Source: Deroplatys truncata (lineage: Eukaryota > Arthropoda > Insecta > Mantodea > Mantidae). Taken from it: DNA of 64,000 bases. Position 1 is the first letter of the stretch. Each line of letters opens with the position of its first letter. The notes below the pieces were generated by a model. The model was given only the letters and a program-made list of their open reading frames with translations. It was not told the origin of the DNA and did not search any database. Shown here piece after piece: positions 1-64,000 of the stretch. Made by a program: the position numbers and the translations under genes. The DNA is taken from positions 279,399,341 to 279,463,340 of the forward strand of contig CM060990.1 of assembly GCA_030765065.1 (NCBI GenBank), read 5' to 3'.

Positions 1-249
1 ATCCAGCGGGACTGAGTTTGACTGAAAGTTGATTAATGTGTTATATAATGCTAGATAAGGTATTAACATTATAAATTATAGAATTTTCTTCTTTCCAGGC
101 AGTGCCACGATGGGAGTAAATGTCACAAATCTCCATTTACTGACAAATCAGTTATTCATTCCTGATGACTCAATTTATCTGGGCAAAGGTTTTGTGCATG
201 CACCAGAAGTAAATTCATTGACTGTGAATGCTAATGATAAAGAACTTAG
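1..249. other. AT-rich flank, nothing recognised
   Basis: No coding similarity or repeat is recognised here. A pyrimidine-rich tract ending in AG at about 88-100 resembles a splice acceptor just before ATG at 110. The following reading is short and unconvincing, so no exon is called. Confidence 0.3.
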
Positions 250-1981
250 GAAATCTGACAGAGGAAATGAAGTGGAAAAGTAAACAAGAAAAAGAACTAA
301 AAACGCAGACAAGTGGAGAAGGAATATAAGAAAACTGAATAGGCATTTAGCAAAGGCATACATATAAACTGCTAAGAAAGAAGTGCCAGCTAGGACATTT
401 AAGTACAAGAATTGCTCCAAATGTCCGGGAAAGTGTAGGAGATCATCAGTGAGGCTGAAGCGAGGGAGATGTTCCATGGATTCTGGATGATTAAAGATAT
501 AGAAAAGCAGCGGCAGTATTTAGCTCTACTTATTAGGGAGGACATAAAGCAAGGTCACGTTCCGCAGGAGCACAGTCTAGTAGAAATATCACAATGCAGT
601 ACTTTCTACTGAAGGATTGTTGTGAAGTTCAAGTATGTCTAGGGTTTTTCCTCAGCACTTTTAATGTATCAGAAACATTTGCATGATACATACAGAAAAA
701 AGAGACAGCAACAACATGAGTTTGACTACTGACAATATAGGTCGTCATCGTCCAGGAATAAGGAGACCCGACGAGGTTAGGGAGAGAATAAGGAGCCATA
801 TCAAATCATTTCCCACTGTTCCATCGCACTACTGCCGACAGTTCTTACCAGGAGATCTGAATATACAAATAATGCACGATCTATATAAGAAACAATGCGA
901 AGAGAAACGGGTTACTGCTGAAAAATATTGGCTCTACAGAGAAATATTCACTACAGAGTTTAATCTAGTTTTTCATGTACCTAGAAAAGATGTATGCGAC
1001 CATTGCTATCATTTTCAAAATCTCCCCGAAGAATATCAAGAGGCAGAGAGGACCAGCACTTTGAACACCTAAAGAGAAAAGACGTAGCTAGAAATCTAAA
1101 AAAATTAAATGAAAGAGCGGGCCCGAGTAGGAGAATGCCATTTACTGGAATTTTACCTAGAAGCTGTAAGCTACTGTACAGTCATAGCTGCTAAGGGCAT
1201 TTTCTATAAAAGATGATTAGCTGTATACAATGCCAAAGCATACAATACTGCTACCAGGAAAGCTAAAAATTACATGTGGCATGAAGGTGTGGCTAAACAC
1301 GGATCAATTGAAGTAGCATCGTGTATATTTTTTTCAAGAACTTCAGTTATTTTGTTCTCTGACACATGCGGAGGACAAAATCGAAACTTCAATACCTGCA
1401 CCATGTTTCTTCATGCGTACAAACTCTGAACATTCCTATGATACAACAATGCATCTTTGAACCTGGCTACTCTTTAATGGAGTATGATTCAGTCCATGCC
1501 AGTATAGAGCGGACTGCAAAAAAGAGTTAACATCTATGATCCTTCAGGGTGGTAACCTGTTGTTTAGACTGCTTTGAAACAAAGGCTGTATGAAATCGTT
1601 GAAATGGACCAAAAGGACTTCCTGGATTTCGGCACCATGCAGAAGGAGCGGTTGAAAAACACGAAAACTGACAGTGAAGAAAATAAAGTACAATGGCTTA
1701 AGATGCCGCAGCTTCAATATCGCAAAAGTGATATTAATCACATCTTTTTCAAACATTTTCATGAGCAACAATTTAAAAGTTTGCCTTTTTCAGAATATCC
1801 CGAAATTAGATACAGTCTTCCAGCTGGAACCGAAATACCACGGGGCACTAAAACTATAGGAAGAGAAAATAAAAGACCTATTGGATTTTTGCCGCTCCTG
1901 CATTATCAAGGAACAGTACCATGCATTCTACAGAGGTCTTCAAGAAGAGAGAGCTGGAGTTTCAGACCGCAGCGGGAATGA
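250..1981 (+). pseudogene. Decayed DDE-like transposase (SHYCR / SDTCGGQNRN family)
   Basis: This is a broken copy of a protein family found as repeated, uncharacterised genes in insects and cnidarians and thought to be a transposase. The reading changes frame at least four times. In order I see a basic N-terminal part with a KCPGKC cysteine cluster near 418-436. Next is an open stretch (683-1072) with RPDEVRERIRSHIKSFP, SHYCR near 823, DLNIQIMHDLY, EFNLVFHVP and a CDHC pair. FSDTCGGQNRN follows near 1354-1386, the family's most conserved block. Last is a C-terminal open stretch (1574-1981) with NKVQWLKMP. Order and spacing match the family, so this is one decayed gene rather than chance fragments. 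The formal superfamily name is not known to me. No terminal inverted repeats were identified. A nested plus-frame reading at 994-1194 is a frameshifted part of the same protein. Confidence 0.72.
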
Positions 1982-2344
1982 TTGTGATGAAGTTAGTGAG
2001 AAAGTGAACATTCACTAGTGTCATTGGTACCAAAATTCCCTAATATGCTTTTTTTACCTGCTACTGACATGCTTTTCAATGTGAAAATTCGCGTTTTATA
2101 CCGCATTTTCTCACCCAGGTCTGTTTCTCCAGAATGTAAAACTTCTATTTAGATTGATTTTCTTAGAGTCATAATGACGTATCTCCTAACTATATTAAAC
2201 AGGAATTAACGGTGAACCTGTAAGGAGTATTTTTCAAGATATCTTATCATCTTACTGCTATTTATGTGTACTCTAAGTGGAGTAGAGGCTTTTCAATAAA
2301 TTTTGTATTTCGTCACTGAAACATGGAAATTACATTTAAAAAAT
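1982..2344. other. AT-rich spacer, nothing recognised
   Basis: AT-rich DNA between the transposase remnant and the SINE. It may be the 3' untranslated end of the transposon, but no terminal repeat was found to fix the boundary. Confidence 0.3.
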
Positions 2345-2660
2345 CTTCTTTCACCTCTCCTGTAAAATCGCTAAAATGGAGTTACGTTTCTCTGATGCTC
2401 ACACAGCGTTTGGTCCTTAGCGTCCCATTCTATATTGGGCGTGAAAGAACGGCACTTTTGCTCAGTGGCCTCTTTATCAGGCTTGAGATTCTTTTACGTC
2501 CGTAAATCTACGACCGGCACTACCGTTTATACTTCCCTTCCAAAGGAAGCCATGCTAGGGATTTTTACGCCGGAAAAAATCCATCGCCCTTCGCCGGGTT
2601 TGAACCCGCGATCTCGGGAACTAAAGGCTAGCATGGCAACCATTACAGCACGGAGGACGA
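2345..2660 (-). repeat. tRNA-derived SINE, copy 1
   Basis: One of four copies in the window of the same roughly 290-bp SINE. On the minus strand it begins with a tRNA-like head: an A-box-like TGCTGTAATGGTTGCC, then a B box CGGGTTCAAACCCGG at 2594-2608. The shared body follows, with GGGCGATGGATTTTTTCC, the hairpin CCTTTGGAAGG, TCTACG, and GAATGGGACGCTAAGG near the 3' end. The 3' tail (2345-2410) is the most divergent part among copies. RNA polymerase III promoter boxes and the multi-copy shared body identify it as a SINE. It abuts family Y on its right. Confidence 0.8.
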
Positions 2661-3475
2661 CATTTACTTTAAATACCCACATCCAAAGGTATGTCTGTAT
2701 ATATCTCGAAAGCCATTACCATATTAAAGAATTTACTTCATTCGTGTGGTGTAGATGTTTACACTAGCTTACAGTGGATGAAAGGAAGCATTATATCTTC
2801 TTCATGCTGGAAGGTCTGGACAAACAAGGAAATTAAAAATGTTTAGGAACACGAAACGAAAATATATGTTTTAGAAATTTTGAGTGAGCTCAGCATGATT
2901 AAATTCCTTAATAGCTAATTGTGCAATATTACGACACAAATACAATGCTATGTGAGACTTGAAAACAAATGAATTTAAACACTAAACATAACATATCATG
3001 GGAAAGCATTTAATGTTGAAAAGACGGTATTAATGGTCACAAAATGCATTGTTGGATTCCAGGGAATAAAGTAATTAATGATGTATTACACAGAACACAA
3101 TGCAGTTGTAGATTGCTTGAACGCGAAGCAACCGTTTGCACCTAGCAGCGTTGCCATTTTGTTTATTTCCAAGCACTATACGATGTTGCCATGTCCTCAT
3201 TAATTCTACATTAATGATAAAGGAGTCTAGATTAATTCAAGACGTTTGTTAATTTTCCATTTCAGAAAATAAGCATACGGGAGGTAAGGATGGAACGAGA
3301 GACAGCTGGTACGTTTGAAAAATACGGATAACATTGCAACGGTCTCGGCTATTCCTCGTTGGATAATATACGCTATATTCAAAGAATATTAAGTTTTATT
3401 CCGTCACTAACTTAACAACAAATTTCATCACAAGGCGTAAATTTCGTAGCATTCTGAGAAGTATTTTTCTTTTGT
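2661..3475 (+). repeat. Interspersed repeat family Y, copy 1
   Basis: Noncoding repeat also present at 40800-41310 (plus) and 41310-42230 (minus). Shared landmarks are CATTACCATATTAAAGAATT, GTTTACACTAGCTTACA, TGAGTGAGCTCAGCATGATT, GCAACCGTTTGCACCTAGCA and, near the end, CAAGGCGTAAATTTCGTAGC. This copy is the most complete and includes the stretch 3270-3465 that appears only in the minus-oriented copy at 41325-41510. No open reading frame is conserved. It may be a nonautonomous DNA transposon or an old unclassified repeat. Confidence 0.65.
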
Positions 3476-3960
3476 TTCTAGATATACGTTTACATTTATA
3501 AACGATAAAAACAAAACGTTATCTAGAACAAACAGGAGTATCGCAGTATTAAGTGTGGAGTATAATACTTTTAGTTGCTTTTCTTAACGGCAGACAAATG
3601 AAGATGAAATGATTAAAACGATGTAATAATTCTTACACGTTCCAGTTGACAGGCATTTGAAAATAGTGTCCTTCAGATTCACATTCATACGTGACGCAAG
3701 ATTTAGTACTGAATATGTGGTGATTTACAAGCACCAGTGATGTTATTTACTTAAAATGGATATACCTAATGAGTATAATAGTTCAACACTATTAAGTTCG
3801 TAATAACCCCCCCACCTTGGTGTAGCAGTAGTGTGTCTGCTTTGCAATCTGGGGGTCAAAATGGAATCTTGTTTGCAATGAATCGGCAACTTCGTTTCTT
3901 TCAGGGTTTCTGTCATGGCTCAATTTATATATTCCAGCACTCATAATCAGTCACCTTGAG
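3476..3960. other. Unassigned AT-rich DNA
   Basis: Nothing coding. A short stretch at 3820-3875 (GGTGTAGCAGTAGTGTGTC...) looks like the A-box half of a tRNA-derived SINE, but no good B box follows, so no SINE is called. The PolB element tail begins at about 3961. Confidence 0.3.
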
Positions 3961-4169
3961 TAGGATATATAAGAGAGATTGAGCATAGAAAATGGAGATA
4001 CATGGGAGAGATAGGGAATACGAAGGGAGGGGTAGGAAGGGTGGGGTTTGAAAGGTGCTTCTGGAGGGCAGTTTAGTGTTAAAAAAGGAGGATACCAGTG
4101 TGTGCGTGCATGCACGCTCGTTGCTGGGATATTTTGTATGATGTATAACTTAATATCTTTCTATGATGA

Positions 4170-4440
4170 TTACATCTAACATAACCCGAACGATACTAAC
4201 AAAGCTAACCTAACCTCAACTAACCTATCCTAGCCAGCATTATCCCGTGATTATCGTCCACTCTTCCATCGTCTAACCAAACCATTATAATGTAAACCAT
4301 CCCTTATCGTCCATTCTATCGAGCCATTGTCTATCCTATCATAGCCAGATCTATCCAACACTAACGTAACATAAAATAGTCTAACCTAACGTGAGCTAGC
4401 CTACCCTAGGCTTCACCGCATGTTGACCTAAGCTTGGCAC
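4170..4440 (-). repeat. TTAGG-rich cluster 2, copy A
   Basis: On the plus strand the motif CTAACCTAACC recurs inside a degenerate 70-90-bp unit that also contains CCATCCCTTATCGTCCATTC-like spacers. The TTAGG strand is the PolB coding strand. Runs are only two or three units long, so this is not a telomere array. Confidence 0.7.
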
Positions 4441-5690
4441 ACTTCTTCCGTTTTACACCGATTTGTTGGTGTTTTACGTTAGTTTATTTCGTTTCTTTGG
4501 CGTACCTGACATGTGTGTACCCATAAGTGTTATGTTTTAAAAGTGTTGTGACGTTTTAATAGTGATTTCGAGGATTTCTTCAGTCCTTTCGAACGCTTTT
4601 ACGGGCATTTCAGACACCGAAATGGTCATTTTGGAACAACTTTTACGAGTATTTAAGGCTCTGAAATAGGTGTTTTCGGTTATTTATCAACATTTCAGAG
4701 CCCTTTGAAGATATTGCACCACTTTCACAGGCTTTCTAGTCACTGGAGCATATTGAGAATGCCTTGAGGACATTTTACCCCCTTTACGAACGTTTTAGAC
4801 ACTAGAGCGAGGTATTTTAAGGCATTTAGAGCAGTTCGAAGGCATTTTAGCCACTGGTGCAGCTACTTTTGAAGATTGACATAAGCTTTTAGCACATTTT
4901 GGTACACTGGTAGGAACATTTATGGCTTCTTCGATGGTACTTAGAAGGTTTAGACACTGGAGCGGGTATTGTAGGCCGTTTTAGAACATTTTGAAGGCAT
5001 TTTAGCGACTGATGTAGCTATTTTCGAGTAGTGACACAAGCTTTCAGCATATTTTAGAACATTGATAGCGTCACTTCAAGCACATTGAAGCTATTATTTT
5101 TAGGTAATGGAGCAGGTATTTTCAGGGTATTGGTAAAAGGGTTTAGGGACATTTCGAGACATTTTGATGGTGTTTTATGGCATTTAAGCTTTCTTGTACA
5201 GTTTCCAGACATTTCGAGAGTACGTTAGACACAGGAGCGTGAATATTTTTGGACCGGGGGCCCTTTTAGATTATTTTAGACATTTTGAAGGTACTTTTAA
5301 GAACTGTATGTCCATTTTACACATTTTGAAGACACATTCTGGACGCAAGAATGAGATTTTCGAGCTCTGATAGAGGTATTTAAAGCACTTCAACAAGGCT
5401 TTGGACCCTTTGATGAATGTTTTCAGTGCTTTGAAGCCTTTCTACTAAATTTTAACAGGAATTTCACACGTTTTATAGTAGATTGATCCTGTTTTAATGC
5501 TCATTTACCATGTTTTACAAGAATATGGTGGTATTTTTTGAATTTTAACACTTTTTTTACAGTATTTACGAATTTTTTGCGAATTTTCGGATACTTTATA
5601 TGCATTTCGTACAGTGTTAATGTACTTTTTATATTCTTTTAAAGCTATTTTTGTATATTGCTTATAAACTTATGAATGGCAAGCTGCTAG
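4441..5690 (-). repeat. TTTTAG/CATTTT quasi-repeat field, copy A
   Basis: About 1.25 kb in which short words such as CATTTTGAAGG, TTTTAGACACTGGAGC, TTTTAGAACATT and GGTATTTT recur every 30-45 bp with variable spacing. It is AT-rich and has no long open frame. The same field lies in copies B and C at the same place. It looks like an old, diverged tandem amplification. Confidence 0.65.
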
Positions 5691-5739
5691 CAAGTGAGGG
5701 GGAGGACGAATAAATTGTGTTTGCTTTACCGTCTTTCTG

Positions 5740-6360
5740 AAGCACATTGAACTATCCTAACCTAACCTGGACAATCTTGTCACTATGTATTCTATCCCGC
5801 CGTCGTCTAACCTTAGCTCATACCAACATACTAACCTAACCTACCCCAGCCTTACCTGCTCTGGAACATCCTCTCATTATCTATTGTATTCTGTCATTGC
5901 CTAACCTAAACAACTTGACTTAACCTAACCAAATCGTGAGCACAATACGTGATCAGACGTGACCAGTAACCTAACCTAGGTTAACAAAACGTGAACAGAC
6001 CTGACCACAATATGTGACCTAACATGATTAGATGTGACTAAACGTGACTGCAATAAGTGACCAGTAATGTGACCAGACGTGACCAATCCGGTGCTAAGAC
6101 AACCCTAGTTAGTCTACCCTTCATAACTTAGACAAATAGTGTACAAGCCTAACCTAACCTATTCCAGACTATCCTCTCATCATGTATTCTATCCAGGTAT
6201 TGTCTAACCTAATCTGATACCATCCTAACCTAGTGCCAAGCATTCTGAGCTAAACTAAACATCCCTTATCATCTATCCCACAATCGTCTTCCTTAACGTA
6301 GCACCAAAAATTCTAACCTAACCTAATCAGAGCTATCCAGCACTAACCAAAGGTAACCTC
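5740..6360 (-). repeat. TTAGG-rich cluster 1 with short iterons, copy A
   Basis: CTAACCTAACC recurs with spacers such as ATCATGTATTCTATCC. Inside it, at 5938-6092, is an array of a 10-12-bp word close to GTGACCAGAC (for example GTGACCAGACGTGACC at 6069-6084). This iteron array sits at the same place in copies B and C. Confidence 0.7.
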
Positions 6361-6654
6361 GAGTTTCTTTTAATGAAATTGCAGAGCTTTATTCGGATTT
6401 TTGTCATTTGAGAGCCTTAATTAGAAATGTTTACGTCACCGTAGCTTTATTTTAGTTCGTTGTTGGCGTCTCTCCTTTTTATCTAGTATTGAGACCAGCA
6501 CTAGAAGTTACTTCTAGGTGCAGAGTTACGCCTTCCACTTCCACTCTTTATACATAATGTTTATGAAAGTGAGTGTTGGTTGAGTAAACTTCAATTTTCT
6601 ATAAGCAGACTTACGCAGAAAAACAACATATTAGGGTATGTATCATATTTTCTT

Positions 6655-7845
6655 ATGCATGGCACACAATCCTGCGATGAGCATAAGCGTATGTAGATAC
6701 TCCATCATCTGAAATCAGCCTTTTGTCCTCATAAGGTAATAGAGTGATTTTGTTAGTTTAAACTGTCGAAACAATATGATGATGAGACTGAATTAAATTC
6801 ATAACAGTTCTTATGACATCATTGTTTTTTTAGACAATACACATAACTACTAAAAGTAACATAGTGGTTGATAGCGCTTCGTTTAATACTCTTAATCTTT
6901 TTAATTACAGTTCCATCAATATCGAGCGCATACATTTTAGGTCTAAGACCCACAAAGCGTTGAATGATTTTTCCTTAGGCCTTATCTTTAAATTTTCCCA
7001 ACACCTTTTTGTTATGAGTTGAATAGCACATGTGGTTTGTTGGATACTCAGAGGTATGTAGTTACTCAAGCATGTGTAGTTTATTCTGGTATACATCTGT
7101 TGTAGTTACCCGATGAAGTAGTCAGTAACCATATACACGATTTTGAGGTTTCAGCTCCATAATTTGCAAGTAAAACGTCATATTGATAGGAGTACATGAG
7201 GGTTTTTTAAATGCTTAGCACACTCTTTATTATGCATACTGGTTTGTTAAACACCATCTGTCTTGAAGCCATATGCACAGCAGCCAAGTTATCTCCATAT
7301 ATAGTTCTATCGGCAAATGTAGGTGTTGCTATACGTTTTTCCATTCTTTTACGATCTGCCACAAGCCGTATATCCATCCGATTCCTGATGTTTGCAATAG
7401 TTTTCGCGAGCGTAGCATCGTCGAACAGTTTGCAGAGATCCTTCACAAAATAGTATCTAGCACCGTGCCGTAGCTAGTTATTCAATTCCACGTAAGGATT
7501 TAACAATCGTGATTGTCGAAATCGTACTGTACGATGAATTTCGTTAGCTTAGACCATAAGAGAGAACTTGTTTGAAAGTCGTGTAGTGGACAACATACTT
7601 ATTTCGTCGATGCCCACGGTGAGGAATTAGCTTTTTTGTACAATAATTATTTAGTTTCAAACACCTAGATAGTAACGATAAATCGCTATGTAGGTCATGG
7701 AGCTCAGAAAGATATTCGATGTCAACTTCCAAAGTATATCCGTGAGGAATAGCTTTCAAAACGTTTAGGTTAATATCTTCAGGGGAAATGCACGCAAACC
7801 TCCACAAGGAACGGCGTGGCACGTTGCCCAACCAAATTGGTTATT
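6655..7845 (-). pseudogene. PolB gene, C-terminal half, copy A
   Basis: Decayed C-terminal half of a protein-primed-type DNA polymerase B of the Polinton class, which would copy the element's linear DNA in the nucleus. On the minus strand, in order: a palm stretch with YLSELHDLHSDL and KKLIPH (7610-7710); the region equivalent to polymerase motif B, LFDDATLAKT (near 7400); FADRTIYGDNLAAVHM and VFNKP (7230-7330). Motif C is degraded near 7110-7130, reading YMVTDY where YxDTDS is expected. Then come SFNALWVLDLKCMRSIL (6905-6970) and a C-terminal LPYEDKRLISDDGVS block ending near 6655. Frameshifts separate these blocks. The 5' side is cut at 7845 by a LINE end. The break corresponds to position 35845 of copy B. 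Confidence 0.8.
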
Positions 7846-10800
7846 GGTTTATTCGTATGTGATAAATTGAGGTGATGATAATATGGGGGTTAAGGGCGCA
7901 AAACATAAAGCGTCATCAGCGACCTTACAAAGTATAACATTTAAACTCCAAACACTTAAACACTCAAAAACAAAGTAGTGAATTCTTAAAAGTACCACAC
8001 TAAAATATGGACAAAAAAACAATAAAAGATTTTTAAAAAAATGTGTCAGAAACTGTAAAAGGTAGGACACAAGAGCGCCATAAGTCCGCTGTGGAAAACA
8101 GCTACCGGTAAAACAGAAATATAAAATCACAAATCTGAAAGACGCTCAGCGCATCAAATGCGCCTATAAAAATCATGTATGTATAAAACATAAAATACAT
8201 GCTACAGCACGTGCGTCGTCTGCCTAAACGTTGGCTATGCCAACAGGCAGGCACACAAGAACGCGCAATGGAGCTAAAACCTGAAACTTTTCTAAAATGT
8301 TACGCACCGTTAAGGGAGCATCACACTGCCCACAGAGTGGTGCGGGGTCACCACTGAGCAGGTTTCCATGACTAAAAAGACAATGTCCGATATGTAAACG
8401 AGTTAAAATGACCTCTTCCGAACGAGAGGAACGAGAAGAGGTACCCCAGATTAGCGGGAGAGGTTTACGTCCCGCAACTTGTTCCCCCGGAAGGCTGCCC
8501 ATTCATCGCGCCAAAGCGAGAGGATACGGCTACGTAAAGTAGCAAACAAATCTATGGATGGAACAACAGAGGTAAAGTATCTGGGTGCTAAAACTGCCGA
8601 TTTGGCAGCGGCGTCGGCAGACTCGTTTCCTGAGAAGCCCACATGATCTGGAATCCACACGAAGGAGACGCTGATGCCAGAAGCACCGAGCGAGTGCAGC
8701 AGGTCATGAATGCGCTGCACGAGCGGACGGTGAGTGTACAGCGCGTGAATACTCTGAAGAGCACTCAGAGAGTCAGAGCAAACAACACAGTGCCGTAAGT
8801 CGTGCCGCTGGATGTATAAAAGTGACTGGAAAATAATAAAGAGCTCGGCGGTAAAAATCGAAAACTCCCACGGTAAACCGAAGGTAAAACTACGTTGATC
8901 AACCATAAAGGCACACCCTACTCCATCATCAGTCTTAGACCCATTAATATAAATAAAATTATAGTCCCCTAAATGCGCCTGAAGTTTTAAAAAGGCGGAT
9001 CCAAGGACAGATGAAGGGATCTCATTCTTCGGCCTCGACGTTAGCCCAAGGTGACAGCGGGCCTCTGCGCGCAACCAAGGAGGAAACCGCATTTCCCCCT
9101 GGGAAGGCTCGACATTGGCGTAACGTCCAAAAGCCGAAGAAGCTGACGAAATCAAACGTCCGTAGGGAGTACTGCAGAGGAGCTAACTAAATATTGCCGA
9201 TCAAGCGAATCATCGAAAAATAACTCGAATGACTGGTGGTCAGGCAAGCTGGAGAGTTGACATGCATCGCTGCACAAAAGCATCTCACGTCTGAAGGACA
9301 GCGGAGGCTCTGCAGCTTCAGAATACAGGCTGGATACAGGGCTAGTTGGAAAGGCCCCTGTAGCGACTCTTATGCCACAATGGTGAATGACATTCAAGTG
9401 ACGTAACACAGATGGACGTACCGATGAATAGACAATGAACCCGTAATCAAGCTTGGACTGGACCAGATAGTGATAAAGATGCAGAAGAACGGTCCGATCA
9501 GCTCCCAGGATGTGCCACTTAAAACACGTAAAAGATTAACAGAACGGTCACACTTTGCTCTTAAAAACGAAATGAGCGAAGTCCAGCCCAACTTTCCATC
9601 TTAGAGCAACCCCAAAAATTTCGCCTCGTCTGCAAACGGAAGACAATCTAGCCCAAGATGGAGAGAAGGCGGAGGGAAATTAACACAGGCGGGTTTCTCG
9701 GCCTAGAAAGTAAAGCCTATGGCATTACTCCAGACGTAGAGACGGTTATACATCTCTGGAGACGGCATTCGAGCAGACAGGTCTGCCGTGACTGCAATAA
9801 ATGGTAAAATAGTCAACGAAAAAAGACGATGTAATACCAGATGGAATACAATCAACAACGGGGTTGATTGCAATCGCAAAAAGTGTGACACTGAATACAG
9901 AGCCTTGCGGTACACCGTTCTCTTGAACAAAACGACTAGATAAAACCGAGCCCACAAGTACACGAAAGAGGCGATCCGTCACAAACTGCCGAAGAAGTAT
10001 GGGAAGACGAACGCGTAAATTCTATGCGTGGAGTGTACGTAAAATGCCGCCCTCCAATAAGTGTCATAAGCTTTCTACAGGTAAGAAAATACAGCCACTG
10101 CTTGACACTTTCTCAGAAATCCATTCATAATATGCGTCGACAGAGACACCAGATGGTCGACGGTAGAGCGATGTCGACGAAATCCGAACTGACCGTTCGC
10201 TAGAAGTGTCTGAGACTCAATCCACAATGTCAACCGCCCGTTGATCACGTGCTCCATCACCTTGCAAATGCAACTGGTGAGGGAGATAGGGCGGTAGCTG
10301 GAAGGTAGTTGGCGATGCTTCCCACGCTTAAGAATATGGACGATGGTGGCTTCGCGCAAACTGAAGGAAAAACGCCGTCTTACCAAAATCGGTTACAGAC
10401 CTATAGGAGAAAGACTTTACTGTCGGCTGAAAGGTGGTTTAACATCAGGACATAAATGCCGTCCGGCCCAGGAGTGGAATGCCTATATAAAAGGAGGGCG
10501 TTCTTCAGCTCCATCATTGTGAAAAGTTCATTATAACACTCCTCAATAGGAGACCGAAAACTGTAGGTCACGGAATCCAGCCGGTCTTGAGAGTGCGAAA
10601 GCCGGCGGTATAATGGGCAGAACTGGAAACCGCTTCAAAGACAGCACCTAGAGTGTTAGCAATGGCAGCCAGATCCACTATGGTGGCATTGGATACCTGA
10701 ACGCCATACATAGTACAATGCGACACTTTACCGAAGAAGCGACGAAGTTTATTCCAAACAACAGAGGAAGGCGTGAAGCGATTAATAGACTCGACAAAAC

Positions 10801-10860
10801 CAGTCCAAGATGCTTTCTTGCTGTCCTGAATAATGCGACCAGCCCTAGCGCACGATTGTT
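7846..10860 (-). mobile_element. I-clade-like LINE, copy 1 (5'-truncated)
   Basis: On the minus strand this runs from within ORF2 (10860) to a 3' end at about 7850-7930. The 3' end reads AAGGTCGCTGATGACGC, then GGGCGCAAAAC... in antisense, and finishes in short AT/CAT repeats. Such ends are typical of insect I-group LINEs. Copy 2 lies immediately upstream in the same orientation, and its CAT-rich tail touches the truncated 5' end of this copy at 10861. The insertion splits the left arm of the PolB element. Confidence 0.78.
8265..10858 (-). pseudogene. I-clade LINE ORF2 remnant: RT, RNase H, zinc-finger tail
   Basis: Decayed ORF2 of the LINE, which would copy LINE RNA into DNA at the target. 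Minus-strand order: a pre-RT stretch with ASWTGFVESINRF and WNKLRRFFGK (10750-10830); RT with SSYRPISLTSCICKVME and FGFRRHRSTVDHL (10100-10330); GVPQGSVFSVTLF near 9890; the catalytic F.DD position reads FVDYF at about 9805-9820, so the second Asp is lost. The connection and thumb follow (9150-9600). RNase H (8500-8990) has NGSKTDDGVGCAF, TAEL, SDSLSALQS and GNESADAAAKSA, so its D-E-D-D residues are mostly kept. The tail (8265-8420) has RLHIGHCLFSHGNLLSG and paired cysteines. At least four frameshifts break it. The RNase H part is the longest open stretch (8451-9155). Confidence 0.85.
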
Positions 10861-12345
10861 TAAAATGATGATGATGAGATGCGGTTTAAGGGCGCTAAAC
10901 AGCTAAGGTCATCAGCACCTTTACAAAGTATAACATTTAAAATCCAAAAATAAAATACGGGTAAGAAACCGCATAGTCAAAAGCACTATAAAACAAGCCA
11001 TCAAATTTTAAAACCACCCCAAAACACATGGTAAATAAAACAACACAAGAGTAAAACGATCGGTCAGGAACTGTAGAACGCAAGGGACAAGAGCGCCATA
11101 TCTCCGCCGGGGAGAAGAGTCCCCATTAAAACACGCAGTATAAAGTAATCAAAACTAAAAACGTTCAGCGCATCAAATGCTTCGGCAAAAACCAATTTCA
11201 CTGATAAAACGTAAAGGCATTCTACAGTATGCGCGACGCCTGCCAAAGCGTTGGCTAAACCACAGGCAGATACACACGAACGCGCAAGTGAGCTAAAACC
11301 TCACACTCTGTTAAAATATGACGCTCACAGAGTAGCGCGGTGTCACCACTAAGCAAGTGTCTATGACTAAAAACAAATGTCCGACACGAAGTCGTGTTAA
11401 AATTACCTATTCCCGACGAGAAGCACGAGAAGAGGTGGCCCAGACAACCGGGAGAGGTATAACATCCCGCATCCTGTTCCTTCGAGGGGGGCCGTCCATT
11501 CATCGTGCCAAAGCGAGAGGATGCGGTGCCGTAAAATAACAGAAATCAGTGGACGGAACAACCGTGGTAAACATTCTGGGCGATACAATTGCCGATTTGG
11601 CAGCGGCGTCGGCCGACTCGTTCCCTGAGATGCCCACATGACCTGGAATCCACAGGAAGGAGACACTGGTGCCAGAGGCACCAAGCGAGTGCAGCAAGTC
11701 ATGTATGCGTTGCACGAGGGGGTGGTAATTGTATCCGTGTTAATACTCTGAAGGGCACTCAGAGAGCTGCACAAACAACACAGTGCCGTAAGTCGTGCCG
11801 TTGAATGTATAAAACAGATTGATAAATACTAAAATGTTCAGAGGTAAAAATTGAACATTTCCCAGGTAAACGAAAGTTAAAACTATGTTCACCAAAAACA
11901 GAGGCACACCCTACTCCAACATCAGTCTTAAACCCATCAGTCTATATAAAATGAAAGTCCCCGAATTGCGCCCGTAGTTCCAAAAACGCTGATCTAAGGA
12001 CTGAATAATGGGTCTCATTCTTCGGCATCGACGTTAGTCCAAGGTGACAGTGGGCCTTAGCGCGCAACCAAGGAGGAAAAAGCGTTTCCGTCCTGGGAAA
12101 AGCCGGCGCTGGCGTAAAGTCCAAATGCCGAAGAAGCTGTCGAAATCGAACCACTGATGGAACAATGCAGAGGAGCTAACTAAATATTGCCAATCAAGCG
12201 AATCCTTGTAAAATAACTCCAAGGACGGGTGGTCAGGCAAGCTTGAGAGTCGACATGCATAGCTGCACAAAAGCACCTCACGTCTGGAGGACAGCGGAGG
12301 CTCTGCAGCTTCAGCAGACGTGCTGGTTGGAAAGGCGAAGGGTGA
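10861..12345 (-). mobile_element. I-clade-like LINE, copy 2 (5'-truncated)
   Basis: Second copy of the same LINE family, minus strand. The 3' end at 10862-10940 reads (in antisense) GATGATGATGAGATGCGG, then TTTAAGGGCGCTAAACAGC, so the element ends in CATCATCAT. RNase H (11400-11950) keeps SLSALQS, WIPGHVGISGNESADAAAK and a GVGCAS-like start. The upstream thumb and connection (12000-12320) match 9010-9330 of copy 1. It is 5'-truncated at about 12345, where a strong inverted repeat begins. Several frameshifts are present and the whole copy is inactive. Confidence 0.82.
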
Positions 12346-12442
12346 AGTGATTCATTGTTGCGGTGATCGGAGCCTGACCACCGCAGACACTGAATCACTT
12401 CACCCTGAAGATGCCAAGCGCCCTACTTGGCGAAACGTCGGT
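12345..12442 (+). ncRNA. Candidate hammerhead-ribozyme-like motif on a long hairpin
   Basis: GGGTGAAGTGATTCA (12345-12359) is exactly complementary to TGAATCACTTCACCC (12391-12405), with an inner GCGGTG/CACCGC stem. It is followed by CTGAAGA (12405-12411), a stem GCCAAG/CTTGGC (12413-12418 with 12426-12431), and GAAAC (12432-12436) with GTC. CTGANGA, a stem, then GAAA is the catalytic core order of type I hammerheads. Such motifs with very short stem III are described in Penelope-like retroelements. No Penelope protein is visible here, so this would be an isolated terminal fragment. Self-cleavage is an inference. Confidence 0.5.
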
Positions 12443-12899
12443 ATCCACGATGCCTTCTAGACCACGGCCTACAAGTCCGGCTAGTTGTAATTCATTTATT
12501 AGTTATGTTCTAATTGTTTCTCTTTTGCAATCCATAACTATCTGTGTCTGACTTTCTTCATAAACACCCCAACCTTCTCGTAATCCTTTATAAATATTTT
12601 ATTCACTGCAATGTTCGAGTCAACCTTTAACCATTTGTCCCTTATCTGTTCCTCCCCCACTTATTAGTGACCCTACATTTAAACGGTGTATGTACTACAT
12701 CCTCCTGTTCTCCACGTCAGTGGTATTGCTTATGTGCTATTCCCATCCTCATTCCTTTTAATTTCACACTTCTGATCTTACTCATGCTATACCTTCTCTT
12801 GCTTCCTTGCCGTTTTTCTACATATTCCTCTCTTCTCCAGGCTGACTTTAATATTTTATAATCTATTAAAGAATACTTTTCTGATATTTCACTAAACAT

Positions 12900-15880
12900 T
12901 TATTGTATTTCCATATCCTCTAAGCTCTTTCCTAATTCTCTCCAAAAATGTAATTCATTGTTTTCCCTATTACACCAAATACCTCCTATACCGTTGGATT
13001 CTAGGATGTTCTTCAAACTATAACCCACCCTCCATTTTTAAACTTTTTTCTTGAAATTCTGGACACTGTCGTAGTATATGATTTTCTTCTGCGTGCAGAA
13101 TTCTGTACCAATTCTTCAATGCCCTCTCCATAATCTTACCCTTGCTTGCATTTCTGTGCCGTCTGTTTGACACTTGGTATTGGTAGGCCTAGAGGTTCTT
13201 TACTAAATAACCTATGTACTTCATCAAATACTTCCCACCCCTCATCGAGTCCGCATGGCTCTACTGCGTACAGCATTTTGGATTTCACAACGTGTTGTAT
13301 AACCGTTCCAACCACTGAAATCGTATTTTTGGTACCTGTGTTTGCAACTTTTTATTAATGCTAGTGCACGTTTTCCTTTAGCTAATACAGCTTTTTTCTG
13401 TTCATCCCTATTTTCCACCCCATTTATTTTAATTACTTTCTCTAGCCCCCTTATATCTTTTCCCTTTCTTTCCCAATTCTAGTCAATTTTCCTCCTTTCT
13501 TAAACACTACAATCTGTGTTTTTTGTGAAGTCTCAAACCCAAGTCATTGCAATATTTTTTCTACCCCTTGAAGTGATTGTTTTAATCCAATTACCGTAAA
13601 TGATCGCATGACCAAATCATAGCAAAAAACCAACCCCGGTATTTGCACAGCTTCTATCATTGGCGAATGTTTATTGTATCTGCCCGTTTTTTTGTAATAT
13701 GTCGTCAATAAGTATATTAAATAATACCGGACTTAATTCACACCCTTGTCTGAGATGTTTTCATTGTCGAATTTCTCTCGTAACTTCCCCTTCCTCCACT
13801 CTTATACAAAAGGTGTTATCTGTATACAATGCCCGTAATGTGTTAACCATTTGATTGCTCATCCCTTTATTTAACAATTTATACCACAGACAAGTGTAAT
13901 TCAATATTATCATAAGCTTTTCTTAGGTCCACAAAGGCCGTATACAATTCCCTCTTTTCTCTTTTAAATACTTGCTGAACAATGTTTTAATTATAAAGAT
14001 GTTCTCTGATGTTCTCCCAATCCTGAAATCCATTTAGAATTTCGATAATATTTTGTATTCACCCGCCCATCTTTGCACCCTACTTGCTAAAATACCCATG
14101 AATATTATCACCACGTCAGATAACAAAGCAATGCCCCGATTGCTCGGTTTATCGACATTCCCCTTGCCTTTATATATTGGTTGTATAATGGTTTTTTCTA
14201 TTTGTTGGGTATATATCTCTTTCTTGTGACTGCATTAAGCAATTCGAGCAACAGGCTTATTTTGCATTGTTTCCATACATCATTCTTTAAAAAATGCATT
14301 AGGTATACCATCTTTTCCCGTTGCTTACTCTTCCACATTTTTTGCACCTGCCTTATTACTTCCTACGTGCTTATTTCACCATCTAACATTTCTACAAAAT
14401 TATTACCTACTTCTAAATTGCCAATCGTTGTTAGGATTGCTTGATCCGCATACAGCCCTTTAAAACACTTTTCCCATTCCTCTATTTTTATATTAGGCAT
14501 AACTGTATACTCCTTATACGCTGACCTTACTTATGTTACCCTCCTTTATTACATTTATTGCATGGCCTATTTTCCTGCGTCTTTCTCCACATGGCTTTGT
14601 TGCGTTCAGGTAATAAATTGTAGAAATGTTTCTGTTGAATATATTCCTCTTTTGCTTTGCAATATCCTATCTCCCTCCATCTAATCAGTAGCTGTTTGAC
14701 TTGCCTTCTTTCTGCTCTACACTTGTGATCACACCTTCCTTCTACTTTTCTATTACCCCTCTTGGTTATTCTCATTCACTCACCCGCTTTGTACATCACA
14801 TTATTTATTAGATTGACTGCTGTTTCTATTTTTCCGGGTTCTATCATATATTTTATCCCACATTCACGTATCTTCCCATAATCCTACTTGAGCCCTTTTC
14901 TAAAGTTCTCCCCGTATTCTTCTTTCCATTTATATCTTGTAATTGTTTCTTTATTATTAACTGATTCACTCTGTATTTCCCTCCCTTGATGAACTTTATT
15001 TCCACTATTATCGAAAAATGACCACTGCTTGAGCCAAAGTTGGATGCTTTAAAATTATATCCAGTACGTATTAGATTACTAGGCCAAAAATGGGGCCAAA
15101 ACACTGCCCATTGGTGCCTACGTATGTGTATTCCCCACCTTCATCTTCCCCACACTTCCCGTTTAATATCTCAAACGCTTTCACCTCACAGAGTTCTATG
15201 AATTTATCGCATTATCTGTCCACTACTCAGTCTATACTACACCTTGGGTTCGATTCCTCTCTCTCTCTCATTATCACTGCACCAAACTTTAGCATTATTA
15301 ACGTCATATCCCGTATTCTCACATTAAAATCACCCACAATTATTATTTATATGTTCTCGTTTTTTTCCTTTAACTTATCTGTATCTTTTCCTAGCTAATT
15401 TAGGAGTTCTGGTTTAAGAAACCCTGGGGAGGTGGGGGTTATATACTATCTCTAGCCACAATTTGGTCTCTTGTGTATGACTTTAATCTATTCTTACCCA
15501 GAATACTTCTTTTCTCTTTGACCAGCATTTTTTAACCCGATGCCTTAAAGCCTTCCTTACAAATAACCCTATCCCTGCCGAGGCTGTTCCCTTTGTTGTT
15601 CTTGTTGTTTTGCCCTTAATTCCTATATAATCAAAACCTTTAACATTTACATTTTAGCATGCATCTACTAGTGCTAAGTAATCCAACTTGAGTAACAACT
15701 GCATTACAGTGCCTGCATATATTTTGCTTCTCATCCCCTCACGGTTCCAAAATCCCAGACTCCTCCATTTCTCCTTTTCCTATTATGATTCTAACTTGTA
15801 TCTCCTGAATCTATCTTTAAAGTTTGATCCATTCCTTAACTCCCTACTTTCCCTTTTTGATGTTGACGGCTTATTTCCGT
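12900..15880 (-). pseudogene. LINE ORF2 remnant: AP-endonuclease and reverse transcriptase
   Basis: Minus-strand reading in several frames. The endonuclease is shown by IIIVGDFNVRI near 15325-15360. A linker with ERRQVKQLLIRWREIGYCKA (about 14640-14710) is the longest open piece (14536-14775). The RT follows, with PIYKGKGNVDKPSNRGIALL (14120-14180), ASRVQRWAGEYKIL, FVDLRKAYDNI near 13920 (motif A, Asp kept) and RQGCELSPVLFNILIDDIL near 13690-13750 (motif B). The catalytic F.DD block is eroded (GLVFCYDL near 13610-13640). The protein would nick the target and reverse-transcribe the LINE RNA. The GKGN...RGIALL and GCELSPVLFNI signatures resemble CR1/L2/RTE-like elements rather than Jockey or I. 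I cannot place it further. Confidence 0.72.
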
Positions 15881-16960
15881 CAATTATCAGGATGCCTCTT
15901 TGATGCGACATCAGTTTTATCACTGGTTTGGTTTGTGTTCACAATGATCACTTCCTTTCCCTGATGTAGCTGCTTCAACTGGTTGATATCTTGATTCGTG
16001 GTGACAACCTTGACCGAGACTCCATTAGATGCATCATATGTCTGTGACGTCACCTGTCTTTCCTCCTTATCTTCTCCTCCTACGTGCGTATCGCCATTGC
16101 TTTGTTCTGAAGTAGCTGTTCTCGTCATTTCTACCTCTTTGTATAATCTTGCCACGCGCGGCAATTGGATTACTTCTCCTTTTTCTTCGGCCGATGAAAT
16201 GGTTCATTTCTGTTTGCCTCCAGTTTCCACATTCCTTAGTTTGTTGAAATTGCTGACTAATTTCCCTTTTTGTCTCTTGGATTCTTCATAAGTATGTTTT
16301 TCTGGCATAAGTTACATCCTCACCATCCACCCAAAGGTGCAAATTCCGAATATAAGCTCGTTTCGCTTGAGTTCCCTTGGTTTTCATCCTCTGAATTAAT
16401 TCTCTATTGAGTTCTCTTTGTACTGGTGTTAAATCTTTATGATGAATATATTGCTTCCTTTCAACACTATGGATCTTCCCAAGATCTCATAGACCAATCT
16501 GGATGTGGCTAATTGAACTATTATGGGTCTTTGTCCTTTGTTTCCTCCTACTCGATAAGCTTCAACGATTTTCCAACCTTTTAGGTCCATAGCTATTTTT
16601 TTCAGTTAGACTCTTTCTTATTTCGTCTTCCGGCCATATTCCTCATCTTTCATCTACCCCTATAAATACTGGGTTGTATCTCTTTCTCCTTTCATCTATT
16701 CCATCTTTATATCATTGCTATCATTCAATGATTCTATGACTGCTATGATTGGTTTACTTCCTTCTGCGTTTCTCGTACCTTACTTCGGAATTCTTCCTTT
16801 TATTCTTGCTCCATTACACCCAGATTCTGCATTAATCTCTGTTTCACACCCTTCTGTTCCTCCATTTGACATTTTATCACCTCCATTTACTGGTTCCACC
16901 ACTCTTCTGCTAGATCATTTGTTGGTCCCGGTTTGCCTCTATGCCCCCAATAATTAGTAA
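15880..16960 (-). pseudogene. LINE ORF1 remnant
   Basis: Minus-strand readings upstream of the endonuclease. A short open stretch lies at 15880-16164 (hydrophilic, Gln/Asp-rich). Further upstream, 16330-16600 reads WKIVEAYRVG, RPIIVQLATSRLV and RSIVLKGSNIFI, then QAKRAYIRNLH and VDGEDVTY-like pieces in neighbouring frames. This looks like the RNA-binding ORF1 type seen in several insect LINEs, in which a short basic domain follows a coiled coil. An upstream Glu/Lys-rich region (16600-16960) may be the coiled coil. It has many stops. Identification rests on pattern recognition, so clade assignment is open. Confidence 0.5.
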
Positions 16961-17139
16961 CGTCATTACAATTCCCAGGACTATCATATCTCCTATATTG
17001 TCACTATTTTGACTCTTATTGCCCACTGTTTTTAATCTTCTAAACTGTACTATTCTCGCTTTGTACACTATTAGGTCCACCCCCGGTCAATTACGCCACT
17101 TTTCCTTAAACCGCACAGAGCTCTTCTCCTACGCAATCT

Positions 17140-17484
17140 CCCTCTTCCACTGTTAGCTCAGCACTCCCTACATTATTGATAACAGTTGATGTTTCGTAGG
17201 CTCCTTCTTCATTTTCTTGCAAGGAGTAATGAATCAACACCTCTCATCATGACATTTTCCCTAATAGCTATTGTTGAAGTACCTTTAACAATGATTACAC
17301 GTGAAGAGCTGCTTGTAGCTTGTTTTATATCGCCTCTTTTGATAGGTTTGTAGAAAACTATTTCCACATTTGTCACATTTGTTAGCAGGCTTTGTGCTTG
17401 GAAATACTTTCTGAAACGTAGCGCTTTCGACCTCTACATTCCGCTAAGTACCACAAAAATCCTTATAAATACTGATTAATATAT
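17140..17484 (-). pseudogene. PolB gene, zinc-finger N-terminus, left-arm copy (E)
   Basis: Minus-strand counterpart of 33495-33770. Conserved blocks include the stretch coding for a start-proximal ERYVFQKVFPSTKPAN-like region, CDKCGNSF (a C2H2-type finger half), a second CNHC-like pair and a KKEPTKHQLL-like stretch. In the insect PolB family such a finger precedes the polymerase. Homology stops at about 17140, where the LINE begins. Together with 3961-7845 this is one minus-strand element missing about 2 kb of its middle. A solo LTR interrupts its 5' leader at 17485-18202. Confidence 0.7.
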
Positions 17485-18202
17485 TGTGACGCGCCAAACT
17501 GATATCTAATCAATTAGTACGAATATTTAAATAATAGATTAAATACAATTTTATTACATATATTTCTCTTGAAGCTTTCGTATGCTTGCAAACGGCGAAT
17601 TCTAAGTTACATTACGGATAGTGTAGTTTACCACTTCCGGTGTTAAACCCAAGCTGTCATCATCCTTCTGCAAAGAATGATGCATCTTGCGCAACGATGA
17701 TCACTTACGTCAGCCGTGACATTTAATATGATTGGCACATTAAAAATCATCCGATGGGTGTTAACCTCCATATATGTATTGCCTGCAAGATAATTGTTGG
17801 ATCCCTCTAAGAAGGAATGAATCTTATTTAGGAAACAGTAACGTCCGGCTTGCTGTCTGTCTGGGCTCCGCTCGCTCCGTTCTGTCTGAGCCGACGCTTG
17901 TGCGGCTCGAGTCTTAGCGTGTGACTCTGTAGGGTGGAAGATTAATAATCTTAGAGGAATATGTCCACTTTAAAATAGGTTAACTTTCAGCGAGACATCA
18001 AGACATCAGGTTGGGTCCCACATTTGAATCCCGAGGTAAGGAATCATGTTATTCATAGTTAATAATATTCACAGGCTTTTGGTTGAGCATTATTTGTAAT
18101 CCCCTCCCAAGATGAACAAAATGTAAGACAAATGAGTTCGCTTGCCTCTTTATTACTACTCCTCCCAGTTGTACTCACCCCTAGAGAAGGGGTGGTGTGA
18201 CA
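17485..18202 (-). mobile_element. Solo LTR of a Ty3/Gypsy-like element, 718 bp, ATAT target duplication
   Basis: The segment is absent from the two other copies of this leader (33430-33445 and 63365-63380), where GGATATATTG is uninterrupted. It is bounded by ATAT on both sides (17481-17484 and 18203-18206). Read on the minus strand it begins TGTCACACCACCCC and ends GGCGCGTCACA, so it has TG...CA ends. It holds an AATAAA signal about 85 bp from the 3' end and a GC-rich centre (17840-17920). A four-base ATAT duplication is typical of insect Gypsy integration. No internal region is present, so it is a recombined solo LTR. Confidence 0.82.
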
Positions 18203-18339
18203 ATATCCTGGATCGACTTATTCAAAGGAGCACACTTTTTCACCATGACAGCTTATAGACACACTCGAGAGCTGATTTCGCTTAGACGAGATAATGTTCT
18301 CGACTCGAAGCAAACTAGGACAATAAAGGTCTAGGTTTC
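18203..18339 (-). other. PolB element 5' leader, left arm
   Basis: Minus-strand sequence matching 33306-33436 of the right arm: CTAGACCTTTATTG, GAGAACATTATCTCGTCTAAG, AATCAGCTCTCGAG, GTGTGCTCCTTTGAATAAG. It joins directly to the A-run of the ORF1-only LINE unit at 18340, giving the same LINE/PolB junction as at 33305. Confidence 0.75.
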
Positions 18340-18455
18340 TTTTTTCGAGTGGAGGATAAAATGATTTACTCAATAACCCCAGCCCAGATGGGAGCCGGAA
18401 CTGAGCGAATAGGACTCACCAATAGTCGGCATACACACTAAGAACTCCTCCATCG
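18340..18455 (-). promoter_or_regulatory. LINE 3' terminal hairpin, minus-strand copy
   Basis: On the minus strand GATGGAGGAG, then TTCTTAGTGTGTATGCCGAC, an inner TTCCGGCTCCCATCTGGG hairpin, then ATCCTCCACTCGAAAAAA. This is the same fold as the plus-strand array tails, with the closing stem kept. The six-A run is 18340-18345. Confidence 0.75.
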
Positions 18456-19690
18456 GAAGGAAAATGGAAGAAGGATAAAGACAGGAATAAAACTAAATGT
18501 TGCGGTGTCCCGCATAGTACCCACGTTATTAATTGGAAGCTAATGTGCTGCCGCCCTGTCGGCGGGAACGAGTAAGGGATAATTTCTAGGATGCAGCCAT
18601 AAAACCTGACTGCAACACTGGTGGATAGAAGGTGATAATAGAACGAAATGTGGATAACAGTAGGTGTAGGATGGAGGTAGGATGTTGCTGTTCCGGCTCT
18701 ATTGCCGTCGTTGTCTCAGTTCTACGCTGTTCACTGTCGTCTGTGGTTGATGAAATGAAGTGGTGTAGTTCTCTGCGGTGTAGAGGCTACTGTATATGGT
18801 TTCCAGCCAAGCTGGCAGCTCGGTGGCGATAGTGTGATGTAGGTCGACGGTATACTTAGTTTCTGTTGGTCGTGAAGTTTCTGGGTGATGTCGGCTATGG
18901 TCTCTTCTAGAGCGGCTATGTGGGCACCGAAGTTCAGGAAGCTCGCATGGAAGTGCTTAATAGCTTCCCGTGTCACCTCTTCACTCAAGGGTGCTGGTGG
19001 TGATGGTTCTTACTGGAACCGGGTTGCAGTGAGCCTCGCTAGGGAGTTACGGGCTGACAGCGGCTGCGCGGGTAAAGTGGACACTGCGCCTAGCCTTTGA
19101 AATGGCCGTAGCCATTACAGGTGTCGCAGTCCCGGCGGTGATTCCTCAGTGAGCGCTCCTTGCACTCTGCGGTGATGTAGCAGACGCCACAGTAGTGGCA
19201 CCTAGACTCGGCTGCACAGGTTAATACTTTGTGTCCGTAGAACTAACAGCTTCGACAGGGTACGTGACGATCCACTCGGCTGGCCTCGACGCGTAAGCAC
19301 CGCACTAACAGGTACAAGGCTTGTCCCAAAAGCCGCTTCCTGGTCGCCAGGATCTGCGAGGTCCAGGTGGACGAGCGCCTAAGGTCCATTGACAGTAAGA
19401 ATCCGGGTGGCCCTAAGAGCTGAGGGTCACCTTTGCTGCGCTGCTTCAAAGGTTTACGTTGCTGGAAGGTCTCGTGGTACCCCGGTGATCACCACGCTGT
19501 ACCTCCGAAGAGGCACATATATGGTGCTGAAGGGAGTGACTGAGGCCCCATGGGAGCTGCGGCGGAGGTCGGGTGTTGACTCGGCGACCGCTGCTACATG
19601 CGGGGCGAGGCTGTGTTGGCTGGCGGCGTAACGGCAGCCGAGGCGTACCTAGCCTTGGGTGGCGTCAGATGCGTCGTCTTCCCCGCCGCC
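18340..19690 (-). mobile_element. ORF1-only Jockey-clade unit, left arm
   Basis: Minus-strand unit of about 1.35 kb. ORF1 is decayed at 18735-19690. It starts with Ala/Pro-rich sequence, then an RRM-like block (RRYSVVITGVPRDLP near 19490), three cysteine-histidine knuckles near 19090-19260 (the CHYCGVCYITAEC block and DTCNGYGHF), then a coiled coil with FGAHIAALEETIADITQKL (18860-18930). The 3' tail follows at once, with GTTGCAGTCAGGTTTTATGG (near 18605-18625), GGGTACTATGCGGGACA and the terminal hairpin. No ORF2 lies between. The A-run joins the PolB leader. The 5' boundary to module X is near 19695. It is one of six ORF1 units lacking ORF2. Confidence 0.78.
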
Positions 19691-19699
19691 ACCACCACC

Positions 19700-21560
19700 A
19701 CCAGCACCACTACTATTACCAAGTGCAGCGAAGTTAACATCATATTTATTACCGCAATGCTTTAGAAGCAGACGCTTAAAAGGTAACGCACACAATATTC
19801 TCCTCTTATTTAATTAAATCCATTCGTATTCCCTATTATTTAAAGTTGTCATCCGTTTGAAATTCCTTATTTTCGTCTTTTATGCATGCTGCATACAATC
19901 AGCACACAATATGAGATTCCGTAGACGGCTAATACCTTAACACAGAAAACCATTACATTTCACTCCAATCCGCTGTAAAGCAATTTTTCCGGAGTTACAC
20001 AAATTTTTAGGTTCTATAATCGAACCAGGTAACCCCCTTAATAAAATCATTTAGTAATTTGATTCTCTTCATCAGCATCTACTGTTTAGGTTTTATTTGA
20101 ACCAGCTAAAGGAATTAAACTGGGCTTTATTTATGGATGCTGTTTAACTGCTGTGATTCTTAACGTCCCATTCTACACTGGGCGTGAAAAACGGGTAATT
20201 TTGCTGAGAGGCCTCTTTATCGGGCTTGAGGTTCTTTTACGTGCCTTAAATCTACGAACGGACCACAACTTTACCTCCCTTTCGAAGGAAGCCATGCTAA
20301 GGATTTTACGCCCGAAAAAAATCAATCGCCCTCTGCCGGATTTGAAACCACGAGCTCGGGAACTAAGGGCTAGCAGATAGCAATTACACCGCGGAGGATG
20401 ACGAACCAGCTAAGGCCGATAGCTTTGAAGATATATACATCACCACTTCAATCGGAGTGCTTTTAGGTAAGTTCTATCATTATAACGATATTTCTAGACC
20501 AGATCCCATGTCTTCCTTTTATTTGTCGCCTTTATCTAAATTAGTTCGTGAGCTATTAAATTTATACGTAAATTCCATCGAATCAGTATTGGAACCTGGG
20601 AAACTGGGAAGTCATTTATTTATAATATGAATTTTATATTCTAAACATACGTATATGCTGTTTACATCACCAATGTAAGTTATATGTTAAAGAGTATAGA
20701 GGAAAATTAAGGAAGTTGTTAAAAGTTGGGTATTTGAGCCAAGAAAATTGTACTCCAATTATTTACGATATTGATAGCAGGTATAATAGCTAGAATTCAA
20801 GCTCTGTCACGGCTCACTATCGTTGGCAGATCTGAGGATAATCGAATGTTTAAAAACTAGGGCTCAAACCTGGGACTGCACATATCTACATATATATTGA
20901 AAAAAATACCCATATACATACAGGTGATAATATTTACATAGTCTTTACCTAAATTCGTTCAAGAGCTGTTAAATTAAGAAGTAGGTTACATTGAATCAGT
21001 ATTCGAACCAAGGGCACTAGAATAAAAAAAATTTGAAACCATAATTTTATATGTTAAACAGGTTTAAATGCAGTTTACGCCATCAATTTCATGCCTATAT
21101 CTTAGAGTATGGAGGAAAATTAAGGAGTCATTGAAACTTCGTAGCAAGGACAAGTGAATTCTATTTGTTTACGATGTTAATTAAAATAATACTAGCTATT
21201 AATCGTGCGTAGTTCTAGCCCTCTACCATTCCTAGTTCGAGAGATAATGGAGTTTTAAGAATTAAGGCTCGAACCCAGCACAATCAATACCCACCTATAC
21301 ATTCAAAACAAGGTTTATAATAATATAAATGTAATAAAGTTTTTGACGTCTTTATCAAAATTAATATGGGAGTTATTTCAAGACAAAACCATATTTATAC
21401 CCAGGAGTCAAACCAGGGGCCGGTGGTCAATTTGCGACAATACGTCAATAATGCATTGTATCCCAAGGTTGTGAGTGCTTTTTATCGCATGAATAACCCT
21501 TTTCGTTCAAGGAGTATAAGTGTTCAAACAGTACAAAGATATTTACAGACTTGACTCACA
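19700..21560 (-). repeat. PolB element head, module X, left arm
   Basis: Reverse complement of the right arm (21760-23300). Matching landmarks include CATTACATTTCACTCCAATC (19955-19974) with its complement near 23000, and GGTTCTATAATCGAACCAGG with CTGGTTCAATTATAGGACC near 22931. Within the arm a 400-bp unit recurs: TTTATCTAAATTAGTTCGTG near 20537, TTTACCTAAATTCGTTCAAG near 20943, and a third near 21347. It is interrupted by SINE copy 2. The outer 530 bp, present in the right arm at 23290-23815, are missing here. Confidence 0.75.
20112..20402 (-). repeat. tRNA-derived SINE, copy 2
   Basis: Same SINE as at 2345, minus strand, 291 bp. It is bounded by a clear target-site duplication, AACCAGCTAAAGG (20100-20112 approximately) and AACCAGCTAAGG (20404-20415). 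The B box is mutated (CCGGATTTGAAACC). The body retains CCTTTCGAAGG and CCCATTCTACACTGGGCG. It is inserted in module X. Confidence 0.85.
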
Positions 21561-21760
21561 AAGCAATCCGCCTAATTAATTGACCGTGTAATCCGCTTAA
21601 CTCAATTGAGCGTGTAATTACATGTGAGTATGTGTTTACACACGTTTTGACATCCTTTGACGATTTTTTGCCGACACAACAAGCCGCTCCCTCCCCTTAC
21701 AATGCAAAGTCTTTATACACTCAACTAATTTGATCGGACTAAACGCCTAATTAATTTGCA
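21560..21760. other. Centre of the PolB head-to-head palindrome
   Basis: About 200 bp of unique spacer between the two module X arms. It contains a tandem pair, CCGCCTAATTAATTGACC... at 21569 and CCGCTTAACTCAATTGAGC... at 21594, each ending CGTGTAAT. An inverted partner ACGCCTAATTAATTTGC lies near 21745. No coding sequence. Confidence 0.5.
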
Positions 21761-23814
21761 GTCTTTGTCGCCAAATCTGTCATACCTCCATACTCTTTAA
21801 ATGCATATATCTCCTAAATTCAAAGAGATGGAGCGATGCACTGAAAAGCAGTTACATTCTTGGAGTGCAGTGCATCATAGACATATTGTTCCGAATTGAC
21901 CGGGAGACCTGGTGCGTATCCTGAGCATGATTATAGTTTTATCTTTAATATAACTCCTGAACTAACTCCGATAAAGGCGTCAAATAAGCCTTATTACATT
22001 TATCCTATTATAGAGTTTGTGCTGAATGTATACAAGGTACCGATAGTTCTGGATAGCAGTATAATTCTTTAAACTCCATTATCTCTGAAACTATGAACTG
22101 TAGAGGACTGCAACAACGCATGATTGATAGCTAGTATCAGTCTAATTTACATCTCAAAAAGTTAGCGTTCAGTTGTTTAGGTTTCAATGACTTCCTTAAA
22201 TTTCCTCTGTACTCTAAGATATACCGCTTTATTGATGGCGCAAAGTGTATATAAACGTGTTTAACACACAAAATTAAGGTTTTGAATATTTCTGACCCAA
22301 GTGCCCTTAGATCGAATACCGTTTCAATGCCATTCATTTTTAAATTCAATAGCTCTTGAACAAATTTAAGTAAAATGTTCAATTAAATTTTATTAAATAC
22401 ATACCTGTAGGTGGCTTGTTTCAAAAAAGTATATATATATATCGGTATCTTCAGTCCTGGATACCTATTATAGCTGCTCTCAATATCATAAATATTTGGA
22501 GTTCAATTGTCCTCATTTCGATTTCCGATATTTCAAAGACTTCCTTAATTCTCCTCTATATTCTAGCATATACCCCTCAGATTGAAGTTGAAAAGCGCAT
22601 ATAGCTATGTTTAACATTTAAAATTATTACTGTAAATGAGTTTCTTCCTAGTGCCCTGGTTTCGAACACAGATTCGATGAAATTTACTCATCAATTAAAT
22701 AGCTAATTAAGTAATTTAGATAAAGACGCCAAATAAGAGGAAAACAGAGGCTCTGGTCCAGAAATATACTTATAGTGATAAAAATACCTAAAAGCACTTT
22801 GATCGGATCCCGAAGGAATTATGGCATATATGTTCAAAACTATGCTCGTAGCCAGTTCAAATAACACTTAAATAGTAGATGACATTGAGGGAAATTAAAT
22901 TACTTAACATCTTTAGTAAAAGGATTATCTGGTTCAATTATAGGACCTCAAAATTCGGGTAACTCTGGAAAAATTGCTTTACATGAGATTGGAGTGAAAT
23001 GTAATGGTTTTCTGTGAAAACTGAGTAATAATGGTCTACGGAATCTCATGTTGTGTGGTGATTCTGTGGAGCATGATAAAAAGACGGAAAAAAAAGGAAT
23101 GAAAAGGAATCGAAACATGAAATAGTATAGTACATGAATAGATTTAATTAAATAAGGGGAGGTAATTCTCTACACTAGATTCTAAGCGTCTACTTCTAAA
23201 ATATTGTGGTAATAGATGTGGTGTTAAGTTTTATACACTTGGTGGAGGTAGCGCTGTGTAAAGGGTGGCGGTGGGGGATGTTAGCATTTCAATTAATGCA
23301 TCTGTCCGAATGGACGTGTGAAAAGACTTGCCTCTGTTTGGTTTGACGCCATATACAGGTAGGTATGAAACAAGTTTAAACGTGTTCGATAGATCCAGAC
23401 ATCTTGTCTCTGTTTGTGTGTGACGTCTTATGCTGGAGCACTAAAATGAGTCGGATACAACAAATCCGTTTGTATAGAATGGTTTTATGGTTGAATGAAC
23501 CTTTTGGATCACCGATCACATTATATGTGGTTAAAGCGTATTGATGTGTTAATAGAATACTCAAACTTTTACACGCTTAATCACCATTTAATTGCTTAAA
23601 TCAACACACGATCGGTTTGCAAGTATATCAAAATGAGGAAACAGAGTAAAGAGTAAATAATGTTTAACATAGAGTATCTTCTTAAAACCACCAAATAGAT
23701 AAAATATGGGTGTTAACGTCGAAAAAAAAGCAATAAGAACCTTACAGGACTGGATCTGAAATACAATGTTTTCGGAGAAATCCGTGCCTTCTCCATAATA
23801 AGACGTTCCTTTTC
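21760..23814 (+). repeat. PolB element head, module X, right arm
   Basis: Noncoding DNA matching 57430-59210 in the same orientation and 19700-21560 inverted. The 375-400-bp unit recurs with GATAAAGGCGTCAAATAAG near 21970 and GATAAAGACGCCAAATAAG near 22720. The distal part runs through GGAATCTCATGTTGTGTG, GCATCTGTCCGAATGG, AATCACCATTTAATTGCTTAA and GGGTGTTAACG to the LINE junction at about 23815. Short chance frames exist but none is shared between copies. Confidence 0.72.
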
Positions 23815-24534
23815 ACACTTGCTTTCTACCCTTGTTTCAGCCCACGCCCGTCACAGAGCCCTCAAGTCCTCAGCAACAGCTGAGGCGGCCTGGGAGAAGG
23901 GGCCTCCCAACGTGAACGACGTGCGCAGCGTAAGACGGGCCGCTGCATTATGGAGTCGTTCACACAGACAACAATGGCTACCATCAGGACAACGAGCTCA
24001 ACGATGGACCGAGAAGGCCGGATCTCAAGACAGACGCCTGTGCCCAATTGACTGCACAGGACACTATACAAAATCTTTCAATTTATATAAATCTAATATA
24101 ACACAAAAATAGCACAACCTAGCAGTAAGTTAATGCTAAGTCATGTGACACGCAGGCAATCCCTGCAAATAACACACATTTTAGATCTTAGGCATTATTT
24201 ATGTAATACTAGCAATATAAGAAACATACGTAAATAACCCACTGGTATTGCTCAGGTTCCATGGGCAATACTAGCAAGTAACATTTGACGCGCTCGCATG
24301 CAATGCATGCTAGCTAAGTAGCTATTCACATACTAACCGGGGTGCTATGCGGGACCCGACTAAAAGCATGCAAACATAAATGCACGATACTACTCAGCAA
24401 TATACAATTAACTCGTGGTAGGGTTTTTAGTGGGTATTCCGCTTCTGAGTGGGAGCCCCACATATCCCCCGAGCCATTGCACACCGGCTGGGGGTCGAAT
24501 GCAATAATGCATTTTCCCCCCACGGAAAAAAAAA
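23815..24534 (+). mobile_element. Jockey-clade unit U1: ORF2-type 3' region
   Basis: 5'-truncated unit consisting of the 3' UTR of an ORF2-bearing element. The block AGCCCTCAAG...AGCAACAGCTGAGGCGGCC at 23856-23890 also occurs after the ORF2 at 62930-62975. The stretch GACGCGCTCGCATGCAATGC (24289-24308) and AACCGGGGTGCTATGCGGGA (24335-24354) are shared with 33060-33140 and 59365-59435. It ends in the terminal hairpin and nine A residues (24526-24534). It is the first unit of the array and joins module X directly at the 5' side. Open frames inside (23819-24112, 24342-24794) are not conserved coding. Confidence 0.75.
24414..24525 (+). promoter_or_regulatory. LINE 3' terminal hairpin, ORF2 subtype (U1)
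   Basis: CGTGGTAGGG (24414-24423) can pair with CCCCCCACG (24516-24524). Inside are TTTTTAGTGGGTATTCCGC and a small GTGGG-AGC-CCCAC hairpin. A9 follows. This is presumably the reverse-transcriptase recognition structure. Confidence 0.7.
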
Positions 24535-25995
24535 CACTTCGGGAGATAGTTCAGCTCGAGAAGGCGAAGAGGAAACATCGCAGAGTCGCCGAGCCTGCTA
24601 AGGCAGGAACCTCCTCTTCTGCCTCGGCTTCTGCCGAGGGAACCTCACCGCAGTCGCCACAGCCTGGGCCGTCTTACGCCTCGGCCGCAGCTTCTCCACC
24701 CGCCAGCGCAGCTTCGCCGCGACCGCGCCAGCAGTCGCCGCCTCACTCACCGGCACCCACGCTGCCGCTTCTGGATGCTACCCAGCCACCGTAGTGCCAG
24801 CCTGTGCCTCATGGGAGGTACAGTGCTGTCATCAGAGGGGTCCCGAGGGACCTGCCAGTCAGGTTCCTCATCACCGCAGCTCACCAGCAGTGGCCAGGAT
24901 CATTGGAGCACAGGGAGCCACGTCGCTCGTCAGGATGTAGTTTGCAGACCCTGGCGACTACGGAGCGGCCTTGAAGGCGGGCGTGCCCGTGTTAGGGCGG
25001 TGCTTACGCATCGAAGCTAGCTGAGTAGGACGCCAGGCTCCCTGCCGACGGTGCTGTGCCTACGGGCACTGTGAGACGTCCTGCACAGCACAAGGTGCCA
25101 CTATTGTGGCGCCTCCAGCACCACTGCTTCGTGCCAGCAGCACGACCTGCGCCACCGACGCCGCTACTGCACAACTTGTGGAGGAACGACTCATTTCACC
25201 GGTCAGGAGCTCTGGCCCCTGTATCCTCGCAGGAAAGCAACGCCGAAACCTCCTGTCTCTTCCACACCACCGCAGGTGACACCACAACAACCAGTCACCT
25301 TCGAGTACATCACCAGTCACCGCAGAATCAACACCAGCACAGACGACACCACTTCAACCACAACCACCATCGACTACATCAATAGACGCCAGAGAATCTT
25401 CACCAGCACACTCAACCGAAGCGACGACGCGGGAAGTCATTCAGGATCTTCATGCTGAGTTCCTGAACGTCAGTGCCCACTTAGCCGCTCTGGAAGAGGC
25501 CATAGCGGACATCACAGAGCAACACAAAGGAATTTCAGTTTTCCAAACACTGGCTGAAGTTAACCATCAAGCCATCGGCGAGTTTCCGACCCGGCTGGAG
25601 AAAGTCTACGACCGCCTCTACGCCGTGGAGGATAAACTCGACAACATCACGCAGCCGAACAGAAGGCATCAACGTCTCCATCACTAACCTTACCATTACC
25701 ACCAGGAATCCTCCCTCATCCTCACCTTGAATTCGCCGCGGGGGCAGACTGGGCCTCGGTCAAGTCTGTCTCCCTGCAATAACTCCTTATTCCACTGGCG
25801 ACCGCACTGCGGCCCAGTTTCAACCCTCACCTTGGACTGCGCGTGTTCTTTAGGCGGTACCGCAGCAAACCTTTTCCTTTCAATCCGGTGGAGGAGTTTT
25901 TAGTGGGTATGCCGACGACTCGGTGAGTACACGCTCTCAGTCCCGATTTCAATCGGGGCTGGGGTCAGTGATTAAATCATTTTCTCCTCCACTTG
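24535..25995 (+). mobile_element. ORF1-only Jockey-clade unit U2
   Basis: A 1461-bp unit starting CACT immediately after the A-run of U1 and ending at the hairpin before A8. ORF1 begins at 24561, where the expected ATG is AAG. Compare CTCCGAG-ATG in U3 with GCTCGAG-AAG here, so the start is lost. ORF1 order: basic and Ala/Pro/Ser-rich N-terminus (24561-24790), RRM-like block with RGVPRDLPVRFL (24835-24870), zinc knuckles in shifted frames (25030-25240), Pro/Gln/Thr-rich linker, then a coiled coil containing AHLAALEEAIADITEQ (25470-25520) up to about 25690. The 3' UTR is 300 bp and there is no ORF2. It lacks the GCTATGCGGGA block found in the other tails. Frameshifts are present throughout. 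The product would be a nucleic-acid-binding Gag-like protein. Confidence 0.8.
25888..25992 (+). promoter_or_regulatory. LINE 3' terminal hairpin (U2)
   Basis: GTGGAGGAG (25888-25896) pairs with CTCCTCCAC (25984-25992). Inside are TTTTTAGTGGGTATGCCGAC and an inner hairpin CAGTCCCGAT-TTCA-ATCGGGGCTG with one G-U pair. A8 follows at 25996-26003. Confidence 0.8.
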
Positions 25996-26003
25996 AAAAA
26001 AAA

Positions 26004-27456
26004 CACTTACATCGCTCCGAGATGGCGAGGAAGAAGGGTCGCTCTGTCGCCGCTCCTGCTAAGGCAGGAACTTCTTCGTCTCCCCCGGTACCCACCGAGG
26101 AGATCTTACCGAAGCCGCAGCAGCCTAGGGCAACCTACGCATCGACCGCCGCTTCACCGCCAGCCAGCTCAGCTTCGCCGCGACTGCCTCCACAGTTGCT
26201 GCCAGCATCAGCGGTGCTAACGCCGCCGAAGCTGGGAGCTTAGGAGCCTGCGCCAATCCAGCCTGTGCCTCATGGGAGGTACAGCGTTGTCATCCGAGGG
26301 GTCCCGAGGGACCTGCCAGACAGGTTCCTCATCACCGCAGCTTACCAGCAGTGGCCTTCAGCCATGAAGGCCACAAGGATCATCGGAGCACAGGGACCCA
26401 CGTCGCTCGTTAGGATGGAGTTTGCAGACCCTGGCGACTACGAAGCGGCCTTGAGGGCGGGCCTACCCTTGTTAGGGCGGTGCTTACGCATAGAGGCTCG
26501 CCGAGTGGAACGCCAGGCTCCCTGAAGGCGCTGCTGTGCCTATGGGCAAAACGAGACGTCCTGCGCAGCACAACCCAGGTGCCACTACTGTGGATCAGCC
26601 TTCACTACGTCTTCGTGCACCCAGCACGATCTTCGCCGCCGACGCCGCTACTTTGCGACCTGTGGAGGGTCAACCCACTTCACCGGCCAAGCGCTCTGCC
26701 CTCTGCATCCTCGCAGGAAGGCACCGCTGAAGCTACCAGCACCTACCCCGCAGCCAGTGGCCGCTCCACAAGTGCCGTCACCGGCGCAGACACCAGTACC
26801 ATCACCAGCGCCAAAACCAGCACCATCACTCACGCCGATCGTCGAGGAAGTCCAGGGCCTACGTGACGCCGTTAAGAATCTCCACGGGAGTTCCTGAACA
26901 TGACGACGAAGCTGGCAGCCCTGGAGGAACTCATCAGGGACCTTCAAAACTCATCAGCTCTCCAACAGGTTTTCCTGGCTGGGCAGTTCGACAGCACCTC
27001 ATCGAGACTTACAGCCATCACCGAAGCCATCCGGGTCTCATCTCTTGGTCACCGTCCGAAGACGGACCCGGCGAGAGTCGCGAGCTTCTTGCAGCAATGC
27101 AAGGAGTTCACCCAGCAACAGGAGCATCATCGTCAGTACCATCCATAATCCTAACTTGCATTCACTTCCTAAACCCTCGCCACTCCCACTAGTGTGGCAG
27201 TCAGATTTCATGGCTGCAACCTAGAAACTACCTTTACCCGTTCCCGCCCAAAGAGCGGCAGCCAACAGCCTTCACTTACTAACGCGGGTGCTATGCGGGA
27301 CCGCTCAAAGCCACGCCATTCCACTTTTCCTTCTTCCTTTTCCATCCGGTGGAGGAATTTTTAGTGGGTATGCCGACTATTGGTGAGTCCCATACTCTCA
27401 GTCCCGACTCCCATCGGGACTGGGGTCAGTGATTAAATGATTTTCTCCTCCACTCG
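26004..27456 (+). mobile_element. ORF1-only Jockey-clade unit U3
   Basis: A 1453-bp unit from CACT to the terminal hairpin, almost the same length as U2. The ATG is at 26022, giving MARKKGRSVAAPAKAGTSSS. Domains across several frames: Ala/Pro-rich N-terminus (26022-26260), RRM-like block with VVIRGVPRDLPDRFL and SLVRMEFADPGDYEAALRAG (26265-26520), three zinc knuckles (26520-26690) in a shifted frame, Pro-rich linker (26700-26860) and a coiled coil with MTTKLAALEELIRDLQ (26900-26950), ending near 27148. A 3' UTR of about 300 bp follows, with GTGTGGCAGTCAGATTTCAT and AACGCGGGTGCTATGCGGGA. No ORF2 is present. The protein would be a Gag-like RNA-binding protein. The decay is lighter than in the PolB remnants. 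Confidence 0.82.
27349..27453 (+). promoter_or_regulatory. LINE 3' terminal hairpin (U3)
   Basis: GTGGAGGAA (27349-27357) pairs with CTCCTCCAC (27445-27453) with one mismatch. The inner stem CAGTCCCGA (27399-27407) pairs perfectly with TCGGGACTG (27414-27422) over a six-base loop. A7 follows at 27457-27463. Confidence 0.82.
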
Positions 27457-27463
27457 AAAAAAA

Positions 27464-28018
27464 CACTGTCCAAACTGCACGTCATCACTGCACGGCTGCA
27501 GAACCTGGAGGCCAGCTTCGAGGAAGGAAGACATTCAGCATCATCACGCATTCCACAACCACCACAGAAGTCCCCGCTGCTCATCTCCGAGAGCCAGCAG
27601 CGAATTCTTGCACAGTGCCGTGCGCTTGTGCAAGACTAACCCAAACGACGACGGCAGCCAGAGCCAGAGTAAGTCCAAATTCATAACCATCCCTTTCTAA
27701 TATCTCGTCTGAGTCCCCTTTTCTATTACAACTTCCTAACCTCTAGGCTACAGTCAAGGAAATTTGTCATGTCTGTAGCCTCGGACTGCACTTTACGCCG
27801 CTCGCGCCCATTGGATGGCAGCACAGAATCTTTCGCTAAACTAACACGTGTGCTATGCGGGACCGTGCTACTTTCCCTATGGAGTTCCTCTCAAAACCCA
27901 CAACCTAACCGGTGGAGGAGTTTTTAGTGGGTATGCCGACGCTCGGTGAGTCCCACACTCTCAGCCACACTCCCATCGGTGCTGAGGTCAGTGATTAAAT
28001 CATTTTCTCCTCCACTCG
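27464..28018 (+). mobile_element. ORF1-only unit U4, 5'-truncated
   Basis: A 555-bp unit. It starts CACTG directly after the A-run of U3 and enters the C-terminal coiled coil of ORF1 (ARLQNLEASFEEGRH, 27490-27535), ending at a stop near 27640. A 3' UTR follows with TGTCTGTAGCCTCGGACTGC, GTGTGCTATGCGGGACC and the terminal hairpin. It has neither RRM, zinc knuckles nor ORF2. The coiled coil differs from that of U3, so this belongs to another ORF1 lineage, closer to U5 in tail structure. Confidence 0.72.
27912..28015 (+). promoter_or_regulatory. LINE 3' terminal hairpin (U4), with compensatory change
   Basis: GTGGAGGAG (27912-27920) pairs with CTCCTCCAC (28007-28015). The inner stem is CAGCCAC...GTGCTG (27962-27982 region) instead of CAGTCCCGA...TCGGGACTG, so both sides changed while pairing is largely kept. 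A5 follows at 28019-28023. Confidence 0.75.
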
Positions 28019-28023
28019 AAAAA

Positions 28024-29415
28024 CACTGACCGGGGAGGCCCAAGATGGGTAAGAGAAGGACACGCCGAGCAGCCGCTGAGGAAGCCGCCGCCGAAGCTTC
28101 AGCATCCGCCGCTATGCCGTCATCTGATGAAGCCACTCCGGCCCTCGCCGCTGCTGATTTGCCGGCCGCTCTCCCGTCATCTGCCGGGAGTGCAGCCTCA
28201 CCGCCGCCGATGGCCGGGCCTTCTTGGGCATCGGTCACGGCTTCGACCAGACACCAACAGCAACCTTTTCGCACAGTCAACACCGCACATCACCTTCCGC
28301 CACAGCAATCGACTACACCAACAGCACAGCAACCCGCGCAACAGCTACCACCACCACATACTACATCACCACAGATGTCATCACGGTGCAGCGCGATGAT
28401 TTCTAGAGTACCCGGGATCTTCCACCAAGATACGTCTTCACCGCCGCCCAACACCGGTGGCCTTCAACCTTGAAGGCCACAAGGATCATCACATCTCGGG
28501 GGCCAAAATCGCTGGTACGCCTGTTATTCACCCATCCGGCCGACCGCGAGGCTTCCTTGAGGTCCGGCCTGCCCTTATTAGGGCGGATTTTTCATATTGA
28601 GGTTAGCCGAGCGGAAGGCCACCAACCATGCCGCCGATGCTGCTGTTACGAGCACGACTCCACGACCTGCGCTGCACCTCCGAGGTGCCACTACTGCGGT
28701 GCACCCTCCTTGACTTCGCAGTGCACCAACCACGACCTCCGCCGACGCCGCCGGTATTGTGCGACTTGCAATGGCCACGGCCATTTTACGGGTCAGTCAC
28801 AGTGCCCCAGATATCCACGACAGCTCCGACCACCTACTCTTCCACCGACGCTCACCACACCGGCACAAGCTCAGGCCGACACCACCGACCACCACTTAAA
28901 GGACACCCTGCAGGGTCCTCATGCAGAGGTCCTAAACATCGCCGCACGACTGACCACCACAGAAGAGACCATCAGGTCAAACTGCGCCTCCCACGCAGAG
29001 ACAAACCTGCGAAGACTGAACACATTTGAAGCTGTACTAGAGGACCTACACCAACTCACCGCAGCACACACAATCACACTCCAACAGTTTACCAACCGTT
29101 GGGAAACACAACAAAAAGCCGTTAACGCAACAATTCAGGCCCTGGCAGACGACCACACTCAACTGCAGACTCAAATTCTCGATCACTGTAACAGCAAACC
29201 ACACGCAAGTACATCAATCTCTACTACTACAACCACTCCAGACGAACAACAATCTCCGGCACGGGCCATTTAGGATCCTTCTCAATTCCACAACACATCA
29301 CACCCAACCGTAGAACCAACAAACTTACCGAAGACCACGACAAGTCGCTCCTCACAGGAAGAACGAGCCCGCCGCAAAACTCAACACAGGTAGAACATCA
29401 CCTCAGAACAACAAG
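28024..29415 (+). mobile_element. ORF1-only unit U5, 3'-truncated, best-preserved Gag
   Basis: This starts CACT after A5. The ATG is at 28045, giving MGKRRTRRAAAEEAAAEASA, followed by an Ala/Pro-rich stretch and a Gln/Thr-rich stretch to 28473. A frameshift near 28470 leads into an 804-bp open stretch (to the stop at 29271-29273). That stretch holds the end of the RRM-like block (SLVRLLFTHPADREASLRSG) and zinc knuckle 1 as CRRCCCYEHDSTTC near 28629 (CX2CX4HX4C). Knuckle 2 follows as CHYCGAPSLTSQC and knuckle 3 as CATCNGHGHFTGQSQC, then a long coiled coil (about residues 160-250 of this frame). The 3' UTR is cut at about 29415, where U6 begins, so there is no hairpin. The N-terminus differs from U3, showing a distinct lineage. 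Confidence 0.82.
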
Positions 29416-30693
29416 ACGACGACTGCCGCTGCAGTCGCCGCCAACATCACCGGAGTTCACGCCGCCGATCCTGGGAGCTTCCCAGCCTCCGCCGAACCAG
29501 TCTGTGCTTCATGGGAGGTACAGCGCTGTCATCCGAGGGGTCCCGAGGGACCTGCCAGACAGGTTCCTCGTCAGCACAACTCACCAGCAGTGGCCTTCAG
29601 CCTTAAAGGCAACTCGAATTTTCAGAGCTCAGGGACCCACGTCGCTCGTCATGATCGAGTACGCAGACATTGGCGACTATGAAGCGGCCTTGAGGGCGGG
29701 TCTGCCCTTGTTATGGCGGTACTTACGCATCGAGGTCAGCCGATCAGAATGCCAGATGCCCTGCAGGCGCTGCTGTGCCTACGGGCACGAGGAGAAGACC
29801 TGCTCAGCTCAACCAAGGTGCCACTACTGTGGTTACGCCTGCACTACCTCATTTGTACCCAGCAATCCTACGCCGCCGCCGCTAATGTGCAGCCTGTGGA
29901 GGGTCAACGCACTTCACCGGCCAAGCGCTCTGCCCCCGCATCCTCGCAGGAAGGCACCGCTGAAGCCACCAGCTCCTACGCCGCAGCCAGTGACCGCTCC
30001 ACAGCCGCCAACACCAGCGCCGACATCAGCATCATCACCAGCGCCGACACCAGCACCATCACTATCGCCCATCATCGAGGTAGTCCAGTGCCTAGTGACG
30101 CCGTTCAGGATCTCCACGCAGAGTTTCTGAGAATGACGACGAAGCTGACAGCCCTGGAGGAACTCATCAGGGATCTTCAAACCCCATCAGCTGCTCAACA
30201 GCTTTCCTGGCTGGGAGTTCGACAGCACTTCATCCAAACTGAAAGTCATCACCGAAGCCATCCGGGTCTCATCTCTTGGTCCCAGGCTGAAGAGTAACAC
30301 GGAGAGAGTCGCCAACTTCTTGCAGTAATGCAAGGAGTACAGCCAGCAGCAGCAGTATCATCATCAGTACCATTCTCAAACCCAACCTCCATTCTCTTCC
30401 AAACCCGCGTCATTCCCACTAGTGTTGCAGTCAGGTTTCATGGCTGCAACCTAGTAACTACCTTTACCCGTTCCCGCCCATAGGGTGGCAGACAACATCC
30501 CTCACGTACTAACGCGGGCGCTATGCGGAACCGCTCAAAGTCACGCCCTTCCACTTTACCTTCTTCCTTTTTCCATCCGGTGGAGGAGTTTTTAGTGGGT
30601 ATGCTGACTATTGGTGAGCCCCACACTCTCACTCCCGACTCCCATCGGGGCTGAGGTCAGAGATTAAATCATTTTCTCCTCCACTCGAAAAAA
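29416..30693 (+). mobile_element. ORF1-only unit U6, 5'-truncated
   Basis: ORF1 enters in the Pro-rich segment (about 29430). The RRM-like block has SAVIRGVPRDLPDRFLV (29522-29575) and YADIGDYEAALRAGLP. Zinc knuckle 1 is CRRCCAYGHEEKTC near 29761-29802. The second knuckle begins CHYCG but then shifts frame. A Pro/Thr-rich linker follows, then a coiled coil with MTTKLTALEELIRDLQ (30134-30181), very close to U3. The stop is near 30295. A 3' UTR of about 290 bp follows with GTGTTGCAGTCAGGTTTCAT, CGCTATGCGG and the terminal hairpin, A6 at 30688-30693. There is no ORF2, although the following unit is ORF2 sequence joined after the A-run. U6 and U3 share the closest 3' UTRs in the window. Confidence 0.82.
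30580..30684 (+). promoter_or_regulatory. LINE 3' terminal hairpin (U6)
   Basis: GTGGAGGAG (30580-30588) pairs with CTCCTCCAC (30676-30684). Inside are TTTTTAGTGGGTATGCTGAC and an inner stem CTCCCGACTCCCATCGGGGC. A6 follows. Confidence 0.78.
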
Positions 30694-32520
30694 CTAAGAC
30701 CTTTACGCAACCAAGCTGGCAACAATCACGGCAGTCGCGGTACACGTACCGAAGGCGTATGATACATAACTTCCAGCGGATCTTAAAGCGCTAACAGCGG
30801 AACGAAATCGAGCAAGACGAAAATGGCAGCGAACTCGCCACATACTTGACCTCAAAGAATTCCAAAATCTCAACAACTTGATTAGGCAGAGATAAAGTAC
30901 GTATACTCCCGCTACACCACAACCAAAAAACAGCAACCACAGACCAAGAAAAAGCCGATACAGTGAGTGATGCGCTCCAAGACACCCTAACCCCGAATGG
31001 AGCTCCATGTTGTCCACATTTCATAGCAGACACAGAGATGGAAATCCGCGACTTTCATCAACGACAGGTGCAAAACTTAGTTCGTAAAACCTGCCCATCC
31101 GAAATCCAATGACTAAACAAACATCTACCTCAATGAAAAGCACGTAGCTCTAAAACACCTAACCGATGATGCGGTACATATATTAGCAACAATTTTCAAC
31201 TTCGTATTAACACAAGGGCCGTTCCCCGAAAGATGCAAAATTGCCCATGTAATGCACTTCCCGAAAAAGAAGAAGAACCTCGCCAATCCCAACAACTATC
31301 GCCCTGTTAGTTTACTGAACACATTAAACAAGCTATTAGAAAAAGTAATACTAAAAGACTCAACGCAGCAATCAGTAAACACGACATCCTCATCCCAGAA
31401 ATATTCGGCTTATAAGCCGAACACTCAACGTCGTTGCAGCTTTTAAGGGTCACAGACAGCATCACAAACAGGTTCAACATACGAAAGTCCACAGCAGCAT
31501 TACTCCTTGATGTCGAACGGACTTTCGAAAAAGTTTAGCATGCGGGAATACCGAAAAACTAAGCCTCATTAGGCATTCCTGGCTCGCTAATAAAACTAAT
31601 GGCTAAGTACTTGAAGTATAGAAAGTTCCACTCCTCAGTGAACAACAGTCGGTTTTCCAATAGACCCATTAACGCGGGCGTCCCACAAGGAAGTATACTT
31701 GAACCTATACTATTTAACTTAGACATAAACAACATGCCCAAAAACTACAAACACCGCCTTCTGCATATACACGGATGATGCAACAATAATGGCGCAATCG
31801 TTCAAACTGCAAGTAATACACACCCGCCTCCAGAATGCCTTCCTAGCGCTGGAAAGTTGGCTCACAAACTGTCGGATCAAAGTAAATGCCCCAAAGAACC
31901 AAGCAATAATCTACACAAACGGAATAAATCACAGTTTAGAAACGCTCACCCTCTTCGGTGAGAACATAAACTAAAACTCGAATGTAACGTGGTTAGGGCT
32001 AAACTGGACCAAAAGTTTGACTTGGAATGCCCATATAAACCAATTTAGGGGAAAAGGAAATGACTAATTGGGCAAAATACACCCTCTTATAAACCTAAAG
32101 AAGCAACTAAACCTCAAATTAGGCTAACCCTCTACAAAACACTAATTGGCCCCATTCTAACCTATGCAGCGCCTGTGTGGGGATACGCCGCAGAAACACA
32201 CGACAAAAGACTACAAACTTTCCAAAATAAAATCTTACGCTTAGTATCAAAAGTGCCAGTGATACCTCCCGCTGGTATACTACATGATGAACTAAACTGC
32301 ATACCATTGAGGAATTTATTACAACGCTTACGTTTGATACATACAAAAAGCTCCATGCACATCACAACCCTCTAATACATGACTTAGGCAACTATACCAC
32401 CGAAGCGAACAAACACAAGCGTCCCCTCTCAATATTCGACCAAACACTATTCTATAACGCGACACAGCCTAACATCCTAGAATTCCTAGATAAACTCCTA
32501 AGATTCCCCTAAATGACCAA
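30694..32520 (+). pseudogene. Jockey-clade reverse transcriptase (ORF2) remnant, U7
   Basis: This would reverse-transcribe LINE RNA at the nicked target. The first 400 bp correspond to the linker before the RT, with NRARRKWQRTRHILDLKEFQ in one frame (30800-30860). RT blocks: AHVMHFPKKKKN and NNYRPVSLLNTLNKLLEK (31235-31345); FG.. then a frameshifted palm; GVPQGSILEPILFN (31678-31719); the catalytic YTDD at 31768-31779, intact; thumb with PILTYAAPVWGYAAETH and LQTFQNKILRLVSKVP (32150-32260). The YAAPVWG...LQ..QNK.LR block is diagnostic of the Jockey clade. The endonuclease is absent because of 5' truncation. There are five or more frameshifts and stops. Confidence 0.86.
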
Positions 32521-33184
32521 GAACAAGACTAATCTCACTGCACGACCTTCTCACTGTTAGAGATTTCCAGTCCATGCAGTAGCCTTCGATGTCCTTGAGT
32601 TACCCAGCCAGACGGCCCTGGGAGAAGCAGGCCTACCCGTGTGACACACTCATGCAGCTGCGCCGAGATGGGTGGGCTGCTAATCTGTGTGGGCAGAACG
32701 ATGAATTAAGGACCACGAGAAGACGAAAAGATAATCTTGCAAACAGCAATGCGGACGTCCCAGGAGATCCTCCTGGTGGAATTTCATAACGCTATTACTA
32801 GGGGGAAGGAATACCAGAAGATTCATAAGACGACTGCCTAATCATAGCCTATGAGGATTCACCTTAACCTTAGAATAAGACGCTATACATAACCTAGGTT
32901 AGATATACAACAACGTTTGCACTAACTGCAAGAACACAAATCACTGTATTTCCATTGCATGTAACGGATTAATACTATTATCATAATTATCTAGCACTTA
33001 CTCCTATTGTAATGCACGAATAATCATCCGGGATTACTCAGGGCGTCAGTTATGTGCAACTAACTGTTGACGCGCTCGCATGCAATGCATGCAAGAATCA
33101 CATTTTTTATTGATTAACCGGGGTGCGGGGTCCTATGCGCGAACCGACTAGCTTGCACGAACACACTAATAATTATCGAATACT

Positions 33185-33300
33185 AACACATGGAGAGGTT
33201 TTTAGTGGGTATTCCGCGATGGAGAGGCGAGCCCCACATACCCACCCTAGCCTTTGCACCCCGGCTGGGGGTTGAATGCAGTAATGCATTCCCCCCACGG
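33185..33300 (+). promoter_or_regulatory. LINE 3' terminal hairpin, ORF2 subtype (U7)
   Basis: TGGAGAGG, then TTTTTAGTGGGTATTCCGC, then GAGCCCCACATACCCACC, GGCTGGGGGTTGAATGCAG and CCCCCCACGG before A5. The closing stem is weaker than in U1 but the core words are the same. Confidence 0.65.
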
Positions 33301-33305
33301 AAAAA

Positions 33306-33480
33306 CAAATTAGACCTTCATTGTGCTACTTTGGTTTCAGACGAGAACATCATCTTCTCTAAGCGTAATCAGCTCTCGAGCATGTCCAGAGGATGTCATC
33401 GTGCAGATGTGTGTTCCACTGAATAAGTCGATCAGGGATATATTGGTCAGTATTTACAAGGATTTTTGTGGTATTTAGCA
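33306..33480 (+). other. PolB element 5' leader, right arm
   Basis: Noncoding leader shared with 18203-18339 (inverted) and 63345-63415. Landmarks are GAGAACATCATCTTCTCTAAG, AATCAGCTCTCGAG, TGAATAAGTCGATCAGGGAT and GATTTTTGTGGTATTTAGCAG. It lies between the LINE array and the PolB coding region. Confidence 0.7.
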
Positions 33481-33489
33481 GATTGTAGA

Positions 33490-36400
33490 GATGGAGAGCG
33501 CTACATTCAAGGAAGTATTTCCAAATAGAAAGTCTGCTAACAAGTGCGGTAAATGCGGAAAGAGTTTTCTATAAACCTATCACAAGAGGCGACATGAAAT
33601 GGGTTGCAAGCAGCTCTTCGTGTAAGTATTGTGAAAGGTTCGTCAACAATAGCTATAAGGGAGAATATCATGAAGAGGTATGTAGATTCACTACTCCATG
33701 CAAGAAAATGAACACGAAGCCTACGAAACATCAACTGTTATAAACTATGGATGAAGGGTATAATACGAGGGAGTAGGAAACAGCATTTCAGTGGGTTTGA
33801 AATCTTATTTCATTTGCTGTGATTTATCACATAATATGAATCATTATTTACAGGAAGCAAAGCAGCGTAAAATTTAAGTAGTTCAGAAAGAGATTAGAGT
33901 TCATAACTTAGTGAACATTAATCTACTGGTGGAATGTCGGTTTGTAAGTATGTTGGACAAACAACTGCTAAAACCTTTAAAACCCCTTATCATCCCGTGT
34001 TTCTACAAACGGCTCTAGATGCCATGTTAGATTGAAATTCAAGAAATTTACTACTAAAATGGAGAAGTCCCAGTTTAACAGCAGCGACTGGAATTTTCTT
34101 GCCGTGGAGGGGGTTCGGCTCCGCATTAACAAGTACAATCCTCTTCCACGAAGCAGCGATTTTCCTCTACCAGTCTCTATTGGAGCTAAAGGGCCTTATA
34201 TAAACCCACAAATCTGTCGTGATGAAAAGTGATTCATGTACTCTATCCTTCTCAAAACCCGAAGTTTGAGAAAAAATAACATATTTTTAAATGTTTTTGG
34301 ACTAAATGAGGAACAAGAAGTATTTCCTATAAGGGTCATTGATGACGAAGTTTCTAATTTTCTTGATCTTCTTCTGTTGAGTGATGCTGTTGGACTACAA
34401 CACTCTGTTTATATAAAGAATATCGAGAAGCTTGTTCGGCGTCAGAAAATTAAACATAATTGAATGATATATAAACTCGGGGGTTGCTTCACGCATTTTT
34501 ATGATCAATATGAAAGAAGCCGGCTGGAATAATCACAAGAATATTGCACTATCTGCAGTCAACATGATATGGCTCGGTTAGTTATGCCTACAAAGGAAAG
34601 CTGTATCCTGCAATTAAAAAATTTGGAGAGGATGCTGAAAATAGTCTACATCATCTATGCGAATTATGAGAGAACGCTCATGCCATATCATACATGCTCT
34701 GCTAATACCCAGAGTTCCCATACAACTTCATAACAGGAACATTCTCCGCTGAGCTTTTGTGTTTATTTCAAACCTTTAACTGGTGTTTAACGTCTAGAAA
34801 CCGGTCTTCCTACTCAACCCTATGCATGTCGTGGTTGTGACGCTACTGAGAAGTTCATGGAATACCTAACATCCCTGGCGAAGAAGATCGATAGTATATA
34901 GAAATCTGCTAAGTCGCAGAAACTTATGGATGAACAACAAGAGAATTTCGAGTCTTCCACATAGTGCCATCTTTGTGTTAAGGAATTTAAGGAACAGCAT
35001 TACAAAGTGAACGAGTGCGACTATATCAGCGGCAAATACCCATGAAGTCTGCATAATAAGGTGTAATTTAGCCTGCAAAACACCTAAATATATAACTGTC
35101 TTCCTTCAGAACCTGAGCGGATATGATTCACATTTCATTGCTAAGGAGTTGGGATGTACAAGCGAGAGAATAGAGGCGATTCTGAGCTCTGAAGAAAGCT
35201 AAATCTCACTCTCTAATTATGTCGGGTATATATAGCTCCGGCTTGTGGATACCTATCCTTTCCGAGTACAAGCCTAGATAACCTATTGAAACCTCCACCA
35301 GCATTTAAACCGAGACAGAAAAGTCCTTTAGACGTGAGAAGTTGTGTATGACTGCTCGTAAGGGCGTATTTCCATATGAATACATCACTTTATTGGATGT
35401 CTTGAAATAGGAACTATTGCGTTCAAGAGAAGCGTTCAACAACAAATTAAATGCAGAGTAAATTAGCAACGATGACTACGATTATGGTAAAAAAATCTGT
35501 AGGAGCAGTTCAACATACGAAATTTAGACGAGTACAGCGACCTCTACTTAACCTCCGACGCTCTTCTTTTGGCTGATATCTTTGAGTCATTTAGAGAGCA
35601 GACCCTGATTCCGCTCATTATTTCACATTTCCAGGACTTACTTGGGACGTCATGCTTTGTACACTGGACTTGAATTGGAATTGCTACAGGATTACGATCA
35701 GCTTCTCATGGTGGAAAATGGTATAAGGGGAGGTTTGTGCCGTGGTTCCTACCGGTAAGCAGAGGCAAATAGCTTCTACCTGCAAAAGTTTGATCCTGTG
35801 AAATCACCTGCATTTATCACATCCGAGGACGCCAATAACCAATATGGATGGGGCAATGTGGCACGCCCTAACTTATTGAAATTTGAGTGGGTTTCCCCTA
35901 GAGATAGCAATCTAAACAGTTTAAAAGAAGATAACCTTTAGCGACATATTTCAGAAGTTGATATAGAATATCCTGCTGAGCTCCATGACCTGCATAACGA
36001 TTTACCACTCCTACTGGAGTGTTTGTAACCAAACAATTATTTTACAAAGAAGCTAATTCCTCACCTTGGACCTCGACGAAAGTAAGTTGTCCACCATAGG
36101 ACCTTGAAACAAGTCTCTCTCTCATGGATACTACAACTACCATCGACAACCATGATGGTTAAAACCTTACGTCGAATTTAATAGCAAGCTACGGCAAGTT
36201 ACTGCAAACGATTTTAAGAAGGATCGCTACAAGCTGTTCAACATTCCATGAAGAACACCCGAGTCGGATGGATGTCCGGCTTGTGACAGATCGTAAAATG
36301 TTGGAAAAGTTTATAGCAAAACCACATTCATTGATAGAACTATATATGGAGATACCTTGGCAGCTGTGCATATGGCTTCAAAAGAGATTGTGTTTAGCAA

Positions 36401-36963
36401 ACCGATATACATAGGTATGAGTGTAGTACACATTTAAGAGCCCTCATGTACTCGTATTCATAGGATGCCTTACTTCCTTTTTATGGAGCTGAAAAACTCA
36501 AACTCCTGTATTCGGACACTGACTCCTTCATCCATCAAGTGACTAAAAGACATATGTGGATAAACTACACATGCTTGAGTACCTAGATACCTCTGATTAC
36601 CTAGCTAACCATACTTGCTGTTGAACTCAAAACAAAAATGAATCCAACGGAAAACTCATTCAACACGCTGTGGGTGTTAGATCTAAAATGTATGAGCTCG
36701 ATATTGATGGAAGTGTAATTAAAAAGACTAAGGGTAATAAACGAGGCGCCATTATCCACTTTATTACCTTCAATAGTTATGTGGTCACACAAAAAGCAGC
36801 AATATCATAAGAATTCCGATGAATTTAGTTGAGTCTCATAATCATATTCTTTCAACAGTTAGAGCTAACAAATTCGCTCTATCATTTTATGACGACATGA
36901 CGACAAAAGAGCGACTTCAGATGATGGAATATCTACATGCGCTTGTGGTCATTGCAGCATTGT
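33490..36963 (+). pseudogene. Zinc-finger / DNA polymerase B gene, copy B (nearly full length, decayed)
   Basis: Polinton-type protein-primed PolB that would replicate the element. Order: N-terminal finger region with CGKCGKSF (33535-33560) and KYCERFVNNSYKGEYHEE; ANLLVEC-like stretch (33915); RLRINKYNPLPRSSDFPLP (34110-34165); a DLLLLSDAVG and KNIEKLVRRQKIKHN block (34360-34460), as in insect homologues; NLSGYDSHFIAKELG near 35110-35154 (exonuclease motif II type); [20 protein letters not shown] (35530-35590). Polymerase motif A is EDANNQYGW (35827-35853). A palm region follows near 36180-36420, with IYGD and AAVHMAS. Motif C is YSDTDS (36509-36526), intact. The C-terminal block ends near 36963. 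Many frameshifts and stops mean it is inactive. It has the most complete domain order of the copies. Confidence 0.85.
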
Positions 36964-37309
36964 GAGCCATACATGAAATATGTGATGCATACCGTAATAT
37001 GTTGCGTTTCTTTGTAAGCCTGCTTATAGAAAATGGCAGTTTCTCAATTATCACTCATCTGCATAAACACGATGAATAAAGCAGAAGAATTAAAGTTGAA
37101 GGAGGTAACTCTGCCACTAGGAGTAACTTCTAGTGCTGGTCTCAAGACCAGATAAAAGAGGAGAGATGCCAACAACGAACCAAAATAAAGCTACGTTGAC
37201 GTAAAGTTTCTAATTAAGGCTCTCAAATGATAAAGCCCGAAAAAGACGCTGGAATTTCTTTAAAAGAAACTTGGTGTTGGCTTTGGTTATTGTTGGATTG
37301 CTTTGATTA

Positions 37310-37860
37310 GGCTAGGTTAGGATATTTGGTCCTAGGTTAAGGTAGACAATTGTGGGATAAATAATTAAGGATGTCTAGTTTAGCTTAGATTGCTTGGCAA
37401 TATGTTAGGATGGTATCAGATTAAGTAGACAATGTCCGGATAGAATACATGATGAGAGCATAGTCTGAGATAGGATAGGTTAGGTTAGGCTCGCATTCTG
37501 GTTGTCTAAGTTATGAAGGATGGGTTAACTTAGGTTGTCCTAGCAACGGGTTGGTCACGTCTGGTCACACTATTGTTCACGCTTGGTCGCGTCTAATCAC
37601 TTTTAGTCACGTACTCTGATCGTGGTTTGTCACTTGCCACGCCTGGTCACCTTTTGCTATGCTAAGTCAGGTAACTGGTCACGTTTGGTCACGATTTGGT
37701 AAGGTTAGGTCAGGTTTGGTTAAGTTAGAACATGAGAAGATGTTCCAGAGCAGGTAAAGCTGGGATAGGTTAGGTTGGGATGTTCGGTGTGAGGTTAGGT
37801 TAGACAATGGCGGGATAGAATAGATGATGAGAGGTTTGACCAGGTTAGGTTAGGACAGCT
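37310..37860 (+). repeat. TTAGG-rich cluster 1 with short iterons, copy B
   Basis: GGTTAGGTTAGG-type runs in a degenerate minisatellite with spacers like ATAGAATAGATGATGAGAGG. At 37550-37705 lies an array of the word TGGTCACGTC and variants (TGGTCACGTC, TTGGTCGCGTC, TGGTCACCTT), the complement of the copy A iterons. Confidence 0.72.
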
Positions 37861-37899
37861 GGATATGCTTCAGAAAAGCTGTAAACCATACAAACTTCA

Positions 37900-39150
37900 T
37901 CCCTTTTCCACCTCAATGGTCATTCATAAGTTTATAAGCGATATAGAAAAACAGCTCTAAAAGTATATGGGAGGTACTGTAACGCTGTACGAAATCCTTT
38001 TGAAGTATCCGAAAGTCAGTGAAAATGTCGTAAATGCCGTAAAAAAGTGCGAAAAATTCCATGAATATCATAAAATTCTTATAAAAACTGGCAAGTGAGT
38101 ATTAAAACAAGATCAAGCTACCACAAAACGCTTGTATTTCTTGTAAAATGTAATAGAAATGTTTCAAAGCGCAAAACATATTCATGAAGGAGTCCAAAGC
38201 CTTGTTGTAGTGCTCCAAATACCTCTACCAGAGGTCGAAAAACTCATCCCTGCGTCCAAAAAGTGTCTAAAAAATGTGTAAAATGGACATAAAGTACTTC
38301 AAAATAACTAAAATAATCTAAAGGGACTTCCGTTCCCACGAAATATTCACGCCCCTGTGTCTAAAGTACCGTCGAAATGTATGGAAATTGTATAAGAAAG
38401 TCTAAACGCTTTAGAATACCATCAGAATATCTCGAAATGTCCTAATACCCTTTTACCAATACCCTGAAAATTGGTGCTCCATTGCCTAAAAATAACTTCA
38501 AGGTGCTCGAAATGCCGATATCAGTGTTCTAAAATGTTCTAAAAGCTTAAGACACTACCCGAAAATAGGTACATCAATGACTAAAATGCCTTCGAGATGC
38601 TCTAAAGTGGCCTACAATACCCGCTCCAGTGTCTAAACCTTCTAAATACCATCAAAGTACCCATAAATGTTCCTACCAGTGTACCAAAATGTTCTAACCG
38701 CTTATGTCAGTGTCCAAAAATAGCTGCCCCAGTGGCTAAAATGCCTCCGAATGCTCTAAATGTCTGACAATACCTCGCTCCAGTGTCTAAAACGTTCGTA
38801 AAGGGAGTAAGATGTCTTCATGGGGTTCTCGTTATGCTCGAAAATACCTGCTCCAACGACTAGAGAGCCTGCGAAAGTGGTACAATATATTCAAAGAACT
38901 CTGAAATGTAGAAACATAACCGGAAAAAGGTAGTTCACAGCCTGAAATACTCGTTTGAGAGGTTTTAAAATGAATATTTCAGTGTCTGAAATGCCCGTAA
39001 GAGTGTCCGAAGGGACTGGAAATATTCTGGAAATCATTATAAAAACGTCGGAACACTTTTAAAACATAACACTTATGGATGTACGTGTCAGATACCAACA
39101 AAACGAAATAAACCACTGTAACACACCAACAAATCGGTGTAAAACGGAAG
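37900..39150 (+). repeat. TTTTAG/CATTTT quasi-repeat field, copy B
   Basis: Inverted counterpart of 4441-5690, with CTAAAATGCCTTCGAGATGC, TCTAAAATGTTCTAA and CCAGTGTCTAAA-type words every 30-45 bp. Noncoding. Confidence 0.62.
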
Positions 39151-39179
39151 AAGTGTGCCAAGCTTAGGTCAACATGCGG

Positions 39180-39420
39180 TGAAGCCTAGGTTAGGCTAGC
39201 TCACCTAAGATTAGGCTATATTAGGTTACGTTAGTGTTGGATAGCTCTGGCTACGTTACGGTAGACAAATGGCGGATAGAATGGAAGATAAGGGATGGCT
39301 TGAATTAGAATGGCTTGGTTAGGCGATGACTGGATGGATGATGATGAGAGAATTGTGTTGCTGGGATAGGTTATATTAGCTTTTTAGGATCGTTCGGGTT
39401 AGGTTAGGTTAGATATAATC
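39180..39420 (+). repeat. TTAGG-rich cluster 2, copy B
   Basis: Counterpart of 4170-4440. The longest run, GGGTTAGGTTAGGTTAG, is at 39395-39411. Confidence 0.7.
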
Positions 39421-39924
39421 GTCATAGAAAGCTATTAAGTTATACATCATATAACATCCCAGCAACGAGCGTGCATGCGCGTGCACACTGCTATCCTCCA
39501 TTTAACGCTAAACTACGCTTCAGAAGCCCTTCTCGAACACCAACCCCTACCCTCCTGGGCCCTTCCTTTATATTCCCTATCTCTCCCATATTCTGTGCTC
39601 AATCTCGCTTATATATCCTACAGCTAGAAACGTTGATTAAAATAATTTTTTTCAAATCTGAAGCTTTTCAAATACCTTCTTCAAGACAGTGTATATTCTG
39701 GGTAGGTAATATAACTTAATTATTGATACCTATTGTTTACAATTGCAAAATTAGCGACAACTGTAGGATTTAAAGCGTAAGAAAACATATTTGCTGAAAC
39801 TGAAGCCATGTAAGAATAACTGAAGAAATAATCATTGAAAACTCAAGGGTTGCTTACGCATTTGAAGAAAAAACATAAAGCTAAGCATCAACTTAAATTA
39901 AGATCCATAATGCACAGTGATGCA

Positions 39925-40440
39925 AGACAGGTTTATACCTAGTGTAATCACCGCCATTAGCAATTACGCCTTTAAGCCTTTCTTACATGTTGGATACAAG
40001 CCGTGAACACTGACGAGGGATACGCAAGTAATGTTGCCACATTTCCAAGTCATGAGCTTCTAGAACTTCCGGCATTCTGCGTAGCCCCTAGTTCCCGAGG
40101 TCGCGGGTCAAACCTGGCGGAGGGCGATGGATTTTTTTTCCGGCGTAAAAATCCTTAGCATGGCCTCCTTCGGAAGGGAAATAAAGCCGGTGGTCCCGTG
40201 TCGTAGACTTACGGCACGTAAAAGTACCTCAAGCTTGATAAAGAGGCCTCTGAGAAAAACTACCAGTTTTTCACGCCCAAAATAGAATGGGACGCTAAGG
40301 ACCACGGCAATTAAACAATGTCCATAAATCAAACTCAATTTCATTTTTTTCGGCACTGTCTTTTCGGTGGATCTCCCACTCTTGAACCATGAACGCCCAG
40401 ATGTGCGCATCAGGGTTCAAATCAAGAGACTTCGGGGGCG
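39925..40440 (-). pseudogene. Tc1/mariner-like transposase C-terminus, split by a SINE
   Basis: Minus-strand reading. 40375-40440 gives SLDLNPDAHIWAFMVQEWE, the DLNPIE..W block that carries the third acidic residue region of the DDE catalytic core. The reading resumes at 39930-40075 beyond the SINE with HDLEMWQHYLRIPRQCSRLV and VIANGGDYTRY, the standard C-terminal end of Tc1-like transposases. The enzyme would cut and paste the transposon DNA. Only the C-terminal part is present and the Glu is replaced (DAH for IEH). The N-terminal part and terminal inverted repeats are not visible. Confidence 0.78.
40080..40375 (+). repeat. tRNA-derived SINE, copy 3
   Basis: Plus strand. It begins in the tRNA head (CCCCTAGTTCCCGAGGTCGC, B box CGGGTCAAACC), then GGCGGAGGGCGATGG, CCTTCGGAAGG, AGAATGGGACGCTAAGG and a 3' tail TTTCATTTTTTTCGG. 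It is inserted in the Tc1-like gene. The A-box part is missing, so it is slightly truncated. Confidence 0.83.
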
Positions 40441-40799
40441 AACCGATGCACGCAAATTAATAACTAAACCCTTAAAAAGCGTATTACTGCTGAGCAACAG
40501 TGGTAAGAGCACGTAGATCAAATTCCATGTAACGTGTAGTTTTATTTGTTTATTTTTTACATGGAACACAATTATTTACATAACCTGGGCCAATTAGTAT
40601 AAAGTCATACAATTGATGGAATCTCTATCTAATAAAGGTCGAGCTTGAGAGCCGTTAATTGCGAGGATGTTTTTATTTCGCATAGCATTGTAATTTTGCC
40701 CTCCGTCTTACAAACACTGCAATAAAATTAAAACGTTATAATTGAATGCTTTGTAAAATATTAATTACAATTATTGCAAACAAACAGGGAATACGCCTA
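40441..40799. other. Unassigned AT-rich DNA
   Basis: No coding or repeat signal recognised. It may include the upstream part of the Tc1-like element. Confidence 0.3.
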
Positions 40800-42230
40800 C
40801 CTCAACTGCCAGTCATTCCTCCATTTTACTTTAAGTACGCACATTCAAATCCATCTCTGTATAAATCTCAAGGACCATCACGATGTTAAAGAATTTAGCT
40901 CATTCTTGCACTGTTAATGTTTACATTAACTTACAATGAATCAAAGGAAGCATGGTAGAAGGTCTTGGCAAAGATATTTCAGGCACAGAAACAAAAATAT
41001 ACATTTTAGAAAATTTGAGTGAACTCAGCATTACATTCCTTTATAGCTAATTATGCAGCATTACGACAGAAAGACTATGCTATCTCAGAATCAAAAGCAG
41101 ATGTATTTTTGATACATTGCATATCATGGGAAAAAAAATTCAACAGCAAAACGACGGTGTTAACGGTCATAAAAATGCATTGTTGAATGCCAGTGAATAA
41201 AGTAATTAAAGATATATAAAGCAGAACACAGTGCAGTTTTAGATTACTTGAACGTGAAGCAATCGTTTGTATCTAGCAACGTTGCCATTTTGTTTGTAAG
41301 CAATATATGATGTTACCATGTGGATGCTACGAACTTTACGCCTTGCAATAAAATTTGTTGCCAAGTTATGGTCAGAATGGAATTTAATATTCTATGAACA
41401 GAGCGCAAAATATCCAACTGAGGAATAACCGAGATCGTAGCAGCGTTATGCGTAGAGTTCAACATTGCCAGCTGTCGGTGGTTCCATCCTCGCCTCCTCC
41501 ACGCGTATTTTATGAAATAGAAAATGAACAAACGTTTTTAATTCATCTAGATTCTTTTATCAGGATAAAGACACACTTCCTGAAATTTAGTAAACGGGAA
41601 CATAGCAATATCATATGGTGCTTGCAAATAAAGAAAATAGCAACGCTGTAAGGCACAAACGATTGCTTTGGGTTCAACTAATCTACAACTGCATTGTGTT
41701 CTGTTTAATACATAATTAACTGCTTTATTAAATGGCGTCCAACAATACATTTTTGTGGCCATTAATACCCTATTTTTACCATTAAATACTTTCCCATTAT
41801 ATGTAGTGCATTAAATTCATTTGTTTTCGATTCTTAAATAGCATGGTATTTGTGTCCTACTACTGCACAGGTAGCAATAAATGAATGTAATCATGCTGAG
41901 TTCACTCACAATTTATAGAATACATGTTTTTGTTTCTTGTGCCTGAAGCATTTCAATTTCCTTGTTTGTCGAGACCTTCTAACATGAAAGAGATATAACG
42001 CTTCCTTACATCCACTTTAAGCTAATGTAAACATTAACAGTGCATGAATGAAGTGAATTTGTTATCGTGGTAATGGTCTTCGATATTTATAGAGACATAC
42101 CTTAGAATGTAGGCATTTAAAGTGAAATGTTATTAATTTCGGGATGAGTGATTGACAGTTGAGGTAGGTGTATTCCCTGTCTTGTTTGCAGCAATTACAA
42201 TTTATACTTTATGAGGATTGAGTCATAACA
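40800..42230. repeat. Palindrome of repeat family Y
   Basis: Plus copy at 40800-41310 and minus copy at 41310-42230, meeting near 41310. The first matches 2690-3190. The second, read in reverse, matches 2660-3465, including the CAAGGCGTAAA-GTTCGTAGCATCC end that the plus copy lacks. Open frames at 41313-41762 are chance readings, since no frame is conserved with 2661-3475. Confidence 0.65.
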
Positions 42231-43029
42231 TTTCAATCGTATTGCAGCGTTTGTAAGACAGCTGGCAAAATTACAGACCCTATGCGAAACAAAAATGACT
42301 ATGTAATTTACCGCTCCTAAGGAGGAGTTCTATCAGAGAGAGTTTCCATTAATTTGTATAATTTTGTATAAAATGGAAGGGGTTAAGAGGAAGGGCAATG
42401 GTGAGGAATCTCACTGTAAGGCGTATGAGTTTTTTGCGGTCTTGCATTACGTCTTTATTTGTGAATTTTAGAACTTTCTGTTCGGCATGTGCTGTTTAAT
42501 GTGAATCACGACAGGCATTCTGTTTAACATTTCCGGTTCGGAGAAGGTTACTTTATTTGTCACATGTGTATTTGGGTGAGTATATTATTATAGATTTGTT
42601 AAATTATATTTAACTTTGTTGTTTCCAGGTGGGAAAAAACTGTAAATTCCCGTTTTTAAAATAAACAGGCACTGTGTTTGGTAATTTTCCTTTTTCTATT
42701 GGCTATATCCTCACCGTAAGCAACACAACCAATAATCCACCGGATTACTTATTCTTGTTAATGGAGTTGGTATTACAGATGGTGCCATGTAGCGAGTAGT
42801 GTATGCACGAGTGTTGCAAATTTTTTCCTCGGTAGTCTGATATAATTTTATACTTTCGAGCCATTTTCTTGTTCAGTGCTACCATTTTTATTATTCCGTT
42901 CTGTTTTGGCTTTTACTACCTGGGTTAAATATATATGTTTTGTTTGTTAATAAATTTTACCTTCAGTGACGACTATTTATTATATTTGTGGTGTTATACC
43001 CCAACCTGTTGAGGGCGGGAGAACTCTCT
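42231..43029. other. Possible Gypsy 5' flank, no LTR proven
   Basis: AT-rich, noncoding. Its position just upstream of the Gypsy gag-like region means it should hold the 5' LTR, but I find no matching direct repeat downstream of 46790, so no LTR is called. GTTGAGGGCGGGAGAACTC at 43009-43027 could be a leader. Confidence 0.3.
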
Positions 43030-43035
43030 TTTTAG

Positions 43036-43890
43036 ATGACTATGCGTGGTGATCAAGCTGGGGATGTTATGGATTTGGAGTTAGTTGAAGATCTTTATGA
43101 CGAATTGATGCATCACCGTTAATTCGCCTGTCGCCGGATCACCGGTTTATTGTTTCTTGTTTAACTGAGCTTAAAGTTGCTTTGCAATAATTTATAACGA
43201 TTTTCGGGGATTTTCATGATTCAAACTTTATGCCTTAAGAAACAGTATGGTCGCTTGGAAGCTCATTTGGCGCACTATGTTAATAGATTAGAATGTGTGA
43301 TTGCACATAAATATGAAGCTTTTGACCTTCTTGTTCTTGAGGAGTTACGCTCAGGCTTTACATCCTTGATGGATACTATTAAGCCTCCTCAAACTAATTC
43401 GGCATTTGGTGTGCATTCCAGCTACCCAACCTGTACCAGATCGTCAGCCGGAAGCTGTAATAGTAAGTCCTGTTAACGTATTAAACGCACATGCAGTTTC
43501 CACTGTTTCTGCTTAGGTTACATATTGGACATCCTCTGCAATCACTGATATACGCTTCAGGAAAATTTTTGTTACCAGATATAGATAGAGTTCTATATTC
43601 CGTTAAAGTTCTGAATAACGTTAGTTGATCAGTCTCGTAACGCTGATGTTGCCGCTCACAGAATTTTGCAAGCCGTTAGTTCTTTATTTCCTAGTAGACG
43701 CTTCCATTTGGTCAATTGCACCATAGCTAGCTCGGATCCCTTCCCGAGTTTCAACAGAAAATTCTACATAATATCATTTCTTTTAGGGAGAACGCTGAGA
43801 TTCTCAGTTAATATTATGCTCCGCAAGCTCTTTAAGAATAATTTTAGGATTATTTTTAGCACGTCAGATTATCTTGGCGTATGCTAACGT
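43036..43890 (+). pseudogene. Gypsy Gag-like remnant
   Basis: The clearest open piece is 43216-43476, a hydrophilic helical protein with LKKQYGRLEAHLAHYVNRLE and FDLLVLEELRSGFTSLMDTI, upstream of pol. A second piece at 43666-43887 reads QAVSSLFPSRRFH. Neither shows zinc knuckles. Gag would form the particle shell. Identification rests on position and composition, not on a motif. Confidence 0.45.
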
Positions 43891-44255
43891 TAAAGACGTC
43901 GGAGGCTGCAATGTGTGAAACATTAATTGTGATTTAAATCCGCCGACAATATCGGCATTGATGTTTTGACATCCCCGAGAACGTCACAGAATTTAAGTGA
44001 TCTACGCGTCCATATTTTGCACTATGAAGCAGCGGAACGCAGACCAGCTGATGCTAGACCCAATTTTCCTTCGGCTGGACTTTACTTTCGCACTCTGATG
44101 CGGGTGTCTCCACCTCCTTTGCCCTCCTCCATGTTCATCTACTTCTCTTGCTATGTTTTATTCTACTTCTAATTCGCTTCCATTTCTGAGCCGCATGTGC
44201 TTTTTCAATTTGAAAACTTCGCAGGTTTCTGCTTACTTCTAGGAATGTACGCGAA

Positions 44256-46780
44256 GTGGGTGCTTTTGCTTTTCGTCCATCTCTAAAAATTCATTTTAAG
44301 TCTGCGGTTTCACCTCCCTTGCTTCCATCTGAGTTTAACGCTTACATGGACTCGGTTACTGTTAAGGGTCTGGATCTGTGTCATTTGACATCTGAGAAAG
44401 TTAACCAAGTCGCTGAGTTACTACATCATCTTTCTCGTCTATTTACTGCTGAGCTGGATTTCACCAATGACGTACAGCATTGCATCCAGCTGTCTGACAC
44501 AACACCGGTAAAGTTACTTCCGTATCGTTTTGCACCCCCGAAGAGGCAAATCCTAAAGTTAAAATCGAGGTTATGTTGAAACAAAGCGTAATTAGACCTT
44601 CTGTATCTAATTATAGCAGCCTGATTATTTTAGTTCCTAAAGGTGAGTATACTTTCCGGCCTGTTGTTGATTACGGTTGCATAGTAAGCGTGTAAATGTA
44701 GGTGACATGCACTTAGCTGACATGAAAACCTCTGTTAATTATATTGCTGGAGAGACTGTTTCCACTACCTTATTTTGAATCACGCTTACTGTCGGATACC
44801 CCTATCTGAGCCATCACAACATCTTATTGCAGCTGCTACCCCGTAGAAGCTGTATGAATTTAACCGCGTCCTTTTTGGCCCTGCCACGGGTGCCCAGGTG
44901 TTGACCCTACTCCCATATTCGCTGCGTAGGAATATTAAGTCTAAATATGCGTATAATTAATTACCTTCATAACCTTGTCCTCTACTCCTCAGATTTTGAA
45001 TCGCATTTACAATTTTTGTGCGAGGTTTTTTCGGTTTATCACTTGCCAGCCTTACCTTCAAACTCACGAAGGCTCAGCTGGCCAGGAAGCAGTTCTCTTT
45101 CCTCGGTCATATTATCTCTCCTGCGGATGTTATTGTAGATCCTGCTTGCATGAGTGCTATCAAGGACTATCCGCTTTCGTGCACTTTTTGGGCACGGTTA
45201 GTTTCTGTGGTAAGTTCATACTAATTTTTCCACTGGCGTTGCAATATTTAATTGCCTGGGATATGAGGGGGTTGTTTCGATGAGGTCACTACAACAATTG
45301 GCTTTTGCGGATTCAAAGTTTGCAGTTATGAACTCTCCAGTCCCGGTACTAGCTGACTTCGCTAAAGGACCTATACTCCAGACAGATGCCTCTAATTTTA
45401 CTGTTAGTGTCATTCTGCTTCAACTATATTCTAATAGTAGATTGCTTATGTCTCTCGAAACCTGAACCCCTTGTAGAATAGTTATTGGACTTGAAACTTT
45501 GGATGTATTGTTTGGCGTTGAGAACTTACGTCTCTACCATGAGTACGTCCATTTCGGTCTGGAGCGTGGCGATCAGGCGATAACATGGGCGTTAGCTGTT
45601 TCACGCTAAGTAGGCCGACTCGCTAGATATGGTGTGCGTTTTCTCCCCTACACATCCACAGGACGGAAAACGTATTCACTGACGCCCTCACAAGTGTGTT
45701 TTCGGAAGATCCGCAGCCTGCTAATGAACCTTCACTGATTACCTTGGTTGAAATCTTTCCTGAGGTTTTTCCCTCTATTGCCACATATCAATAACAGGAC
45801 ACCAACTTGGCGGGTATTATTTCCCAAATTGAGTGAGGTCAGGAGTGTTACCGCTATAGTTTACGTGGTGGGGTGTAATGTTGTGGCACTGCATGAGACT
45901 GAGGCGTAAACGGTTTGGTTCCTCCTCCTTTAGCTCCATTAATTTTTAGACTTCATCGAGAGTCGACCAGAAGGACATTTATGTATTTTAAAACCCACGA
46001 AAACATACCTTAACACTTTATATGGAAGGGTAAGGACCGATATTCATGCGCCTGTCAAGGCCTGTCAGCTTTGTGCCTTGGTCAAACCAGCGCAGAAGAC
46101 CATTTTCCCCGTTCAATTGATGGGAATGCTTATGTTTTTGTTGTCACCGATCGCCTTTTCAAAATGGTCTTGGTTTTATCATATTCTTAATGCCACTTCT
46201 CGGCTTGCTCTTACCGCCCTTAAAACTTTGTTTTGTAGTTTTGGGCCTGCGTCTGTTTCTGCTCTCAAGTAATGGCGCGCTAATTTGAGAGTTTTTGCTC
46301 TAATTGGGGCATTAAACATATCACCACAACTCCATATTATCCTAATAAATCCCAGGCTGAAAGAGATAATTGCAATCTAAAGGCCGCACTCATTGCATTT
46401 CTTTATTCGGACCATCGTCCATGGTATGCCAATCTACATAAGCTTCATTACGTCGTTAATGCCGCCCGCCATTATGTTCATGGCCAGACTCAAGTACTAC
46501 TATTTTTTTACTTCAGCCCAATTTACCCTTATATAACTTGTGGTTACTGATGAATTGCTGCCGCGTTGCTCCTCCCGGTAGAACATAAAAAGACCTGAGG
46601 AAAAGCATTTAGGAATTTACAGGCTTCTCATGCTGTTAGTGCAAGATTATATAATACTGGTCTTTACCTAGCCCCTTCAAGACTGGAGATCATGCATTGT
46701 ATAGAAATCATTCCATTAGTTCAAAAGAAACTGCCTTTGATGCTAAGCTCTGGTTTTCTTTCTTTTACTTTTGTTTTGCT
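44256..46780 (+). pseudogene. Gypsy Pol remnant: RT, RNase H, integrase
   Basis: The RT N-terminus has VQHCIQLSDTTPVKLLPYRF and PPKRQILK (44470-44560), then SVSNYSSLIILVPK-like and FRPVVDYG pieces in other frames. The catalytic YxDD block is eroded (near 44960-45000, LVLYSSDF). FLGHIISPADVIVDPACMSA (45100-45160) marks the RT/RNase H linker, and LQTDASNFTVSVILLQ (45374-45421) is the RNase H start with its first Asp. Integrase shows the zinc region ending VKACQLCALVKPAQ (46050-46095), then AFSKWSWFYHI... and LKTLFCSFGPASVSALK (46150-46270), YYPNKSQAE-like and NLKAALIAF (46335-46405). RNHSISSKETAFDAKLW (46703-46753) is the C-terminal tail. It has many frameshifts and is inactive. Confidence 0.8.
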
Positions 46781-46790
46781 CATACTTTTT

Positions 46791-48234
46791 CTTTATATGA
46801 ACGGTTTCTTCCCTTCTCTTCCTGCTCTGCATTGGACTATTTCACATGTATTTTAGCACCACCACAGCGGCGAGATATTCCTTTCTCTCCCTAAAACTTT
46901 TTTTGAATATTTGGATTTGCGGCAGCAAGCAAGAATTTCTCAAGCGTTTGCCAACTAGACATAGAACGCCCATGTCCAGATGATTGTTAGGGCCACAAAC
47001 TATTACTGTGCATTTAAGGCAACAGCGTTTCTTCCCAATGCTGGTGATACCGATCAGATTGTTGTAGGGCGTCATTTTCCAGGGATCAGCTTCGGAATCC
47101 TGTGCAATATTAATAACCCTCTTTACCACGTGAAACGGTATCTGCCAGGATTGTTGAGCGCTTAGGCAACGTCTCATGTTTCATTACAGGCGATGCAACC
47201 TACCCCTTTGGTTGGTTTATCGGTCACAGTGGGTCTTTTCGAGGATGTTAAACTGGAAGTGCTGACGAATCACCTCCATGTCGTCCACTAGATAACATAT
47301 GTGCCCAGGCACATTGGTGTCTGGCTACTACTTTTAAGAGGTGTTCCTTCAGAATTTTAATGTAGCGTTCCACTGTTACGCTGTAATGCGTGTTCAAAGG
47401 CGTTGTGTGTATCTTGTATTTCCTTACAACTCCTTGTCAGTTTCCCTGAGATGCAAAACGGGATGACACGGCAAGTCTTCTGTTGTGTGACTGCTAGGCA
47501 CTTGCAGGTAAAAGGATTAAATACTTGAATCGAGGGTTTATGTAAGTGCATGAACTTAATAAGATTTCGGTAAGAAAGCTAGCCTTCTTTATAAAGGATG
47601 CAGGCATTCTGAAATACTAGAAAATAATCTGCATTGGATCAGCAATGTTCGAAGTGCTTAGGCTATGGCCTACCTCTTCTAAGCTTAAACCTAACATAAT
47701 TGTCATGTGCTCAAATTAAACCAATCGCAGAATGGCTGCATAAGATGGTTAAGTCATCCTAGGAAGACAAGCGTCGACAGCAATGTTGCGGTAATCGGCA
47801 GCTCTCATTTGCTAAGTGAAGGGAAATGTAACGGTAGTTGAAACATAATTGTTAAAAAAAACAATGACTCCTAACACAAAATGCATTTATTGGTCTTGTC
47901 TTAACTGAATAAAGCCGTAAGACATCGAAATGAACGTTATTCTTATAAGGAGATTGCCAAAAGGTAGATGGTATCGTTAAAAAGTCGGACATGTGGGAAT
48001 TGAGTAAAGACGTATATCGTCAAAAATAGCTGCAAAACAAAATTGACTGCTCCAGATTGTGATTAAATTTGCCACTAGCTTCTGCAGTATCTTCTGTGTA
48101 TATAAAGTATATGAATTGCTGCATCAGTTTAAGGGCTTTCTGAGATTTCCGAAAAAGCAGGCACACAAATGCTTTGCAATAATGGTTTGCGAGATAGGAT
48201 ACAGGAATTAAGGCTTATCTGCACCCCAATCAGA
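46791..48234. other. Unassigned DNA downstream of the Gypsy remnant
   Basis: Some plus-frame stretches (46830-47165) may still belong to the Gypsy 3' region, but I recognise no motif. 47190-48234 holds nothing that I can support. A downstream LTR could not be matched to upstream sequence. Confidence 0.3.
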
Positions 48235-48420
48235 GCCAGAAACGTGCCGAATGGGCTTTAGCACACATGTAATGGGCGCAGAATAACTGCGGTAATGTAA
48301 TTGGAATGATGAAACCAAGATTTATGGAAGCGAGGACATCAATTTTTTTCTTCGTTGATCAGGCGAGAATTTGTTTGTCGAGCGTACCCTACCTCTATGA
48401 AGCATCCTGTCAGTGGCAGA
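48235..48420 (+). pseudogene. Tc1-like transposase fragment (second-Asp region)
   Basis: Plus-strand reading with one frame change: QKRAEWALAHM near 48240-48272, then WAQNNCGNVI, NDETKIYGSEDINFFLR (48307-48356), then SGENLFVERTLPL. This is the E-W-A-x-x-H...W...W..VI.SDETK...GSDG...R..GE block of Tc1-like transposases, with the second catalytic Asp preserved in NDETK. The open frame at 48355-48666 starts here but is mostly in a different frame, and its C-terminal part is not recognised. No terminal repeats were found. It is not the same copy as at 39925, since the domains do not overlap and the strands differ. Confidence 0.65.
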
Positions 48421-49570
48421 GTAAGATATGACGTTGGGCCAATAGCAGTTCAGAGGGCAATGATAATGGTGAGAAAATGCCAAGATAATGTACGACAATT
48501 GAAAATGTTGCCCATTATGGGTGATTTTATTGCAGGTGACATTCAGAGATGCACCATGATAGTAAAAGGTGCGACACCGGTAGAATTAATCAGAAAGGGT
48601 TTAGTGGCAAAATCTTACTCTCCTGTCTTAGCCTGGCAATATCCCCGGAGCATCCATAGTGTTTAGTGGCTTCCAGGTCACAACGAATTGAAGCGGAGTT
48701 TAAGTGAAAAGACTAAAAAATCTTAATAAAAGCTGTTGAACTAGCTCAATATGAATGTGTACTAAAAAGCTACTTTCTAAGAATTTTTCTGCTGTGCGTC
48801 ATTAATATACATTAATATAGTAATTAATACAGTTCGCTACATTTTCAAAAACTAGGCTTTAGAACAATTTATACATATAAGAGCTTGCAAGGACGGAGAT
48901 AATTAAATACTTAGTCAACAATAACTTGGCAATACATATTGCAAGTCCTTTAATAAGTTCAAGTTGTCTACTGCAGTGCAGGTGTTAAAATTCTCACAGG
49001 AATGACATTTTTAATTCTATCTTTAGAATTTAGCCTAATTTTCATACCATTTTTATAAACTTTAGAATAAAGGGCATCTTTAAATATCCCAATTTTATGA
49101 TGTTAGAACGCTAATGACCTTAGTATTTCCACGCCATAAACTCAGTCTACCTGCACATTCAGTTAGCAAACTGAAACAAGTTACTGGAAAAATTTTATCG
49201 AAATTTTGAGTAGTAAAGCTATTAGAATACTAAATACTGCGACCTTTTTATGATGCTAGCATTAAACGTCATCTAATAAAGCACAAATTAACCACATAGA
49301 TTGCGGTACCAACATTCCAAGTATACAGCAACTAAACACTGGTAAATGCGGGTGAAGTGGTACTGTCAACAATTGCAGTAAACCTAAAAGACATAATCCA
49401 AGTTACCGATTTATTAATTTTATATTAATCTCTAGCTGAGTAAAACGTATTTCTATTCTACTGAGAATGGCGTTTACCTGAAGTACGCAATTATGAAGTC
49501 GTGCCAATCTTGGAATTAGTAAGTTGCGTCATTGTACATAATGAAGTCGACACTAGTTTAGTTTAGAAAG
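48421..49570. other. Unassigned AT-rich DNA
   Basis: No convincing coding signal or repeat. The open reading to 48666 (ATPVELIRKGLVAKSYSPVL) is not recognised as a known family. Confidence 0.3.
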
Positions 49571-49813
49571 CTAATTCGGTTGCAAGAAGTCTGCCTCAGG
49601 GTCTTCAGTCCAGTGATGCGGCCGGTGATTCTCCGCTAGGCTGGCGAGTAGCTTCGCGTTGTTGCAGAAGCCCCTGATGTATCGGAGATAAAACTTACAC
49701 AGCCCCAGGAAGCTACACGCTTCCCATGTCCCTTTAGCGAACGGACATTCCCTCGCCGCCCGTATCTTCTCTACGTGAGTGGACAGCACCGATGGATAAA
49801 CGATATAGCCCAA
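49571..49813 (-). pseudogene. Ty3/Gypsy RT-RNase H linker fragment
   Basis: An isolated 243-bp minus-strand open stretch. It reads GYIVYPSVLSTHVEKIRAAR, then ACSFLGLCKFYLRYIRGFC, AKLLASLAE and HHWTEDPEADF. This matches the FLGHIVS..G...DP.KI.A...P...RSFLGL..YYRRFI..F...A.PL..L......W....AF segment between RT and RNase H of Gypsy elements. It belongs to a different Gypsy family from that at 43030-46790, judging by sequence. Flanks at 49814-50100 and below 49571 give no further pol sequence that I can read. The fragment lacks catalytic residues. Confidence 0.82.
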
Positions 49814-50262
49814 GTAATTATATTCTTTGAAAAATGTATATATTTCCTAATATTTAGTTATCTACAGTCTCAATAGGACCCCGCTCAAACTTTGTGGTTG
49901 TCTTTAAGTTTAAATTACGGGATAACACCCAGCTAAAGCAGACAGGGGTCGTAAGTCATTACCTCAAAACTGATTCCATGATCTGTTTAAGTGTAGCGCG
50001 AACACTGGAAATGCTCAAAAGCACAGTGTGCCAGACACCATCAGCTAGCTGGAATATTGAACATGGTATTCACGTCGTGCAGTAGTATTGAGCAGGCAGG
50101 CGAGTACGTTGATTCACAGCGGCGGATTGACTGAAAAGTTTGAGAAATGAAAGTACATACGAGCTTTTGTAAAAGTTATTTTTAATTAAATCTTTTATGT
50201 TATAAATATTCCTATGAATATACGGAACATAATATTAGATGAGTATAATCATAGTAATAACA
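49814..50262. other. Unassigned DNA
   Basis: No recognisable gene or repeat up to the AAT microsatellite. Confidence 0.3.
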
Positions 50263-50264
50263 AC

Positions 50265-50298
<34 letters not shown>
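50263..50298 (+). repeat. (AAT)n microsatellite
   Basis: About 12 near-perfect AAT units. The apparent open frames on both strands across it (poly-Ile) are artefacts of the repeat. Confidence 0.95.
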
Positions 50299-51239
50299 GT
50301 GTGCTTTAGTGTTTTCCTGGAATTCTTGCTGATTTTAATGGGTAGAGGTACCAATAAAAATCCTATCTCCCTATTTTTTCTACCTAGAAGTAATTTTAAG
50401 ATACTGTCGTGTGAAAATGACATATAAACCAGAATTAAAACGTTCATGGCGTTTATACCTCAAAACATCGGTTAGGTAAATTAAAAAAAGACGAACAAAC
50501 AAGAAAGGAAATGCAGGCGTCAATAGAAAGTGTAATAACTTCAGCGTTGTTTCACATAAAATCTCTTAACGAGAAGCTAATGAATTAGTATTTGAATTAG
50601 TTCACCCATATACGACGCAATGAACATCCATATTTAGTTTATTTTATGCTATCTCGTTTCATGTTATGCACAAACGAAATCTGCGCTGTTTGCCATCCAT
50701 CAATATGTAGACCGCTATATACAACCGCCCGCTTTTTGCAACAAAGATCCACTGCAGCGCGCTATCCATATAATGTATCTCGTTGGTAATTACATTGAGG
50801 TCCGGGCGTATGCGCTCCCTGTACAGAGTCGTGGTACTTGCATATATAGAGTGGGCCAGTAGGCTCTGTCTGCGCTTACTCGAGGCTTTTTCGGTACTGT
50901 GAGTTGATTGTTGTCGTGTTCTGCATTCTATGAAGGTGTTTTGTAGCGAAATACGTTAACACAGTGCAACCAAAGATATGTGTAAATGAAGATGTATTGA
51001 AACAAAATTTTGTTCTAGCACGTTCAGTGCGAAAAAATCAATTATAAATGTAGTTAGATCAGTGGCAGCGATCTCAGGGTTGAATACACAACATAAGGAG
51101 AAGAGAAGGAAATAATTCCGCTATTTTAGCACCCAAAATATGAAAAGACAAATGGAATAACAGGCAGCTCTAAGGTAAATATTTATTTTGTTGGCCATGC
51201 TTGTTCTTTTGGAATAAACATAATATATGGGACAAAGAC
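50299..51239. other. Unassigned DNA with a promoter-like stretch
   Basis: No coding signal. 50830-50900 is richer in GC and has CATATATAGAGTGGGC (TATA-like) followed about 30 bp on by a TCTGCGCTTACTCG stretch, compatible with the promoter of the hAT-like element downstream. A possible splice donor AAG-GTAAAT is at 51172-51180. Both are weak. Confidence 0.3.
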
Positions 51240-52340
51240 AATTATGGCTAATTAAATAATCTGACAAATGCTATCAGAAAACACAAAAGATTTTAAAATC
51301 ATTTGCGTCCAGTTGTTCAGCTTGGTAATGTTTACGTAGACACCCTACTTGATATCACGTTGGACGAGGATGTTGCGCGTCACGAATAGCTAAAAGAAAT
51401 AGAGAACTGTTGAAAGGATTTATTGACATAACATGCTTCTTAGCAATGCAAGAATTGTGTTTCAGAGGAATATGTTGAAAGAGAAAGTTCCCTTAAAAAA
51501 GTAAATTATGTAGAACTACTAAATTTGTTAGGTGCTTATGACGTTACTTACGAGAACACTTAAAGTTGGCAACATCATTCAAGGGCATTTCCAACAGAAT
51601 TCAAAACGATATCAGTACTGCTATAGCTTCTATACCATAGGAATCCATTAAATATGAAGATTAGGGTGGCTCAGTTTGTTGCTATCGATTTAGATAAACC
51701 AGCAGATGTCAGTAATAAATCACAGCTCTCTACTACTGTTCGATATGTTTATGATCAAACTGCATATATAGAAGAAAGGTTTATCGCCTTTGTGCATGTA
51801 AGTGCAGATAGATCTGCTAATGGTCTCTTCGATAATGTCATGAAAAGAAAGCTCATCCGACATACAGACAAGCTGGTCTAAGAACAAAACTACAAGAAAG
51901 TTGTTCCAGAGCTCCGCTTGTTCATTGCTTCAGCCATGCACTAAATTTAGTGTTCTCACAATCACTTATGACTTTAAAAGTGTCGCATTTTCTTTAAAAA
52001 TCTGACTGGGCTAAGTTCATATCTCTCGAAATGTACTAAACGAAGTACTCCTTTGTGAATACACTAAAAATTAGTTTATTTGAGTGCATCCACGTGATGG
52101 TATTTCACTTCTAGAACCATAAATGCAGTGAAATAAAATCTTGAGTTATTAATTGCATATTTCAAAGTGTTCTTGGCAACTCCTCGGCCTGGGAAAATGA
52201 AACTGCTGTTGTTGCTCGTGGATACATGTACTTCCCCTCAAATTTTGAAACATTATTTTTCCTAGTGTTTTCTCAAATTTATAATGTTCTATACAACATA
52301 CTACAAACAAGTATTTGGACAATCTTTACTGTGTGGACAA
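51240..52340 (+). pseudogene. hAT-superfamily transposase (DUF4371/ZMYM-like) remnant
   Basis: Plus-strand pieces in several frames. A FRGICxK-like piece and KKVNYVELLNLLGAYDVTY (51495-51555) correspond to the FRGH...GNFLELL..LA.YD.V block of DUF4371 proteins. The longest open stretch (51654-51881) reads AIDLDKPADVSNKSQLST, TVRYVYDQTAYIEERFIAFV and SADRSANGLFDNVM, matching the ADET.DIS...QLS...RYV....I.ERFLGF block around the first catalytic Asp (here DLDKPADVS). FSQIYNVLYNILQT (52270-52310) matches the FPQVD.LY..LQ block further on. The encoded enzyme would move DNA by cut and paste. The terminal inverted repeats and 8-bp duplication were not found. Confidence 0.78.
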
Positions 52341-52721
52341 ACTTAATGACACCAAACAGATCCTTCTATTTGAAAGAAATCAATTGGAAACATCGCGATA
52401 TGTCATTAGCAGGCAGAGGGATCTTAGTAAGTAAATCATCAAGTTAGGAACGCACCGAGGGTTAGTGGCGATGGAAATTGGAAGCACCTATGTTTGACCT
52501 CGCGGTGTTCTCTATAAACAAGTATGATGAACGGTTGAACGCAGTACGTACATCCTAATTCAATGGCAGGTATACCAAGATTAAGGAGTATCGGAAGAAA
52601 ACAATATATGTTTAGCTATTGGTAGTGAACAATAAACTTACTTCATTATTTAATTAAGATGCTAAAGTACAAAATTCTGAGTTATATTGGATTTTTTTAC
52701 ATCGGGAGTCAGGTATTACAA
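52341..52721. other. Unassigned, possibly hAT 3' part
   Basis: NWKHRDMSLAGRGILVSKSSS at the end of an open frame (to 52447) is not recognised. The rest is AT-rich with no signal. Confidence 0.3.
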
Positions 52722-53090
52722 ACCGAGCAGGATGGCCCAGGCAGCAACGTCTGTGACCAGAATTTGTGATGTCGTGGATTCGATTCCCATACCGACCTTC
52801 CTGACCCATGGGTTTTCTCCGAGTTTCCGCGTGGCGCTAGGCAAATGCTGGGAAGGTTCATTACATCTCATTTCACCTTTCATCTGCTTGGCTTTTTCAG
52901 GGTTGCAAGTGTCGGCGGGAGACTGGGCATTGCATGGCAGGGGAAAAATATGCTCTATTTAACCCTTCGTCCCCGGAATGGGGGCGGTCTCCGAGTCCCA
53001 GGCCCCCAGTGGAATACACAAGTCTGCATGGGGAAGGGAAGCCAGTTGCATCAGCTGTGATTCGGGGAGTTTCAATCTGTAAAATGTAGG
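52722..53090 (+). repeat. tRNA-derived SINE, second family
   Basis: Head ACCGAGCAGGATGGCCCAGG with an A-box-like TGGCCCAGGCAG, then B box GGATTCGATTCCC (52774-52786), then ACCTTCCTGACCCATGGGTT and the body. The body includes GGAATGGGGGCGGTCTCCGAG and CCCCCAGTGGAATACACAAG (53006-53025). The layout is that of an insect tRNA-derived SINE, unrelated in body to the four-copy family. The 3' boundary is not certain. Confidence 0.68.
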
Positions 53091-53784
53091 AACCCTGCCC
53101 TCTGCCCTGCCATGCCTACTAGTCCGGATGCCGTTTGTCTCCTCTCACCTCATCCCTCCCTCCCAGGGTATACCGTCAGGGGCTTAGGCACGAAAGATCT
53201 TATAGGTCGAGGTGCTAAGTTCCCCTCCGTACCTAGTCACATTCCTACAGGTATTACAATACACAATAATGTGTTTCTGAAATGCGTGGAAATGCATTAT
53301 TGTAGACTACATCGCACCCAATTAGCACTTAGACAACTTTTATATTTTGAAAGAATAACGTTCCACATCGTACGAGCTGGTAGGGCCAAATAAATAACCG
53401 GAAATATCGGAGTTGCTTCATATTCCTTACCTCAGTAGCAGCGCGACATCCATTTTACACATTTCCACATACCCTGAATTCTTCACCTTACGTTTCTTTC
53501 TCACCATATGTTCTTTCACAGTTCCCTGAAGTACATTTGCTCACTGTTTCTAAATATGTTCTTTTGTTTCAAGAGCTTGTGTATTTATAGTGTAGATGAT
53601 AATAAATGTGCTATTGTAGAGCAAAATAATTGAAATTATTTGAATATATGAAAAATAATCAAACAAAGCTGGTGAAATGATTTCCTTCATTGCACGTATC
53701 GTGGCATTTTGCTCCTCGTCAAAGACATTACTTATATTAACCATCTTGTCGTAAGTAGGACAGTAAAAGAGAAGCTGACGCAGG
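53091..53784. other. Unassigned DNA
   Basis: The part up to about 53230 (pyrimidine- and GC-rich) may belong to the SINE. The rest is AT-rich. Frames at 53112-53393 and 53550-53801 have no recognisable product. Confidence 0.3.
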
Positions 53785-56520
53785 GTGAAATGGTGATACA
53801 TGGGATAGATAGGGAAAACGAGGGAGGTACCAAGGAGGGTAAAGGTTGAAGATGTTCGAGGATGGTTCTGGAAAGAATTTATTAATCATTAGAGATGGAG
53901 GTCTAAGGGTATACGCGTATGCACGTTCGTTGTGAGGGTATGTTGTTCAGTGTATCTGCTGCACGACATGTGTACGACGTCGGTATAACGCAACAAGTTT
54001 TGAATTATGGTTATATCTAAGCTGACCTGTTAGAACCATTCTAATCTAGGCCATCACCTACCCTAATTTTGCACCGAATATCCTAAACCTAACCTAGAAC
54101 ATCCTCTTATCATCTATTCGATTCTGTCATGTCTAACGTAACCCTATACTAACCATTCTAATCTACACCATCACCTGCGCTAATCTCGCACCGAACATTC
54201 TAATCTAACCTAGACCATCCCTTTCATCATCTATTCTATCAATCTAGCGTCTAACCTAACCAGATACTAACCGTTCTAAGCTAACCTAGACCTCCTCTCT
54301 CATCATCTATTCCATCCAATCATCATCTAGGCTACCTGATACCAACCATTCTAAACAACCTAACTCTTACTCTCATCATCTATTCAATCAGGTCATCCTG
54401 TAACCTTACCTGATACCGAACATTCCGATCTAGACTATCCCTTGTGTACCTTATATTTATGGCTTAAATCGTAATTTTGGAGGTCCCTTTTATAGCCATT
54501 TACAGGTATTCAGAGGTATTTTGAGTCCTTTGAAGATATTGTGCACACTTCATAGCCTTTCTTGACACTGGGACATGTGTTTTGGTATATATCAGAATGC
54601 TTTGAAGATATTATAGGATACTTTTACGGTCACCTTAGGCAACCAAGCAGGTATTTTGTGATGGTGCTACGGAAATTAGAGGGTATTTTAGATACTAGCG
54701 CGGAATTGTACGACTTTTTGGAGGTATTCTACCTACAGGTGTAGCTATTTTACACCATTGGCATAGGCTTTTAGGACATTTTAGAACACTGGCAAGGGTC
54801 ACTTCAAGTAATATAGCCACTGGAGCATAAATTGCCGTGCATTTTGGACATTTTAAGGTACTTTAAGCCGTTGGTACAGCTGTTTTGGGGTATGCGCATA
54901 GGCTCTTATATATCTTAGAACACTAGTAGGAGCATTTCAGACATTTGAAGGCATCTGGAGGGTATTATAGCCACTGGATCAGGTATTTTTAGGTATTTGG
55001 TACGCTTTCTAGAGCATTTAGAGGTATTCTAAAGTTATTTTAGGCTGTTATAAGGCATTTAATACAGTTTTCCAGGTATTTTAGAGCAGGCGGTATTTTC
55101 GGCTTCTGACATAAGCGTTTAGCATATTTTGGGACACTGACAACGGCACTTCAAACACATTGATGGTATTATTTGTAGACACTGGGGAAGGAATTTTCAG
55201 GGGATTCGTATAGGGCTTTAGGACATTTCAAAGGTATTTTAGGCACTTGAACGGAAATATTTTTGGGAGGGAAGGACCTTTTAGAACATTTTAAGCAACT
55301 TGAAAGTATTTGACGCACTTTAATCCCATTTTATACAAGTTAAATTTTTTTTGTTGACGTAGGAATGAGTATTTGGAGCTCAGGTACAGGTATTGGGAGC
55401 TCTGCAACCAGGATATGGGCTGATTTATAAATGTTTTGGCCGCTTTGAGAACGTTCTACTACATTTTAACAGGAGTATCACACCTTTTATTGTAGCTTGA
55501 TTCTGTTACAATGCTCATACACTTGTGCTATAAGAATTTGATAGTATTTTTGGAATTGTTAATTCTTTTCACAGTATTTATGGCATTTTCATTACTTTTT
55601 TGATACCTCATAAGCATTCTGTGTACTGTAACAGTACTCTTTATATGCTTTTAAACCTCTACCTTTATCGCTTATAAACTTATAAATGGCAAGCTGCTAG
55701 CGTGTGAGGGGGAGGAGAATTAAACTGTGAATGGTTTACAGACCTATTGAAGCATATTTAAGTATCTTAACCTAACCTGGCTTAGACGATCTTCTCATCA
55801 TTTACTCTATCCCGCCATCGTCTGACCTAACCACACGCCGAACATCCTAGCCTAAACTATCTCAGCTCTATCTGCCGTGGAACATCCTCTCATTATCGAT
55901 TCTATCCTGCCAATGTCTAAGCTAACCAAACCTAACCATAAACGTAAAAGATGTAACACCAAGCGTAACACTCTAAAGTAACCACAAGATGTAACAAGAC
56001 GTAACAAAGGGTAACCAAACATAACAAGTCGTACGCAAACTTTACAAAACGTAACAACAAACGTAACCAAGTGTAAAACACGTAACTACAAAAGGTAGCT
56101 AAAAATAACCAACCCGTTGCTAAAACAACCTAAGCTAACCCATCCTTCTTAGCATACACAATCAATATGCGAGTCTAACGCAACCTATCCCAGACTATCC
56201 CCTCATCATGTATTCTATCCAATCATCAGGTTAGGATTCTATTCTGATAGAATCCTAACCTGATATCAAGTATTCTAACGTAAACTAGACATTTCTTATC
56301 ATCTATCCTGCAATCGTATATCCTAGCATAATACAGAGCATGTTAACCCCACCTAATCAGATCTATCCAACACTAACCAACGCTAACCTAGAGTTTCTTG
56401 TAGTGAAATTGCAGCATTTTATTCAACTGTATTTGAGGGTCTTAAATAGAAAGCTTTACGTCAACTTAGCTTTAGTTTAGCTTGTTGTTAGTGTCCCTCC
56501 TCTTTTATCTGGGCTTGAAA
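53785..56520 (-). repeat. PolB element tail module, copy C
   Basis: Third copy of the tail, same orientation as copy A. Outer end ATACATGGGATAGATAGGGA (53799-53818). TTAGG cluster 2 is 54005-54450 with ATCATCTATTC words at 54106, 54219, 54303 and 54375 (spacing 113, 84 and 72 bp). The quasi-repeat field is 54455-55690. TTAGG cluster 1 is 55745-56400. The last part, CACTAGAAGTTATTCCTAAT at 56526, leads to the PolB end. Same order as copies A and B. Confidence 0.75.
55935..56100 (-). repeat. Short-iteron array, copy C (variant word)
   Basis: Words GTAACCAAGC, GTAACAAGAC and GTAACAAAGG recur every 10-14 bp. In copies A and B the same array uses GTGACC. Here nearly every unit has GTAAC instead. 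Confidence 0.7.
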
Positions 56521-56699
56521 CCAACACTAGAAGTTATTCCTAATAGCAGAGTTACCATCTTCCACTTCCATTATTTTATTTCTTCTTCCTTCTGATCTTT
56601 ATGCAGTGAATATATGGGTGATAGTTAAGTAAATATTCATTTTTCGTTAGCAAACTCAACGAGAAAAACCAACATATTAAGGTATGTATAACATTTTCT

Positions 56700-57385
56700 T
56701 ATGCATGGCTCACAATGCTGTAATGACCATAAGCGCATGTACATACTCGATCATCTACAATAACTCCTTTATCGCCATGAGATGGTAGAGCGATTTTATT
56801 CGCTTCAACCTTTGAAACAATATGGTGATGAGACTGAACTATGTTCATCGGAGATCTTATGATTTCAACGTTTTTTTATACAATCCACATCACTACTGAA
56901 TGTAATATAGTGGTTAATAACGCTCCGTTTAGTAGTCCTCCGTGGTGGGTTTATTACCATGTTACTCTAGTTCCCGTGTCGCGGATTCAAATCCGGCGGA
57001 GAGCGATGGATTTTTTTCGAGCGTAAAATTCTTAGGATAACTTCCTTCGGAAGAGCAATAAAGCCGATGATCCCTTGCCGTAGGTTTACGCACGTAAAAG
57101 GACCTCAAGCCTAATAAACAGGCTTCTGAACAAAATTACCGGTATGTCACGGCCAATATAGAATGGGACGCTAAACACTACAGCAGTTAAAGTGCGGCTT
57201 TAAATAAAACTCCATTGAATTTGATTCCGCTGCGTTTAACACTCTTAATCTTTTTATTACATTCCATTAATACCGAGCACATATATTTTAGGTCTAAGAC
57301 ACACAAATCTTTGAGTGATTTTTCCGTTGGCTTCATCTTTAAATTTTCCCAACAAGTTTTTGAGCTGAATAGCATATATGCTCTT
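56700..57385 (-). pseudogene. PolB gene, C-terminus, copy C, split by a SINE
   Basis: Minus-strand remnant. The piece at 57187-57375 contains CWENLKMKPTEKSLKDLCVL and YMCSVLMECNKKIKSVKRSG, and then the reading continues past the SINE to the C-terminal block near 56730-56800 (DKGVIVDDRVCTCAYG). It is more alike to copy A in 6655-7090 than to copy B. The upstream part of the gene is missing: homology ends at about 57385 and module X begins at about 57430 in the opposite orientation. So the left arm of this second pair lost most of its PolB gene. Confidence 0.76.
56936..57237 (+). repeat. tRNA-derived SINE, copy 4
   Basis: Plus strand, full-length head CCTCCGTGGTGGGTTTATTA, B box GCGGATTCAAATCC, body with CCTTCGGAAGAGC and AGAATGGGACGCTAAAC, tail AACTCCATTGAATTTGATTC. 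It is inserted in the PolB C-terminus. Flanks GCTCCGTTTAG and GCTGCGTTTAA, compared with GCTTCGTTTAA in copy A, form a likely target duplication. Confidence 0.85.
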
Positions 57386-57429
57386 GGATTTGAGCCTTAA
57401 TTACCCCAGCAACTTAAAGAAGCAGAAGA

Positions 57430-59210
57430 TTGGAACCAAGGGTGATCGATAGCTAGTATTATCTACAATTAATATTGCAAACAACTAGTTCAATTTTCCT
57501 TGGGTTGAATCCCCATGTTTCAAAGCCTTCCTTAATTTCCCTCGGGTCTCTAGGATACATTCGTTAGATTAATAAAGTAAAGTGCATGTAAACGTGTTTA
57601 ACATGCAAAATTAATATTACAAACATACTTGATCCTAGTCTCCTGGTTTGGAATACTGATTCAATGTAATTTAATAGCTCTTGAACTAAACTAGTTAAGG
57701 ACTTCAATTAAATTTTATTAAATGTACATCCATACGTAGTTTGCTTCGATGTTCATCTCGGTATCTAAAGTTACGTGTTTGACTCCTAGGTTTTAAGAAT
57801 CTAATTACCTCCAGATGTATCAGTGCTAATGAGCCAAAACAAAGCTTGAACTCTAGGTATTATTACATGCAATCAATACTGCAAATACTTGCTGTTGAAT
57901 TGTCCTTCGCTCGAATCCATATCTTTCAATGTCATCTTTATATTTCCCTCTATAATGTAGGATATATGACTTAGGTTGATGGTGCAAATTCCATATGACC
58001 ATATTTAACACTTACAAATAATATTATAAATAATTTTCCTACTTCCTGAGTTCCAATACAGATTCGAAGGAATTTACTTCTAAATTTAATAGTTCTTGAA
58101 CCAATTCGGATAAAGACGGCAAATAAAAGCGAAACCAATGTTCTGGACCTAAAATATCTTTATAATGATGATAATAGCCTAAAAGTAGGCACATCGATTC
58201 CCGGGGGGATAATTTCATATTTCTTCAAAACTATGGACCTTAACTGTTTCAAATAAAGCCCAAATGATAGATACTTATGAAGAGAATTAAATTACTAAGT
58301 ATTTTTATTAAAAACATAACCTGTTCGATTCTAGAGGTTCAAAAGTTTTGATACTCTGATAAATTACTTTATGCATGATTGGACTGAAATGTAAGTGTTC
58401 TGCGACAGTTGAGTATTGAACGTCTACGGAATCTCATATTGTTTGCTGATTCTATGGAAAATAAAGAAGAGATGGAAAGAAGGGATGAAAAAATATGAAT
58501 ACATGAAATAGTAGAGTATATGAATGGATTTAAACAAATAAGGGTAGAAAATAATCTATGTTAACTTTTAAGCGTCCTGCTTTTAAGGTATTGTGGTAAT
58601 AGAGATAGTGTTAACTTCTTACAGTGGGTGACGGTGGTGGTGTTTGTGGTGACATTCTTTCAATAAATGCATCTGCCGGAATGGGTGTTTGAGAAGACTT
58701 GTTTGTGTTTGGTGTAGATCATATAGAGGCAGTTCTGTGGCGAGTTTCAACGTGTCTGATACAGACAGACATCCTGTCTTTGTTTGAGTGTGTCATCATA
58801 AGATGGAGGTTAGTAAGCACAGAGCTCTAAAATTGTGGTATACAGCAAACCAGTTTGTGCGGAATGGTTTGAGAGCTAACTAAAATGTTGTGTCACCAAT
58901 CACGTTATATATTGTTAAAGGATATTGATATATTAGTGTAATACCAGAGCTTTTAGACACTTAATCACCATTTAATTGCTTAAGGCACTGCGCGATTGAT
59001 ATGAATGTATATATAAATGAGAAATATATATATATATATATAATAAGCAATAACTTGTCTTTAGTATACACACTACCGTCTTCTTAAAACTTTAAAGTCT
59101 CTAAATAATGGGTGTTAACGACGAACAGGAAAGCAATAAAAGCATTAGAGCGCCAGATCTCAATGTAATGTTCCCTGAGAGGTCCCCGGTCTCTCCATTA
59201 TTAGATTCCC
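57430..59210 (+). repeat. PolB element head, module X, copy D
   Basis: Same orientation as 21760-23814, matching it almost end to end. Shared words include AACGTGTTTAACATGCAAAATTAA-type blocks (57590), GATAAAGACGGCAAATAAAAG (58117), GGAATCTCATATTGTTTG (58430), TTAATCACCATTTAATTGCTTAA (58961) and GGGTGTTAACGACG (59109). The 400-bp unit recurs near 57690 and 58095. It ends where LINE sequence starts, at the same point as in the right arm. Confidence 0.75.
59020..59042 (+). repeat. (AT)n microsatellite
   Basis: About ten AT units inside module X copy D. The run is absent at the matching position of the right arm near 23640. Confidence 0.9.
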
Positions 59211-59600
59211 TTCCAGCTTAGATATAACTATAAATATCATGACTAGCAGGTAAACCCTGCGCACACTCAGAACATTAGAAATAAGCAATTAATACTCAAA
59301 AAATTAACGCATGATCTCCACTGTTATTGTCCAGGTCTCATGGACAATACCAGCAATTAATCATTGACACGCTCGCATACAATGCATGCCAGCTACCTAG
59401 CGATCCAAATACTAACCGGGGTGTTATGCGGGATCCGACCAATGCATGTATGCACGTAGATCACAACAATGTACAATTAACATGTGGAAGGATTGTTAGT
59501 GGGTATTTCGCATTGAGCTGCAAGCCCCACATATCACCCCAGCCATTGCACAGCGGATGGGGGTTGAATGTAGTAATGCATTTTCCCCTCACGGAAAAAA
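59211..59600 (+). mobile_element. Jockey-clade 3' region, 5'-truncated (pair 2)
   Basis: Corresponds to 24150-24534. It contains AGCAGGTAAACCCTGCGCAC (59246), GACACGCTCGCATACAATGC (59365-59384), AACCGGGGTGTTATGCGGG and the hairpin (59481-59594) ending in A6 at 59595-59600. It joins module X about where U1 does, with a different truncation point. Confidence 0.78.
59481..59594 (+). promoter_or_regulatory. LINE 3' terminal hairpin, ORF2 subtype (pair 2)
   Basis: CATGTGGAAGGA, then TTGTTAGTGGGTATTTCGC, GCAAGCCCCACATATCACCC, GGATGGGGGTTGAATGTAG and CCCCTCACGG before A6. The closing stem is weaker but the core is the same. Confidence 0.65.
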
Positions 59601-60225
59601 CATAGACATAGAATTAAGGTGAAGGTGGAGCTGTACGGACGGCGGTCATCCCGGTGCAGTGCCGTCGATATCACAGCTCCGACACACCGAGGCGAGGTAC
59701 ACTGCGAGCGTGGTGTAGTGCTCTAAGTGCAGGGACCTCATGACTCGAATCCGCAACGTTCCCCCACCTCAGGGAAATTCGCACTCTGTCTCTGTTTAGA
59801 CCAAGGTTTCATATACCGGATTTGACCCGCGCACCAGCGGCAGGATGCTGCGGCGCGCAATATCCAGGGAACAGGGGCACGTGCAGTGAGTGAATGCGGG
59901 AGTCGTTGTGCGAGGAGACGCTCCGGCGCAGATCTCACCCGATTCTGGTGTGCCTGAGAGGTGACCTGAAGCAACTGCAGGGGAGAGGAGGCCCAGGATC
60001 CAGAGGCTTAAACAACCACCGGGTAAGCCACGTCATGTAACGAGGGACAGACCTACGTGCCGAGAGACCCTCGCAGATCCACGTCTGGAGCATCAGTGCC
60101 AAACGTACCGGAGAATCCAGGCTGAGGGATGGCAGGACCAGGACATAAGGAGACCTGCCTGCAGATCTTCTAGATCTTGGCGTCATCGGAGGAGTCGGAG
60201 ACTCGATCCATCCAGGCAACTTACC
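59601..60225 (+). other. GC-rich segment of unknown origin before ORF2
   Basis: About 620 bp, GC-rich against AT-rich surroundings, between the A-run and the first recognisable endonuclease sequence. Neither strand gives a motif that I recognise, although both carry open stretches (minus 59738-59974 and 59935-60219). It could be the 5' UTR or ORF1 end of the following Jockey unit, or an unrelated insert. Confidence 0.35.
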
Positions 60226-62860
60226 GCGGAGGCAACTTACCGCAATAATCGAGGAGGCAGAACTGTCATAATAATTAAATAAGACACAGAAAATTACCTA
60301 GCAACGCAAACTCAGTTCAGAACACTGGAAGCAACTAGTATTTACATCACACTAGATAACAACCGAGTACTCGTACCGGCGGCATACGCGGCACCAGGTG
60401 CATTAAGCTTAGCTGACATAAACGCGTTCATGCAATTAAACAACAGAGTAATTATAGCTGGTGACCATTTAATGCTAAGCACCAATTTTGGGACTGCCAC
60501 GAGACCAACCCCGAAGACACTGCTACTTTGAACTTAAAAGTGATTATATAATTCACATTCCAACTAAACACACGTAAATTCCTTACAGCAGAAACCTACG
60601 CCCAGAAATCTCAGACTTAGCAATCACTCTTTACCAAACCCGCAGAATCAACTTACAAGTAAAAAACGAACTATCCTCCGACAATTACTACTATTGTAAC
60701 CTTAGAGTGCTCAGCAATCCAAGAACCTCCAGTCCAGCGAGGCAACTACAACAAAGCTGGCTGGGAAAGATTTGCAACGACCGTAAACCCAAACTTACCC
60801 ACAATGGCATTAAGCCTTCCTTCCGCGAGTCGCCAAATATTCAACACGCACTGCATCATTCAGCAGCATGGAAAAACAAAGGGACAATGGCGGAGAGAGA
60901 ACGGCGCCTACGAGTCAAAATTACCTGCGAGTCCCGTTTTCGCCACCTCTGGCATTAAGCACGATCGTAAACATGAAAGCGGTAATAACACAACCCAAGC
61001 AAGCCATCAAAACCGCAACCACCGCGGCGGTAGCGTTAAGTAAACCAAGACAAACTTACTCTAAGCTGGCACAAGACATACACATGCTAGTTGAAGAAGG
61101 AAATCGAGCTAGGCGAAAATGGCAGAGTTCACAACAGATAGCGGACCTAGAATACTTCAGATACTTAAACGGCCTAGTAAAAGAAAGAACAAGGAAGTGG
61201 GAGCACACACTAGAGAACCTCAAGCACGAACGAGACTCTGTGTGGAGAAATAGCTCGTTGCTTAACGCGCGACAAAACTCAAATTTGACCCCTACACTAC
61301 AATCAAACAATCGCTTCAACAGATCAGCAAAAAGCAGATACACCAGCAGACGCGCTGCAACAAACATTACACCGAATCCCACTCCGTCCTGTCCACATTT
61401 CACGGCAGATACGGAGACGCGAGCTGACAACTACAAGGAACAGGTAACTCACAACTTAGTGCGAAAAACATGCTCTGGTGAAATTAAATGACTAATTAAG
61501 CGTCTTCCAAGGAGAAAAGCCCCAGGGCCGGACAGTATCCCTACAGCAGCCCTCTTGCATCCACCGGAGGATGTAAGAAAACTACTCTCTAAAGTATATA
61601 ATTATGTGCTAACAAGCGGGCACTACCCAGACAAGTGGAAGCTGGCCACTGTGGTTCACTTCCCCCCAAAAAGGGGAAATCTATTACACGCGCACAACTA
61701 CAGACCAATTAGTCTCCTGAGCACCCTAGGTAAGCTTCTGGAAAAGTAATACTTAAACGTCTCAACATCCAATTAATTAAACAAAATATCGTAATTCCTG
61801 AACAGCTTGGTTTCCGAGCCAAACATTCACAACCCTACAATTAATCTTGGCAACTGAAAGCATCACCTACGGCTTTAATATAAACAAATCAACAGGTGCA
61901 CTCTTGCTCGACGTTGAACGAGCATTCGAGAGAATATGGCACGCTGGCATATTGAGGAAGCTCAAAACAATAAATATACACAATTGCTTAATCAAAATTA
62001 TAGCAAACTACTTAAACAACAGAAAATTTCAATTCAGGGTGAACAATCACCTCCCGACAGAACGCCCAATCAAAGCAAGAGCACCACAAGGCAGCTTGTT
62101 TGGGCCCACTCTATTTCACATATACACAAACTACATCCCAAAAAACCGTAAACGCAAACTTATATACACGTTGACGATACAGCCATAATGACACAATAAG
62201 GCAAAACCGAATTCATACACCGAAGTTTACAAAGCGCCCTTAACAATCTAGAGGATTGGCTTAAAATGTCAAATTAACGTTAATGCACATAAACGCAAGC
62301 GATAGTTTTCACAAAACGCAACAATCACAGATTTCCAAAACACCAGTTGCCACCACTTACCATATCTGGTAAAAAGACAGGAAGGAAGGACTCAATAATC
62401 TGGCTAGGTCTCACAATGTACCAGGGATTCACATGGAATAAGCACATACTACAAATCCGGATAAAGCCAACGCCCAATTAGGCAGGCTCTACCCAATCAT
62501 TAACATGGACTGCCAGTTAAAGCTCAAAATCATACTCACGCTATACAAAACACTGATCCGAACAGTCTTCACCAATGCTGCACCAGTATGGGGATATGCC
62601 GCCAGATCATACATAAAAAGATTACAAGCTTTCCGAAATAAACTACTACGAATATAGACAAAGTACCTTACATAGCTCCATTTCAGATATTACATGAAGA
62701 GCTTAAAATGCATACAGTAGAAGAGTTCATTACGACACAGGGAATAACAAGCACAACTACCCCTGTCACTATTCGATCGAACGCTATCAGAAGATAACTC
62801 AGAATAAATACAGCACTTCCTCGACAATATTCTGCAGTTATGGCAATGACACTGACAAAG
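60226..62860 (+). pseudogene. Jockey-clade ORF2 remnant: endonuclease, RT
   Basis: More complete than U7. The endonuclease reads RGGRTVIIIK (60255-60285), SLEATSIYITLDNNRVLVPA-like (60325-60380), then GALSLADINAFMQLNNRVII and AGDHLML in place of the usual GDLN (60400-60475). A long linker open to 61491 has NRARRKWQSSQQIADLEYF (61100-61155) and LPRRKAPGPDSIPTAAL at 61504-61555. RT blocks: NYRPISLLSTLGKLLEK (61696-61746), LLLDVERAFERIWHAGIL (61900-61955, motif A Asp kept), RAPQGSLFGPTLFHIY (62077-62130), then VDDTAIM at 62167-62190 after a one-base shift (both catalytic Asp kept). The thumb is near 62555-62650. The stop and frame changes make it inactive. Confidence 0.86.
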
Positions 62861-63340
62861 GACTAATACGCATTATTCGCATCACTAAACGTTTCGCTTC
62901 TCTTTTACCATTATTTTCAGACCTAGCCCGTTGCGGAGCTCTCAAGCACTCAGCCACTAGCTGAGGCGGCCCGGGAGAAAAGGCTTCCCACCGTGATCGA
63001 CATGGGCAGTGAACGACGCGCCGCTGCAATATTGAGTCTGTCACGCAGACGACATTGGCATCCTCACGGACATCGAGCCTGACGAAGGAAAGAGAGCAGG
63101 ATCTATATAAAATGACCGCACCTGTGTACTACAAACGAACAGGCATCATCTACGAAGACCGGCAGAGGAAGCAACAACATATGATAATACATCAATATTT
63201 TACATTATGATTAACTAATACATATAAGCACATAATTCAGTAGAATAATAGCTCACAAACTATTTAGCTTAGTCTACAATGTCATGAATAGCAGGTAAAC
63301 CCTCCGCATACTTAGAATTAAAAAGTAAGCAGCCAAATGA
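62861..63340 (+). other. Jockey-clade 3' UTR, 3'-truncated
   Basis: Matches 23850-24160: CTCTCAAGCACTCAGCCACT (62940), CTGAGGCGGCCCGGGAG, then AATAGCAGGTAAACCCTCCG (63287). The hairpin end is missing. It breaks at about 63340 into the PolB leader, which also lacks its first 100 bp. So a deletion removed the junction seen at 18336 and 33305. Confidence 0.75.
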
Positions 63341-63344
63341 AGAA

Positions 63345-64000
63345 GTGTGTTCCCTTGAATAAGTCGATCAGGGATATATTGATCAATATTTATAAGCATT
63401 TTTGTATCGTTTAGCAGATTGTAGAGATGGAGAGCGCTACATACCAGGAAGTATTTCCAGACACAAAGTCTGCTAACAAGTGTGGTTAGTGTGAAACAGC
63501 CTTTTAGAAACCTTCACAAGAGGCAACATGATTTGGGCATCAAGCAGCTCTTCAAGTATATGCATTGTGAAACATTCTTTAACAATAGCTATAAGGGAGA
63601 ACGTCCGAAGGTGTGTGTAGATTCACTACTCCTTGCAAGAAAATGAAGACGGAGTCTTGGATACATAATGTTTATCGATAATCATAGAAGGTTGCGATAT
63701 CAGAGAGTAGGAAACAGTATTTGAAGGGCATTTGAAATCTTATTTCATTCGGTGTGATTCACCCACAGACATGAATATTTATCTACAGGAGGCAAAGTAG
63801 CGTATAATTCAAGCAGTTCAGAAAGCTTTGGGTTCATAAATCTGTGAAAATTAATCTATTGGTTGAATGCCGATTTATAAATGCTGTTGGAGAAACAACT
63901 GTTAAAGCATTTAAAACACGTAAAGAAGCCATGCTTCTAGAAACGCATTTGGACTTCATGTTAGATGCGAAATTCAAGAACTTAATTCCTAAAATGGAGG
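63345..64000 (+). pseudogene. Zinc-finger / PolB gene N-terminus, copy D (runs off the window)
   Basis: Plus-strand copy matching 33410-34080 of the right arm. The leader has GAATAAGTCGATCAGGGATA (63358-63377). Coding pieces include YQEVFPDTKSANKC-like (63440-63485), KYMHCETFFNNSYKGE (63558-63602), SLLLARK and an NLLVECRFINAVGETTVKAF block (63851-63911), then LETHLDFMLDAKFKNLIPKM to the window end. In this last stretch the frame stays open longer than in copy B, so copy D appears less decayed. The 3' part lies beyond the window. Confidence 0.78.

What the first reader, a model, noticed from the sequence alone, without database searches (positions are those of the whole stretch)
24535..30693. 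Head-to-tail array of ORF1-only Jockey-clade units, a HeT-A-like organisation
Seen: U2, U3, U4, U5 and U6, plus the unit at 18340-19690, carry ORF1 (RRM-like block, CCHC knuckles, coiled coil). In five of the six the 3' UTR follows directly, without ORF2. U2 and U3 are 1461 and 1453 bp from CACT to the A-run, so the ORF1-only unit has a fixed length. ORF2 units in the same array (U1, U7) end in the same kind of 3' tail. Known: Drosophila HeT-A is a Gag-only Jockey-clade element that uses RT from partners such as TART. Mammalian HAL1 is an ORF1-only L1 derivative. Inference: this is a gag-only retroelement family mobilised in trans by an RT-coding sister family, forming mixed arrays. Chance internal deletion would not give repeated, nearly equal lengths.
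Basis: partly seen in the sequence, partly recalled or inferred. Interest (0 to 1): 0.88.

Follow-up and report, generated by a model that had tools for sequence, protein, structure and literature searches.

The report
Gag-only retrotransposons stacked head-to-tail
This animal genome carries about a thousand or more copies of a small jumping element that makes only its packaging protein and lacks the copying enzyme; copies and their enzyme-coding partners often insert again at the same spot, building head-to-tail stacks at many places inside chromosomes.

Summary
The array is real and the gag-only reading holds genome-wide; the HeT-A comparison holds only in part. Unit U3 has 4194 candidate relatives in a 4.29-Gb assembly (40 scored); its 5' end occurs at 1050 places (control 0). 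Of 32 full-length copies examined, 27 are 1447-1466 bp, 12 keep an intact 378-380 aa ORF1 and 20 have good target-site duplications (TSDs). Intact ORF1s show median dN/dS 0.39. At least three gag-only families exist. The likely RT donor, type B (2215 candidates), has its own different gag, an APE endonuclease, RT, and a 3' UTR homologous to two of those families. Head-to-tail junctions are widespread: 79 gag-only/gag-only, 44 type-B/gag-only, controls 0. The spacer behaves as the local TSD: 9 of 9 same-array pairs share it, against 1.7% of other pairs. So arrays form by repeated insertion at one nick, as in R1 tandems, not by addition to chromosome ends; TTAGG repeats are present. Best filed as a HAL1/HeT-A-like gag-only lineage with R1-like stacking. 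Trans-mobilisation is inferred.

The parts
18340..19690 (-). Um: gag-only unit of the minus-strand array, type-A 3' UTR, A-run followed by the target flank (..CCTAGACCTTTATTGT)
23816..24534 (+). U1: 5'-truncated RT-family (type B) unit, ORF2 3' end plus type-B 3' UTR, A9
24535..26003 (+). U2: full-length gag-only unit, A1-like ORF1 core with A4-like 3' UTR (called subfamily A3 here); ORF1 broken
26004..27463 (+). U3: full-length gag-only unit, subfamily A1; ORF1 broken here, intact in some genome copies
27464..28023 (+). U4: 5'-truncated gag-only unit, subfamily A2 (ORF1 C-terminus plus 3' UTR)
28024..29410 (+). U5: gag-only 5' part with a 288-aa stop-free ORF1 run; 3' UTR missing (fused to U6)
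29411..30693 (+). U6: A1 unit lacking its first ~175 nt, with type-A 3' UTR and A6
30694..33305 (+). U7: RT-family (type B) unit, 5'-truncated within ORF2; RVT_1 matches; type-B 3' UTR; flanked by a diverged TSD-like repeat (11 of 14 identical)
24535..24538 (+). CACT spacer (target-derived, likely TSD); same at 26004, 27464, 28024 and before U1 near 23816
33306..33800 (+). Target downstream flank (..TTAGACCTTCATTGTGC..); also beyond Um (18333, minus) and in L020; at 63338 the same flank family without its boundary
21836..23815 (+). Target upstream flank (repeat X), also at 57449-59215 and inverted at 19696-21490
27348..27461 (+). Type-A 3' terminal RNA structure (closing stem GGUGGAGGA/UCCUCCACU); related tails at 25887, 27911, 30579, 18456 (minus) and, type B, at 24416, 33190, 59484; the tails at 18456 and 59484 do not fold better than shuffles
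59216..63337 (+). Third array: truncated type-B 3' end (59216-59600) plus a type-B ORF2 unit (59601-63337) whose tail is deleted into the target flank

Best explanation
The units are copies of gag-only (ORF1-only) non-LTR retrotransposon families that encode a conserved Gag-like protein and end in a structured 3' UTR, for A1 and A2 homologous to that of an autonomous ORF1+ORF2 family (type B) in the same genome. The type-B endonuclease/RT most likely copies them in trans by target-primed reverse transcription, recognising the shared 3' end (inferred). Fetched copies are mostly single and often flanked by ordinary TSDs (shown). Arrays arise when new copies of either type insert again at the same nick beside a resident copy, so that the local TSD ends up between units (read from spacers; empty sites were not seen). 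Whether each new copy enters at the 3' or the 5' TSD of the resident copy is not known.
For: Dispersed family: 4194 candidates, 40 scored; 1050 5' ends at up to 2 mismatches, control 0. Fixed length: 27 of 32 full-length copies are 1447-1466 bp, range 1415-1466; intact ORF1 of 378-380 aa in 12 of 32. TSD score >=8 in 20 of 32 (5 of the 32 copies lie in arrays L022, L028, L038), against 11.3% of 986 mismatched flank pairs. ORF1 selection: 66 pairs of 12 intact copies, median dN/dS 0.39, range 0.19-0.65; A1 against A4 dN 0.35-0.38 with dS 2.0-3.5; third-position excess over the core in all 10 pairs of window units. Several gag-only families: A1, A2 and A4, the last with a 562-aa open frame. Partner: L048 has ORF1 with a PRE_C2HC match, an APE endonuclease, RVT_1 and the type-B 3' UTR. 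Shared 3' end: A1 and A2 against B score 58 and 50, highest of 200 shuffles 29 and 26; 6 of 21 consensus pairs have changes on both sides that keep pairing. Stacking: 79 A->A and 44 B->A exact junctions, controls 0; 9 of 9 same-array pairs share >=6 nt of spacer, against 1.7% of 3072 other pairs.
Against: No functional test of trans-mobilisation. The only type-B copy read (L048) has frameshifts, so no intact RT donor was seen. A-gag and B-gag are only weakly alike (24% over 132 aa, E 0.028; hhalign probability 3.7). The PRE_C2HC match is below Pfam's cut-off (20.4 against 22.1 bits). A4 against the B 3' UTR did not beat the shuffles (26 against 26). dN/dS used only copies with open frames, which biases it; one A2 pair gave 0.91. 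Copies were fetched by likeness to a gag-only unit, so an ORF1A+ORF2 master could be missed. Twelve of 32 copies lack a good TSD. Two of eight tails fold no better than shuffles. Of 13 A->A/B->A junction pairs within 15 kb, 3 share only 0-3 nt of spacer.
Confidence: 0.8

Rival explanations
1. HeT-A proper: gag-only units added end-to-end at chromosome termini, maintaining telomeres, later buried.
For: Gag-only units with an RT partner that has its own gag, uniform head-to-tail orientation, internal A-runs. Five of 70 A->A junctions on contigs of known length lie within 1 Mb of a contig end, all on C15; of 44 B->A junctions, three lie within 0.5 Mb of the C15 end and two at about 0.26-0.27 Mb on C5.
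Confidence: 0.03
2. Each gag-only subfamily is an independent internal-deletion derivative (HAL1-like) of its own ORF1A+ORF2 master, so 'gag-only lineage' is a repeated accident rather than one long-lived lineage.
For: HAL1 is a documented precedent (passage in PMC5322556). A1, A2 and A4 differ in gag C-terminus and 3' UTR; U2 joins an A1-like core to an A4-like 3' UTR.
Against: No match to type-B ORF2 DNA in the 39 fetched loci, and the few RT protein matches there lie outside the units. The one type-B copy read carries a very different gag. A1/A4 divergence is near saturation at synonymous sites although both are gag-only.
Confidence: 0.3
3. Arrays reflect strict site-specific insertion, R1-like, into particular positions of other repeats (in the window, a site between repeat X and a PolB-like reading frame).
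For: The same X|flank site is occupied in two window loci with intact boundary, in a third whose boundary is deleted, and in L020 (flank match 73% over 104 nt). Spacer CAACTTAGACC recurs at C7:286164365. Spacers recur between distant loci: 45 pairs share >=6 nt, shuffled mean 18.7, maximum 31 over 30 shuffles.
Against: Dispersed copies and most arrays have different TSDs or spacers; the window loci could also be copies of one old insertion.
Confidence: 0.35
4. Arrays grew by unequal crossing-over or segmental duplication of one insertion.
For: A few junctions have identical spacers at several places (C16:656.48, 656.65 and 656.82 Mb; C2:197.87 and 198.37 Mb).
Against: Neighbouring units in the window and in four fetched arrays differ in family, length or truncation point, and type B sits next to type A at 44 junctions.
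Confidence: 0.05

Closest known systems
Drosophila HeT-A with TART/TAHRE
   Same: Gag-only element, RT-coding partner, same-orientation mixed arrays (PMC4700185 and PMC5537684, passages seen)
   Different: Not telomeric as far as seen; TSDs; dispersed; TTAGG repeats present; no TAHRE-like A-gag+ORF2 element found
Mammalian HAL1 (half-L1)
   Same: ORF1-only, A-tail, TSDs, dispersed, needs RT/EN from full-length LINEs (PMC5322556, passage seen)
   Different: The likely partner has a PRE_C2HC-like gag, unlike L1 (recalled); several gag-only subfamilies; stacked arrays
R1 tandem arrays in Drosophila rDNA
   Same: Units of one array separated by the TSD, read by the authors as repeated insertion into a TSD (PMC2718515, passages seen)
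   Different: R1 is autonomous and sits at the 28S site; here many loci, many spacers, and mixed gag-only and RT families
Transposon-targeting non-LTR elements
   Same: Transposons are listed among targets of site-specific non-LTR elements (PMC4640811, passages seen); the X|flank site is a repeated target
   Different: Strict specificity not shown here

Membership tests
HeT-A | Encodes Gag only | tested here: met
   12 of 32 copies with intact 378-380 aa ORF1, full-length copies contiguous with no ORF2
HeT-A | Added to chromosome ends, telomere-specific | tested here: not met
   Dispersed copies and mostly internal arrays; TTAGG repeats present
HeT-A | No nick needed, hence no TSD | tested here: not met
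   TSD in 20 of 32 against 11.3% of 986 controls
HeT-A | Head-to-tail arrays mixed with an RT-coding partner | tested here: met
   79 A->A and 44 B->A junctions, controls 0
HeT-A | Promoter in the 3' UTR drives the downstream neighbour | not testable with these tools
   No transcript data
HAL1 | ORF1-only, A-tail, TSDs, dispersed | tested here: met
HAL1 | Derived from L1 | tested here: inconclusive
   Partner gag resembles PRE_C2HC, which points away from L1; no RT tree was built
R1 tandem arrays | Units separated by the TSD | tested here: met
   9 of 9 same-array pairs share >=6 nt of spacer, 1.7% of 3072 others
R1 tandem arrays | One fixed target (28S rDNA) | tested here: not met
   Spacers differ between loci
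Jockey clade (type B partner) | PRE_C2HC gag, APE endonuclease, RT, no RNase H (features as recalled) | tested here: inconclusive
   APE and RT matched; PRE_C2HC match below Pfam cut-off; no RNase H match in three frames of the two window copies; the C-terminal part of L048 ORF2 was not scanned
Jockey clade (type B partner) | RT groups with Jockey in a tree | not tested
   No reference RTs at hand; protein search gave none

The most novel reading that the evidence does not exclude
An independent HeT-A/TART-like division of labour evolved outside telomeres, in a genome that has TTAGG repeats: a long-lived, diversified gag-only clade, under selection for Gag, shares its 3' end with autonomous elements whose own gag is different, and both types prefer the junction of a resident copy as target. 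This would be a non-telomeric model of the state from which retrotransposon telomeres could have evolved.
Probability: 0.35. Interest if true: 0.8.

Novelty: new variant of a known kind. Interest (0 to 1): 0.62.

Why it matters
Gag-only LINEs are rarely described; the two cases I know are HeT-A and HAL1. Here signs of selection on Gag, several subfamilies, a matching RT partner and mixed arrays punctuated by target duplications occur together, at many loci. This lets one test why a LINE would keep Gag but drop RT, how an RT picks foreign templates through a shared 3' structure, and whether growth on resident copies can precede a telomere role.

Tried and rejected
Rejected: (a) CACT as the element 5' end: it also precedes 5'-truncated U1 and U4, and genome copies start differently. 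(b) My own first idea that the family is strictly specific for the X|PolB-like site: dispersed copies have many targets; kept only as a partial rival. (c) HeT-A membership. (d) Unequal crossing-over for the window array.

Led nowhere: protein database searches with U5 ORF1, an RT piece and the A-gag alignment, none with a hit at the threshold; Pfam on the PolB-like flank (no family), so that name rests on recalled motifs; PDB searches (nothing convincing); structure prediction; literature searches (0 papers).

Rows dropped: one search used all 79 A->A junctions. One search used 65 of 79 and 38 of 44, leaving out repeats within one array, some identical copies and very short spacers. One search used 12 of 32 copies (open frame of 378-381 aa). 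Neighbouring units were annotated in four of the 39 fetched loci; for the rest I rely on the flanks printed.
Full report
What was claimed and what is there. The finding describes a head-to-tail array of ORF1-only units with hairpin tails. The array is there. Units are separated by an A-run followed by CACT at four junctions (24535, 26004, 27464, 28024), and CACT also follows the end of the upstream repeat X before U1. U1 and U4 are 5'-truncated, and U2 and U3 have leaders of different length between CACT and the homologous start codon, so CACT most likely belongs to the target, not to the element. U5 and U6 are fused: U5 has lost its 3' UTR and U6 its first ~175 nt. U7 is a 5'-truncated RT unit with a diverged duplication around it (AACTAAGACCTTTA / AAATTAGACCTTCA, 11 of 14 identical).

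Location. The window is C16:279399341-279463340 of an unnamed 4.29-Gb assembly of 818 contigs. A 25-mer of TTAGG repeats has 28,859 matches (reversed control 41); the list shown is capped, and in it one array starts about 15 kb from the end of contig C1 (contig length). TTAGG fits an arthropod (recalled).

The gag-only family. A search with U3 gave 4194 candidates, of which 40 were scored, giving 53 match rows. I fetched 39 regions around those matches. Thirty-two full-length copies were found in them; body length is 1415-1466 bp and 27 of 32 are 1447-1466. Twelve of 32 have an open ORF1 of 378-380 aa; a thirteenth (L039) is open for 385 aa with an altered C-terminus. The 24-nt 5' end (up to 2 mismatches) occurs at 1050 places, reversed-pattern control 0. 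TSDs: 20 of 32 copies score >=8, against 11.3% of 986 mismatched flank pairs; 5 of the 32 copies lie in arrays L022, L028 and L038. The single copies with TSDs are ordinary target-primed insertions at many targets. Four of the 39 loci hold arrays (L020, L022, L028, L038). No type-B ORF2 DNA matched in the 39 loci; a few RT protein matches (L017, L033, L041, L043) lie outside the units.

Selection on Gag. Among 12 intact copies (66 pairs) median dN is 0.042, dS 0.109, dN/dS 0.39, range 0.19-0.65; taking only open copies biases this. Between subfamilies, A1 against A4 has dN 0.35-0.38 and dS 2.0-3.5, and A1 against U5 dN/dS 0.23-0.26; one A2 pair gave 0.91, with very few changes. In the window units third codon positions differ most in all 10 pairs over the core, for example U2/U3 17, 10, 30 of about 124; over the short first block this does not hold for every pair. 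A-gag has no convincing Pfam family and no relative at E <= 0.01 in the protein database. It resembles the type-B gag weakly, with the knuckles in register (24% over 132 aa, E 0.028; hhalign probability 3.7).

More than one gag-only family. Array L022 reads type-B tail, A2, A1, A4; L028 reads A2, A2, four A1, A4 (cut by the end of the locus); L038 reads A2, A2, A1; L020 has two A1-like units between repeat X and the same flank as in the window. A4 has a 562-aa open frame followed directly by a type-A 3' UTR. U2 joins an A1-like core to an A4-like 3' UTR.

The partner. Type-B ORF2 plus 3' UTR has 2215 candidates (40 scored, 80 match rows). One copy, L048, was read: ORF1 with a PRE_C2HC match (E 5.6e-4, 20.4 bits against a cut-off of 22.1), APE endonuclease (5e-12), RVT_1 (9e-11, 1e-10), type-B 3' UTR, with frameshifts. 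A1 and A2 3' UTRs align with the type-B one above all of 200 shuffles (58 and 50 against at most 29 and 26); A4 does not (26 against 26). Eight tails share a consensus structure with 21 pairs, six of which have changes on both sides that keep pairing. Six of the eight tails fold clearly better than shuffles; Um (z -0.92) and the third-array B tail (z -0.35) do not.

How arrays form. The exact pattern of A tail, A-run, 4-34 nt and A 5' end occurs at 79 places (control 0), in 66 clusters. In 9 of 9 same-strand pairs within 5 kb the spacers share 6-9 nt; 1.7% of 3072 other pairs share 6 or more. Type-B tail to A 5' end occurs at 44 places (control 0). Of 13 A->A/B->A pairs within 15 kb, 6 share 7-10 nt of spacer, 4 share 5, and 3 share 0, 2 and 3; 5.4% of 2457 other pairs share 5 or more (65 of 79 and 38 of 44 junctions used). 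The spacer therefore behaves as the local target duplication. This is the pattern reported for R1 tandems in Drosophila rDNA (PMC2718515, passages seen). I saw no empty site, so the duplication is inferred from repetition, not from a pre-insertion allele.

Target preference and position. The window site, between X and a reading frame that I recognise from memory as PolB-like (no Pfam support), is used in two window loci with intact boundary, a third with deleted boundary, and L020; the spacer CAACTTAGACC occurs at C7:286164365. Across distant loci 45 spacer pairs share >=6 nt, against a shuffled mean of 18.7 (maximum 31 over 30 shuffles). Some targets recur, but specificity is not strict. Five of 70 A->A junctions on contigs of known length lie within 1 Mb of a contig end, all on C15, and five of 44 B->A junctions lie near the C15 and C5 ends; this possible subtelomeric excess was not tested.

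Comparison. HeT-A: same coding plan and mixed arrays, but TSDs, dispersal and TTAGG repeats do not fit (passages in PMC4700185 and PMC5537684). HAL1: same architecture and dispersal (passage in PMC5322556), different ancestry as far as tested. In my nine literature searches no listed title or abstract start names gag-only LINEs in arrays punctuated by target duplications; they cover only the held open-access library, and I read passages of five papers, none whole.

Shown: family, length, intact ORF1, TSDs, junctions, shared spacers, partner domains, 3' UTR homology for A1 and A2. Inferred: use of type-B RT in trans, the order of insertion, the reason for keeping Gag.

Noticed in passing
window 2400-42400: The window is a diverged inverted duplication centred near 21.66 kb: repeat X, retro units and PolB-like flank on both arms, and 3960-7876 against 35803-39621 inverted at 77%.
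   Followed up: partly
window 33306-36900 and 17172-18333 (minus): Flank reading frames look PolB/Maverick-like from recalled motifs; Pfam found nothing.
   Followed up: partly
G000 C15:133.7-134.07 Mb and C5:0.26-0.27 Mb: Several array junctions lie within 0.5 Mb of a contig end at these two ends; a subtelomeric excess was not tested statistically.
   Followed up: partly
window 7863-12326 (minus): Two related LINE stretches (76.9% alike), one with an RNase H match (8454-9182, E 4e-6).
   Followed up: no
window 54034-54425: Minisatellite of 117- and 76-bp units.
   Followed up: no
window 44214-44579: Open frame that looks Gypsy-like from memory; no convincing Pfam hit.
   Followed up: no
L048:5472-5601: The type-B tail is directly followed by another type-B-like ORF2 fragment, so type-B units may also abut each other.
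   Followed up: no
window 24535-26003 (U2): Mosaic unit: A1-like ORF1 core with an A4-like 3' UTR, suggesting template switching between gag-only families.
   Followed up: partly
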